From positions 124,001-188,000 of the forward strand of contig JAZGUH010000331.1 in assembly GCA_037893225.1 (NCBI GenBank): 64,000 bases of DNA. Reading direction: 5' to 3'. The position numbers were made by a program, and so were the translations under genes. This document shows, piece after piece, positions 1 to 64,000 of this stretch. Origin of the DNA: Hippasteria phrygiana. Taxonomy: Eukaryota; Echinodermata; Asteroidea; Valvatida; Goniasteridae. How positions within the stretch are numbered: position 1 is the stretch's first letter; each line of letters opens with the position of its first letter. Below the pieces are notes generated by a model. The model was not told where the DNA came from. It made no database searches and saw only the letters and a program-made list of their open reading frames with translations.

Positions 1-2
1 AA

Positions 3-416
3 AAGGAGCTGTTGGCCCAAGTTTTTGGGTTAGAGCGAAACCACCAGTATACCTATGGATGGAAAGTGGTGCTTTGGACAGACCATAAGCCTTTGGTGTC
101 CATAAGCCGCACACCACTTGCAGCAGCCCCAAAGCGGCTACAGCGCCTACTTATCAGACTGAAACAATACGACGTGGACAAATGCTATAAGCCAGGCAAG
201 AAAATGTATCTCGCCAATACATTGTCATGTGCGTATCTCAAGAACAATGAACGTTCTTCAGTTGAGGCAGAGACGGAAAGCATTCACGTGATCGATGAGC
301 TTCCCATCTCAAAGAAAACCTATGAGCTAATCAAACGTGCCACCGAAGAAGATAAAAGCATGCAAATAGTCAAGGGCTTCATCTTAATTAATGAGCTGGC
401 CAGACAACAGAAATGA
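3..416 (+). pseudogene. Gypsy RNase H domain, C-terminal part and linker
   Basis: The frame is open from the window edge; an AAG-GAG-CTG start (KELLAQVFGLER) precedes the first possible initiator, so the domain is cut by the window and not truly started there. Residues read WTDHKPLVSI, then APKRLQRLLIRLKQYDVD and KPGKKMYLANTLS. These match the C-terminal RNase H region of gypsy polyproteins, where the last motif is usually ADTLSR; here the D is N. The frame runs into the linker and stops at 416. The continuation lies in frame 1 from about 391, so a frameshift falls near 395-405. Confidence 0.88.
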
Positions 417-708
417 GCTGCCAGCTGAAGCACGTCCCTACGTCAGCATCTGCGATGAACTAACACACCAGGACGGTATCATCTTTCGCGGTACACGATG
501 TGTCATTCCAAAGACAGCTAGGCCACGAGTGCGTGAGCGATTGCACAGTGCACATACTGGAGTACAAGGCACACTCAGGAGAGCATGAGACTTGACAGAC
601 TACATCTCCACCTATGAAACCTGCAACAAATATCAACCAAAGTAGCGGAAAGAACCACTCATATCACATGATATACCAGACCGTCCCTGGCAGAAAATCG
701 GCATAGAT
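391..708 (+). pseudogene. Gypsy integrase N-terminal zinc-binding domain, damaged
   Basis: Frame 1 gives LPAEARPYVSICDELTHQDG, then IFRGTRCVIP and LHSAHTGVQGTLRRA, the usual approach to the H2C2 zinc finger (HSAH provides the histidines). A TGA follows at 586, and about ten residues that normally link to the cysteines are missing. The cysteine end reads YETCNKYQ, where the family normally has CEIC, so one zinc ligand is a tyrosine. A further stop precedes RKEPLISHD. The same frame reaches WQKIGID, whose aspartate (codon 706-708) is the probable first catalytic Asp of the DDE triad. Another frameshift follows. Confidence 0.8.
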
Positions 709-713
709 AATCG

Positions 714-1079
714 GTGGATAACATGGATTACCTGTGCAGTGTAGACTACTTCTCCGACTGCTTTGAAATAGACAGTCTACCCCATAGCAAAGATGCAAAG
801 GCTGTCATCAAACGCCTCAAACGCCACTTCGCTACACAGGGCATACCGGACACAGTATATTTGGATAATGGACTACCCTTCAGCTCCAAGGAGTTCCTTG
901 ATTTTGCAAATGAGTATGAGTTTGACAACATCACCAGCTCTCCAGAGTATCCCCAGAGCAATGGTAAAGTAGAAAGTGTCGTCAAAATCGCGAAGAGACT
1001 CATTTTCAAAACAAATGACAGTCACAGAGACACTGCCTCGCTCTGTTGGCTTGGAGAAACACCCCAACTGAGGGTATGA
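714..1079 (+). pseudogene. Gypsy integrase catalytic core
   Basis: Integrases of this family join element DNA to the host genome using a D,D-35-E triad. This frame holds DYLCSVDYFSDCFEID, then VYLDNGLPFSS and PQSNGKVES. From the Asp of LDNG to the Glu of KVES there are exactly 35 residues, the canonical spacing. The first Asp lies upstream in another frame (codon 706-708). The frame ends LRV-stop at 1079, but shifting by one nucleotide continues as TPTEGMNISLAQRLYGRRTK, so this is a frameshift, not a domain end. All three catalytic codons survive although the protein cannot be made. Confidence 0.9.
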
Positions 1080-1383
1080 ATATCTCCCTAGCCCAGCGTT
1101 TGTATGGACGCCGCACTAAAACCAACCTGCCCACAATGTCATACCTGCTGATTCATCACAGAAAACCCAACGGGATGTTCACATGAAAAAGAACATCAAG
1201 CAAGCCATGCAAAAACATTATTTTGACAGACATGTCAGAGTGCTACCCGATCTCCAAGCAGGAGACACTGTGCGCATACTTCCCAAAGCCAATTCCAAGA
1301 TCTGGGAGAAAGCGGAAGTGCAGAAGCAGGTCAACATCCGATCATATAATGTGGTCACAGAGGATGGTCGCAAGTACCGCTGA
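1050..1383 (+). pseudogene. Gypsy integrase tail and C-terminal domain
   Basis: After the frameshift at about 1060 the reading AQRLYGRRTKTNLP is the typical gypsy post-core segment. A stop and another shift lead to the frame of 1183-1383: QAMQKHYFDRHVRVLPDLQ, then GDTVRILP and YNVVTEDGRKYR. This is the small SH3-like integrase C-terminal domain. It ends at a TGA (1381) where related proteins continue with an Asn/Arg-rich tail, so the true end may have been a little further on. Confidence 0.78.
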
Positions 1384-1934
1384 AACTGCAAACACCTTAG
1401 GAGTACGCAAGAAAGCTACATCCCACCATAGTCGAACCACATATTCCTATGCAGGACAAACACGCAGACACACAGAGCAACAAAACACACACACACACAG
1501 CAACAAAATGCAAAAGAACCTACACGATGCAGCACACGCGAACGAAAACCACCTAGCTACTTATAGGACTGTGTTACATGAACTCAGAACAGCAAGGACT
1601 AATCTTGTTATCAAGAACTGCTCTAATGCCTCCATTTATTATACAACCCATTTGTGTATAAAAATACATGTACATGTAGACATAATAGACAAGCCAACAT
1701 AAGAAAACCAAGTTATTTTTTAAAAGCCAAATTACAAGGATAATGAACATGTTTATGAAGCAATGTAACAATAAAGCAATGTAACATTTTATGTCAAAGA
1801 AGAGTAATTGTTTGTTTGGTATTTGTTGGTTTTTTTTGCTGAAAAACAAACAAACAAAAAGAAGAGAGAGAAGATAAAGGCCTGTTTTTGTAGTAAGAGT
1901 AGTAACTTTTTTGTTTTTTTTAAAGAAGGAAAGA
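1384..1934. other. Gypsy 3' non-coding region and polypurine tract
   Basis: This stretch holds no domain I can recognise. It contains CACACA and AACAAAC simple repeats, T-rich segments and a purine-rich tract ending AAAGAAGGAAAGA just before the putative LTR at 1935. That is where plus-strand priming would occur in an LTR element. Confidence 0.45.
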
Positions 1935-2095
1935 TGTTACGATAGTGTTATAGCGCCCCTCTATAAGTTGATTGATGCATGTGCATGTACTGTGGGAGTC
2001 GACATCTTACGAATAAAGCATAGAAACAACGCAGTAGATTTGTTCTCATAAATCCTCCTCTGAACTGTGATTTATTTAAGCTGTAGTAAGCCAAA
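1935..2095 (+). repeat. Probable short 3' LTR of the gypsy element
   Basis: The segment starts TGTTACGATAG directly after a polypurine tract. It has a TATA-like CTCTATAAG (about 1960) and an AATAAA signal at 2012-2017. It may end near AAAACA at about 2095. The start agrees with gypsy LTRs that begin TGTTACG. The right boundary is a guess because the 5' LTR is outside the window. Confidence 0.45.
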
Positions 2096-2883
2096 ACATA
2101 TTAAACGTACTGTGGACGTTTAATGTGGTCGTACTGTGGACGTTTGATGTAGCTGCGCAGTAACAGTGTTGGATTTTGATTTTGTGGCTGTATGTTTTGT
2201 TTGACATTTCTAAACAATGGGGTATGGAGGTAGAACAAACAATTGAATAAACAGCTTGTGTGGTGTCTATAATATTTCTAAGGAACACTTACATTGAATA
2301 ATGTATGTTGCACAACTAGGGCTTGAATATTTTGCATGTGAATACAGTAGTTGGATTGTGACGAGATAGTACTGTGTCCCAACACTGTTCATGCTTTGCA
2401 TTTGCCAAGTGTACCCACTCAATCAAAACCCAAAAGCTAATAAGAGGGTGTTGGAGTTTGACGGGTTGTGTATTGTTATGGCAAATGGGCTGTTGGAGTT
2501 TGATGGGTTGAGGAAGGTTTCTAGTAAAAAATGCTTAGGGAGTTAAGAAATTCAAAAATGGTTTCAAATGAAAGCAATTTGAATTTCAAGGATTTCAAGA
2601 CATTAGGTCTCGATCCTCAAGTACAAGCCAATTACTTTTGTTCATCAGCATGACACACACGGGTGGCTGACCAAAATAGCACAAGTTTTCATTTTGTGTA
2701 TTTGCAACATTTAGAAAACTCAAACATAACTTCAAGTGGTTAAAAATCTAAGGTCAACTGTAGTCAAAACAACCTGCAGAGTCAACAAATCATATGAATG
2801 TAGCTGGCGTATCACTGAAATTGCAATGACAAAATGTCAATGCTGGTTACCAAAAAATCTGGTTATCATATATGCATGTACAT
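2096..2883. other. Intergenic / possible TMEM248 3' UTR
   Basis: No gene is seen. A short direct repeat (GTACTGTGGACGTTTRATGT) occurs twice near 2108-2150. On the minus strand this would hold the TMEM248 3' UTR. No canonical AATAAA is visible on that strand between 2300 and 2883; the nearest is around 2071, inside the putative LTR. Phrases like TTTGAYGGGTTG at 2455-2515 recur at 7800-7945, so a low-copy repeat is present. Confidence 0.4.
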
Positions 2884-3072
2884 TCATTCCAAGGAAGATG
2901 CATCTGAAAGAATGCTCCTCATACAAACCTTTTTCTCTGTAGAACCATTGTGCACATTTCTCAGCTTCGTCGGTGGTCCTTTTACTAGTGCATAGCAAAC
3001 CCACATGATCACCATGACAAACATGAAGTAGCTAGTGTACATCAGATGCAGGTTGATGAGTGACTGTTCGGC
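2884..3072 (-). CDS. TMEM248: TMEM248 coding exon 5 and stop
   Basis: Acceptor TTTCCAACAG, then 63 codons including TGA at 2886-2884. It encodes AEQSLINLHLMYTSYF and the second membrane helix MFVMVIMWVCYALV, then KGPPTKLRNV. The cytoplasmic tail ends STEKKVCMRSILSDASSLE. This is the best-conserved part of the family and the anchor of the assignment. Confidence 0.95.
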   Translation of the reverse strand, partial: AEQSLINLHLMYTSYFMFVMVIMWVCYALVKGPPTKLRNVHNGSTEKKVCMRSILSDASSLE

Positions 3073-6000
3073 CTGTTGGAAAGAAATTAATACACCACTT
3101 AAACATTGCAGCAGGTCTACGATGACCCTATTTCAGCGAACTGCACAGAATTAACACAGCTGGAGCTTGAAAAAGATCTTCACTTCCAATTTCGCTAAAA
3201 CTAACATGGCCTCAATTTCCACCAATCAATGCTGGGCTTTCTCTAATAAAGGGGCTTCAGAAGAAAGGCTTTGGATCTTAGTCACATCTATGCCCATGAT
3301 TTCAATATGTTTAAATGATTTTGAAAGAAAAAACGTTTAGTAATCTAAACGTTTGAACAAAACCTTCACAGTAAAATTTGGACTATATCCTTTTTCAAAG
3401 TAATTTCCTAGCCTTGCAAATTCCTATGGTAATCAATGAGAGAGACTGGGATTGCGGGTAACACCATGTGAAATAAATCTCTTCTAGGAAGAAGTGTGGT
3501 TCTGAAAAGAACCGGGATGAGTGTGTAACTCGACGTTTCGGACAGTGTGCTCTGTCCGTCCTCAGGAGTGTGAGTGATGTGATGTGGAGATGCTGCAGCT
3601 TTTATGCCTTCTGGGTGCCTATAGTCGGGTGTGATGACTGGATGTTGTTGTGTGCATTGGGGTGTGGCAGTAGCTTGTTGGGTGGCGTGGGTGTAGGATG
3701 TGTGGTGCTTGAAGAGTTGGGACCAAATGTCGTTCATGTGGAAACTGTGTTGTGTTTGCGTATTTCTATGGCCTCTCTGATGCGTCTTGGGTGCCAGAAT
3801 GTGACTGATATGAGGCGATGATCTTGGCTTGGTTCGAACCATTCCAGTTGATGCGGTGGTCGTGTTCGTGTGAGTGTTTGATGATTGCTGACTTGTCTAT
3901 TTCTCCTTTCCTGCCGTGTGCTTGGTGTTCCTTGAGTCTTGTGTTGAGGTCTCTGCCGGTTTCTCTGATGTATACCTTTACCGCATTCACAGGGAATGCG
4001 TCAGACGCCTGCCTTGGTGTTTGGGTCTTGTTTGTCCTTGTGTGTCTGTAGTTGAGCTTGGACCTTGTCTGGTGCTGTGTTGAAGACCTTGATTTGAGCT
4101 TGGCTGAAGATGCGTTGTAGCTTGTGGAAGAGGTGACCGATGTACGGGAGTGTGACTGTAGACTTGAATTGAGGGCGCTGTTCAGGTGGGGTGGAGGGCT
4201 TGGGCTTGTTGGTGTTGACGCTGTTGTATCTGTTGAGCTTGAGTGATGTCTTGATGTGGTGGAGTTCTTGACCTAGGCTGGCCTGGTCGCAGGTGTTGTA
4301 GGCTCGGCGTACCAGGGTGTTGCATACTGATGACTTGAAGCATGGATGGTGGAACGAAGAGCTGTGGGGATAGCGGTCTGTGTGTGTGGGCTTCAACACC
4401 CGCTGCTTCCAGATCTCACGTGGCGAGCACAACGACAGACCCTGGTCCAAGGGGTTGGGCACCAACAAAAGAGATTGTAACGAAAGAGATTCCTGTTGCG
4501 CCCAACCACCCATGACCAAACCTTACCTCAGCAACAATGTGATTTTTTACCAGCACACAGTCGTCAACACCAGTCATCGTACTCTCACCGCCCAAGAAAC
4601 CAAGATCTTGTCCAAGGGAATGAACTTCGCTCTCACTCCACACAGTATCCCTGTGGAAGACATCATCCAGTTCGTGGAACCAGCCCTCAAACACCTAGAC
4701 AAGACAACCGCCAACGAAGTCTGCATCCAAGTCCAGAAAACCCTCAAGAATGCCAAGCCCCCAAACCCAACACAACCAAGAGTGAACGAGCCGCCATCCG
4801 CAGCCTTTCTCAACCTGTATAGACATCTCAGACCATCTAGCTCCTCCTGCCCAAGATTCTTTGGTCAACCAAAGATCCACAAGCCCGACATCCCCCTTCG
4901 CCCGATCGTTGCCTCCCGTGGTTTGCCCACCTACAACACAGCTAGATTCCTCACCAAGATCCTGCATCCACTTGTTGGTCATACACCACACCACATCTCC
5001 AATTCCAGCCAGTTCGTGGACATCATCAAGAACATCAGACTCAAGCCCACCGACATACTTCTCAGCTTCGACGTGGTCTCCTTGTTCACCAATGTTCCCA
5101 CCCAAGAAGCCTGCCTCATAGCCAAGGAACGCCTCCAACACGACCCCGAGCTCCAGGACAGAACCGACCTATCCCCAGACCAAATTCAAGACCTCCTCCA
5201 TATTTGCGTCTCCTCCACTTGCTTTAAATGGAGAGACTAGTACTATGAACAATCCACTGGGGCCGCCATGGGATCTCCTCTATCCCCGGTCCTGGCGGAT
5301 TTGTCCATGGAGAAATTCGAACTCATCACCATCGAGTCAGCTGATCTACGTCCTGACCTGTGGCTACGCTACGTTGATGACACCTTCGTAGTGTGGCCAC
5401 ACGGCACAGAAAAACTGCAGATTTTCCTAGAGCACATCAACAGCCAACACCCACTCATCAAGTTCACCATGGAACAAGAACAGAACAACTCCATCGCTTT
5501 CCTTGACGTCAAGCTCACCCGCAGACCAGATGGCACCATATCACACACAGTCTACCGCAAGCCCACACACAGTCTACCGCAAGCCCACACACAGAGACGC
5601 TATCTCCACAGCTCTTCGTTCCACCATCCACGCTTCAAGTCATCAGTATGCAACACTCTGGTATGCCAAGCCTACAACACCTGCGACCAGGCCAGCCTAG
5701 GTCAAGAACTCCACCACATAAAGACATCACTCAAGCTCAACGGATACAACAGTGTCAACACAAACAAGCCCAAGCCCTCTACCCCACCTGAACAGCGCCC
5801 TCAATTCAAGTCTACAGTCACACTCCCGTACATCGGTCACCTCTTCCACAAGCTACAACACATCTTCAGCCAAGTTCAAATCAAGGTCTTCCACACAGCA
5901 CCAGACAAGGTCCAAGCTTAACTACAGACACACAAGGACAAACAAGACCCAAACACCAAGGCAGGCGTCTACCGCATTCCCTGTGAATGCGGTAAGGTAT

Positions 6001-9000
6001 ACATCAGAGAAACCGGGAGAGACCTCAACACAAGACTCAAGGAACACCAAGCACACGGCAGGAAAGGAGAAATAGACAAGTCAGCAATCATCAAACACTC
6101 ACACGAACACGACCACCGCATCAACTGGAACCAAGCCAAGATCATCGCCCTAGTCACATTCTGGCACCCAAGACCCATCAGAGAGGCCATAGAAATCCGC
6201 AAACACAACACAGTTTCTCAAGACATCGGATTCCACATCAACGACATTTGGTCCCAACTCTTCAAGCACCACACATCCTACACCCACGCCACCCAACAAG
6301 CTACTGCCACACCCCAATGCACACAACAACATCCAGTCGTCACACCCGACTAGGCACCCAGAAGGCATAAAAGCTGTCGCATCTCCACATCACATCACTC
6401 ACACTCCTGAGGACGGACAGAGCACACTGTCCGAAATGTCGAGTTACACACTCATCTCGGTTCTTTTCAGAACCACACTTCTTCCTAGAAGAGATGTATT
6501 TCACATGGTGTTACCCGCAATCCCAGTCTCTCTCATATCGCACCCACCATGCAAAGCTTCAATTCGTATATATGGTAATCAAGTTCTTCACGGAGAGAAA
6601 ACTTTGTCTTAAAAAGTGATTGAATATTATTTTCCTGTAACTAAATATGCTTTGTTACAATGAGTAGAGAAACTGAAGTGGTTACATTAATCAAAAACAA
6701 ACATTCATTCATATTGGGCTGTATTTTAATGATGAGCTCCTGAGTGTAAATGAAGTGCTGTACTCACATCATCCCAGCAGACAACTACAAGGCAATAGAC
6801 CAATTCATTAAGCTCTGCTCCTTGACATATTGATCAAGCACAGCTGCAACTGTGGTCCAACAAATGTCAAACGTGACGGACGTGTGGCGTGCATGGCAGT
6901 GATAGGTCGATACATCGGGTGGTGGTGCTTAATGATGGATTGGTCTACTGAGCTTAGATATCAGATAGATGTCACTTACACTGGAAAAACTCACACTGAA
7001 TATGCATAATCTTTCCTCTCACATATAGTGTAGTCTATACAATCTCGAGTAGACCACATACATACCGTTTCCACTCTCACTGAGACTCACTCAAAAACAT
7101 GGCCTATTCACAATTTACACACACACCCAAGTGTGTAAACACCGACAATCGCGGACCTCCTATTGTCCCTCTTAACTTTTTCGGAAGGCCTCCCATATGT
7201 TTTGTACACGATTTTCAATCGTGGACCTTGACACAATCGTGGACCCTATTGTCCTCTTTGTTAAAGGTCCACGGTTTGAATAGCTATACAAACTCACACA
7301 CACCACTAACCAGCTAAACCTGTGAGGTTTTAAAGCTAAAGCAACTATAAACTGTCAGCATTTGCAAAGGGTTGAAGACGCTCTGTACTTACAGAACTCA
7401 GCATAACAGTGAGACGTGGATCAAACTTATGTTTAGCATGAGCTACTGTTCCCTGTTTACACCAGGTGTCCAAGGACTGATCTTTGGGTCGTACACTCAT
7501 CCAGGCTGTGCTATTCTCATGGTGCGAGTCGGTGGTATTGCACGATGCTGGCTGCCTGAATTCAAGATTTTAAGAATGTCGGACAGATTATCAGGACAGA
7601 TTATCCTTAACAAATTTTTCCTAGGTCAGGGTATCCTGTAAATTAACTCTTCTATATGCATTTGCCCTCCAGATCCCGCATACTTTGAGTACACATTCAA
7701 ATAGCCTGGGAATTGTCTATAAAGGCATGTGAACACAACCAACATATCCCGAGTGTGAGACTAAAAGCTACACCAAGATTTTCAGACTCCAACACCATGT
7801 TGTGTTGAAGTCTGATGGGTTCAGGACTGTAACCCCTTGGCACCATTACTTTCCATGGAGCTACCGTATGCCACAATTTGTCCAAGTCCAAAGAATGTGC
7901 CATATGTATACTGCACAGTGTTGAATTTTGACAGGTTGAGGACACTTTCTTGTAAATATGCCTAGGGGGGTAGGGTTTGAAATGGGTTTTGACTAATGGC
8001 AAATTCTTCCTTGTCTAAAACTGAAATGTCTCTTAGTGTACTCTTTCCACAATAATAATAATATCATGTTACATGTATTCCGGCTGTCATGGCTGTAGTA
8101 TTACATCTGATACATGTCCAATCATTTTGAACAGGCTGCAATGGCAACACTCTAACATACTTGCAGGTAAGGTGTACTGTAGACTTTTAATTTATGAGCT
8201 TAAACAACCCTTTTTAGCATGCAAACATCACTGTTCACACATAATACAATGGGCTTAAAGAACGGTTGACTGCAGAAGAATTTCTGCCAATACGTACATA
8301 GCTTGATGTTTTTTAAGCTGCCATGTGTCAGTGTTACCAATACTTTGGCTTAGCATGTACACGTACATTATGAAAATTTGCTCTGTGATTGAGAATTTCA
8401 AAGCGAAAAAGAGGCAATTTCTATATAAGCATATAGTTTCATTGGGTGTGATAACTAGTGTTAACATTAACTAGTGTGTGCTCCCTGAACAAAAACCTAT
8501 AAAGCTAAAATTATTGTACCTTGACCCTAACAGAATTACTCATCACACAATGGTAATTGTGTTCTACGTACTTGGTGGTGGGAAAAACTGAAGATGAGCC
8601 AATCAGCATGAGACACGTCTGCACTACAACGTGACATTTTGTAGGGTCTTTACACTGTTGGGGCTTCAGGGGTTGGGGTAACTCAAACTGTACACTGACC
8701 ATCTCATCAGAACCTGAAATAAGTTCAACATGATTATTAACAGAAAAAATACTAAAAGTAGTTGGGAGTTTGTTGCAACTTGGACAGTTTATCAGGTGCA
8801 ATCCTTTTTTATGGATGATTCTAAGGAAGCTTTATACAGGGCATCAGGAATATTTCTGCATTTTGATTCCAAAAAGAAAGTGTTGACATATTTTTGAAAG
8901 ACTAGGATGAAATCAAGATCCTCTCAAATGTCAATTTGGCTCTGCCTTTGGGTCATTACAGCATTGTGAGACACTGACCTTAGAACCCTAACCCTGCCAG

Positions 9001-12000
9001 ATGCAGCACATGTGTGCTGACAGCTCCATTTTGCTGGACTCTCCACACAAGTCAATGTGACAAAGTATGTAATCTGATGTATCTGGCAGGGTTCTAGCAA
9101 ATGTGCCCTGGAGGGTTAGGGTTAATCTGTATACATACTTCTGTCTTACTATCATATTCTGACAGTGGTGGAGTCGAGACCTACAATCCAAGTACCAAGT
9201 TTTCCGAGTATGTACATTTAGAGCTGAGTACAGGCCGAGTCAGAGTACATTGATGATCGAGTCCTGGGCCAAAAAATTCGAGTCCTGGGCCATAAATTCG
9301 AGTCCTGGGCCATAAATTCGAGTCCTGGGCCATAAATTTGAGTCCTGGGCCATAAATTCGAGTCCTGGGCCATAAATTCGAGTCCTGGGCCATAAATTCG
9401 AGTCCGAGTTTTTCAGGGTCTGAGTATGGGCCGAGTACGGGTACATAAACAGTCGAGTAAGGGCCGAGTAGGAGTACAGCATATGAAACAAAAATGCCAA
9501 TTTGAAGTTCAAAGTGGTTCCGGACATTTCTGATATTCTAAGACCACAGTGCTTCCCACTGGCAAAATATTCTTTGTGGTCTTGACATTGCAGACATTTT
9601 TACTTTGCTTATTAGCGGATTTGTTTTGGAAATTTCAAGTACGTATACGTACAAACAATGTCAGTAATATTCATGCTATAGCATGCACGCTTGTTTGCAT
9701 GCCTCGCAGGTTTCCATCTTGGATACTAGCTAGATCATGTACACCAGACATAGCTTTTCGTGGGCACTCCATAATGCGTTAAGGCTGTTTGATATGACGA
9801 TATTTCCCGATATTTCGATATTTTTTTCGTATGGAAAATCGGCATGGCATGCATTGTAAATGTACAATGACCAATGTACATTTGTACAATGGCCATCTAA
9901 TTATGTACACAAGACATACAATATGATCATTTTTTACAGCTCACGTGTGATCGTCCATGGTAATAATTATCAGCTGTTACTAATCAGAAATTCCGAAATA
10001 GAAACCAATGCTTGTCTTTCTAGAGTTCCGTAAAGAAGCAAACTGAAGGTAAATGTTCAGTACTCCAACTACTCAATGAGTGAAGCCTTGTCAACCCAGC
10101 CCCGATCTTGGCGGCCCCGATATAAAAAAATGTGCGGACCCGAGCTCAATCCCCGGGCGTGCCTGAGCTCAAACCTCAGCAGGCCTAATCCCGCTGGCCC
10201 AATCTCACGATGCCGTGGTGACTACCATCATATATTTTTTTTATTCCGTCATTCTTCCGTAAAGGAAAAAGTGACGTCATCACGATAATATCGAATATCG
10301 CGATATTTTTTGCCGATATTGCGGTTTCAAAATAAATGGATATCGAACAGCCTTATAATGCGTACATGTACGTGTACTTTCGAGTCCGAAGGTGCAGTAT
10401 TGAAAGATGAAATAATTGATTGTATTTGTGAGTATGGGTAACAAAATGCCGAGTCCGGATACGAGTCAGAGTACAAAAAGGTGAGTATGTGCCGAGTCCA
10501 TTTTTTCCCCCGAGTTCTGAAAATTAAGTTCGGCCCGAGTACTACTGGTACTCGAGTGCTCAAACAGTGTATTCTGAGAGGTGAATGGAAAGCTAATGGG
10601 CATCTCATTAAAATGCTGATGAGGCAAATTAAAAGTAAAGATTAGAACATTTTTACATAGCACCTGTTACATGTACATGTAGCTACAATACAGGAATTAA
10701 AGTACGATGACCCAATATTTATAAGTAAGTGCATCTTTTTCAAATGATGTACGGCTGACCATCACTAGAAATTTATACAAAAATTCAACTTTTCTTGAAA
10801 ATGACAGCACACCAGGTGCCATGATTTCACTAACAGTCAAGTAAGCTATTTCATAATAATTCATTGGTTTTGTTTTTGATGATTGCAAATGTTGTATATG
10901 ACCCAGGCAAAGTTCTGTTTCGGGCTGGGGTACTCAGCATACATGTACATGACATCAGGTCTTTTCACACTAAAGCGCCGAACCCCGGGACGAACTTGCC
11001 CCGGGGCCGTCCTGGCAATTTTACCCCCCCCCCCCCTGAGTTCAACCCTGCGTCGTTTAACACTCGTTTCGTGCAAACCTACCTCAGCCAACCCCGGGGC
11101 CAGGCGTGCTCGCCCCGGGGTTGGGCATGAACGTTTCACACTCCGCTCTATTTTCTTCAGTATTGTCTTCTCCATGATTATTGAACTGTGTACGACTATA
11201 CAAATTACCCGTGGTGTGCTGCACTTTCGGCCAAGCTGTACGATTAACAATAGCGCGCGCTTTGACGTGACCTTTGGTCCTCTTTTGTAAATTACGTCGG
11301 GACCACCCGTTTCTCAACCCGGGTTGTACGAAACCCCGCACGCGTGGGTGAGAATGTGTGACAGGGCTACCCCCGAGATCGGTCTTGCTCGGGTTGAAAA
11401 ATCTCACCCCTGGCCTGAAGCAGGGGCGAGTTCGGAGCAGGGGTGAGTTCGCCGCAGGGGTGAGTTCGCCGCAGGGGCGAGACCAATCTTGGGGGTGGCC
11501 CCGGGACGAAAATGGCTTAGTGTGAAATTTTGCACATTGCCACCCCAAGATTTTGTCTAGTGTGAAAAGGCCTATACATTATTTTGCACATTTTCTGTTG
11601 TCTGTCAAATTAAGTTCGTTGAAGACATTCGCATAATACTCAGATTACATATTAGCTGATCTGATACAGGTTTAAAAGCATTTAAAAACTGTCGTTCAGT
11701 TGACAGACTCTTGACTATTACGAACCGTAAAACTTTACAAAGTATGAATTAGTCATAACTAGCATTCCCGTTGGCTCTTGATTGGCCCTTGTGCTTTACC
11801 AGTACAATGTACAAGATTTACTATGCAAAATGACCCATATACCATTACCTAACATTTCTATTAACATCCCATGGTGTTCATAGTTACATCCATCTACATC
11901 CGACCACATCCACAGATCCGACTTTCATCCACATCCTTCAAAGCTTCAACATTTTACCCTACATGTGGCTGGATGTTGTACTGTTATACAGGAATTCTTA

Positions 12001-13843
12001 GTTAATACAAGAAAGTAGCAGAGAATCAAATGTTCAAAATTACCTTTCATGCCCAGCATGGAAGCAGGAACTTGACTGGCCATCATTGTAACATTTGCCA
12101 CAGTTTTAGCCATATTGACAGAGGGGTCAATCATGAGCATAACGGACAATGAGAGATTTCTCTTCATTACCCAGTCCTCATCATAGTCACTCAATGGGAA
12201 TGGGTCTGTGGCCAAGGAAATGGAGGAGTTGTCCACAGTGTGGGGCTTCACTGTAGCATTAGATGAGGTGACAGTAGTCGTATTCAGGGCGAGGCAGAAA
12301 TCGACAGCAGATAAATCTCCTAAAAAGGTGTTCCAGTCCTGAAATCAATTGAGTAATTTCAAATCATTACTACTTAGAAACAATATGTATAAACACCTTT
12401 ATTATCATGGCAACAAGTTAAAGCATCAATAAATGTTTGTCACAGTCTCCATATTTTTTTTATACAAGCGACACTGAACAATTCATAATGATTGATGGCT
12501 GTAAGAATATTATACAACATAATGTATACATGTAGACCAACAGTGCTGGAATGGGGGGGGGGGGGATTGGCCCCTCCACTTTTTCCAATTGGGGGAAGTT
12601 CCGCAGAAGAAAAACATAGAAAAGGGCAGCAGCTGGCCGGCACCAGCGCTGAAAGTGTTCCGCTGCTGTTGATATAGACTGGTTACGCTGGTATTACCGG
12701 TACATGTGCTAAAAACAGGGTCCAATCAGCACAAAAACCTTGCTTAATAAAACAAGCTTACCAGCCAAAACTCATTTGATGTATATTTTGACCAGTATTT
12801 ATATGTAGCTGTTGTTTGCTTAGCTTGATAGTCACATGAAGTTTTAGCTGGTAACTTGATTTTACTAAGCAATGTTTTTTTTGTGCTTAAGGAAATTTTT
12901 GGCTGAAGCAGCTATATGAAATTGGCCCCAGTTCTCTATAATGGAATTGTGAATTTGTTAGCATTAGATCAGTTATGACCTCTTCAATGAGACATTCCAC
13001 TTACAAATTGACAGATTTAATAAGTTTAAAATTTTGAATCAAGTGCAGGACTCTCCTTATTTCCTACAGTATTAATGCACTCATCAATCTTCGTACATAA
13101 CACAATATCTTTTAGGATGACCAAATAGTGCACAGTGTAGTGTTTTTTTTTCATTGATAATAATTTTCTTCCATAATTTCTTTGGGAAAATCCATTAGTT
13201 GAAATCTTCCGAGAGCACACAGATGCAGCATCTTTAACCATGCTACACATGTAAATCCAACAAAATCAAACACTAAACAATTATATTGGGTCTACCAATA
13301 TAAGCAACTGATCTTTTGTTTTCAGCATGATGATTTCTATTTACACATCGGTAGCTGTTGGATATTTTTTGATCCAGCAGGGTTAGGAATAATTAATTTT
13401 TCAGTATTTTGTTAATGTTTGATGGTAATTTTGTGTGCTACAAATTTTACAGCATTTTTTCACTCTCGGTTGAGAGGAAAATGTTAAACTTTCAGCATTT
13501 GTGTTCCACAAACATTTGGATGGTGCACTTAATGTGTAAATTACTGTAGTATTTAAAATTGTGTCATACAGATTGTGTGAACTCAATTCAGAATGTTTAA
13601 AAGAAAATGGGAAAATGGAAGATAAAAGTTTTGAAAACCAGGATAGTATCATATCGTACGAATGAAGGCAACTTAATTACTACCTACCTCAGATATATCA
13701 TAGTTTTGGACCTCATTATGCTTGAAATAATAGCCGAGGATGATGACCGACAGAGCAAAGAGAAACATGCAGCCGATGAAGATGACAAGAGGGGGCCTGC
13801 TTTTGACATGACCCTTCAGGTTTTCTATTGGCTTGTACGCCAT
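2884..13843 (-). CDS. TMEM248: TMEM248 orthologue, complete, five coding exons
   Basis: Minus-strand gene. Coding exons are 13843-13688, 12338-12044, 8713-8572, 7555-7393 and 3072-2884. All junctions are GT-AG and the phases chain correctly (0, 1, 2, 0). The total is 945 nt, or 314 residues plus stop, equal to my recollection of the vertebrate TMEM248 length. Matches run throughout: ENLKGHVKSRPPLVIF at the N-terminus, DWNTFL opening exon 2, CKQGTVAHAKHKFDPRLTV in exon 4 and SLINLHLMYTSYFMFVMVI in exon 5. The protein has two membrane helices (about residues 20-40 and 262-282) enclosing a large loop with many N-glycosylation sequons (NTT, NAT, NSS, NLS, NVT). The family (TMEM248/TMEM219) is multi-pass membrane protein of poorly known role; TMEM219 is reported as an IGFBP3 receptor. 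That function should not be transferred here. Confidence 0.94.
3460..4393 (-). pseudogene. Inverted 5'-truncated Penelope copy (RT end and endonuclease)
   Basis: Read on the minus strand this starts at KPTHTDRYPHSSSFHH and runs through LGQELHHIKTSLKLN and TLPYIGHLFHKLQ to DKVQAQLQTHKDKQ. It therefore keeps the Gln codon that is a stop in the plus copy. It has its own damage: a TGA replaces Tyr in GVYRIPC at about 4005, and one extra base in GGTAAAGG shifts the frame before VYIRETGRDLNTRLKEHQ. Arm divergence is modest. Confidence 0.85.
4420..6353 (+). pseudogene. Penelope-like reverse transcriptase / GIY-YIG endonuclease
   Basis: One long frame holds the reverse transcriptase motifs in order: FFGQPKIHKPDIPLRPIV, then LLSFDVVSLFTNVP, AAMGSPLSPVLADLSMEKF, YVDDTFVVW (the active-site YxDD) and IAFLDVKLTRRPDG. 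The endonuclease reads GVYRIPCECGKVYIRETGRD, then NTRLKEHQ and a His-rich HSHEHDHRINW. Two in-frame stops interrupt it: TAG at 5238-5240 just before YYEQSTGAAMGSP, and TAA at 5919-5921 where the inverted copy has CAA (Gln). A 22-bp duplication lies at 5551-5594. YIR replaces the usual YIG of the endonuclease. The N-terminus is cut at the arm junction. Confidence 0.9.
6537..7392. other. Rest of TMEM248 intron 4
   Basis: Non-coding intron sequence. A short dispersed motif with TCGTGGACC (about 7148, 7211 and 7240) repeats three times near 7140-7275. Nothing else is recognisable. Confidence 0.4.
7393..7555 (-). CDS. TMEM248: TMEM248 coding exon 4
   Basis: Acceptor TTGAATTCAG, donor TTCT/GTAAGT, 163 nt, phase 2 in and 0 out. 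It completes a Lys codon, then encodes QPASCNTTDSHHENSTAW and DTWCKQGTVAHAKHKFDPRL. The C-x-K/Q-G, AHA and P-R-L-T-V pattern matches the vertebrate CYKGAIGKVYHALNPKLTV region. Confidence 0.92.
7556..8571. other. TMEM248 intron 3
   Basis: 1016-nt intron with no recognisable gene. It contains TTTGATGGGTTC-like phrases (7810-7945) shared with the sequence beyond the gene at 2455-2515. Confidence 0.4.
8572..8713 (-). CDS. TMEM248: TMEM248 coding exon 3
   Basis: Acceptor CTTATTTCAG, donor CCAA/GTACGT, 142 nt, phase 1 in and 2 out. It encodes SDEMVSVQFELPQP, then CKDPTKCHVVVQTCLML and SSVFPTT. The spacing of three cysteines and the FPTT end match the vertebrate protein. Reading through the donor would stay open for only a few more codons. 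Confidence 0.9.
8981..9096. repeat. Small foldback, possible MITE
   Basis: The ends TAGAACCCT...GCCAGAT and ATCTGGCAGGGTTCTA are inverted copies of one another; the left copy carries an extra AACCCT. The element is 116 bp. No clear target duplication was found. Confidence 0.4.
9259..9408. repeat. 20-bp minisatellite (GAGTCCTGGGCCATAAATTC)
   Basis: Seven head-to-tail units follow one another, the first 21 bp long with AAAAAA in place of ATAAA, and a partial eighth unit ends GAGTCCGAG. Flanking sequence to 9480, and again at 10440-10560, is rich in a related CCGAGTAC/GGGCCGAGTA motif. The array lies in TMEM248 intron 2. Open frames through it on the minus strand are produced by the repeat. Confidence 0.9.
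9780..10355. mobile_element. Non-autonomous DNA transposon with 8-bp TSD (hAT-like)
   Basis: The ends are TAAGGCTGTTTGATAT and ATATCGAACAGCCTTA, an imperfect terminal inverted repeat followed inward by repeated CGATATTT-like motifs on both sides. The element is flanked by the exact 8-bp direct repeat TAATGCGT (9772-9779 and 10356-10363). No transposase frame is present in its 576 bp. The 8-bp duplication fits the hAT superfamily among others. Confidence 0.82.
10776..10890 (-). repeat. Dispersed repeat R38, copy 1
   Basis: The segment containing TTTCTTGAAAATGACAGCAC and ACACCAGGTGCCATGATTTC also occurs at 39540-39650 and, inverted, at 38232-38410 and 41630-41815. Both strands of the family occur in introns of both host genes. 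Confidence 0.7.
10957..11573. mobile_element. CCCGGG-rich foldback element
   Basis: The ends AGGTCTTTTCACACTA and TAGTGTGAAAAGGCCT are inverted repeats, continued inward by CCCCGGGACGAA and TTCGTCCCGGGG on the two sides. The interior includes several CCCCGGG pairs and a triplicated GCAGGGGYGAG motif (about 11420-11475). Total 617 bp. No convincing target duplication was found. The GC content is far above the surrounding intron. Confidence 0.7.
12044..12338 (-). CDS. TMEM248: TMEM248 coding exon 2
   Basis: Acceptor TTGATTTCAG, donor AAAG/GTAATT, 295 nt, phase 0 in and phase 1 out. It encodes residues 53-150 plus the first base of codon 151, starting DWNTFLGDLSAVDFCLAL, where vertebrates also start with DWNTFL. 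It then runs through a Ser/Thr/Asn-rich stretch to RNLSLSVMLMIDPSVN and ASQVPASMLGMK. It forms the first half of the extracytoplasmic domain. Confidence 0.93.
12536..12680. repeat. Poly-G repeat family G1, copy 1
   Basis: A G tract is followed by GGAAGTTCCGCAGAAGAAAA, CAGCTGGCCGGCACCAGCGC and GTGTTCCGCTGCTGTT. The same order occurs at 43504-43670. The ends (AACAGTGCTGGAA and TTCCGCTGCTGTT) are roughly inverted, as in a small DNA transposon. Confidence 0.6.
12681..13687. other. Rest of TMEM248 intron 1
   Basis: AT-rich intron sequence. I see no gene, tandem repeat or recognisable element. Confidence 0.4.
13688..13843 (-). CDS. TMEM248: TMEM248 coding exon 1
   Basis: The ATG is at 13843-13841 in the context AAAGATGGCG, a good initiation context. 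It encodes MAYKPIENLKGH, then SRPPLVIFIGCMFLFAL and a hydrophobic run to GYYFKHNEV, the first membrane helix. It ends CTGAG before donor GTAGGTA (13687-13681) in phase 0. Upstream on the minus strand, TTTCTGCAG lies 12 nt before the ATG, so the 5' UTR may be split by an intron. A distal 5' UTR exon was not found. Confidence 0.93.
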
Positions 13844-13943
13844 CTTTACAGCTTACTGCAGAAAGACATGCAGAAAACATTAGGCACATATGTATTAACA
13901 TCACTTTAGTAGGTAGGGGCGCATGTGGTTTAAGTGTTCAATA

Positions 13944-14924
13944 TGGGTCATTCCATGAAGTTGGTACACTTTTTTCACACAAGTTGTGAAATTTTGAGGA
14001 TTTCTTCACATTCACAGTTATTTATATACGCAAAACAGATTATGTGTGTCCGAGCAGCACTAATACTTAATTCACAACATGAATTTTACAAATCAAATGT
14101 ATTTTCTTCATACACGATAAGGATAAACTATCACACCGTAACAGGACACCAAGTCTTTTGGTGTCCCTGTTACATGTGAAACCAGTACCTTACTTTTGCC
14201 ATATCTTAAGAACTTTCTTCAACACTTTCTTTACTAAACCACATTCTGTGTACTTACAGACAGCAATATTGAACAAATGGAAATCAGACGTTTGCAATTG
14301 AAATTTACAGTGATATGGTACAAATAAGCTATGGGTTATGTTACATGTGAAATCCACAAAAAATCATATTTTATGCCTCATATCTACTGAAGAGGTCTGA
14401 TTTTCATATCTTTCCATTAGAGATATATATCCTTAACTAGTTCATAAAATGCAGACATGTTCAAGGCAAATCAATGGAAATATGTCAGAAAATGTAACAC
14501 GGACACCATTTTTTTTCATTCACAGAATGACCGATAGGCCTATATCTACCAGCTTTCTTAGAAGAATCGCAAGTTTCATATCCTAATAAGACATGTACTT
14601 ATAAGTTTATAAAATTAGTAACAATTAGACAAATTAATAAAAGCAGAGAGAACATAATGACATTTTAAGGTACTGGTTTCACATGTAACAGGACACCAAA
14701 TTTTGAGGAATGTCACACACATTTTGACTATATATCTTCATCGAGTGTGAAAAAACATGAATCCTTTATTAGACTAGTGCAACTACTAATTGCAAGTGTG
14801 CATAAACAACTTATCCAGATCAGGGAAAACTGATAAAGGTAGAAAATGTATTTGTTAGGGTTTAAATATTGTCCTTTTTGGCAAAATGTCACACTTCATG
14901 TACCCAACTTCATGGAATGACCCA
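13944..14924. mobile_element. 981-bp foldback DNA transposon with TA target site
   Basis: The terminal inverted repeats are TGGGTCATTCCATGAAGTTG and CAACTTCATGGAATGACCCA, flanked by TA on both sides (13942-13943 and 14925-14926). A second inverted pair lies inside: TGTTACATGTGAAACCAGTA (about 14168) and TACTGGTTTCACATGTAACA (about 14670). A hairpin, GTAACAGGACACCAA with TTGGTGTCCCTGTTAC, lies at 14128-14173. No transposase is present. It lies just upstream of TMEM248. Confidence 0.75.
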
Positions 14925-15056
14925 TATACAAAATTGTAAGGGGCCCCCTTCCCAAACCCAATGACTCCCTTTGCCTGTAGAGAAATATTGTTATAGTGGC
15001 CAACCATAGGACAGAAGAAATGAGGCAACTACATGTACATATGTATGAACAAGCAG

Positions 15057-15338
15057 CCACTTTGAAAAGCTGGCAGAGTTGTAATCAAGTCAATCGCAAG
15101 TCATCACAATTCACAACAATTCATCACAAGTCACTTCAAAATGCTGGTCTCAAGCCATGTAAGAAGCTACAATTTAAACACACTATTTAACAAAAGCATT
15201 CCTTAATTTCCTTCGTCATTTGTCATTGTTCATCCCATGTAGCTTGTGAGCCGACTTGTGATTGACTTGTGATCTGCCTTTTGATATGACTTGTGATTGA
15301 CTTGATTACAACTCTGAAAGCTGGCCACTATTCCAAAG
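15057..15338. mobile_element. Foldback element F15, copy 1
   Basis: The arms CAGAGTTGTAATCAAGTCAA (from 15074) and TTGACTTGATTACAACTCTG (to about 15316) are inverted, with further ACTTGTGATT / AATCACAAGT units within. A related copy with an eroded left arm lies at 44820-44985. Confidence 0.7.
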
Positions 15339-16210
15339 TTCTGTACATTTGTACACATGTATACACATACATGATCATGATTTAATTATTGTGATTGTTA
15401 CACTCAGCTATGCAATGTAAAAAGTGGGGAAATTTTGAAACCTACATTGAAGACAAGCTAAAGACTTCCATTTTGTACATAAAATATTTAGAATCCAAGT
15501 AAAATTAACCTTGTAAACTTCTGGCACATTTGTTAGACTGTTTCACATTCATAATGTTATCCAGAGGCCTGTCTGGGCATCTTCTGTTTCTATTTTTCAT
15601 ATGCATGCCTGATGAGTGTTACAGTTGAGCAATTTTGACCCTTTTTTTCACTTTACAGCAAATGTGGACACTCTGTTTTCAAATCCTGGCTAAAACTCTC
15701 TGGTCACAGTAAACAATTTTAGGAGAGGGTGTGTGGGGGGGGGGGGGGGGGGGGGGGGGTACACCACATATATGCCAAAATATTTAGATATCTATTGGTT
15801 CATGTGTCTATATATGTACAAACACGTAGTTCCATATTCCGATCCTAAATGTACCAGTGAAATCTGCATCAAAATTCTTCATCTATCACACAACATAACT
15901 TTAGAACCAAGAATTCATATTAATAAAAAAACAATAGAATTGCACATGACATCATGAATCCAACAAGTACATATGTACATGTATTGTATGTAACAATGAA
16001 ATCATTGTTGTCCTCTGAGGGAGGTCTAGGGGAGATGGGGGTTAGTTGGAATGATTTTCACAAAAACGTCTATACACCACAAACAGATTTTTATTTAAGA
16101 AACAATAACTATACCAGTTTATGCATACATGTGTGTTATACAAATGTAGCCTATAAAATTCTTAGTCTTGTTGATGGTTACTTAAATAATCCACCTTGAA
16201 CACAACTATG
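15339..16210. other. Intergenic, poly-G tract
   Basis: No gene seen. A run of about 24 G lies at 15736-15759, and TACATATGTACATGTA microsatellite is near 15968. No element boundaries could be drawn. Confidence 0.4.
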
Positions 16211-16214
16211 TCAT

Positions 16215-16528
16215 GTGTTCCAACTTACCCCACCTGTGGGGTAAGTTGGAACATGGTATGGGGTAAGTTGGAACATGGTATACGCAGCAGCGTAGCCAGG
16301 GCTGTCTCCATAGGGGGGTGAGTGGGGGGGGCTGGTTGTTACAGTGGGGGGAGATGATTTGTTATAGGGGGGGGGGGGGGGCGTGCCTCCCCCTGAAGCC
16401 CCCCACCCCCTAGCTACGCCACTGGGTATACGGTTTCTTCGATTGACTAGCACTTCTCACACAGCTCACTCCATAACGTCCGGTGGGGTCTGGCCACGTG
16501 TAGTTTTGCATTTATAGTTCCGCGGCAT
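16215..16528 (-). pseudogene. psq-HTH transposase relic, broken by a MITE
   Basis: On the minus strand an ATG at 16528 opens MPRNYKCKTTRGQTPPDVME. This is the start of the psq/CENP-B-type DNA-binding domain used by pogo/Tigger-like transposases and their domesticated relatives. It is followed at once by TGA, then AVxEVLVNRRNRI, which continues the same helix-turn-helix sequence in the same frame apart from a second TGA. A MITE (16285-16424) interrupts the frame. Only the first 30 or so residues are recognisable. It is a fragment, not a gene. Confidence 0.6.
16285..16424. mobile_element. MITE of the CAGTGGCGTAG family, 8-bp TSD (copy 1)
   Basis: The ends CAGCAGCGTAGCCAGGG and CTAGCTACGCCACTG are inverted repeats. 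The 140-bp element has a perfect 8-bp duplication GGTATACG (16277-16284 and 16425-16432). The interior is mostly runs of G on one side and C on the other. A second copy is at 30548-30851. It splits the psq transposase relic, so it inserted later. Confidence 0.85.
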
Positions 16529-18060
16529 CTTGATTGCTAAAGAGGAACAAAAAGAAAAATTTGTTGAAAAGGGTTGTCCAAAAGGAAGATGAGTAAAACA
16601 CAGGAATAGCAAACATTCTATGTTTTTCTCATTGAAATATTGTAGGCATACAACAGATGAATCTAGAGGCATGGGTACAAAATATAATGAGCAATAGGCT
16701 TACAGTTATACATGTTATATATGTATAGCCAATATTATATGCTTTGCTCATTTAAATATTGTTACTACAGATCTAGGTCTACATTTATTGGTTGCAGTAG
16801 GCCTACATGTACAGCTAACTTTATGGTGCACACACATTTTGAAAATACATTGCAGATTAGAACCTTCATCCAAAAGGCACTTCCTTTCATTGCCTTTATA
16901 CATGAAAATAGAGTAAAACTTTTATTCAAAGGGCACTTCATTCATATATGATCATTATGTTGGGATTTGTTGGAACATGTTCCAACTAGCCCCCATCGAA
17001 ATGTTCCAACCCATGTGACATTTGAAAGCTTACTACGCAAAACAGGGACTACAAATACAATAACACATCTTTTTAACCTGATTTTGTAGCTAACATGTAG
17101 TACTAGAGCCTAAAATACTCGTCACTAAATTTATAAACAACAGTAAGATTGAAAACAGTGAAAAATTTACTCAGAAGGTGAAAAAACAAACCTTTCCACT
17201 TGAGTACTTTTGGGGCACTGGTGCTGCAGGCAATATGGTGGATGGCTGTTGCTAATAAGGGACACCTCTAGAGGGCAGCATTTCATATAATTAATTCTAG
17301 CTGTGGAAGAAAATTGTTGCCAGGTACAAATTAAATGTGTACTTAGTCTATGGGAGAATGTTAAAAGGGACAACAGACAAGACAAAGCATTGTCCTCAGT
17401 AGTATAGTAAAACACAACTGTGTACACTGTATAATGCATGACTTTCTTGCATACATTTTGCAATGCCTGATATACATGTATGTACATAGTATGCATAAAC
17501 CTCAAGTCATGTAAAAGAACAAAGGTACAATGTTTACCCTGGTTTACTCGCTTACATGTATGATGCTCACTGCATGTTAGCCTGAATGGTCACAGACACT
17601 CTAGATCTGTTAGTACCGTACATGATGCACAGTGTGTATGCAGAGATGAACTTTGCCTGTCTCATGCTATCAACCAATTTCTATCAGGTTCAAATTCCAG
17701 TTCATTAATCATTCAGCACCACCTCAAATATTACTCTGGTTGAAATCGAGTGGCACACTAAACTTTACCCATCTGATTCAGACCCATCCCCATTTGTTTA
17801 TGACTATCAGGTCAATATTACGACAAAGAAAACAAGCCATTGCATCCATATCAATTTAGAACTGTACAAATTGTATACATTTCTAGACGTTTCCAAAGAA
17901 TATCTACTAGAGAAAAAGCATTCGAGTTTCTCCCCCAAAAGGCCAAAAAAATGCAAAAATGCATGTCTAGCATCATGGCCTTATTAAAAAAGAAGAGGGA
18001 GTGCTTTTATTTAAACTTCCATTTTAAGATCATAGTGGAATAGGTGTCGCCAGGATTCAT
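16529..18060. other. Intergenic, no gene seen
   Basis: AT-rich sequence. TGTTCCAACT-type phrases at 16970-17010 echo those at 16220-16275. No coding or structured element was recognised. Confidence 0.4.
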
Positions 18061-19019
18061 TCTAGGGGGGGGGGGGGGGGGGGGTAGGCAAAGCACTCAC
18101 CAGAAAGCAGCAAAGGGAGAAATCACAGACCGTGGAAAAATCAAAAGGGGAGGGGGAAGCTGGACATCACCCGACGCTTTGTTCAAAACCGCGGTACCTA
18201 GGCCTATTGTACAATGTATAGCAGAATTTTAGGCCCCCTTTTAGCAGGTTTTGAGTGTTAAATATACATTTAATTGAGTACGACATTGACTTCGAACCAA
18301 ATTTTTGCCCCCATTTTTCTCTCTCTTTTTTAATTTTTATTTCAAATGGGTGGGGGGCCCCTTTCCACCCCCATCGCAATGCCCATGCACATCCCAGTGG
18401 GCAGTATTTACTAAGATGGCCCTCCCCATTTTTTCAAGATTGCTTTCACTGACAATGGAGTCCCAAACTTGATTCACAACATGCATCAGATCTACATATA
18501 TGTACATGTAGGGCTAATTTCCATTTTTCCCTTTGCATTTTAACCCTAACCCCCCTGGACCCTTTTTGCTAGAACCCATCCTCAATCCTCCAAAATCCTC
18601 CGATTGCCCTACCTCCAAAAAATACATTCATCCTCAATCATCCAAAATCTTTCTGTGCTTTAATCATCAATAATCCTCAATCCTCCAAAACTGCAAGGAG
18701 GATTTTGGAGGTAGCCTTGAAAAGGAGGTAGCCTTGAAAAAAAACGTAGGCTAGGACCCTGTAAACAATTTTATTGAAATTATGCCTCATACATAATGAA
18801 TTCTTTAAATGTTAAGTACTTATGAGCAGAATACATACATGTACTTACATGTACATCAGTAAATTGTTTACGCCTTGGCACACCTTTGAACTGTTTACTT
18901 TGTACAGTGTACGCATAAACGTGTACATTCATTAGTTCTAAGGTGCAAGCATTTGTTGAAAAAAACAGAGTTGGCTGGTTTAAATCACTGTGATTTGAAT
19001 CGGTTTACACGTTAAATAA
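18061..19019. other. Intergenic; poly-G tract and ATCCTCMAAATCCTC repeat
   Basis: An about 19-nt G run lies at 18066-18084. Imperfect repeats of CCTCAATCCTCCAAAATCCT occur at 18580-18690, with inverted versions (AGGAGGATTTTGGAGGTAGC) at 18696-18735, giving a possible foldback. No gene seen. Confidence 0.4.
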
Positions 19020-19197
19020 GGGAATAAATGTGCTGTGCCGGTTTTACAAATCACTTACATACATGTATAAAAATGCCTTGAGGCCTGGGCCCTTGATAAT
19101 TACCTGAGAAGAAAGGTCATTATCAGCATCCAGGCCCCAGGGCGGTTTTAAACGTACATGTACTTGTTTAAAACCGGCCCAGCACATATTTATTCCC
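19020..19197. mobile_element. 178-bp MITE-like foldback
   Basis: The ends GGGAATAAATGTGCTG and CAGCACATATTTATTCCC are inverted, extended by GCCGGTTTTA and TAAAACCGGC. An inner inverted pair (GAGGCCTGGGCCCTTGATAA and TTATCAGCATCCAGGCCCC) makes a double hairpin. No target duplication was identified. Confidence 0.7.
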
Positions 19198-20970
19198 ATT
19201 CATAAAATAACTTGTTTATAATTCAGCAAAAACCTCCGAAAATTATAAATTAAAATTTCCAATCATTTTGTTAATTGTTTTCCCTTTGGTTTGTAAAACA
19301 CCCCTTTAGCTACATGTACATATACATGTACATGTACATTTTAATGGTTCATGCCCCACGCGAGCAGTGCTAATAATTTCCTTATGGAAATTGACGCGAG
19401 TGTGACGCACGCGTGACGTGTGGCGTGTTATGGCGCAGAACGCAGCAGTGCCTGTGTAGTGTACAATTATGGACTCTAAATATGGACGCAATGGATCTAT
19501 TGCACTTGTGTAATTGAGAGAGTGACTGGTCGTGCGAGTGTTCAAACAATAAAAGAAATCAGACTTTATAGGAGTCTAAACTTTGTGTTGTGTGACACCG
19601 GAAAAAGTGTTTAAAACCGGTTGGTGTTTTATCGCAGGAAAATAACTTTTTATTATTTCATGGCAGAAATAATTGCCTGCTTTATTGTAATATACCTTAA
19701 TCTACGGACTTCATTTGTGTCACTTGTTCCCTTAACCCTCCCTCTCTATCTCGGTGCCAAAATGGAGCCAACTACCCTATATATCAAAACCTATCAAGTG
19801 ACCGGTTGAAACACACACAACCTGTCAGAGGAAGTGGGTAGATTTTTGATAGGCTGTGATAGTTATAATAGTAGGAGGGTTAATTCAGTACACAATTTCA
19901 AAAAGCAAAAGTGCAGGTCGTGATCAAGCCTTTATAATTTCGAGTCAGCTTCCAAAGTAACATTTATGCATCTAACTGTATCTAAATGCAGAAACCTTCT
20001 TTCAACCTTCACGTACATTGTATGTAAGGATGCTGCTCCAAGCATTCTGCAGGGATAATGTGAGGTTCTTGTCCAGAAGCTTAAAAATAAGGCCATGGAA
20101 TCCTGATTACAAATGTATACATTGTATGTACATATATATACAGTATGTTCATGCAAAAAGGCCGAAAATTACTTAGTCAAACATTATACGAAAAAAGCTT
20201 GAAATTGGCCTTGTGCTCAACCCTTGTCAGAGATCCTCAGTTCCAAGGATTGCAAAGGCAGTGAGCCAGGTTTGAAGTAAAACCTTCTTGCCTCAATCCA
20301 ACATTTCACAGGGTTAACATTCAGTATTCTCCTGACCTACATTCTGCCCCTTTATAATTAGGCTTCCTGTGATGATGTCTGTATATATTCAACCTTGCAG
20401 TAGCCAGCAGATCCTGTGATTAGAGCAGGTTCTCCCCCCCCCCCCTTCCATACATACATGTACATACATACATGTACACATACATAGGATACATGTACAT
20501 ACATGTACATGTACCCATGACAATTACCTAAGAAAAATGTCATTCCGCTTAATAAAAGGTTTTTTTAGTTTAATATGATACATTAGACATGCCAGACCAT
20601 GGAGATGTGAACGGGGCTCGGAGAACTCGACCGTTTGCCAACCCGACCGTTGAGACAACTCGACCGGTGTGACAACTCGATTGTCTTTTCGTCAAATGGA
20701 CTCATATGGGGGATCATCTTATCCAAGAATTTTTTAAAATCTAGTTTTTCGGCTTTAACAAGGACCATCATCTTAAATTATGCAAGATATGCATGTATAA
20801 AATTAAGTGCTCAATTATATAGTCTCACACAGCACGCAATCATCAATTAAATAATTCCACAAGACTTGACGGTTATTATTTCACCTCTGGTAAATAGTTG
20901 TGCTTTCAGACTTTTGACATGCCATACATTGTATGTGTACATATATGGCACTGACAGGCAGATTGTAATT
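19198..20970. other. Intergenic; ACATGTAC microsatellites
   Basis: ACATGTACAT microsatellite occurs at 19311-19340 and 20451-20515. A CpG-richer pocket (19360-19530) could hold a promoter or 5' UTR exon for the divergent TMEM248 gene, but no splice signal ties it to the gene. At 20610-20690 ACTCGACCG-type phrases repeat four times. Confidence 0.35.
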
Positions 20971-21125
20971 GGCTGTTTTGGAAACTTTTCCAAAACAGCC
21001 CTTGTTTTCGTTAAGATTTTTTTTTTTTGGCTGTTTTGGAAACTTTTCCAAAACAGCCCTTGTTTTCGTTAAGATTTTTTTTTTTTTCTTTTTTTTGGCT
21101 GTTTCGGAAGTTTTCCGAAACAGCC
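20971..21125 (+). repeat. Three stacked 5' terminal hairpins
   Basis: Hairpins lie at 20971-21000, 21029-21058 and 21097-21125. The first two have arms GGCTGTTTTGGAAA / TTTCCAAAACAGCC; the third has GGCTGTTTCGGAA / TTCCGAAACAGCC. Each is followed by the same GTTTTCGTTAAGA and a T run. Changes on one arm are matched on the other. Confidence 0.9.
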
Positions 21126-21869
21126 TTTGTTTTCGTTAAGATTTTTTTTTTTTTCTTTTTTTTTTCTTTTTCTCTTTCAGACTATTGCCCATAGCATTTG
21201 TACACGTTTTCCTTTTTACCGGCACTTTGGCTACTTTTATGCAGCCGATTGTCTTTAAACTTAGCAAACACTTAAAGCAACTGCTCAGAATGTGTGCCGA
21301 ACTTTTACGTCATGATGACATCATCACGTGATTTTTTATGAATTTTTGAATTTTGAAAATCGTAACATTTGTTTCAATATATCTAGCAAACAAAACAAGA
21401 TATTTTCAAAATTCTTTTTGTGATAGCTTTGGTATGTCTCAAAGATATGCCCTAAAAGGCGAAAATTGTGTGACGTCATGATGACGTCATCAAAAATGTT
21501 TTTTTTTTTTAACGCATGTAAGCGTCAATCCGATTACAAAAATGTATATATTGAATTTTCCTCTCCCTAATTCCAAAATGTCATGATTGTGGCTCACTCA
21601 AGTAAGAAATAACAGCCATTTCAAAATTTAGACCAAATTCAATATAACACAAAGGAATTCTGGGAAGGGCAGATAACCATGGCTCAAATGTGCATGCTGT
21701 TTATAAAAAGGGTTGATTTGTAGTCTTTTTTCAAGTCGCTAGACTATTGCCCATAGCATTTGTAAACGTTTTCTTTCTTACCGGCCACTTTGGCTACTTT
21801 TAAACTTGACAGACACTTACCCCAACTGCTCACAATGTGTGCCGAATTTTATGTTATGATGACGTCGTC

Positions 21870-22460
21870 ACATGTCACGTGACGTCATCTTAAAGGGGCA
21901 TTTTTCGAAGCCATATATCTACAAAAGTACAAGTCCGATTAAGTTGGAACGTGATATCTAGGTATGCCACCGGGTGTTATAGATGAAAATTGACATGACG
22001 TTATGATTATAAGTCAGAACATGTCACGTGACGTCATCTTAAAGGGGCAGTTTTTGAAGGTCCATATCTACAGAAGTACAAGTCCAATTAAGTTATAAAG
22101 TAATATCTAGGTAGCCCAATAGGTCTATAGTTGAAAATTGACATGACATTATCATGTTGTCATCACATGTTACGTGACGTCATCTTAAAGGGGCAGTTTT
22201 TGAAGCCACATATAAACAAAAGTACAAGTTCGATTAAGTTGAAATGTAATATCCAGGCAGGTCTGCAGGTTCATAGATGAAAATTGACATGACATTATGA
22301 CTTCATCACATGTCACGTGACGTCATCTTAAAGAGCCAGTTTTTGAAGCCATATATATACAAAAGTACAAGTCCGATTAAGTTGAAAAGTTATATCTAGG
22401 TAGGTCAGCAAGTTTATAGATGAAAATTTATGTGACTTTATGATGACGTCATCACATGTC
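21870..22460 (+). repeat. 145-bp tandem repeats in H1
   Basis: The unit start CACGTGACGTCATCTTAAAG recurs at 21876, 22025, 22170 (with TACGTG) and 22314, a period of 143-149 bp. Each unit contains GAAGCCATATATCTACAAAA-like and GTACAAGTCCGATTAAGTTG-like segments and ends near GATGACGTCATCACATG. Confidence 0.88.
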
Positions 22461-22626
22461 ACTATTACAAACAACTTTAATTAATTTCAAAATTAACAAA
22501 GAAAAGTGGCAGTAGTGCGATTGTTTGACAAACTTTAATTGTTGTATTCACATTTCACATCCAAACTAAAAAAAAAAAACGAAACAGCCCTGTGTTTGTC
22601 CACAAACACCAACCTCATGCCTCTAG

Positions 22627-24119
22627 TTTTTTTTTTTTTTTTTTTTTTTTTTCCTTTTCAGACTTTTTGCCCATAGCATTTGTGCACGTTTTCTTTCTTA
22701 CCGGCACTTTGGCTACTTTGGTGCACCCGATTGCCTCTAAACTTGGCAGACACTTAGACTAACTGCTCAGAATGTATGCCGAACATTTACGTCATGATGA
22801 CGTCATCACGTGATTTTTTATGAATTTTTGAAATTTGAAAATCGTACACTTCTTTTCAATATTTCTGGCGAACAAAACAAGATATTTTCAAAATTCTTTT
22901 TGTTACAGCTTTGGTAGGTCTCAAAAATATGCCCTAAAAAGGAAAAAAGTGTGTGACGTCATGATGACATCATCAAAAATGTGCTTTTTTAAAACACATA
23001 TAAGGATAGGTCCGATCGTCATGAAAATTGGTGGGTAGGTAGATACTGGCACTAGGATGCAAAATCCAAAGTGACGTCATGATGACGTCATCACGTGATT
23101 TGTTATGAATTTTTGAAATTTTGAAAATCGTAACATTCTTTTAAATATATCTGGCAAACAAAACAAGATATTTTCAAAATTCTTTTTGTTATAGCTTTGG
23201 TAGGTCTCAAAGATATGCCCTAAAAAGGAAAAAAATGTGTGACGTCATGATGACATCATCAAAAATGTGCTTTTTTAAAACACATATAAGGATAGGTCCA
23301 ATCGTCATGAAAATTGGTGGGTAGGTAGATACTGGTACTAGGATGCAAAATCCAAAGTGACGTTATAATGACGTCATCATGTGATTTGTTATGAATTTTT
23401 GAAATTTTGAAATCGTAACATTCTTTTAAATATATCTCGCAAACAAAACAAGAGATTTTCAAAATTCTTTTTGATACAGCTTTTGGTATGTCTCAAAGAT
23501 ATGCCCTAAAAGGCGAAAATTGTGTGACGTCATAATGACGTCATCAAATTTTTTTACGCATGTAAGGGTCGTTCCGATTAAGAATTTATACATTGAATTT
23601 TTCTCTACCTAATTCAACAATTTCGTGATCGTGGCTCACTCAAGTATAAAGAAATAACAGGCATCTAAAAAATTGTGACCAAATTAAATATAACACAAAG
23701 GAATTCTGGGAAGGACAGAAACCATGGCTTTCATGTGGCATGCTGTCTATAAAGAGTTGATCTCTAGTCTTTTTTTCAAGTCGTTAGACAAGTCGTAGGC
23801 AGATACTTACAAAAACTGCTCAGAATGTGCGCCGAACTTTTAGGTCATGATGACGTCATCACATGTCACGTGACGTCATCTTAAAGGGGCATTTTTGGAA
23901 ACCATATATCTATAAAAGTACAAGTCACATTAAGTTAAAACGTGGTATTTAGTTATGCCAGCATGTGTTAGATGAAAATGTATGTGACGTCATGATGACG
24001 TCATCGGCTAATTTTCTATGATTTTTTTCATTTTTGAAATTTCATTTAAATCACATAATTTTACACAAACAAACAAAACAGCCCTGTGTTTGTCCACAAA
24101 CACTGCACCATACATCTAG
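22627..24119 (+). mobile_element. Helitron-like unit H2, joined to H1
   Basis: It starts with the T tract directly after the CTAG of H1, then TTTTTGCCCATAGCATTTGT. A CRE-rich segment follows, repeated with variation (about 22780-23470), then the CGCATGTAAGGGTC / GGAATTCTGGGAAGG segment and one 145-bp-type repeat. The 3' end has AACAGCCCTGTGTTTGTC, the hairpin 24086-24103 and CTAG (24116-24119) before TTTC. There is no 5' hairpin of its own, so H1 and H2 form a head-to-tail concatemer. Confidence 0.7.
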
Positions 24120-24740
24120 TTTCTCCTATTATTTGAATAACAAAATTGAACTGACTAGAATTGTTGATTATCCAGAATGGACAATGCAACTGGATTTTCT
24201 GCGAAGTTGTTTATTGAAAGTTGATTTTTGAAGGAAGGCTTATTAATTTATTTTATTTCTAAATTATTCAAAACACCCTAAAGAAAAAAGTAAAATTTAG
24301 CATTAAAAATTCATTAACAAATAATTTGATGACGTCACCTACATTTTCATCCACAACACATACCCGACTATGTACGTACAAAGTTTCAAACCCAATTAGC
24401 CTTGTACTTCTCTAGATATCCTTTTATGTAATTATTTATAACTACCGGTACCTACATGTAGTAGGCCAACATAAAAGCATGCGTTGTGTAAGCATTGAGC
24501 AAGAATGTCAAACGTGTCTACATGTACCTATTTGCACACATAGAAATTAAGCGCGCTTGTCGTCGGAATCCCATACCATGTGCACCAGTGAAATACATTG
24601 GCGGCGCACATCTGCGGGTACCAGAACTCAGAATAAACAAGCTGCATTCACTGGTCGCCATTCCAGCTTCAATCTAATTCTTCAGCATGAAACTTGTACT
24701 TAGTACAATGTTGTTTATGTATGGATGAAGACTGGAATGG
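24120..24740. other. Intergenic, no gene seen
   Basis: AT-rich sequence with a few TGACGTCA-like remnants (24330). No open frame or element was recognised. Confidence 0.4.
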
Positions 24741-24757
24741 CGCATTGTATTTTGCTG

Positions 24758-24945
24758 TGGTCTCGACTGGTCTCGGTGGTAAAACTCGAGACCTTGGCAT
24801 CTGAGACCGAGACCTGCACTTTCGAGACCGAGACCAGCCCTCCCGAGAACGAGACTTTGCTAGGACGAGACCGAGACCGAGACCTCAAAAAAAGGTCTCA
24901 AGACCATCTCGAGACCGAGACCAGGTCTCGAGACCTACAACACTG
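24758..24945. repeat. GAGACCGAGACC-rich foldback
   Basis: GAGACC/GGTCTC hexamers occur many times in both orientations, with GGTCTCGACTGGTCTCGG near the left and CCGAGACCAGGTCTCGAGAC near the right. It is likely a small foldback repeat. No boundaries or target duplication were resolved. Confidence 0.6.
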
Positions 24946-24959
24946 GCTGGTACATCTGC

Positions 24960-25930
24960 ATGTGTGATAGGTTGGTGGGACTCGATCAGTCGAAGTTTTA
25001 TTTTTTTGCTGTGTCTGTGTCCGGGTTTGATCATTATGTTAATGGGGTTGGGGGATGTGTAGCTTGACGGGATACAAAATGGATTGGCTCGGCCGGGCCA
25101 GGTTGATGGGGGCCGTGGTTGATGGGGGTTATTGCTCAGCTGGGTGCGTTGGCGGGTAGAGTAAGGGAGATGATTGCTGGGGTTTCTTGGCAGGGGAGGG
25201 GGATTTGCTGGGGGGATGCATGCAGCTGGTTCTTTGCTTGTGGAAGGGCTGGCTGGGCTGGGTGTCGGTCCATGTTTTGTGGCACGGGGCTTGGATATGC
25301 CGGGAAGGGGTTACTTGGCGGGGTGACATGGGCTGATATGGGCCGTGGCCGTCGGACCGTGACCGGGCTGGGCTGGGATACACCGGGCTCGGTCATAAGA
25401 AGTTTAATTGATACATCTCTCAATGACCGGCAACTATCTAATGTGTCAATGATACAGTGTATACATTGTTTGTGATTGATGTTTTCAATACGCCGCTGGG
25501 CCAAGATCAACGCTCACCGCGGGGATGGCACCTCTCCTATTCTGATTTAAATACAAAGTTTTCAAACAATTCCGAGTTTGTCACGTGACCGCAGTTACCC
25601 CAAAAAATACTGGGACGGGCGTCAGCCTTTTTGAAGTGTTGAAAAAAATGTTTAAACGGTATGGGAAATTTTTGCTAAACGTTCAGCAAATTAAACGTAA
25701 ATTCCCAATTGGCACTGCTGGGGGTTGCCAAGCTGGGTTTCTTTTGGCAAGTGGGTACATATTGTACATATTGTACATCTATAGGTCCGAGAGCCTCTGG
25801 GGTTTCTTGGCGGGGCGACCAGTGTGGAACGGGGATAAGCTGGGGGCTTGGTTCAGTAACAAAAAATGTTAGCACCATGGGCTGGCAGCAATCCCAGGGG
25901 GAGGGGGACACAGGATGCTCAGACTAACCA
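24960..25930. other. G-rich intergenic stretch
   Basis: Strand-biased G-rich sequence gives long open frames on both strands. They lack any recognisable domain, and I treat them as compositional. GGGGTTTCTTGGC occurs at about 25180 and 25799, a hint of a local duplication. Confidence 0.35.
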
Positions 25931-25938
25931 CCATCAAT

Positions 25939-27254
25939 GGTTGTCGGTCACTTCGCCCATTTTCCACTTCGCCCTCAACCACTTCGCCCAAACCCCACTT
26001 CGCCCAAACCCCACTTCGCCCATGCCCGACGTGTACATGTACATGTATGCCCTATTTTGTTTTTACACTGTGACCAGTGTAATTATTTGTTGAGATAACA
26101 AAAATACGATTTAGAAAACTAAGGGATGATCTGGTTGACCTTTATTATGATAATTATTTGATGAACAAAAGTCAGTGACGCCGGGATGCAACATTCTTTC
26201 CAAAACGAAAGTAAAACTGAATGGCGGCTTGGAGTTAGTTGTAGGAAATAGAGCCTGAAAGAAACAAATCTTGACCTCAAACCTAAACAGGCCTCAGCTG
26301 AATCGGTACAAAAGCAGCCATGATCCTAATTAAAGTTACAGACTCAATTCAGATTTTGAAACCAAAAAGCTGAAAATCACTGCAGTTTTATAGTGGAAGA
26401 ATGCCATTCCCATACAATTTTATTCCATTCTAATTTCCCAAAAGTTTATATTAGATTGAAAGACCTACTCCTGACCTTCAACCTTAAGATTCCCCGAATG
26501 AAACGGTGCAGAAACTGTGTAAACTTACATGTATACTAATTAAAGACGGATTTTCGGGTAAAAAAGCTGAAAATCTGTCATCAAAAGGAAGAAAGCCATG
26601 CCATTTCCCTAAAATTTTGTAACATTCTAAATCCCCTTTTTGAAACGATATAAGGTACATGATGCATACACCTCCTGCCCACCTATCTAGCGGGTGCCGC
26701 GCGAAGAGCGGCATCCCCCTTGTATTAAAATACACAGGTAAAGTGGTGCAGTGGGCGAAGTGGTGCAGTGGGCGAAGTGGCGTGTGGGCGAAGTGGCGTG
26801 TGGGCGAAGTGGCGTGTGGGCGAAGTGGCGTGTGGGCGAAGTGGCGTGTGGGCGAAGTGGCGTGTGGGCGAAGTGGCGTGTGGGCGAAGTGGCGTGTGGG
26901 CGAAGTGGCGTGTGGGCGAAGTGGCGTGTGGGCGAAGTGGCGTGTGGGCGAAGTGGCAATTGGGAGAAGTGACAATTGGGCGAAGTGGGGATTGGGCGAA
27001 GTGGGGATTGGGCGAAGTGGGGATTGGGCGAAGTGGGGTTTGGGCGAAGTGGCAATAAGCACTTTCACGGTAATATGCGCCATCTTGCTTACGGGGCAAA
27101 TTTACACGTGTTGCTGTGTACGCATCATCAATCGAAAACTTTGGCGCTTCCAAGTCATCATGCGTTCATTCCAAAATGCGCTCGCGTCTGGTTGAGGGCG
27201 AAGTGGTTGAGGGCAAAGTGGTTGAGGGCAAAGTGGTTGAGGGCGAAGTAAAGC
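25939..27254. mobile_element. DNA transposon with CACTTCGCCC subterminal repeats
   Basis: The left end carries five to six CACTTCGCCC units in one orientation (25959-26021). The right part carries the inverse GGGCGAAGTG in a 16-bp minisatellite (26747-27056) and again as a 15-bp repeat (27194-27249). The whole is flanked by the identical 8-mer CCATCAAT (25931-25938 and 27255-27262), consistent with an 8-bp target duplication. No transposase was seen in the 1.3 kb. It could instead be two unrelated minisatellites, though the inverted placement argues otherwise. Confidence 0.6.
26747..27056. repeat. 16-bp minisatellite (GTGGGCGAAGTGGCGT)
   Basis: About twelve near-perfect GTGTGGGCGAAGTGGC units are followed by variants with CAATTGGGAGAAGTG and GGGATTGGGCGAAGTG. 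The 16-bp period is not a multiple of three, so all three frames on both strands stay open and create artefactual ORFs of up to 199 codons. Confidence 0.92.
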
Positions 27255-27262
27255 CCATCAAT

Positions 27263-27978
27263 AATGCACTAGGTCTACTGAGATTTTTAAGACTAGCGGC
27301 TGATGATCGGTACCGCTGCCCCGCCAGTGCACCGCGCATGGTACGCCGCATCACTGTGCATGCCATGTCGCTCTCGCGGGCCATGCACTGCACTGGGTCC
27401 CGGTGCATTGGCGCGGCCACGGCCGCGCCGCCCATCGTGCACTGTGCCGTACCAACGTACACCTGGCTGGGTCCCCAGGCACAGTCGTGCCACACATTCT
27501 GCGATACGCGGCACACGCAAAATCGACGGGCAACTGTGGAAAATACCACGCGCTCCACTAGCTGTACAACTAAGGCAAAAGCCTACACGTGTACTAGTCC
27601 GAGTAACTTGGAACCTCTATTGCCTTTTTTGACATTTGGACATGATCTGGCGATCAGTGATCGAGTGGTGATTCTGAAAATACATGTATGTCTGAAAACC
27701 CCAACAAAAACATCTGATTTCACCATTAAAACGACCACCAAAATACTAGATACGCCACCTGCGGAACAAGTAGAGTTCCATGATTAAAATGGAGGTACTA
27801 AGGTTCACTTACCAGCCAGATAAAAAGTGAAATTAACCGAGACACCCGTAAGACATGTCTTTTCGCTGCCATGGAGTTCAAATCGTGACCCCTCGACCTT
27901 ATGACGTCACCCCTGTGCGGGCATACGCACGCATACGCGACAAGCCGTATTGCGACGACCGTTTTTTTTTTCTCCTCC
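27263..27978. other. CpG-rich stretch, no recognised gene
   Basis: 27290-27560 is GC- and CpG-rich with open frames on both strands. The translations show no domain I know, and the plus frame (27116-27787) begins inside the minisatellite-bearing element. It may be an unmethylated regulatory region or an eroded exon; I cannot decide. Confidence 0.3.
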
Positions 27979-29133
27979 GGAAAGATTTTATTTTAATACC
28001 TCCCACCAGAATCGGTCAGGAACAGCAAAATCTTGGAAAATAATTAACCCTTCTTGATAACAACCCTAAATGTGTGGCACAGCCTGTTATTTCAAGATTT
28101 ATGTCAGCAGAATGTGTAAAATTTAGGCAGAAATGAACATGTAGGCCTCCTATGTTAAAACTTTGAGTGCCAAGAACATCACAGAAAACACTAGCTTGAA
28201 AATTCCAGCTCTAGGCTCATGTGAGATTCGCCATTTAGAGCTGGAAGGACTTCCATAGATAGGGTTCGCAAGGGTCGGCTTTGATATTGCCGATATCTTC
28301 CGTTTCCCTGAATATATCAACCAAACACTCACCTTGCCGGCAGAGTAGTAATTCATGCAGCTTGTCATCCCCTCAAAATGAGAATATGCTCAAGTTAAAC
28401 CCGAAAAAAAATGAATTTTTCGTGCAACTTCGGTGCATGCACAAACCAGCTGTGTACAAAGTAATGGAGAGGATTTTTGAACATGAACGATGTTTTCCGA
28501 TCGATTATCGGCCAGCGGCACTGCGCGCGCCTCGGGGCTCGATATACAACGGCTGTTTGCTGAAATACTGACAGCAATCAGCAAACAGCCGTTGTATATC
28601 GAGCCCCGAGGCGCGCGCAGTGCCGCTGGCCGATAATCGATCGGAAAACATCGTTCATGTTAAAAAATCCGCTCCATTACTTTGTACACAGCTGGTTTGT
28701 GCATGCACCTAGTTGCATGAAAAATTCATTTTTTTTTCGGGTTTAACTTGAGCATATTCTTATTTTGAGGGGATGACAAGCTGCATGAATGACTACTCTG
28801 CCGGCAAGGCGAGTGTTTGGTTGATATATTCAGGGAAACGGAAGATATCGGCAAGATCTAAACCGACCCTAACGAACCCTATAGAATTCATTCCAGCTCT
28901 AAATGGCGAATCTCACGTCATGAGCCTAGAGCTGGAATTTTCAAGCTAAGAAAACACAAGCTTTCTTCCCCTATCATCATCATGACTATTGCACGAAGAT
29001 TTCGCAAATAAATTCTCAAATTTAAAGGTTGTGCCAAGTGTTTATACAATTCTGAACACAGATGGATGGTTATTTTCCAAAATTTGCTATTCCTGACCGA
29101 TTTTTGTTGGGGGTATTAAAGTAAAATCTTTCC
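27979..29133. repeat. 1.15-kb near-perfect palindrome (foldback)
   Basis: Left arm 27979-28562 and right arm 28579-29133 are inverted copies separated by a 16-nt spacer (28563-28578). The inner roughly 80 bp on each side are essentially identical (CAGCAAACAGCCGTTGTATA next to the spacer). Identity falls outward, with substitutions and indels, but GAAAGATTTTA / TAAAATCTTTCC still mark the outer ends. No coding domain is recognised. Confidence 0.92.
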
Positions 29134-29589
29134 AATGGGGTTGCCAGAGAGAATATGGCATGTAAATTGTAATGGTTGACATCAATACGATACCGTTGCC
29201 TTGTCAGCGAAATTTATCACATTTGTTTTACCAATATACAAATGCAAACAAACCAGAATTGTTCTTTATAAAAAATAAAAGTCATATTACCTGATCAAGT
29301 GCAATTAATTTCTAAATATATCATCATTTTGCTTGACAATGAACTGGTCCACTTGCGGGAAAAATACACTGTACAAAAATGTACACGTACAGTATATACA
29401 TCCTCCCCTTCTCTTCTGCCACCATTTTCCGCACGTATGTCAAATGCCGCTGCAGACGAGATTTCACGAGAGAGGCGTGAAACCGGAGATTTTCACAAGA
29501 GGGCGCTTTACAGAATTTGGCAGTTGGCATTTTGCTTTTCCGTAGCATGCAAAAGCTACGGAAGCGTATTTAGGACATGAAAAATGAAC

Positions 29590-29785
29590 CATTTCGCCCC
29601 GGCGGATTACTGTCGAAATGGTGAAACCCGTTAGTCTATGTTCCGATTAATCCGCCCGGGCGAAATAGTAATCCGCACGGGCGAAATACTGATCCGCCCG
29701 GGCGAAATAGTAATCCGCCCGGGCGAAATACTGCTCCGCCCGGGGCGAAATACTAATCAGCCCGGGCGAAATAATAATCCGCCTG
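29590..29785. repeat. 20-21-bp repeat around CCGCCCGGGCGAAATA
   Basis: About seven units of AATCCGCCCGGGCGAAATAGT type run from 29646 to 29782. One unit in the opposite orientation precedes them (ATTTCGCCCCGGCGGATTA at 29591). Each unit core is itself a CCGCCCGGGCG near-palindrome. Confidence 0.85.
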
Positions 29786-30547
29786 GTGTCATGCCAAAAA
29801 GTGTCCGGTGCCAATATACTGCTCTCTGATTGGTCAAATACTGGCCGCTGAGCACGCGCAAAAGACACGGACACTATTTGGCATGTATTACATGCCAAAT
29901 AGTGTCTGCTGCTAAAAAGTGTCCGCTCATCATGCATGCGTTGCATGCAACGTACGTTGCATTATCACAGCACAATATGAACACCCACACACACACAAAG
30001 CACGCTACCAAATACTGTCCGCTAAATTGCTGCCAAAAACTGTCCGTTCCTTGCCAACAAGTATAATTCATTAACCAGAAAGAGAAACTGACTGCCCTTA
30101 TATGGTGCACCACACTAAGATTGTGTAATTATGATCAGCTATCATAACCTATAGGCTCTGTGCTTCAACTTTTGTGAAGACTTGATACATTTTGGCTTTA
30201 AAATATTGGTCCTATTTGGCTTGGCAAGTGGAGGGATGCTGTATGAAAAATGGCAGCTAGCCGGTTTGGGGAAAAGCCACATTTGTAGGGGTGGTACTCT
30301 TTGGGGACAATTGGCAAAAACTCCAAACGGCTACCCTGCCAAAAATTGAAAAAAATTTGACAGATTAAGATTCAAACTATAATTTTCAGTAGTGTCACAA
30401 AAACTGAGAGACTCCTGGAAAACTTCACTGTGAAGTTAGTGGATTTTACACTAAGATCAATGGGAGTATATTTAGTGTTGTGCACCCACAGGGTCTGAAA
30501 ACCCAATCCACATGTCGGCCCTGGTGGGATTCGGAACCCCGGGTCAC
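29786..30547. other. Repeated CCAAATAGTGTCCG motif and short hairpin
   Basis: GCCAAAWASTGTCCGCT-like phrases occur at about 29792, 29893, 29912, 30008 and 30033. A perfect 16-bp hairpin GACACTATTTGGCATG with a 5-nt loop lies at 29870-29906. No gene seen. Confidence 0.5.
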
Positions 30548-30788
30548 CAGTGGCGTATCCAAGGGGGGGGGGGGGGGCAAGGGGGGCTACTGCCCCCCTG
30601 TGGGAACTCTTGCCCCCCCCTTCCCCCCCTCTTCCCTTTCCCCCTCCCCCCCCCCCCCCCCCCCACCCCCCCTCTGGAAAATTGGGATTTTCGCCATCTG
30701 TAGTGTGTAGATATGCGTTACTATAGCGTGGACCTATTTAACAAAGTCGAATTTTCCCCCTTGAAAATAGCCATGCCCCCCCCCCCCC

Positions 30789-30826
<38 letters not shown>

Positions 30827-30851
30827 TAGAAAGAGCCTGGCTACGCCACTG
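30548..30851. mobile_element. MITE of the CAGTGGCGTAG family, 8-bp TSD (copy 2)
   Basis: Ends CAGTGGCGTATCCAAGG and CCTGGCTACGCCACTG. A perfect 8-bp duplication CGGGTCAC lies at 30540-30547 and 30852-30859. The 304-bp interior is dominated by G and C homopolymers, including a run of more than 30 C near 30790-30823. Same family as 16285-16424. Confidence 0.88.
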
Positions 30852-31390
30852 CGGGTCACAGCTGTGGAACGGCGAGGAAACTAGGTAGCACAAAGCCAAC
30901 TTGACTCCCCCAATACAAGGTTTTCATATCTCGGTCTCAACATGTTCAAAAGAAGCAGCTATTCTATACAATTTGATGATCAAAAACGCTAAAAAACAAA
31001 GAAACAACCACCCCCTCAAAAAACAAAAACAGAAAAAAAAACCTGTTGCGTTTTTGGTCGGTGTCAGTAGTGTTCTTGTTCAAGTTTTCCAATTCATCTC
31101 TCGGTTTTCGGTATAAATTTAATTTAAAAATTCTGTCTGTTCTGACTATTTCTAAAATTGGCATCATGGCCCCAACAATGGTGCATTGCCGACTCGGAGT
31201 GAAAAGTAGGTTGATTCAGTTTGAAGGTCGGCTATACCATGTACCAACGCCAACCGAAGTTCAACGCTCATAAAGCTGTTTGCTATCATAGATTGAGCAC
31301 GGTGAAAGGAGGATACACCGTCACGGGTGTATGGGCCCCATGAAACGTGCAAGCTCAGACAATACCAAACGTCTGCACGCAGCCCCGACC
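30852..31390. other. Upstream region of the IgGFc-domain gene
   Basis: No gene seen. Open frames at 30901-31273 show no known domain and overlap A-rich sequence. Confidence 0.35.
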
Positions 31391-31400
31391 TCTATATAAT
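31391..31400 (+). promoter_or_regulatory. Possible TATA box of the IgGFc-domain gene
   Basis: TCTATATAAT lies about 265 nt upstream of the predicted start codon. It is a match to TATAWAW, but no other promoter feature supports it. Confidence 0.25.
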
Positions 31401-31662
31401 ATCTACTGGGATAACGTGCACAAATCGCCAACTGGCATGGAACCTTACATTAATGCATGATTAGGCAAACTGAAAAGACGCCTTTGCCGAACTATGAGCT
31501 GTTGTGAGAGTAGGCTGGAACGTACGTCATGTCAGAGAACACGTAGATTGTTTTGCTTCACTTTTGGCGAGCAGATCTCTACTCTATCTTTTGGTCTTAA
31601 CTTCACGGAGTTTTCAGGGATTTTTCATTTGCCGAGAACCAACGCGTGCAGATGCTGTGAAT

Positions 31663-31723
31663 ATGATGCGACCGATCGTACAACTGGTAGTGTTGATCCT
31701 GGGGGTAAATGGTATGGTTCATG
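31663..31723 (+). CDS. IgGFc-domain gene exon 1 (signal peptide)
   Basis: ATGATG opens MMRPIVQLVVLILGVNGMVH. The hydrophobic core and small residues before the end fit a signal peptide with cleavage near the exon junction. The exon ends CATG before donor GTGAGT (31724), phase 1. An upstream in-frame extension exists but would bury the signal peptide, so the ATGATG start is preferred. Confidence 0.8.
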
Positions 31724-34700
31724 GTGAGTTCGTCACTGGTTACTTTACCACTCTAATAATCCTAGCCTTATAATAATATTCTTACAAAACTAGTTTAAGA
31801 CATAGCCTTTGCCTCCAAGTTTATTTCCAAGCAGTAAGGACTTCATCCATTTGGCCATAGTTCCTGCAGCCCACGCTTGTTCATGGTCCCTGTCCACAGT
31901 TAGCTAGATTTTTTATGGCTGGACTGTTTCAACTACTCCCGACTTCGTAAACAAAATTATTATAAGTCAGTTGCTGTGGTATGTCAAAGTCAATGCTAAC
32001 CATTGTTCCTGGTCCTTTATATGGCCTGGAAATGTCCTCAGTTTAGCCTACTCGTTTGGTGATTGTACACTTCATGTCTCCTTCTCTGGACGTGTGATTC
32101 CATGCATTTATTCTAGCATTATACATTTATACAGACACCTGCAGACCCTAAATTAGTTCTGCATGTTCGTCCCACTAAACCCGCCCTGTTGCACTTTTAC
32201 CGCGAACCGAAACTCCAATGGTGCAGCAACAAAATATCTCCATGCTCCCGATAATTCGGGCTACAAAATGGACAGTTACTCTAGGAAACTCCCATTAGCT
32301 GAAATGGCATAATTGTTTGGGTGGCTGTAATTTTGTAGAATGTCAAACTGCCATTAACAGGTGTTATAGAATATCTATGGCACAAAATCTGATTATTATG
32401 AAAAGGTTTAAACAAACAAACAAACAAACAAACAAACTTCAGTCACATTTTCTCAAGGTTTTCTGAGGTCTGTACTGTGGAGTCCATGTTCAAGGCACAC
32501 ATTACCCTGAAATCCCCAGAATTTAAGTTCTTTGATTAGGTACCTAACCTGTTTCCAAGGTCCGAGTGTAAAAATTCTACCATAATGTGTAATATTTACC
32601 CAGAAATGATGAAAACTTGAAACCGAAGCATTGACATCTGGACATTCGGACTGGCGCCACACATAGTGCAGCCTGTTCGCAACCCAAGTTTTACGGGCAC
32701 CACTCTGAGTTCCATTGTCCCACTTTTGCGAATCAGACAAACTACGCATTAAGGGATGGTCGTGTACTATATTATATTCTACATTTGAATGATCTTTCCA
32801 ACTACAGCAATTTTAGGACAACCGCTTTTTGTAGCCCAATTGGGCGGCCTCTACAGCAAGGCAATGTGTCAAAGTCAAAATCCATGTGTGAAGAAACTAC
32901 TGGCCAAAGTCACATGCAGACATAAAAACATAACATCAAGTCAGGTTCCTTTTTCTTAAATTTGATACCTTAGGCCTACTACACAGCGCAAAGGAACCAT
33001 GCATCCCTATGCTATTCCACATTTCAACACAATGAAGTTTTATGATTTTTCAACACAATGAAGTATTATGTTTATATTAGATAAATTATTAAGAAGACAG
33101 CAAAATTGGTTTAAAAAAATCATGTGTAAGTTCAGAAGAACAATTTTCCAATTGCGACGCAGTTTTTCAAAACCAGGCTGAATTGGGCAGAGCTACGAAC
33201 GGAGGAAGAGCTGCAAAATGTCTTTGGGGTAATTGTTAGAGATTTTGACATTTTTGGAAATGTATGATGCTACAAATGTTTTAAATGTTCTGTAAAAGTT
33301 TCTAACTGAAATTTCATTTGCAAAGTATTTTAAAAACCCTTTTAGAGAGGCATATCATTTCACAAAATGATGCCTTGTTTGACATTTTGTTTGGAAATGA
33401 TGTTTCGGACAGTCTGATTTCAAATCTTAATAACTTCGCTTTGGAATATCCGATTTGAAAAAAGAAAGCGACATTGTATAAAAGTGCAAGGTCTATATTT
33501 TACTAATATACCAATAACTCAAAATCGACCTCTTGCCCAATTGTGCCTAGTTTTGACATACCGCGTCACATTTTCTTAATCACTTATTCTACAACAATGG
33601 TATGTAGGCCTACGTGCGAAACATGCCATTTTGAACCAACTTCAACCATCTGCTGGATACAAATCCTCAGTCTCACAATTTTAAAAGGTTTGTTCAGTAA
33701 CTACATCCAGAAATCGGGCGACTGGTGTTACGAGCAACAAGCTAAATCGGAATTTGGAACGGTAACCAAGTTGGAACCTTTCAAGCAGATTTCCCAACAT
33801 AAAGCAAAAACTTAACTGATTGGGGACAGAGCTGCGATCCGGTAACAAAAATCTACAGTCTGAGAAGCATTTTTTCCAATAAATTTCACCAGTGCCCTCA
33901 TCATAAAGGATACCAGTAAAATATATTTTGAAAAACTTCTCTCTCAAACTGCCACATGAAAAAAAACTTTTTTACCCGATCACTGCTCTGTCCCCACGTT
34001 TACTGATCCGTAAAGAGTTTGGTTTTTGCTTTATATTTTGGTAAATTGCATAAACAAGTGAAAAGTTCCAATCTGGTTACCAATTGTCCCATTGACTTAT
34101 ACTTGTGCACATGATCTAGATATTTGTAATTCTGATTTGGCGTATTCTTTTTAGATTTTGAAATACCGGTAACAATATACTACTACAAACTGCTTGGGGA
34201 CTTGACGTTTGATCCTAATAAGCCAGTTCGGTATCTCGAAGGGCAAAGGTTATTCGGGATAATAATTGCTGACGTTATCTCAGTCACGCGATGTTACGCG
34301 AACGCCCATTCTGATTGAATTGAACACGTGCGCGTCAGGTGTATACATCTATATTGAAATATATCGCGCACGCATCGTGTTTTGCACAACATTTGGTTTA
34401 GGAGTGACGCTGCCGGGTAGATCGCCTTTGAATTATGTAACCTTTGAAATATGGCTGTGCATCCGACCCGGGTACCCCGAGTATCCGACCCGGGTACCCG
34501 AGTATCCGACCCGGGTACCCGAGTATCCGACCCGGGTACCCGAGTATCCGACCCGAGTATCCGACCCGAGTATCCGACCCGGGTACCCGAGTATCCGACC
34601 CGGGTACCCGAGTATCCGACCCGGGTACCCGAGTATCCGACCCGGGTACCCGAGTATCCGACCCGGGTACCCGAGTATCCGACCCGGGTACCCGAGTATC

Positions 34701-37700
34701 CGACCCGGGTACCCGAGTATCCGACCCGGGTACCCGACCTGGGTACCTGAGTATCCGACCGCTAATTTCAGGAACCGGTTCAAGATTATGGAATCGATAC
34801 CCGTTTAAATGTCATTTGTGGGGAATTTTCAAAATGAAAACGAGGGTACATGGAAAACAAATTATACAGATTAACGTTGATGACGCTTGCGAAAAGAGCT
34901 CACTATACACACACTTGCTGCATTGATGCACCGATGTGGTAGTATTAACTTGCGGACCTTTACGAACAAAATGAACAGCAATTCCTGTGATTACATTTTT
35001 GGGATTGGCTTTCTTTAACGGGTACCCGGGTACCCGCTTTTTATTTGAAGAAATCGGGTACCCCATTCCTCCACTACCCGTAAATGCACACCCTTGCCTT
35101 TGATGTCACTCCTTAAGGGCCGGTCACACTGGCCACGATAACGACGACGATAACGAAAACGGTGAGAATAAACAGCATTGATTGGTGGAATTGTCGGCGT
35201 GTAATACGTGCGCGTTCCATCCACCAATAGCGAGCGTTTATTCGTATCGTTTTCGTTATCGTTATCGTGGCCAGTGTGACCGGCCTTTAACCAAAACACG
35301 ATATTCGTGCGCAATACCGCATGACATTTGAATATAGGGCGGTTTAGTCTAGTTCCCAGACCAAAATATTCTGACTATTTCTGATGAATATTAGGGTCCG
35401 GTATAGCCGCCAATGTCACGTGCCAAAAACGGAAGGAATTCCTCCCGTTTCCGAAAATGTCCGAAGTTTTCCGAACTTGTTTTTGGTATAACATTCGGCT
35501 GTTAACTTTGAGTTTCGCAATAACAAAATGTCAATGAGGCCCGTTACAAATTCTGGAATTTGAATGCTCCATTATACATAAAAACTGAACAATCAATGCC
35601 ACACTCTTGCAGTATTTTGCCGACCGGATTTTGCAAGAATATTAAATTTAAATGATGCCAATGACGGATCACTCGGACTAACACGCACGTCATAATATAT
35701 TTTAAACTGTGGGTACTACCTTACCTAAGATTTATCAATAATAATTATAATAATAATAATAATAATAATAAATTAACATTTGTATTGCGCGATCTCCATA
35801 ACAATGATCAATCGCGCATTACATAATGAAAAGGAGTCGTCAGGGAATCTTCAGATCAGGGAACCAGACTAAGGGCGGTTTAAATGTAAACGAAGGGCAC
35901 ATATGGTTGTTTGTATCGCAATTAGTTCGATCCTAACAAAATTCAGATTTCGCGTATCCAGTAAATCATGCAGCCTTATAAATATGACCACAATTACGGA
36001 GCAGTTCTTTGTTTTATGTAGGCTGATCGAGACTCTGAAGTTAAAATATCTTGAACATGTCATACGTTTGGTAGACTAGTTTACTTGTTTATCAGACCTG
36101 ATTTGTCAGGCTATTAAACAGTACTTGCACAACAACAGGGGCCGTCCATAAAGTACGTACGCACGAAATGCCGACTTTTTACCCCCCTGCCCCCTGTACG
36201 CATGGCATACGTAGTGGCTCCACACCCCCCCCCCCCCCCCCCCGTACGCATACGCATTCCGCATCTCTTTTTGAATTCTCAGACTACCCTATTCTAGCAT
36301 CATTAAACGTCACAGTACACCTGCTGTAGTAGTATGATTCGCATGTCGCATCAAAAGACTAAAATATATCACAAAATGTTGACAGAAAAAAATTGCAAAT
36401 TTTTTTATTTACCGACCTGGAAATTATTGAACAGTGATTTTAAACCAAAACAGCAGTCAATGATGACATGAACCAAAAAAGGGAAAAAATATCCTGATAC
36501 ACTATTTTTTGCATAGTTTTTGCTCTTGACGTTTCATGAGTGGTTTATTGAGATAGTGAATAACGCTTTTCACGAAAATATGTGTTTGAACAAGAGGCAG
36601 ATGATATACAAGACGTATCTCTTTGTTAGTTCTTTCGTTTACTTCCAGTACATAGCGATTTCGGACAGCACGCGAGTGAAATTGATACAAGTACAATGGT
36701 ACGTTTCCGGTGTACACTGCCGGTTTATAGAGCAGTCTTTTTGTTGCAGTCTAAAAATAAACAGGAGTTGGCTCAGGCTGGCGGTGGCGCTGGGAAGATA
36801 AATTTACTTTTGGTTGGTGTGAAGGGTACTGTGTTATAACTGCACAAAAGCTGGTTCTGGTAGTTAGGCCAAAAGACAATTGTTTGGTTGTCCTTGACCG
36901 CCCGCCCCTATTTTTCGGCCCGCGCCAAAAAAAACCATTCAAAATATGTTTTTCTTCAATTTTATCCCAAAACTCGAATTGATTTTGCTGGTTGATTCGT
37001 TCCAATCTCGTTTCCATCCTTATTTTGTTATTTGTAATGCACAAGCACGACCCTATCTTTTACTCCAGAGTTTGAAAGTTCATATTCTTGTATCAGTGTG
37101 TGACTTCGCACAATAAATATCTCGATGGAAATACACGCGGTATCGTGGCCACTCATCAAATTTCAAATTCATCCAGTAAAATTCCCAATAATTCCTAAGG
37201 CGATGGGAAAACACTGTGCAAAGATCATCGGAATAAGCACTTGCGCATGTGCAACCCATATTTTTTCCACCAAAATTTACAAGATCTTGGGAAAAATCCC
37301 AAGGAGTGGCCACAGTGCACACATAACGCACGAGGCTAAAATGTTATGAAAATTGCTTTTTAAGAAATAAACTTATGAAAAAATATAATCTCAACATTTT
37401 TCTAATTATATTCTGTAATCACTATATATTTTAATATTTAGTTTGGAGTTTTTGTTGTTGTATATTTACACAAACGATTAAATAATAAATATTCAAAAAA
37501 AATGCATCAAGGGGAAGCCAAGATGGCGTCTTTAATACATGCTCAGCATTCATTGCAAACTGGGTGTAAAAGTCTTGTTTGAGCAGTGTGGCTACCACAT
37601 CGAAACTTGATGACGTTTTTTGGTCGAATGTTGAGCTAGCTCAAATACAGCTGAAACACACAAAGGTCGCGTCCACCAAAAAGTGGTCCATACATAGAGT

Positions 37701-40700
37701 GACATTGAGCCCCAGGAGATAGAGTCAGCACTGGCCGCCTTATTAGGGCTACGGTATGTGTTGTTCGGATGGATTGAAGGACCCGGCGGCCATCGCTGAA
37801 GAGGCAGCCGTATTACGTATATTACACTGTTTATCGGCCTAACAACATTTGTCTGTTTGTTTTACTTTGTGTATGGTTTGAAGTTGGACTTCCGGGGAAT
37901 GTGTAAAAAAATAATAATAAATAAATAAATAAATAATCCGCCCGCCCGCCCCCTACTGGCGAAGGGTTGTGGAGGACAACCAAACAATTTTTTGTTGGCC
38001 TTATTTATATTAGATAGTACATTGATTTCATGACAATTCATTAAAAGCAAATTGTCGGTTTGCGTACGGTACGCATTGGCTTGGACCTCCCCCCTGTATA
38101 TACGCATGGTGTACGCAATGTCAACAACCCCCCTCCCCCTTCGTTCGTACGTACTTTATGGACGGCTCCACAACTGTCAACATGGAAAATGTATTATCCT
38201 TCTGGCTTTATACAAGTTCTGAGTAGAGTCATTAATATTATAGGTAGTGTACACGATTGGTAATCCTCCAATATTTTTTACTGAATTATTACGAAATACC
38301 TTACTAGACTATAAGTAAATAGCAGTCGCAAGCATCCTGTGAAATCATGGCACCTGGTGTGCTGTCGTTTTCAAGAAAAGTGGAAATTGATATCGTTTTC
38401 TAACGATTGTCGGCCGACAATCCTTGGAAATAGTCTAGTTCCCCGACCTAATAATTCCCTGACGTCTATAAGTTGCTACGTTTTGTCTAAAGTATGGTCA
38501 GGGAACCAGACTAATTGAACACATTTTTGTCTCTCTACGCAGACTACGGTTTTCCCAGCATATATGCACACAAACAACTTGAAACAGGTCAGTGTTTCAG
38601 TATTTGCTAGCACCCTATAAAATACTAACCCCAAATCATGTATTTCTTGAAATTACAGCAAAAGCAAATGGTGTACACTACATTTAAACGTTGAAGTGTT
38701 TTTCAGTCCCAAATTTATGTATTTTATTTAACAGGCATTTGCAACAGTTGATCATTACAGAGATTATATGATTCAAAAGTGGCGGCAGGACACATGTTCT
38801 TTTCCAAATCTGCAGGAACTGTTTGACCATTAGCCTTTTAGAGGTATGGCGGACACAATAGGAGAGGGCGCTATTTGATTTGGGTATACCTTTTGTTAAA
38901 CCACAGGAAATTTCAAAGTTGAAGATTAGGCATGATCTATGGATTGTACTATGGATTGTACTTTAACTCAAAACAATATCTGATTCTGACTTTCACTGGA
39001 ATTTGTGTTTTCACAAAATGTTTACCCAAATCAAATAGCGCCCTCCTATTGTGTCCGCCATACCTCTAAAAGGCTAATGTACTGACCGCATAATTTAACA
39101 CTAGTTGCTCTAAACGATAATCGTGTTTCGAAAGGGAACTTTCTTGTTACGAGTAATTCAGTAAGCCGAGAGCTACGGACATTTATTGGAAAACTCAATA
39201 ACTCTGCCGGTAAAGCTGGCTGTTACTGTTGTGGAAGAAATAGTGACAAGTATTTTTATTCGTATTAGATCAGAAATTCACTTTTCCAATAAAACTGGAA
39301 TATTTTATCTCGAGTCATTTGTAACCTTAAATGTAGTATAGAACATTTGCTTTTGCTGTAATTTTCATAAATGAATTGGATTTGGGGTTATAGCAAATGC
39401 TGTAACACTGACCTGTTTTAAGTTTTGTGTGCATAGATGCTGGGAAAACAGACAAAACGGAACAATTTATAGATATCGGGGAATTATCAGGTCGGGAACG
39501 ATTGTCGGCCGACAATAGCTCGAAATAAAAATGTTTAAATCAACTTTTCTTGAAAATGACAGCACACCAGGTGCCATGATTTCCCAGGAGAGACTTATTT
39601 ACTTACAGTCAAGTAAGGTATTTCATCATAATTCGGTAGTTTGGTTTTTGATGTTTGCAAATGTTATATTACATCTAAGGTCCCGTGTCTTTTATATAAG
39701 GTATAGCTCCGAAAATCGCTTTGTGCGCAAAATAGTAAAATTGCCAGAATATAGTAAAGACAATGTAGACAATGTAAAGAAATCAAAGATGCCTGACTTA
39801 TGGCACTAACATGTTGCTCTCTATTGCGATCCATTTCTAGCACGGACAAATGTTGGGCGGGAATTCATCTTTGCCTACGCCGAGAACTACCGGCCGAATG
39901 CAGACCCCTCGGTTATCGTCACTAACATGTCCCCGCTGGACCACGAGGTCGTGACTGTCACTATCACATCGACCGTACATGGCCTCCTCCAGACCGTTAC
40001 ACTACGGGGCTTCCAAAGCTCACAGCAGGTCTCTCTGTCCAGGGAAGTTATTCCGGTCAGTCCCGACCTGGACATGGTAGCCATCATAGTTGAAGCCGAC
40101 GATGATGTCGCTGTCTTTGCCATCAACGACGCCCATGACCGGTCCATGGATGGCTTTACTGTTTTACCTGTCAGCTCGTTGGGGACTGAGTACTATGTGG
40201 CCACCTACACTCCATCACTACGCTCTCAGATTGTCATCGTTGCCTCAGAGTCCCATACAACTGTGCGTGTGGAGCTCTCTAGTACTGTCACGTACAAAAA
40301 CAGGGATGTGGAGGGAGGGGATTACATCCTGATAGAGGCACAGCACCATGAAGCGCTGCTACTGAACGGCAAGGCGGACCTGACGGGAACCAGGGTCCTG
40401 TCCAATAAACCGATAGCCGTGCTGTCTGGTAATCGGTGTGCCTTTATCCCTGAAGGCGTCATCTCCTGCGACCATCTAGTTGAGATGCTGCCTCCTTTCA
40501 GTCAGTGGGGGCGCAAGTTCGTCCTGATGCCGTTCCGCGGCCGGTCAACCGGTATTATTTACCGCGTCATTGCCGGTCGAAGTAACACGGAGGTTACCGT
40601 TAACTCGCAGAAGATATCCCTGGGGCGGGGGCAATACAGCGAGTTCGAGGTTGCAGTCGATCAAAGCGATTTCATGCAGTCTGACCATCCCGTGCAGGTT

Positions 40701-43700
40701 GTACAGTACGCGAAGGGATTCAAAGCTGATGGTGTTTTGGGAGACCCTGCCATGACTATAGTTCCCCCTATGGAGCAGAGCGTTCACACTGTAAAACTGG
40801 CCACCTACAACATGACAAAAGACTTGAACACGGTGGAAAACTACGTTAACATCTATGCACCGTGCACAGAGATGTACTACTCCAACTTAACGCTGGACGG
40901 CGTGGCAATCCGTGATATCGTGGGTACTGATGGTGGCATTGTCCGGGCAGACCGCTCTGATTTCTGTGCAGTGGGCCTGCACCTTAGCCACGGACTGCAC
41001 GCCATCTCCCCTGCGTCCAAGGGAGGAGAAAGTTTCGTTGCTATCGCCTATGGCTTTGCGAAGATGAATTCCTACGCCTGGCCAGCGGGTCTGTCGACCC
41101 ATAGCATCACGTGCAAGCACGTGGCACCAGACGGTGGGGAGAGGGATTACGATTGCAACAAGGCGCTGTTTATTGAGGAAATTCCCTGCAATACGTCGGG
41201 CATCATCGAGGACGTGGAATGTCTCAATGTAGACTGCCTTCCATACGGTGAGAATTTCGTAGACCATAAATAGGGCCTTTATAGTACGTCCAGCATTGTA
41301 TTAGACTGAGAACCTAGTATCTCTTGAACGATTTCAGATACAATTTACTCAATTACACCTGCAGGATTTGGGGTCTTAGTTCTGATTTAAATCTGAGTTT
41401 TATGGACAAACACAACCTCGAAAAAACAGGTGTTGTGTGCAACTTTTTTGCACCAGTGAGTGAAGCCATGATGTGATTAAATTGTGAATGATTTAAGAAA
41501 AGGGGCTGGTTGAGCATAAACATATTAGCAAGTGCATTTTGAAGAGCAAGACTTGTGGGGGAAAGTGTAATAGATAAAATAATTTGGTACCAGACCATAA
41601 AAACACTGTGAATAGGACGTTAAAAGTAGTTTACACGATTGGTAATCCTCCATTTTTTTAAACTGAATTATTACGAAATACCTTACCAGACTGTAAGTTA
41701 AGTTAATAGTAGTCTCAATCATCCTGTGAAATGATGGCACCAGGTGTGCTGTCGTTGTCAAGAAAAGTTGAAATTTATATCGTTTTCCAACGATTTCCAG
41801 CTGGAAATCGTTGGAAATCTGCCCTGTAGCCTTTAGTCAAGGCGCGCGTGGCTACCTGGACGAGTGGCGCGCCACGGACATGCTGGCATTCGGGGCGCGT
41901 CACATAGCCACGCGCGCCTTGGCTAAAGGCTATCATCCGCCCGACTCTTTTTTCGGCATCCAACAACGCAGAACTTCTATTTAAATTTTACTGAAGATGA
42001 AAAAATCGATTAAATTCTGTGAGAGGCAAATTGGAATCGGAAAGTGGAGTCACAAATGGATGAAACTTCGCCCCCCAAAAATCATTTTATTTTTTGCACT
42101 TCAATTTTAACATGAAGTGCTCGAAAACGACAGGCCCATGAGTGTGACGTATGTCTCGTGTACTATACTGACGGGTTGCTATACTTTTGTTCTTTCCTGT
42201 CTGTTTCCTTTTAACAGATTACGTCATCTACATCTGTGCTGGGGTGGCAGTTGCCGCAATTATCCTGCAGAAAATGTTCAGTCATTTTGTCATAAAGAGA
42301 ACGAAGTAAGCTCAAGGTTTTGTCCCTCGGTATTCTTTTATTTGAAGATTGGCATCAACAGTTGTCCCTCAGCTCCCATCCCAGGTCAGGGTCTGGCATG
42401 CCATACATGCTTGTCATATAAATCGCCTTTCATATCAATCGCCTCTTTCCATAGCCTAGCCCTGGGAGTCATGCATGCTGGGAGTAGAATCAAAAGCCAG
42501 ATTTCCATATGCATACTTAATATGTGCATGAAGTCGCAATGAGCGCCGACAGCACAACATAAATGTCAAGTCACAGGCTGTCGGGCATAGCCGGTTTATG
42601 GCGTCCAAACTTTCAAGAGATAACGGTGTTGTAGTACTCGTACTCGTAGGCATATCATGAAAATGTAGGCCTACTTGGATTCGGGACAATGTACTGATGC
42701 TCCATGTGAAATGCATGAGGTCGCACATTGAAATTGTTTTTACTTTTTCATGGCTTCTAGTTCTCCCATGTTTATATTTGAAGTACCAAACACACATGGC
42801 CACTATTGGACTTGATGTTGATGCAAAGTTCAAAAAGGGGAAGAGGTCAAGCGTACAGGAATTAACATTTAACATTAACATTCATTAGACTGTTTGCTGT
42901 CTGTCATGTGCATTGATATATTCTATACAATCTTCAAATTTCCAGTAAAAAGGACAACTGGGCCAAGCTCATTGTACTCGAGCAGTACAGCGTATGGACA
43001 ACGTTGAACCGTAGCTATTCCCATGACTCGACGCAGATAGTCGGCACATTGGTCCAACTGTGCCGATTAAATGCTTGCTTCAGTCACGACCATGCATGGT
43101 CACGACATTACGTTTTAATAATCAGCGCTGCCGTCGGTGACTTCTTGCAGACGCCGTCGGCGATTGTAACAAATACATGCATGGGATTGAAGGCAAGAAT
43201 CAAAGGGCAAAATTATTGAAAACGCATATCAAGCTCCCATCAATATCGCAGCAATGCCTTTTAAAGTTACAACAAAAATTTCATTTTGATCAGTAGAGGC
43301 CCCAGAAGATAATGCTACAAAGAGCGTATCAGTTGTAAAGGCCCATTGGCATGAACAGAAAGTCGCCCCATGGCATTCTAAGTTAAGCAATACAACTATT
43401 TTCCCCCTTGAAGGTCGATTTTGAAATTTAAATATTTTTTAATCCGAACACAACAATTGTTTTTGACGGTTGCTAGGGTTTTTATAATAATTAGACGTGC
43501 TCCAACGGCGGCGGAACAGGGGAATGGGCTAGGGGACTCCCCCCCCCCCCCCCCCCCCCCCCCCCACTTTTGGAAGTTCCGCATAAAGAAAAACTAAGAA
43601 AATGGCAGCACCCGGCCGGCACCGGCGCTACTTTTCCCCCAATTTTAAAAGTGTTCCGGCGCTGTTAACATGCTCTGATAATATGCTTCACACGGTTCAC

Positions 43701-44670
43701 TGACATTGAGCTTAGTTTTCTCCTAACAAGGATGTATAATTCAAAGGGTTATACCTTTTTGGCCAATATATGACTTTTCTCAAATTTGACAATTTTTGGC
43801 ATCCATATTGGCCGCCATCTTGAATTTGGTACATGGTAGCAAAATAGAAGAATACTTGAAAGTATTTTGTAAGGGTAAAAACATATATCAAATCATTTCA
43901 TTCATGCCATTATCATAATTTTTGGCTGATAAATACGATTTTTCTCAAATTTGACCACTTTTGCTGGCCATATTGGCCGCCATCTTGAATTTGAAGCATG
44001 ATAGCAAAACGAGAATACCAGAAATGAATTTGTAAGGGTCAAAAACATATATCTAACAATTATATTTATGCTTTTATCATATTTTTTGGCTGATATATGA
44101 CTTTTCCCAATTTTGACAATTTTTGGCGGCCATATTGGCCGCCATCTTGGATATTGCCAGAGCATCGGGTTTTTCACTGTTAACATCCCAAATGTGTTTA
44201 AGGACCTCAAAACACACCAGAAAAAGTTGGTGTGGATTAGTTCGGGGGGGGGGGGGGGTGCACGGGGGGTCCCCCATACATACTCCACTAAGGAATAAGC
44301 TACAGAAACAACAATACATCAAATTAAACTTGTAACCTGTACTTTCGAGACAAACCATAATCTTAGTTTTCAGTTCCAACTATTCCCCTCTCTCCCTGTT
44401 GTGGTGCCATGTTATTAATGACTGTCGTGTCTTTTTCCCAGGACTCCTAAACAACTGGCTTTTGGACAAATTGGCCTGGTACCCCAACCCCCAGATATCG
44501 CCATACACCCGAGCGGCACCCCTGACATGGCTGAAGTAGCTAGACGACTATCACCATACCGTCCGCCAGCTTCTCCGTCCCTGTATCCGAAGACCGCGAA
44601 ACAAGAGAGAGCTGATCGTATGAGGCGACACTCTCGCAGCCCCTCTCCTGCACCCATCAACCGAACATAG
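31663..44670 (+). CDS. Membrane-anchored IgGFc-binding-domain protein, four coding exons
   Basis: Coding exons are 31663-31723, 39841-41247, 42218-42305 and 44442-44670, with GT-AG junctions in phases 1, 1 and 2. The total is 1785 nt, giving 594 residues and a TAG. In order: signal peptide (MMRPIVQLVVLILGVNG, residues 1 to about 21); an IgGFc-binding N-terminal domain opening GREFIFAYAENY and including GNRCAFIPEGVISCDHLVEM; one membrane helix (about 491-510, VIYICAGVAVAAIIL); and an 80-residue basic Pro/Ser-rich tail with SPYRPPASPS and RMRRHSRSPSPAP. The domain is named from human FCGBP and is often found in secreted or mucus proteins. IgG binding cannot be assumed in an invertebrate. A single-pass receptor or adhesion role is inference from the layout. 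No vWD or TIL repeats are present. Confidence 0.87.
31724..34450. other. Intron 1 of the IgGFc-domain gene, first part
   Basis: Apart from the antisense frame at 32453-32749 it holds an AAAC microsatellite (32411-32436) and AT-rich sequence with no recognisable element. Confidence 0.4.
32453..32749 (-). other. Unrecognised exon-like frame, antisense in intron 1
   Basis: On the minus strand an open frame reads WDNGTQSGARKTWVANRL, then YVWRQSECPDVNASV and FHHFWVNITHYGRIFTLGPW. The Trp/His/Asn-rich, glycosylation-sequon-bearing composition looks like real extracellular protein and unlike the random frames around it. A possible donor CAG/GTTAGG ends it at 32549. I could not name the family. It may be an exon of an overlapping gene or a processed or transposed fragment. 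Confidence 0.35.
34461..34757. repeat. 21-bp minisatellite (CCGACCCGGGTACCCGAGTAT)
   Basis: Some thirteen to fourteen units follow one another, two of them shortened to 12-13 bp (CCGACCCGAGTAT). The core CGGGTACCCG is a perfect palindrome, so the whole array can fold. A related CGGGTACCCGGGTACCCG occurs at 35020-35037, and GTGCATYY/AAATGCAC phrases flank both (34458 and 35084), which may be the ends of one foldback element. The period divides by three, so frames remain open on both strands. Confidence 0.9.
35117..35286. mobile_element. 170-bp MITE with TTAA target site
   Basis: The ends GGGCCGGTCACACTGGCCAC and GTGGCCAGTGTGACCGGCCT are inverted repeats continuing into GATAACGA / TCGTTATC. 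TTAA flanks both sides (35113-35116 and 35287-35290). A TTAA target is typical of piggyBac-type elements. No transposase is present. Confidence 0.85.
35291..36136. other. Intron sequence, AAT microsatellite
   Basis: An (AAT)n tract lies at about 35740-35771. CAGGGAACCAGACTA (about 35855) recurs at 38500. No gene seen. Confidence 0.4.
36138..38169. mobile_element. 2.0-kb foldback element, GGGGCCGTCCATAAAGTACG ends
   Basis: The left end GGGGCCGTCCATAAAGTACG (continuing TACG) and the right end CGTACTTTATGGACGGCTCC are inverted repeats. Both have inward C-rich tracts and a GTACGCATRS-type motif. ACAAC lies just outside each end (36132-36136 and 38170-38174), a possible short target duplication. 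A second, nested inverted pair sits inside (36864-38003). No transposase was found. Confidence 0.7.
36864..38003. mobile_element. Nested foldback with TTAGGCCAA ends
   Basis: Left end TTAGGCCAAAAGACAATTGT followed by TTGGTTGTCC and GACCGCCCGCCCCTA. The right end is the inverse (GGGCGGGCGG-type with GGACAACCAAACAATTTTTT and TTGGCCTTA). The interior shows no coding domain. It was probably inserted into the element at 36138-38169. Confidence 0.65.
38232..39655. repeat. Composite inverted repeat with R38 copies 2 and 3
   Basis: The left part (38232-38700) and right part (39310-39655) share inverted segments. These include ATGGCACCTGGTGTGCTGTC with ATGACAGCACACCAGGTGCC, GATTGTCGGCCGACAAT in both, and the CAAAAGCAAATG / CATTTGCTTTTG region. 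Identity is patchy. The spacer holds a separate MITE (38833-39074). It ends about 185 nt before exon 2 of the IgGFc-domain gene. Confidence 0.75.
38833..39074. mobile_element. 242-bp MITE with long perfect inverted ends
   Basis: GCCTTTTAGAGGTATGGCGG and CCGCCATACCTCTAAAAGGC are terminal inverted repeats continuing, with one indel, for about 45 bp (ACACAATAGGAG...GGGCGCTATTTGATTTGG). TA flanks both sides, consistent with a Tc1/mariner-type target. The arms are almost identical, so the insertion looks young. Confidence 0.82.
39841..41247 (+). CDS. IgGFc-domain gene exon 2 (IgGFc-binding domain)
   Basis: Acceptor CCATTTCTAG (ends 39840), donor TACG/GTGAGA at 41248, 1407 nt. The junction codon gives Ala, then RTNVGREFIFAYAENYRPN. 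The domain continues through EVVTVTITSTVHG, VPVSPDLDM-like IPVSPDLDMVAI, LLNGKADLTGTRVLSNKPI, HLVEMLPPFSQWGRKFVLMP, YRVIAGRSNTEVTV, FEVAVDQSDFMQSDHPVQVV and FVAIAYGFAKMNSYAWPAG. These are the standard segments of the IgGFc_binding domain. About ten cysteines could form disulfides. The single large exon is unbroken, which supports an active gene. Confidence 0.93.
41630..41815 (+). repeat. Dispersed repeat R38, copy 4
   Basis: ACACGATTGGTAATCCTCCA opens a segment nearly identical to 38250-38410, ending at the palindrome TTTCCAACGATTTCCAGCTG and its inverse. In intron 2 of the IgGFc-domain gene. Confidence 0.75.
41827..41932. repeat. 106-bp GC-rich hairpin
   Basis: TAGCCTTTAGTCAAGGCGCG with CGTGGCTA on the left, and TAGCCACGCGCGCCTTGGCT with AAAGGCTA on the right, are inverted, with one mismatch in the stem. 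The loop is about 50 nt. A possible MITE directly abutting R38 copy 4. Confidence 0.7.
42218..42305 (+). CDS. IgGFc-domain gene exon 3 (transmembrane helix)
   Basis: Acceptor TTCCTTTTAACAG, donor CGAA/GTAAGC, 88 nt, phase 1 in and 2 out. It encodes YVIYICAGVAVAAIILQKMF then SHFVIKRT: a hydrophobic helix followed by basic residues, as in a type I membrane protein. If the donor is not used the frame ends at once with AAG-TAA, giving a short-tailed form. Confidence 0.8.
42306..43500. other. Intron 3 of the IgGFc-domain gene, first part
   Basis: No confirmed exon. A 39-nt segment (42946-42984) after TTCAAATTTCCAG is in phase with exons 3 and 4 and could be a cassette exon; see the findings. Otherwise unremarkable. 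Confidence 0.35.
43504..43670. repeat. Poly-G/C repeat family G1, copy 2
   Basis: CCAACGGCGGCGGAAC on the left, a run of about 25 C (43540-43565), then GGAAGTTCCGCATAAAGAAA, CCCGGCCGGCACCGGCGCTA and GTGTTCCGGCGCTGTT. The same order as 12536-12680; the ends are approximately inverted. Confidence 0.6.
43745..44160. repeat. Three 163-bp tandem repeats with YY1-like sites
   Basis: Units each contain GGCCGCCATCTTG (at 43811, 43976 and 44137), preceded by CATATT and a TGACTTTTCYCAAWTTTGAC-type stretch and followed by GTAAGGGTMAAAAACATATA. Spacing is 165 and 161 bp. GCCGCCATCTTG is the inverse of the classic YY1 core AAGATGGCGGC. In intron 3 of the IgGFc-domain gene. Confidence 0.85.
44442..44670 (+). 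CDS. IgGFc-domain gene exon 4 (cytoplasmic tail and stop)
   Basis: Acceptor TCTTTTTCCCAG, 229 nt to TAG at 44668-44670. In the phase set by exon 3 it stays open for 75 codons: TPKQLAFGQIGLVPQPPD, then MAEVARRLSPYRPPASPS and RMRRHSRSPSPAPINRT. The tail is rich in Pro, Ser and Arg with PxxP-type motifs. No known signalling domain was seen. The phase agreement and clean end support it as the terminal exon. Confidence 0.75.
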
Positions 44671-44819
44671 GGTCATGCTGTCGAATTTAGACGAGAGAGG
44701 GGGGATGTCATAGCCATTTCTCAAACCTGGGTTCGGATTGGGGTCTTGGTTCCATTTCCACCTATTCCCAGCTCTATTGTCACTCTGAAGCCAAACAGGT
44801 TCAAAACAGAGTTTGTATT
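44671..44819. other. 3' flank of the IgGFc-domain gene
   Basis: No AATAAA within this stretch; the polyadenylation site was not located. Confidence 0.35.
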
Positions 44820-44985
44820 AAGTCATCACAAATCGCTAGTCACATCCCAAGTCTGGTCTCCAGCCAAGTCACAAGCTATTCAAACGAACGGTGACAAAAG
44901 CATTTCCGTGTCATTGTTCATCCCCTGTAGCTTGTGATTCGACTTGTGATTCGACTTGTGGTTGACTTGATTACAACTCTGGTTC
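44820..44985. repeat. Foldback element F15, copy 2 (eroded)
   Basis: CGACTTGTGATTCGACTTGT with TTGACTTGATTACAACTCTG matches the right arm of 15057-15338, and TCATTGTTCATCCCNTGTAG is shared too. The left arm is only partly preserved. Confidence 0.6.
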
Positions 44986-45710
44986 AAAATTTAAAACTTT
45001 GACGTAGGGCCTATATGTAGCAAAAAGCCCTGATCTAACCACATTGGGGGCCTAAAATTATGGAAAGCCAAAGCTAAAGTGCGGGTTGTGTGAATGGCTT
45101 AGTTGTATACTCAAATCAGCTTTCGCGGGTGTATAGATTGGTTTCCGGTGTCTAATAGATATCAGACTCCCTACAAAATTCCCACTTGTTAAGATTATAA
45201 TGTGCATGCTCAGTAAGCCCCGAATACAAAACAATGAGAAGTAGGCCCTACAGGGTAAAGGTGGGGATTACAATGAGAAATAGGGTTAGTTTGGGGGTTA
45301 GGGTTTAGTGTAGGGTTAAGGGTTGGGATGGGGTTAATTAAAGGTTATGTCATTGCCAAAAATTGTTCTGTTCATTATAAAAGCGCACTTTTGTTGCAAT
45401 GCATCATGGGTATAAAGAGTCGGGTATTCATGCGAGTCGGATATTCATATGAAACCGGACCCTCCGTCATCGTTCTGACTTCGAATATGTTGACCGGCAG
45501 TTCATACTAATTTACATAAACGCGTAGGAATTCCTCCGGGTGTATGCTAATGTTTTATATTGATGTACCCATAATGCATTTGCAATGTTCACAGCTACTG
45601 CGAAAACGCCCCCATTCAACAAAATAAATGTCTGCATCATGCAAACGTATTAACAAGGATTAAAACAGCATGCAACTCGTACAAACACAGTATAATTACT
45701 AGTGGCGTAA
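44986..45710. other. Intergenic; degenerate GGGTTA stretch
   Basis: GGGTTAGTTTGGGGGTTAGG and further GGGTTA-like hexamers at 45280-45340. No gene seen. Confidence 0.4.
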
Positions 45711-45878
45711 AGTTAACTACGTCGGGGGGGGGGAGGGGAGGGGGGCGCCATTTGAACTCTTGAAATGAACAAAAAAGAATTTAAGCCGCAGTTAATTTAC
45801 TTGCAGTACCCCCTTGAAAAAAATGTGTGTACCCAAGGTGCCCCCCCCCCCCCACACTCACAAGAAGTTACGCCAAAC
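45711..45878. repeat. Poly-G/C MITE-like repeat
   Basis: AGTGGCGTAAAGTT on the left and AAGTTACGCCAAAC on the right are roughly inverted, with G runs inward on the left and C runs on the right. It resembles the CAGTGGCGTAG family but no target duplication was found. Confidence 0.5.
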
Positions 45879-46498
45879 ACGTTTACATTTAACTCGTTTT
45901 TCATAAATACTTTTCTATTGTTAGGTTACTCGTGGTTTTGCATGCATGTCTTATTTGGGGCCAAATTTGAGGCTACATTGCCTGATATCGATTTTTAGCC
46001 ACATTTTGATCTTATATCTTTAAAAAGGCAAAAATGAAAATCAACAGTTAAATATGAACGTGTTGCCACTGATCATTACAGCGTTATCCTACCAGCTGCG
46101 GTGTATCGTGAATTTCAGACTCGGGCTCATACGGGCTCATTGGTATATAGTATTGCACATGCCCAAGTGAAGATAACAGAGGAATCCCACAACGACAAGT
46201 TTAGCGCCGATCTGGCACTTCCGCGTTTGAAAACGAGGATCTCAATGTCACAACTTTATGCTGATCGTGGGCCTGCACTGCCTTTGATGGCCTGATTAAT
46301 TGATGCATGAATGAATGTGCTGAAAAGCGTTGTTTTGTTTGCCACTGACATTCTCGCTTTCAACCCGGAAGTGCACAGAAGGGGCTAATGTGAAATTCCC
46401 CTATTAGGAGAGGTTTAACAAATAGTAGGGGAAAGAGTCCGATTTTCAGAGGAGTCTGATTTTCATATGACACGGGTCCCAAGACATATACATATATA
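45879..46498. other. Intergenic, no gene seen
   Basis: No recognisable coding frame or repeat. Confidence 0.35.
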
Positions 46499-46823
46499 CA
46501 GGGTGGTAAAAAATCGGAACGGCATACTTCCGCTACCTTTAAAGAAGAAAAATGATACTAAGACCTCCTGATTCAGTAGTTTTTGCTGCAGAGCCTATTT
46601 TGTGAAGCAAAGTCGGGGGTCAGTTGGTCCCGAGATACTATCATCATCCTCTTTTCTGCATAGAACAAATGGCCAAGTGACCCGACCTTGCTTCACAAAA
46701 ATGGCTCTGGAGCAAAAACTACTGTCCGAATCGGAAGGTCTAATATAGTATCCTCCATCGGTACAGATGGTTTGACTCTAAAAGGTAGCGGAAGTATGCC
46801 GTTCCGTTTTGTCTACCACCCTG
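46499..46823. mobile_element. 325-bp MITE with TA target (Tc1/mariner-like)
   Basis: CAGGGTGGTA with ATCGGAACGGCATACTTCCG on the left, and CGGAAGTATGCCGTTCCGTT with TACCACCCTG on the right, form the inverted ends. TA flanks each end (46497-46498 and 46824-46825). An inner inverted pair AAAACTACTG / CAGTAGTTTTTGC is also present. No transposase. Confidence 0.8.
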
Positions 46824-47117
46824 TAGCGGAAGCCATTCCCCTCCATTAATAATTGGTTAAATAATTATTATACTGACAGTAAATCCCCTGTTCTCATGCA
46901 TGTCACCTTGTAGTACAAACATGCCGCAAGCATGGTTTATAAATCCCTTTTCTATTTGTATTAAAAGGGGGTGGAGTTGTCGGCTGTAGGTTTACTCATG
47001 CAGCAGGGGGTTTTTTTTTTTTTTTTAAATACACGTAGAAGGAAATCCTTATCAAAAGAGCATATGTACGAAAATCATTCCTCCAATATAACCCACTAAC
47101 AACGTTCTGAAGAAAGC

Positions 47118-47619
47118 AGGGGCGGATCCAGGATTGCGGGGGGGGGGGGGGGACACACTTTCTCAACGTTGGTGGCGCCATTTAACCTCTTTGTTTTGTT
47201 CTTACCCATACATGCAAAATAAGACCTGATTGGGCCACTGATCTCTATATAAACTGGATAGCTCATTGGCCATTGCGCGCTGTACAAGCAACTGAAGCCA
47301 ACAGCCGCCATATTACCACTCCCAATTTGCCACTGATCGCTATGTAAGGAGAACGAGGATGAAAGGAGACCCTGGGGACAAGGTTGGAAAACCTGTTGTA
47401 TTGGGAGTGATAAAATGGCGGACGGTGGCCCCAACTTGAACAGCCGATGCGCTATCCAGTTTACATAGAGATCAATGGATAGGGCTTCTGCTTTTCTGGT
47501 TTGCAACTTTATAAAGGCGTAGGCCCCTACAAGCAAAAGAAAACTTTGGGAACGAGAGGGGGGGGGGGGGGGGGGGAGTGGGTTTCGACCCCCAAACCTC
47601 CCTCCTCTGGATCTGCCCC
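47118..47619. mobile_element. Poly-G foldback, GGGGCGGATCCAGGA ends
   Basis: Left AGGGGCGGATCCAGGA followed by a G run; right TCCTCTGGATCTGCCCC preceded by CCCCCAAACC and a G run (47559-47577). The inverted ends suggest a 0.5-kb non-autonomous transposon. An inner inverted pair, TGGCCACTGATCTCTATATA with TTTACATAGAGATC, lies at 47230-47475. No clear target duplication. Confidence 0.6.
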
Positions 47620-49915
47620 GGGAAAGATTGGTTAGAAAATGGTTTCAAACGATATTTAATATGTAAATAAACTAAAGCATGGGACATTCTCCAAGAAAAT
47701 GTAGAAAATGTTCGATATTTTTGTTACACAGTATTAGGGAGACACCACTGGTCTGCCTCTGATGGCATCGAGCTGTGGCTCATGAATCTGGAAATGTGCA
47801 TTAACATAAAATTTAATATCAAATTTAACAAGTTAATACTCAAGAAGTACTATAGGGGCATGAAAAATGTATAGAGCCATGGAAATACATGTATTATTAC
47901 CAAACAACTCATTCTTAATAAATCCCACTGTGTGGTCCCTTCAAGCCTGGTTCCCGCGCCCTCCATTCTGAGCAGACATTTTTTGTGCGTTGTATAAAAA
48001 ACAAGGTAAATTTGCAGATAGTATTATTGCAAAAGGTTCACATGTATTGTAAACAAATATATACTCGAGGCTTTAAAAATAATATAGGTCATACTTTTAT
48101 CTTCAAGCAAACTTGAACCCTCGTTCCTGATTGGTCTGTCCATAACAACAGTGTGGCATTAACCTGTGTAGCACGGTCTATATTGCACCCCGCGTGTACC
48201 AAATGTATTGTGCGTTTTTCTTTGCGCGATATATTCAGATTTATTGTATAAAACAAAATTCGTGCAATGCCTGATAAGAATAATTTCATGAGGTGACAAG
48301 TGTAATGTCCCTTTCCACTCGGCGCACTCGTAAATATTCATTATTTGTTTACTATCGCATAGTATGGCTAGTATGAAAGGCCCAACAGTACACAAATGAA
48401 GAATAGTTATAAGGCTAATGATTACAAAAATATTATTTGATACAAAAATAATCAACAAACACGACAGAATACTTCCTAAACATGTTTTTTTCTTATGTAA
48501 TGAGGGTGTTAAAAGGATTGTTTTGGTAAAACATGTTGCCAACCACGGCTTCAATTTATGTTCTTGTGGCAGCCCATACAAAATGGCGCTCAATGTTAAC
48601 AAACAATAGAATGGTCTCCAGTAGATAATTTTGATCTGTCCTGACGTAGTACGCCTAAGTGTTGCTCATTACAATGTGGCAGAACCAGGGCATATGTGTT
48701 TAATTTTTCAAACTGTTGTAGGCCTACATCTATGTATTTTATTGTTAGGCCAAGTTAAAAAAAAAACCTGTGTTTATTCCTGCACGTAGGCCTATACGTA
48801 GGCCTATCCACGTGTTGGCGATTGTCGCGCACAAAGGAAGGCGCTAAGACTCTACAACGAATTTCACTCACGTGAACAAAATAGATAGAGCCGTTGACTA
48901 TTCTCCCAGTATTGCTTACTGTCAAAAAATACATTTCTAAGGCAGCCAAGTGTCATGACCATGCACAACGAATCTCGTCATCCTCAAACGCACTGCATCC
49001 GTGGTGCCGAAATCGATGTAGCCCATAATTCGCGCACAGCGCAAAGTCATTACGTCACACTCTACGGGCCCCGTGGAACCATATTTAGTTACTAACTGAT
49101 TTACTTGATAAAAAAATGGAGAAAGGTGATGCGCGAATATTGCCTACGCGCCGATATAGATGGTCCCACGACACTATGCACGTGCCTTTTTATTCCGTAT
49201 CTGTGGCACGTCCATCCTCACCGATAGTGGACACAGCGTACGCATTCGATGTGGATCATCTTTACTGTGCGTTATATATAAGTTTGCCTGAAGATAAATA
49301 CGTTATGTTTTGTGAAACACGAAGAATGTAGTGCGCCTGTGTCGCATGTAGGAGACACCATAGATATGGAATAAACATACTAGATCAGCAGCGCGTACAT
49401 ACGCGCCCATTCACTGTGCGATAACTGGGCGCCATTTTTGTGGTCTCCCATGGACGCGCAAACAACTAACGTAAAGTAAAGCCTGGTTTCTATATCATCG
49501 CAATGAACGCCGACAGCACGCAAGATGGCAAGTCGCAGACGTTGGGGCAGAGGCGGTTCTGACGTCATTCGGCTGAAAATTTTCAACAAAATGGCGTCCG
49601 AATGCTTGAAAATATCTCACTGAAATGGCGTTTTTTGGTACTTCACACTTTTCTGAAAGCTGAACTGATATTTCATTTCGATATATTTCAATTACGGGCA
49701 GCTATTTTACTTACATTGATGCTCATATTTCTTGGTCAAAGGATAAAATGGGTCAAATTTGTGGAACTCAAGCGGTGAGAGACATCGTTGAATGCACGGC
49801 ATTCTATCAGTATGCGCGTTTTTCCTCCAGCACGTGATCCTCCATGCAAGACCGCGCGTCTGAGCTGCATGTGCTGCCTATCTAGTCTTTTTCATAGATA
49901 TCAAAAGAATAAATA
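47620..49915. other. Intergenic, no supported gene
   Basis: Open frames (48159-48602 minus, 48418-48609 plus, 49116-49331 plus) give no family I recognise, and no splice context supports them. Confidence 0.35.
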
Positions 49916-49961
49916 CCATAGATATCAGAAGAATATATATTTATTCTTCTGATATCTATGG
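49916..49961. repeat. Perfect 19-bp hairpin
   Basis: CCATAGATATCAGAAGAAT and its exact inverse, with an 8-nt AT loop. A partial extra copy (CATAGATATCAAAAGAAT) lies just upstream at 49891. Located 35 nt from the tRNA-like relic. Confidence 0.85.
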
Positions 49962-49995
49962 ATATATACTGCGTTTTCTAAGTGAACAAAGAAAC

Positions 49996-50068
49996 TGGCA
50001 GGAGCGGGATTTGAACCAGCGACCTCCGGAATACCGTACCGGCGCTCTACCAACTGAGCTATCTTGCA
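49996..50068 (-). tRNA. tRNA-like sequence, degenerate (pseudogene or SINE head)
   Basis: On the minus strand the box A region TAGCTCAGTTGGTAGAGC and box B GGTTCAAATCC are intact and 73 nt fit the tRNA length. The acceptor stem has two mismatches, the T stem one, and the anticodon loop lacks the usual U33, so an amino acid cannot be assigned. A genomically encoded CCA-like end (TGCCA) is just acceptor sequence. It is more likely a pseudogene or tRNA-derived SINE head than a working tRNA. Confidence 0.6.
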
Positions 50069-51673
50069 CTATGTTGGCTGTCTCCCAAATTGTCAGTATC
50101 TTTGTTCGGATGGGCGCTTTTTTATTAACTTTAAAATAACTACATGAACAGTCTAATGCTTTGAGTATAATGTAACAGAGACGTGTGAAATTTTCTGGGG
50201 CAAATTTGATTACGTATTCACATTAGTTATTAGTGACGCAATTGGCTATTTTCCAAAGAGGACTCTTTTGCCATAGATGACGTATCTAGCGAAATGGACA
50301 TTCCGAGGGCAGGGTTCCTTTCAGTTACATAATTTGTCTTTGGGGTTGGCTTGATTTAGGGACTATGGGGAAGGGGTTCGACCAGTATTCAGACATTGCC
50401 TTGTTCAGTTTGTGGTTAGTGATTGCAGTCATGTTTAACGCAGAGTAAAACATCTTTATTGTGATCTTTTTTGTTCTGCATCAAGAAAGTGTTATAACTC
50501 AAAGAGATTATCGAGAGAATAAGAACTCTCCCATACCGGAAAATTCTGAGGGTAAATTTCATCCAGTTTAAAATGTGTGCCCATAGACTTCAACAAGTGG
50601 ATATTAAAATCAAATGGTCATAACGTCAGGAGAAAACCCTGAGTAATGCCATTTACCTTGGTAAAAACCAACCTCAAATCAAACACCCTATTACATCCTA
50701 ACGAATGAAGATTTGCACCAACACATTTTACAGTTCTCTTTTACATAATACTCAAAGCGTCATCATATTCATGAAGTAATTTTAAAGTTATTAAAAAAAC
50801 AAAAGTAGGAATATTTTATGTGAGACACAGATACACTACATTATTCCATGTTCCATTCGCGCTCGTGGGATAATTAATATACCTTGTTATGCAACGCCTG
50901 AATAAATCCCCGCCATCTGATTGGTGGATCGTCGATCACGCGCGTTGAATTATTCGTACCAACGCACGGCACCGCAAGAATAGAAGTTCTATTCAACGGT
51001 ACGCGTTAAACAGAACTTCTACAATTCCACGGTTACACTATTGGTGGCGCTACACCGCGGCTGTCATTCACACAAAATGGCATTCGATGTTCGCGAATCA
51101 CCGTATTACGAAAGCCGGATAGTGCCACTGAAAAGGGATGGATATATTTGTTTGCAAACGAGCGAGAAAACAAAATTTTGAAGGGGGGATCAACTCATTT
51201 CCCACTGGTACAATTCTTTTTTTTTAATCCAGGCGGCCCCCAGCGGGGACGCTAAATGTGTTTAAGTTTAACTTTGCCTAATAAAGCATTCCGGGTGCGG
51301 TATCATGCTCAACAGTGTGGAAATAACCGAGGTGCTAGGCATTACTGGACATGTCGTGTAAATTCGAATGGTGGTGTCCATTTCCGAAAAAACAAACATG
51401 TATAGAGCCTATATAAAAACGCAGACAGGTACATCGTATCATATAGCAAACGTACTGACTGTAAGCCTAGAAGACCAGACAAAAATATCCAACCGTTTAC
51501 AAGGGTAATGGTTACAATGATGTGTAACGTGCCCGATGTAATATGACATTACTGTGTTGACCGCGTTTGCCATAAAATTATGGGGACATGCGAAAAGATT
51601 GTCATGTAGTAGGCAGCTCCCCACGAAACGTACATGTTTGTAGTGTGGAATATGCCTATTTTGATGAATATTT
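50069..51673. other. Intergenic, no gene seen
   Basis: AAGAATAGAAGTTCTATT and AACAGAACTTCTAC (50976-51022) form a small inverted pair. No other structure and no recognisable gene. Confidence 0.4.
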
Positions 51674-52014
51674 GGCTGTTTTGGAAACTTTTCCAAAACA
51701 GCCCTTGTTTTCGTTAAGATTTTTTTTTTTTTCTTTTTTTTTTTTTTGGCTGTTTCGGAAGTTTTCCGAAACAGCCTTTGTTTTCGTTAAGATTTTTTTT
51801 TTTGGCTGTTTCGGAAGTTTTCCGAAACAGCCTTTGTTTTCGTTAAGATTTTTTTTTTTGGCTGTTTCGAAATTTTTTCGAAACAGCCCTTGTTTTCGTT
51901 AAGATTTTTTGGCTGTTTCGAAAGTTTTTCGAAACAGCCCTTGTTTTCGTTAAGATTTTTTTTTTTTTCTTTTTTTTTTTTTTTGGCTGTTTCGGAAACT
52001 TTTCCGAAACAGCC
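51674..52014 (+). repeat. Six stacked 5' terminal hairpins
   Basis: Hairpins at 51674-51703, 51748-51776, 51804-51832, 51860-51888, 51911-51939 and 51985-52014. Each is followed by TTGTTTTCGTTAAGAT and T runs. Arms vary (TTTTGGAAA, TTTCGGAA, TTTCGAAA), always with the matching change on the other arm. Confidence 0.92.
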
Positions 52015-53249
52015 CTTGTTTTCGTTAAGATTTTTTTTTTTTTCTTTTTTTTTTTTTTTTCTTTTTTTTTTTTTTTTTCTTTTTCAGCCAAATGCCCATA
52101 GCATTTGTACACGTTTTCTTTCTTACCGGCACTTTGGCTACTTTTATGCTGCCGATTGGCTTTAAACTTGGCAGACACTTAGACTAACTACTCAGAATGT
52201 ATGCCGAACATTTACGTCATGATGACGTCATCACGTGATTTTTTATGAATTTTTGAAATTTGAAAATCGTAAAATTCTTTTCAATATATCTGGCGAACAA
52301 AACAAGATATTTTCAAAATTCTTTTTGGTATAGCTTTGGTACGTCTCAGAGATATCCCCTAAAAGGGAGAAAATGTGTGACGTCATGATGACATCATCAA
52401 AAATGTGCTTTTTTAAAACACATATAAGGATAGGTCCGATCGTCATGAAAATTGGTGGGTAGGTAGATAGTGCCACTAGCATGGAAAATCCAAAGTGACG
52501 TCATGATGACGTCATCGGCTGATTTTCTATGAATTTTTAGTTCTATCCCAAATCCCATAGACTTTGTACACGAATTTTGTAAGAGCCACTTTGGTCACTA
52601 AACAACCTCAGATCTTTATCAGGTTTAACTCAAACAGAGACCCTAAGCTGAAAATGTATGCCGAAGAGTGACGTCATGATGACGTCATCACTTGTCATGT
52701 GACGTCATCTTAAAGGTGCATTTTTCAAGGGCACATATCTAGAGAACCGTAGGTCCGATTCCATTCAAACCTGCTATGGTGGTAGACAAGTACGTGTTAT
52801 AGATGAAAATTGAGGTGACGTCATGATGACCTCATCATACGATTTTAAAGTAATTGTAAAGTTTTTTAACCTTAAAGTTTCTTAAACCCATATCTCTTTA
52901 ACAGAACATGCTAAATTCAAAATTCTTTTTGTAATAGCTTTGTTAGCTCCTATATTCTTTCACATAAATGGGAAAATGTGTGACGTCATCATGACGTCAT
53001 CAAAAATATGCTTTTTTGAAACACATATAAGGGTAGGTCCGATCGTCATAAAAATTGGTGGGTATGTAGATAGTGCCACCCGCATGCAGAAGCCGAAGTG
53101 ACGTCATGATGACCTCATCGGCTAATTTTCTATAATTTTTTAATTGTTTTAATTTTATTAAAATTTTTGAAATTTAATTTTAATCACCAAATTTTACACA
53201 AAAAAACCGAAACAGCCCTGTGTTTGTCCACAAACACTATTGGCTCTAG
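51674..53249 (+). mobile_element. Helitron-like unit H3
   Basis: It opens with six stacked 5' hairpins (51674-52014), then T/C tracts, CCCATAGCATTTGTACACG and the CRE-rich body. It ends CGAAACAGCCCTGTGTTTGT, the hairpin 53220-53237 and CTAG (53246-53249), immediately followed by the T tract and leader of the next unit. Open frames in the T-rich part are poly-Phe/poly-Lys artefacts. Confidence 0.72.
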
Positions 53250-53446
53250 TTTTTTTTTTTTTTTCTTTTTCAGACTTTTTGCCCATAGCATTTGTACACG
53301 TTTTCTTTCTGCCAGGCACTTTGGCTACTTTTATGCAGCCGATTGCCTTTAAATTTAACAGACACTTAGACCAACTGCTCAGGATGCATGCCGAACTTTT
53401 ACGTCATGATGACGTCATCACGTAATTTTTTATGAATTTTTGAATT

Positions 53447-54400
53447 TTGAAAATCGTAACATTCATTAAATTATATCTAGCGAACCAAATAAGATATTTT
53501 CAAAATTCTTTTTCTTATGGCTTTGGTATGTCTCAAAGATATGCCCTAAATTGCGAAAATTGTGTGACGTCATGATGACGTCATCAAAAATGTGTTTTTT
53601 TGTTAACGCATGTAAGGGTCAATCCGATTACAAAAATGTATATATTGAATTTTCCTGTACCCAATTCCAAAATTTCATGATCGTGGCTCACTCAAGTATG
53701 AAATAGGAGCCATTTCAAAATTTAGACCAAATTCAATATAACACAAAGGAATTCTGGGAAGGGCTGATAACCATGGGTATTATGTGCTTGCTGTTTATAA
53801 AAGGGTTGATTTCTAGTCTTTTTTCAAGTCGCCAAATTTTTGAAGTATTAAAATCGTAACATTCTTTTCAATATATCTAGCGAACAAAACAAGATATTTT
53901 CAAAATTATTTTTGTTACAGCTTTGGTATGTCTCAAAGATATGCCCTAAAAAGCGAAAATTGTGTGACGTCATGATGACGTCATCAACAAATCTTTTTTT
54001 TTTTAACGCATGTAAGGGTCAATCCGATTACAAAAATGTATACATTGTATTTTTCTGTACCCAATTCCAAAATTTCATGATCGTGGCTCACTCAAGTAAG
54101 AAATGACAGCCATTTCAAAATTTAGACCAAATTCAATATAACACAAAGGAATTCTGGGACGGGCTGATAACCATGGCTATTATGAGCTTGCTGTTTATAA
54201 ACGGGGTTGATTTCTAGTCTTTTTTCAAGTCGCTGAATTTTTGAAGTTTTAAAATCGTAACATTCTTTTCAATATATCTAGCGAACAAAACAAGATATTT
54301 TCAAAATTATTTTTGTTACAGCTTTGGTATGTCTCAAAGATATGCCCTAAAAAGCGAAAATTGTGTGACGTCATGATGACGTCATAAAAAAATTCTTTTT
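53447..54400 (+). repeat. 400-bp tandem repeats in H4
   Basis: The marker TGTGTGACGTCATGATGACG falls at 53561, 53961 and 54362, a 400-401-bp period. Each unit holds CAAAACAAGATATTTTCAAA, ACGCATGTAAGGGTCAATCC and GGAATTCTGGGAMGGGCTGA segments. Confidence 0.9.
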
Positions 54401-55130
54401 TTTAAGTCGCTAGAATATTGCCCATAGCATTTGTAAACTTTTTCTTTCTTACCGGCCACTTTGGCTACTTTTAAACTTGGCAGACACTTACCCCAACTGC
54501 TCACAATGTGTGCCGAACCTTTACGTCATGATGACGTCATCACATGTCACGTGACGTCATCTTAAAGGGGCATTTTTCGAAGCCATATCGTCACACAAAA
54601 AGTACAAGACCGATTAAGTTGGAACGTAATATCTAGGTATGCCACCGGGTGTTATAGATGAACATTGACATGACGTTATGATCAAGTCATAACATGTCAC
54701 GTGGTGTCATCTTAAAGGGGCACTCGCTAGATTATTGCCCATAGCATTTGTAAACGTTTTCTTTCTTACCGGCCAGTTTGGCTACTTTTAAACTTGGCAG
54801 ACACTTACCCCAACTGCTCACAATATGTGCCGAACTTTTACGTCATGATGACGTCATCACATGCCACGTGACGTCATCTGAAAGGGGCATTTTTCGAAGC
54901 CATATTTTTACCGAAGTAGAAGTCAGATTAAGTTGAAAAGTAATATCTAGGTAGCCCAGTAGATTATCTTAAACAATTTTGTGTCAGGAATGCTTGTAGG
55001 CCGGCATGTGTTATATATGAAAATTGATGCGACGTTGTGGTGACGTCATCATATGATTTTAGAGTAATTGTTTTACTTTTGAATCTTTAAGCTATAAGGC
55101 CTATCTCATCAACTGAACATGCTAATTTCG

Positions 55131-57035
55131 AAATTCTTATTGTAATTCTTTTTGAAATAGGTTGTTTAGGTAAACAAGTTTTACGTTCTGTGATTTGGGA
55201 GGATTTAACATAATTTTCAAAAATAGTTGTTGTATTTTGTTCCACTCAAGTAAATGTTGTCTCAATCGTATTTTGGATTACCTTACTTTTAATTTCCAGT
55301 TTATAATTCCCAATGTATTAAAAAAAATGCGTTCTGTGATTTTCTACTGCTCAAATAAAGTTTGTTTCAGCCGTCTATTCTTTAAGGTGTGTTGCGTTAA
55401 TTACTGGTTTTCCGTTTTCAAACACTACATGGGTTATGCTTCGCTCTCACCCACCGCTCTATGTGTGTGTTTGCCTTAAATTGTTAGTTAAGTTTGGTAT
55501 ACAGTGCTAGGCGCCACCGGACAAAATCCGTGAATGAATTTTTACCAGTAAACTCGTATGCTGCCCTCTACAGTTCACTAAACACAACCAGAGGAGTATT
55601 TTTTTAAGTACTACCGCCCTCTTGCGCTAAAAAGTTGACAGGTTTGTCAATTGTGGCAGAGAAACTTTTGACCAGTAAGATTATGTCGAACTTTCCTTGC
55701 ATTTAACTGTACCTCCCTAGGGTGTGTGGAAAATCATATTACAATTGGAGAATTCAGGACTATTAGGGTTAATAAGACCGTATTTTCTTTCAATTATATA
55801 CTGTAATAAAAATATACTAGTAAGACTTCATTAAATAACTCTCTTTATTCAAAGGTCTTGTTTTCAAAGAATTCTTTTTATTGCTTCCTACGTGCCACAA
55901 TGTCAACATGCATTTTTATCAAGAACATATCACATAATATTAATAAAGATTCAAATTTGAGAGGCAAGTTACTCCAATACAAGCCTGAAAACAAAATGTT
56001 GAAGAGAAAAAGTTGTGTATTTAACAAGTGCATTCAGTGAAAAGCACAGAAACAATCATGCGTCTTATAACATTCTTTCCAAATTCTTATTGTAATTCTT
56101 TTTGAAATATGTTTTTTACGTCATAGGTAAACAAGTTTTGCGTTCTGTGATTTGGGAGGATTTAACATAATTTTCAAAAATAATTGTTGTATTTTGTTCC
56201 ACTCAAGTAAATGTTGTCTCAATCGTCATTTGGATTACCTTACATTTAATTTCCAGTTTATAATTCCCAATGTATTAAAACAAATGCGTTCTGTGATTTT
56301 CTACTGCTCAAATAAAGTTTGTTTCAGCCGTGCATTCTTTAAGGTGTGTTGCGTTAATTTCTGGTTTTCCGTCTTCAAACACTACAGGGGGTATGCTTCG
56401 GTCTCACCCACCGCTCTATGTGTTTGTTTGCCTTAAATTGTTAGTTAAGTTTGGTATACAGTGCTAGGCGCCACCGGACAAAATCCGTGAATGAATTTTT
56501 ACCAGTAAACTCGTATGCTGCCCTCTACAATTCACTAAACACAACCAGAGGAGTATTTTTGTAAGTACTACCGCCCTCTTGCGCTAAAAAGTTGACAGGT
56601 TTGTCAATTGTGGCAGAGAAACTTTTGACCAGCAAGATTATGTCGGACTTTCTTTGCATTTAACTGTACCTCCCTAGGGTGTGTGGAAAATCATATTAAA
56701 ATTTGAGAATTCAGGACTATTAGGGTTAATAAGACCGTATTTTCTTTCAATTATATACTGTAATAAAAATATACCAGTAAGACTTCATTAAATAACTCTC
56801 TTCATTCAAAGGTCTTGTTTTCAAAGAATTCTTTTTATTGCTTCCTACGTGCCACAATGTCAACATGCATTTTTATCAAGAACATATCACATAATATTAA
56901 TAAAGATTCAAATTTGAGAGGCAAGTTACTCCAATACAAGGCTGAAAACAAAATGTTGAAGAGAAAAAGTTGTATTTAACAAGTGCATTCAGTGAAAAGC
57001 ACACAAACAATCAGGCGTCTTATAACATTCTTTTT
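55131..57035 (+). repeat. Two 950-bp modules in H4
   Basis: The module start AAATTCTTATTGTAATTCTT occurs at 55131 and 56081. Both hold GGAGGATTTAACATAATTTT, GTGCTAGGCGCCACCGGACA and CATGCATTTTTATCAAGAAC. Frames of 94 and 60 codons recur, but they open with TTG and one copy elsewhere carries a stop, so I do not call them genes. The module differs in base composition and lacks CRE motifs, as expected of inserted or captured sequence. Confidence 0.85.
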
Positions 57036-57052
57036 GAATTACAGACATACAT

Positions 57053-58170
57053 GATGACGTCATCACATGCCACGTGACGTCATCTTAAAGGGGCAGTTTT
57101 TGAAGCTATATATCTACAAAAGTACAAGTTCGATTAAGTTGAAAAGTAATATCTAGGTAGCCCAGTAGGTTTATAGCTGAAAATTGACATGACATTATCA
57201 TGATTGATGTCATCACATGTCACGTGACGTCATCTTAAAGGGGCAGTTTTGAAGCCATATATCTACAAAAGTACAAATTCGATTAAGTTGAAATGTAATA
57301 TCCAGGTAGGTCTGCAGGTTCATAGATGAAAATAAACATGACAATAGGACGACGTCATCACATGTCACGTGACGTCATCTTAAAGGGGCAGTTTTGGAAG
57401 CCATATATCAACAAAAGTACAAGTTCAATTAAGTTGAAACGTAATATCTAGGTAGGCCAGTAGGTTTATAGATGGAAATTGACATGACATTATCATGATG
57501 TCATCACATGTCACGTGATGTCATCTTAAAGGGGCATTCGCTAGACTATATTGCATTTGTACATGTTTTTTTCTTACTGGCACTTTGGGTACTTTTAAAA
57601 TTGGCAGAATTGCTCAGAATGTGTGTCGAACTTTTATGTCATGATGACGTCATCACATGTCAACTTGACGTCATCTTAAAGGGGCATTTTTCGTAGCCAT
57701 ACATTGTGTATCTACACAAGTACAAGTCCGATTAAGTTGAAACGTAATATCTAAGTATGCTACACGGTGTGTTATAGATGAAAGTTGACATAACGTTATG
57801 ATGACATCACATGTCACGTGATGTCATCTTAAAGGAGCATTCGCTAGACTATTGCCCATAGCATTTGTACACTTTTTTCTTATTGGCACTTTGGGTACTT
57901 TTCAAATTAGCAGACACTTAGACCAACTGCTCAGAATGTGTGTCGAACTTTTACGTCATGATGACATCATCACATGTCACGTGACGTCATCTTAAAGAGG
58001 CATTTTTCAAAGCCATATATCTACAAAAGTACAAGTCCGATTAAGTTGAAACATGTATCTAGGTATGCCACCGGGTGTTATAGGTGAACATTGACTTGAC
58101 GTTATGAAGTGATCACATGTCACGTGATGTCATTTTAAAGGGGCATTCGCTACACTATTCCCCATAACAT
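57053..58170 (+). repeat. 145-bp tandem repeats in H4
   Basis: CACGTGACGTCATCTTAAAG-type unit starts fall at 57071, 57221, 57366 and 57512 (period 145-150). Later units are interspersed with partial copies of the element leader (CATTCGCTAGACTA... GCATTTGTACA). Confidence 0.85.
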
Positions 58171-58372
58171 TTGTACTCGATTTCTTTCTTTAAACCAATC
58201 CTTCACACATCCAATAACGTTAATTATTGTATAAACATTTGACTAACTAACACAATAAAAAAAACACGAAACAGCCCTGTGTTTGTCCACGGGACAAACA
58301 CATAACATGTCTAGTTTCTTTTTTTTGGCTGTTTCGAAAGTTTTTCGAAACAGCCCTTGTTTTCGTTAAGAT

Positions 58373-58404
<32 letters not shown>

Positions 58405-58709
58405 TTTTTTTTTCTTTTTCAGACTTTTTGCCCATAGCATTTGTACACGTTTTCTTTCTGCCAGGCACTTTGGCTACTTTTATGCAGCCGATTGCCTTTA
58501 AATTTAACAGACACTTAGACCAACTGCTCAGGATGCATGCCGAACTTTTACGTCATGATGACGTCATCACGTAATTTTTTATGAATTTTTGAATTTTGAA
58601 AATCGTAACATTCATTAAATTATATCTAGCGAACAAAATAAGATATTTTCAAAATTCTTTTTCTTATAGCTTTGGTATGTCTCAAAGATATGCCTTAAAA
58701 AGCGAAAAT

Positions 58710-59935
58710 TGTGTGACGTCATGATGACGTCATCAAAAATGCTTTTTTTTTTTAACGCATGTAAGGGTCAATCTGATTACAAAAATGTATACATTGTATT
58801 TTTCTGTACCCAATTCCAAAATTTCATGATCGTGGCTCACTCAAGTAACAAATGACAGCCATTTCAAAATTTAGACCAAATTCAATATAACACAAAGGAA
58901 TTCTGGGACGGGCTGATAACCATGGCTATTATGAGCTTGCTGTTTATAAAAGGGGTTGATTTCTAGTCTTTTTTCAAGTCGCTGAATTTTTGAAGTATTA
59001 AAATCGTAACATTCTTTTCAATATATCTAGCGAACAAAACAAGATATTTTCAAAATTATTTTTGTTATAGCTTTGGTATGTCTCAAAGATATGCCCTAAA
59101 AGGCGAAAATTGTGTGACGTCATGATGACGTCATCAAAATTTTTTTTTTTTTTAACGCATGTAAGGGTCAATCCGATTACAAAAATGTATACATTGTATT
59201 TTTCTGTACCCAATTCCAAAATTTCATGATCGTGGCTCACTCAAGTAAGAAATGACAGCCATTTCAAAATTTAGACCAAATTCAATATAACACAAAGGAA
59301 TTCTGGGACGGGCTGATAACCATGGCTATTATGAGCTTGCTGTTTATAAAAGGGGTTGATTTCTAGTCTTTTTTCAAGTCGCTGAATTTTTGAAGTATTA
59401 AAATCGTAACATTCTTTTCAATATATCTAGCGAACAAAACAAGATATTTTAAAAATTATTTTTGTTATAGCTTTGGTATGTCTCAAAGATATGCCCTAAA
59501 AGGCGAAAATTGTGTGACGTCATGATGACGTCATGAACAATATTTTTTTTTTTTAACGCATGTAAGGGTCAATCCGATTACAAAAATGTATACATTGAAT
59601 TTTTCTGTACCTAATTCCAAAATTTCATGATCGTGGCTCACTCAAGTAAGAAATAGGAGCCATTTCAAAATTTAGACCAAATTCAATATAACACAAAGGA
59701 ATTCTGGGAAGGGCAGATAACCATGGCTTAAATGAGCATGCTGTTTATAAAAAGGGTTGATTTGTAGTCTTTTTTCAAGTCGCTGAATTGTTAAATTTTT
59801 GGAATCGTAACATTCTTTTCAATATATCTAGCGAACAAAACAAGATATTTTCAAAATTCTTTTTGTTATAGCTTTGGTATGTCTCAAAGATATGCCCTAA
59901 AAAGCGAAAATTGTGTGACGTCATGATGACGTCAT
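58710..59935 (+). repeat. 400-bp tandem repeats in H5
   Basis: Four markers at 58710, 59111, 59511 and 59912 give periods of 400-401 bp. H4 has three such units, so one unit was gained or lost since the duplication. Confidence 0.9.
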
Positions 59936-60362
59936 AAAAAAAATCTTTTTTCAAGTCGCTAGAATATTGCCCATAGCATTTGTAAACGTTTTCTTTCTTA
60001 CCGGCCACTTTGGCTACTTTTAAACTTGGCAGACACTTACCCCAACTGCTCACAATGTGTGCCGAACCTTTACGTCATGGTGACGTCATCACATGTCACG
60101 TGACGTCATCTGAAAGGGGAATTTTTCGAAGCCATACTTTTACCGAAGTAGAAGTCAGATTAAGTTGAAAAGTAATATCTAGGTAGCCCAGTAGATTATC
60201 TTAAACAATTTTGTGTCAGGAATGCTTGTAGGCCGGCATGTGTTATATATGAAAATTGATGCGACGTTATGGTGACGTCATCATATGATTTTATAGTAAT
60301 TTTTTTACTTTTGAATCTTTAAGCTATAAGGCCTATCTCATCAACTGAACATGCTAATTTCG

Positions 60363-62270
60363 AAATTCTTATTGTAATTCTTTTTGAAATAGGTTTTTTA
60401 GGTAAACAAGTTTTACGTTCTGTGATTTGGGAGGATTTAACATAATTTTCAAAAATAGTTGTTGTATTTTGTTCCACTCAAGTAAATGTTGTCTCAATCG
60501 TATTTTGGATTACCTTACTTTTAATTTCCAGTTTATAATTCCCAATGTATTAAAAAAAATGCGTTCTGTGATTTTCTACTGCTCAAATAAAGTTTGTTTC
60601 AGCCGTCTATTCTTTAAGGTGTGTTGCGTTAATTACTAGTTTTCCGTTTTCAAACACTACATGGGGTATGCTTCGCTCTCACCCACCGCTCTATGTGTGT
60701 GTTTGCCTTAAATTGTTAGTTAAGTTTGGTATACAGTGCTAGGCGCCACCGGACAAAATCCGTGAATGAGTTTTTACCAGTAAACTCGTATGCTGCCCTC
60801 TACAGTTCACTAAACACAACCAGAGGAGTATTTTTTTAAGTACTACCGCCCTCTTGCGCTAAAAAGTTGACAGGTTTGTCAATTGTGGCAGAGAAACTTT
60901 TGACCAGTAAGATTATGTCGAACTTTCCTTGCATTTAACTGTACCTCCCTAGGGTGTGTGGAAAATCATATTACAATTGGAGAATTCAGGACTATTAGGG
61001 TTAATAAGACCGTATTTTCTTTCAATTATATACTGTAATAAAAATATACCAGTAAGACTTCATTAAATAACTCTCTTTATTCAAAGGTCTTGTTTTCAAA
61101 GAATTCTTTTTATTGCTTCCTACGTGCCACAATGTCAACATGCATTTTTATCAAGAACATATCACATAATATTAATAAAGATTCAAATTTGAGAGGCAAG
61201 TTACTCCAATACAAGCCTGAAAACAAAATGTTGAAGAGAAAAAGTTGTGTATTTAACAAGTGCATTCAGTGAAAAGCACAGAAACAATCATGCGTCTTAT
61301 AACATTCTTTCCAAATTCTTATTGTAATTCTTTTTGAAATATGTTTTTTACGTCATAGGTAAACAAGTTTTGCGTTCTGTGATTTGGGAGGATTTAACAT
61401 AATTTTCAAAAATAATTGTTGTATTTTGTTCCACTCAAGTAAATGTTGTCTCAATCGTCTTTTGGATTACCTTACATTTAATTTCCAGTTTATAATTCCC
61501 AATGTATTAAACAAAATGCGTTCTGTGATTTTCTACTGCTCAAATAAAGTTTGTTTCAGCCGTCTATTCTTTAAGGTGTGTTGCGTTAATTACTGGTTTT
61601 CCGTTTTCAAACACTACATGGGGTATGCTTCGCTCTCACCCACCGCTCTATGTGTGTGTTTGCCTTAAATTGTTAGTTAAGTTTGGTATACAGTGCTAGG
61701 CGCCACCGGACAAAATCCGTGAATGAGTTTTTACCAGTAAACTCGTATGCTGCCCTCTACAGTTCACTAAACACAACCAGAGGAGTATTTTTTTAAGTAC
61801 TACCGCCCTCTTGCGCTAAAAAGTTGACAGGTTTGTCAATTGTGGCAGAGAAACTTTTGACCAGTAAGATTATGTCGAACTTTCCTTGCATTTAACTGTA
61901 CCTCCCTAGGGTGTGTGGAAAATCATATTACAATTGGAGAATTCAGGACTATTAGGGTTAATAAGACCGTATTTTCTTTCAATTATATACTGTAATAAAA
62001 ATATACTAGTAAGACTTCATTAAATAACTCTCTTTATTCAAAGGTCTTGTTTTCAAAGAATTTTTTTTATTGCTTCCTACGTGCCACAATGTCAACATCC
62101 ATTTTTATCAAGAACATATCACATAATATTAATATAGATTCAAATTTGAGAGGCAAGTTACTCCAATACAAGCCTGAAAACAAAATGTTGAAGAGAAAAA
62201 GTTGTGTATTTAACAAGTGCATTCAGTGAAAAGCACAGAAACAATCAGGCGTCTTATAACATTCTTTTTG
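60363..62270 (+). repeat. Two 950-bp modules in H5
   Basis: Starts at 60363 and 61313, the same period as in H4. The first copy carries TACTAG in place of TACTGG at about 60637, which ends the 94-codon frame early. Confidence 0.85.
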
Positions 62271-63557
62271 AATTACAGACATACATGATGACGTCATCAC
62301 ATGCCACGTGACGTCATCTTAAAGGGGCAGTTTTTGAAGCTATATATCTACAAAAGTACAAGTTCGATTCAGTTGAAAAGTAATATCTAGGTAGCCCAGT
62401 AGGTTTATAGCTGAAAATTGACATGACATTATCATGATTGATGTCATCACATGTCACGTGACGTCATCTTAAAGGGGCAGTTTTGAAGCCATATATCTAC
62501 AAAAGTACAAATTCGATTAAGTTGAAATGTAATATCCAGGTAGGTCTGCAGGTTCATAGATGAAAATAAACATGACAATAGGACGACGTCATCACATGTC
62601 ACGTGACGTCATCTTAAAGGGGCAGTTTTGGAAGCCATATATCAACAAAAGTACAAGTTCAATTAAGTTGAAACGTAATATCTAGGTAGGCCAGTAGGTT
62701 TATAGATGGAAATTGACATGACATTATCATGATGTCATCACATGTCACGTGATGTCATCTTAAAGGGGCATTCGCTAGACTATTGCATTTGTACATGTTT
62801 TTTTCTTACTGGCACTTTGGGTACTTTTAAAATTGGCAGACACTTAGACCAACTGCTCAGAATGTGTGTCGAACTTTTATGTCATGATGACGTCATCACA
62901 TGTCAACTTGACGTCATCTTAAAAGGGCATTTTTCGTAGCCATACATTGTGTATCTACAAAAGTACAAGTCCGATTAAGTTGAAACGTAATATCTAAGTA
63001 TGCTACACGGTGTGTTATAGATGAAAGTTGACATAACGTTATGATGACATCACATGTCACGTGATGTCATCTTAAAGGAGCATTCGCTAGACTATTGCCC
63101 ATAGCATTTGTACACTTTTTTCTTATTGGCACTTTGGGTACTTTTCAAATTGGCAGACACTTAGACCAACTGCTCAGAATGTGTGTCGAACTTTTACGTC
63201 ATGATGACATCATCACATGTCACGTGACGTCATCTTAAAGAGGCATTTTTCAAAGCCATATATCTACAAAAGTACAAGTCCGATTAAGTTCAAACATGTA
63301 TCTAGGTATGCCACCGGGTGTTATAGGTGAACATTGACTTGACGTTATGAAGTGATCACATGTCACGTGATGTCATTTTAAAGGAGCATTCGCTACACTA
63401 TTCCCCATAACATTTGTACTCGATTTCTTTCTTTAAACCAATCCTTCACACATCCAATAACGTTAATTATTGTATAAACATTTGACTAACTAACACAATA
63501 AAAAAAACACGAAACAGCCCTGTGTTTGTCCACGGGACAAACACATAACATGTCTAG

Positions 63558-64000
63558 TTTTTTTTTTTTTTTCTTTTTCAGACTTTTTGCCCATAGCGTT
63601 TGTACACGATTTCTTTCTGCCAGGGACTTTGGCTAGTTTTATGCAGCCGATTGCCTTTAAACTTAACAGACACTTAGACCAACTGCTCAGAATGTATGCC
63701 GAACTTTTACGTCATGATGACGTCATCACGTGATTTTTTATGAATTTTTGAATTTTGAAAATCGTAACATTCATTAAATTATATCTAGCGAACAAAACAA
63801 GATATTTTCAAAATTCTTTTTCTTATAGCTTTGGTATGTCTCAAAGATATGCCCTAAAAAGCGAAAACTGTGTGACGTGATGATGACGTCATCAAAAATG
63901 CTTTTTTTTTTTAACGCATGTAAGGGTCAATCTGATTACAAAAATGAATATATTGAATTTTGCTGTACCCAATTCCAAAATTTCATGATCGTGGCTCACT
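63558..64000 (+). mobile_element. Helitron-like unit H6, cut by window end
   Basis: T tract, TTTTTGCCCATAGCGTTTGT leader and the first part of the 400-bp repeat follow the H5 CTAG. The array therefore continues beyond the window. Confidence 0.72.

Follow-up and report, generated by a model that had tools for sequence, protein, structure and literature searches.

Tandem-looking arrays of a sea-star Helentron family are very probably nested insertions of the family into itself

Introduction

HINE/DINE-1-like Helentrons, as described in the sections of Thomas et al. 2014 (PMC4067079) cited here, carry palindromic subterminal inverted repeats (subTIRs), a 3' palindrome and internal tandem repeats, prefer T-rich targets and have variable numbers of T's at their ends. 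Pacific oyster HINEs likewise combine subTIRs, a 3' palindrome, internal tandem repeats and T-rich targets without target duplication (PMC7492417, in the part cited). When Helitrons occur in tandem, as in bat and silkworm, they are usually read as products of rolling-circle replication past the terminator (PMC4067079, same sections), and such arrays are cited as support for rolling-circle transposition in the excerpted part of PMC5876387. For the Fusarium Helitrons, FoHeli, an earlier proposal is that self-insertion produces their multiple 5' ends (Chellapan et al. 2016, PMC5148889). In the passages of that paper used here, the outer 5' end and the first 3' end are proposed to delimit the segment that moves, and no decision is made between 5'-end insertion and rolling circle for a tandem of three copies. 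Finally, tandem dimers of mobile elements have been linked to repeated insertion at a preferred site (McGurk and Barbash, as summarised in the cited part of PMC12628747).

The sea-star family described here shares the subTIRs, 3' palindrome, internal tandem repeats and T-rich targets of the oyster and HINE/DINE-1-like elements, and the variable T numbers of the latter. Unlike in the HINEs of the PMC4067079 sections, its 5' module is followed immediately by a long T tract marked with C's, in which many copies are nested, and its 3' end is CTAG; the cited oyster sections do not mention a nested stack of 5' modules. With FoHeli, as presented in those passages, it shares self-insertion and the combination of several 5' ends with a single 3' end, but in whole sea-star arrays the 5' and 3' halves still match, up to ten bodies are present and the target tracts can be rejoined. 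Repeated insertion at a preferred site is shared with the dimers of McGurk and Barbash, as summarised; in the sea star, however, that site is carried within the element, hence the nested order. Nested self-insertion is thus a variation on the self-insertion already proposed for Fusarium Helitrons, and we consider it very likely that the arrays, which look like tandem concatemers, are nested insertions of a HINE family into itself.

Results

Anatomy of the element

The window, that is, the whole stretch of DNA analysed, comprises 64,000 nt of Hippasteria phrygiana (GCA_037893225.1, contig JAZGUH010000331.1, positions 124,001-188,000, forward strand). It holds two arrays, whose features all lie on the + strand. 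Reading along an element, T's come first, then a 5' module and a poly-T leader tract interrupted by single C's; the body, made up of GACGTCA-rich repeats, leads to a 3' subTIR, a short hairpin and CTAG, and a T follows. The 5' module is a palindromic subTIR hairpin, GGCTGTTTCG...CGAAACAGCC, followed by yTTGTTTTCGTTAAGA. Ten copies are present in the window (a stack of three at 20971-21141, a stack of six at 51674-52030 and a single one at 58327), and all ten form a perfect 13-bp hairpin, palindromic subTIRs of about 12-15 bp being typical of HINEs. The sequence-only reading that preceded this analysis had overlooked these ten, stacked modules. Two stem pairs differ between module subfamilies and are altered on both sides. 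Plain CpG decay, considered for the CG to TG/CA change of type I' modules, was rejected because both stem sides change together and the CpG of TTTTCGTTAAGA is kept.

The two ends of the element match. A 10-nt inverted match links the 5' and 3' subTIRs in all five nested pairs. Type I' modules directly attached to a body go with AAAACAGCC as 3' subTIR (2/2) and the other attached modules with GAAACAGCC (10/10), so that 5' and 3' subTIRs co-vary. The hairpin + CTAG ends with an adjoining T that the earlier reading had placed at 22626, 24119, 53249, 58314 and 63557 were recovered at exactly these positions. Their hairpins fold in the four ends tested (z -2.3 to -4.9), the letters of the end at 63557 being identical to those of 58314; CTAG, an instance of the CTRR that follows the hairpin in canonical Helitrons, is present in all five, with a T directly after it. 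In fact, a 20-mer of the 3' end occurs five times in the window, always on the + strand (four exact copies, one with a single mismatch), against 0.03 expected in a shuffled window. Across the 944 Mb genome, 6,615 hairpin + CTAG ends of the family were counted (control, 0), and in a sample of 30 ends, 27 show 2-15 T's after CTAG, CTAG being absent from the tested stretch in the other three. Exact-pattern scans of collections without sea-star DNA (two of viral contigs, one of genome contigs) gave zero matches.

T runs dominate the junctions: 24 runs of at least 10 T lie within the two arrays versus 2 elsewhere in the window. Elements start with TT-GGCTG beside T's and have T on both sides, instead of the canonical 5' TC and insertion between A and T. 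Rejoined cut T tracts carry from zero to a few T's more or fewer, duplicated T's being indistinguishable within a T run, and the empty sites seen all lie inside the family's own T tracts, none in host DNA. At the level of stop-to-stop frames of at least 120 aa, the two arrays show no transposase coding, the only such frame (124 aa) lying over the module stack. As judged from the DNA, the palindromic 5' module, 3' subTIR, 3' hairpin, CTAG and T-rich junctions support assignment to the non-autonomous Helentrons (HINEs), in agreement with the class first suggested.

A search for an autonomous partner sharing these ends, which that reading had called for, found none. Helitron_like_N gave 150 scored matches, one of them carrying OTU, Rep, PIF1 and endonuclease domains. 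No HINE ends were seen in the 19 kb around this copy, and none were found in three further stretches or at 12 of 12 short loci (partial flanks).

Organization of the two arrays

Array 1 (20971-24119) opens with two type I' modules, m1' (20971-21016) and m2' (21029-21074), and a type II module, m3' (21097-21141), directly attached to body u1. The T tract, body u1 and its 3' end (subTIR, hairpin, CTAG 22623-22626) fill 21142-22626; a remnant T tract (T26 CC T4 C), body u2 and a 3' end with CAAAACAGCC (CTAG 24116-24119) follow at 22627-24119. Body u2 is the nesting partner of m2' and no body was found for m1', so modules exceed bodies, 3:2. Only T3 C T C C T comes after the final CTAG.

Array 2 starts at 51674, crosses the window edge and reaches position 76601 counted in the window's numbers (C331:200601 on the contig); in total it contains seven modules and ten 3' ends (bodies A to J). 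Its first module, m1 (type I', 51674-51719), is separated by T13 C T14 from m2 (51748-51792), which is identical in sequence to m3 (51804-51848), both of type II; the partners of m1, m2 and m3 are bodies H, G and F, beyond the window. Next stand m4 (51860-51904) and m5 (51911-51955), type III modules that differ by a single base, whose partners are D and B. The stack ends with m6 (type I, 51985-52030), directly attached to body A, with an uncut T tract, body and 3' end at 52031-53249 (CTAG 53246-53249); m6-A is the innermost element, inserted in the T tract of m5-B. A remnant T tract (T15 C T5 C), body B and its 3' end occupy 53250-58314 (CTAG 58311-58314). The T3 C T8 at 58315-58326 is the middle piece of the m4-D T tract, between two inserts, and is followed by m7 (type III, 58327-58371), identical to m5 and directly attached to body C, with an uncut T tract (T13 C T28 C T5 C), body and 3' end at 58372-63557 (CTAG 63554-63557). 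A remnant T tract (T15 C T5 C) and the start of body D run from 63558 to 64000, and bodies D to J continue to 76601. Bodies B and C share 98% and 97% identity over 3604 and 1125 nt.

Junctions that lack a 5' module

Four of the five window ends had been described as leading directly into the T tract and leader of a further unit, and the whole as a concatemer made by rolling-circle replication reading through termini. The description stands for 22626, 53249 and 63557; after 58314, the leader is preceded by T3 C T8 plus an entire 5' module. The sequence after 24119 is not a leader. Rolling-circle replication past the 3' terminator would agree with the common orientation of all units and with B and C, near-identical neighbours with a module between them, and terminator bypass would account for the surplus bodies E, I and J. 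However, read-through predicts a module after each CTAG and most joins, in the window and among the sampled ends, lack one: a module of this family follows in only one of the four internal window junctions and in 5 of the 30 sampled genomic ends (another of the 30, L017, was scored as a leader, though its row shows a module of another family). For this reason a rolling-circle origin of the order is not supported, and we regard it as highly improbable, the more so as adjacent units belong to different subfamilies, modules are stacked instead and the stack is paired in mirror fashion with the bodies. Bypass of 3' ends may still explain the surplus unpaired bodies.

The modules missing at the junctions make up the stack at the array's left edge, in mirror order relative to the bodies. 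Among the exact matches listed, which leave out AAAACAGCC ends, and with the C19 and C22 places dropped (31 of 100 three-prime ends and 1 of 100 modules), 8 of 69 three-prime ends have a module next and 45 of 99 modules have another module next. Could such stacks come from 5' ends amplified on circles without a 3' terminator, as Xiong et al. 2016 proposed (according to the cited part of PMC12628747)? Stacks do reach six 5' modules, and modules are in surplus in array 1 and in array C10 (4:2). Other arrays, however, hold as many or more 3' ends (seven modules to ten ends in array 2, 3:3 in C4), and a single stack mixes module types that have matching 3' ends; this origin is extremely unlikely.

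Mirror pairing and cut T tracts

Nested insertion predicts the order of the stacks. When stack and bodies were paired like brackets, module type equalled body type in 9 of 10 strict pairs, a concordance reached by 304 of 200,000 shuffles (shuffle mean 4.2; F, G and H excluded from the test); the tenth pair involves a leader group of which no copy was seen bearing its own module. These pair counts leave out C1_190 (5 ends, 0 modules), C2b_r (6 ends, 1 module, no stack), three C12 bodies and one C8 body that were not followed to their left boundary, and the unpaired bodies E, I and J of array 2 and the last C2 body. Two tests that preceded the genome-wide results agree. Module distances correlate with leader distances (Mantel test, r 0.88, reached by 2 of 720 relabellings), and just one of 40 assignments of modules to bodies, the nested one, fits both type and C marks. 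Moreover, cut T tracts, once rejoined, show the C marks in the order of the uncut copy in all ten comparable cases (B, D, F, G, two in C4, two in C2, one in C12 and one in C10). Nested insertion and a concatemer can be separated from sequence alone because the marked T tract is a built-in empty site. The stacks, the mirrored types and the complementary cut tracts are the demonstrated parts of the nested reading.

Unequal crossing-over or slippage between T tracts could also have duplicated the modules and bodies of one founder. Like modules do adjoin (m2 and m3; m4 and m5), T tracts are prone to slippage, and lost modules may be explained in this way. Yet different subfamilies alternate within one array, a body of one type sits between the matched halves of an element of another type, and the T3 C T C C T tail of array 1 is a short exchange partner, all of which makes this origin very unlikely.

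Nested insertion was also used to predict, in advance, what lies beyond the window: two type II bodies with a proximal mark, then a u2-like body without mark ending in CAAAACAGCC. The three bodies are present beyond D in the predicted order and kind; the number was wrong, six bodies being found, and therefore E, I and J have no module. Pairing F, G and H requires skipping E, and 78 of 560 body orders would also fit array 2, as against one of 30 distinct stack orders. Other details fit less well. At C2 junction E 7459 the right part of a module follows and the left part was not found; rejoined run lengths differ from uncut tracts (T14 versus T26 in C12, one T to G in C4); u2, H and the C8 pair have no uncut counterpart among the tracts seen; and C12 begins within a further body, for which no right half was seen.

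Discussion

We envision that insertion would target T runs of one strand, through a putative Helentron Rep-helicase-endonuclease. A newcomer would land in the poly-T tract between the 5' module and the body of an older copy, splitting one from the other because it is the family's leader tracts that supply the longest T runs in the vicinity. The product would be the resident module, an entire new element and the resident body, and in repeated rounds 5' modules would pile up on the left and bodies rightward in mirror order, giving a concatemer look-alike. Chunks that start at one 5' module and stop at a 3' end further on may then move as composites, which would leave certain modules or bodies unpaired. 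The full combination, in which the poly-T leader is a self-landing pad that attracts newcomers to older copies and leaves bodies and 3' ends intact, a 5' module can team up with any 3' end further on, the stack is an ordered insertion log readable by brackets and arrays move as composites, strikes us as quite possible, though short of probable.

If the landing-pad reading is true, head-to-tail Helitron arrays cited for rolling-circle transposition would need to be re-read. And if nesting holds genome-wide, the order of insertions could be read from one array, a natural genome could serve to measure target preference, and the steps by which a mobile element may turn into satellite-like arrays would be revealed.

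Anatomy of the element

The unit ends picked out by the sequence-only reading are genuine: its 20-mer occurs five times in the window, always on the + strand, against 0.03 copies expected, and each copy is followed, where that reading had placed them, by a hairpin, CTAG and then T. It overlooked a 5' module of 45-46 nt, present in ten copies in the window and made of a 13-bp hairpin (GGCTGTTTCG...CGAAACAGCC) plus yTTGTTTTCGTTAAGA. Across these ten modules 130 of 130 stem cells are paired, two stem pairs are changed on both sides between subfamilies, and DNA folding of four modules gives z-scores of -5.8 to -7.1. The subTIR directly before the 3' hairpin is an inverted copy of the module's first ten bases, and GACGTCA-rich repeats form the bulk of the body. 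PMC4067079 describes the same anatomy for non-autonomous Helentrons, or HINEs; beyond what is described there, the sea-star element adds a long T tract with single C's, running from module to body. The sea-star family belongs to this known kind.

By their hairpins, modules fall into types I (CGGAAAC..), I' (TGGAAAC..), II (CGGAAG..) and III (CGAAA..), while bodies were typed on their first 330 nt. Within each of bodies B and C, a 957-bp segment occurs as two tandem copies (window 55167-57040 and 60399-62274) and differs from the remaining body. At two mismatches or fewer, the 944-Mb assembly contains 6,615 matches to the 3' end and 5,535 to the module core (controls 0 in both), a ratio that is only rough because the two search patterns differ in length.

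Junctions between units

The window holds two arrays, at about 20971-24119 and from 51674 past its edge, which had been read as concatemers made by rolling-circle read-through, a reading that the junctions do not support. Replication past a 3' end should place the next unit's module after each CTAG, but a module follows at just one of the four internal window junctions. At the other three, CTAG is followed by the distal stretch of a T tract and then a body, without a module, and the missing modules are stacked at the left end of each array: array 1 has three of them, array 2 six. Among the exact matches listed for contigs C1-C18, another module lies within 130 nt after a module in 45 of 99 cases, and a module follows a 3' end in 8 of 69. 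Thirty loci around 3' ends were scored as leader without module (21), module (5), other sequence (1) or no CTAG (3); one of the 21, L017, really carries another family's module there.

This palindromic module, GGCTTTTCCGAAATCCTTCGGAAAAGGC..., lies directly after the 3' end of L017 and probably belongs to a second HINE family that occupies the same sort of T tract. At L037 (contig C2), the right-hand portion of a 5' module, TTTTCGTTAAGATTTTT, occupies 2499-2515, after a 3' end at 2459; its left-hand portion was not found. Two bodies lack the terminal hairpin and stop precisely at an internal ...ATATCTAG, beyond which come T's and then another 5' module (C12:461001-475500, L038+L043, before base 3232, and L039 before base 547, each on the reverse strand), as if CTAG by itself could act as a cleavage site.

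Probable nested insertion

Most likely, a newcomer enters the T tract of a resident, leaving the resident's module on the left and its body on the right, and repeated insertion would yield an array legible as brackets. The pairs in the window are m6-A, m5-B, m7-C and m4-D in array 2, and m3'-u1 and m2'-u2 in array 1. Leaders fall into the groups {u2, A}, {B, C, D} and u1, modules into {m2', m6}, {m4, m5, m7} and m3'; module and leader distances correlate at 0.88, a value reached by 2 of 720 relabellings. Modules m5 and m7 are identical in letters, and bodies B and C share 98% identity over 3604 nt and 97% over 1125 nt. The C marks in the T tracts offer a further, second test. The uncut tract of C reads T13 C T28 C T5 C; B reads T13 C T30 C T5 C once A is removed, and D reads T9 C T23 C T5 C once two inserts are removed. 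When the stack modules are assigned to bodies u2, B and D, 4 of 40 assignments fit by type, 6 fit by marks, and the single one fitting both is the nested one.

Before fetching sequence beyond the window, we set down a prediction: exactly three bodies closing m3, m2 and m1, then host, the first two being type II and bearing the proximal C mark, the third being type I, lacking that mark and ending CAAAACAGCC. The contig has six bodies after D (E-J), then non-element sequence. The type II bodies F and G have the tract T4 C T10 C T5 C T C T3 C; adding the T11 that adjoins m3 and m2 reproduces the uncut u1 pattern (T13 C T10 C T5 C T C T3 C). H, of the u2 group, carries CAAAACAGCC and lacks the proximal mark. 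Outside the prediction were E, of the type III group, and I and J, of the same group as H. The forecast was right in order and kind and wrong in number. Clustering bears out these groups; of 30 distinct stack orders a single one matches the bodies in mirror order, whereas counting the other way round leaves 78 of 560 body orders that would also match.

Further arrays lie on other contigs. On C4, where modules and bodies number three each, the cut tract, T13 C T23 plus T3 C T11 C T5 C, adds up to the innermost unit's uncut T13 C T26 C T11 C T5 C. A C2 resident cut twice rejoins as T15 C T27 C T5 C; a second rejoins as T13 C T14 C TTC TTC T5 C (uncut in C12: T13 C T12 C TTC TTC T5 C). A C12 resident rejoins as T13 C T14 C T11 C T5 C, its uncut counterpart being T13 C T26 C T11 C T5 C. 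The two inner modules of C10 close properly, and no body for the two outer modules was found in the 1.4 kb past the last 3' end. Mark order is kept in all ten rejoined tracts that have a comparable uncut copy, a count that leaves aside u2, H and the C8 pair, for which no such copy was seen. Nine of ten strict-stack pairs are type-concordant (shuffle mean 4.2; 304 of 200,000 shuffles reach nine); for the tenth, u2, no copy of its leader group was seen with its own module. The sequence itself displays the element's structure, the module stacks, the mirror order of the bodies and the complementary tracts. In the limited literature collection searched, we found no description of arrays built by internal T-tract insertion with matching halves kept.

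Surplus modules and bodies

The moving unit may start at an outer 5' module and stop at an inner 3' end, or may pass one 3' end and stop at another further on; such composite movement would leave modules in excess (array 1, C10) or bodies in excess (array 2). A I'-II-II stack with identical spacing (T13 C T14, T11) is common to C10 and array 2, which fits with such putative composites. The first route is proposed by Chellapan et al. (PMC5148889) for Fusarium Helitrons with two 5' ends.

Other features of the window

An IgGFc-binding-protein-like exon (Pfam PF17517) lies at 39810-41273 (+), with 67%, 68% and 63% identity to Patiria, Acanthaster and Asterias proteins; these sea-star proteins are its closest matches and make a sea-star host very likely. 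A long, foldback-like inverted repeat spans about 28255-28885 (centre ~28570; arms ~309 nt, 26 mismatches, loop 14 nt). Frames at 4374-5921 (+), whose reverse-transcriptase match is weak and below cut-off, may be retroelement remains, and a tRNA-like sequence at 49996-50068 (-) scores over the Rfam gathering score.

Mobilization and targets

We envision that the elements are moved by an endonuclease-bearing Helentron. The genome does contain Helentron genes: there are 150 scored matches, of which the best 12 have stop-free open frames of 2,385-3,266 aa. OTU, Rep, PIF1 and endonuclease domains all occur in one autonomous frame, 3,108 aa long (L059-L062; contigs C612 and C225); its second copy is 99.8-100% identical over the flanks compared, which contain tandem repeats, and such near-identity points to recent activity. 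In the copies and flanks examined, the ends of the Helentron genes could not be linked to the HINE family. According to PMC4067079, elements of this kind insert into T runs without target change. T runs of at least 10 number 24 within the two arrays and 2 elsewhere in the window; in the window, therefore, the family itself provides most of its best targets.
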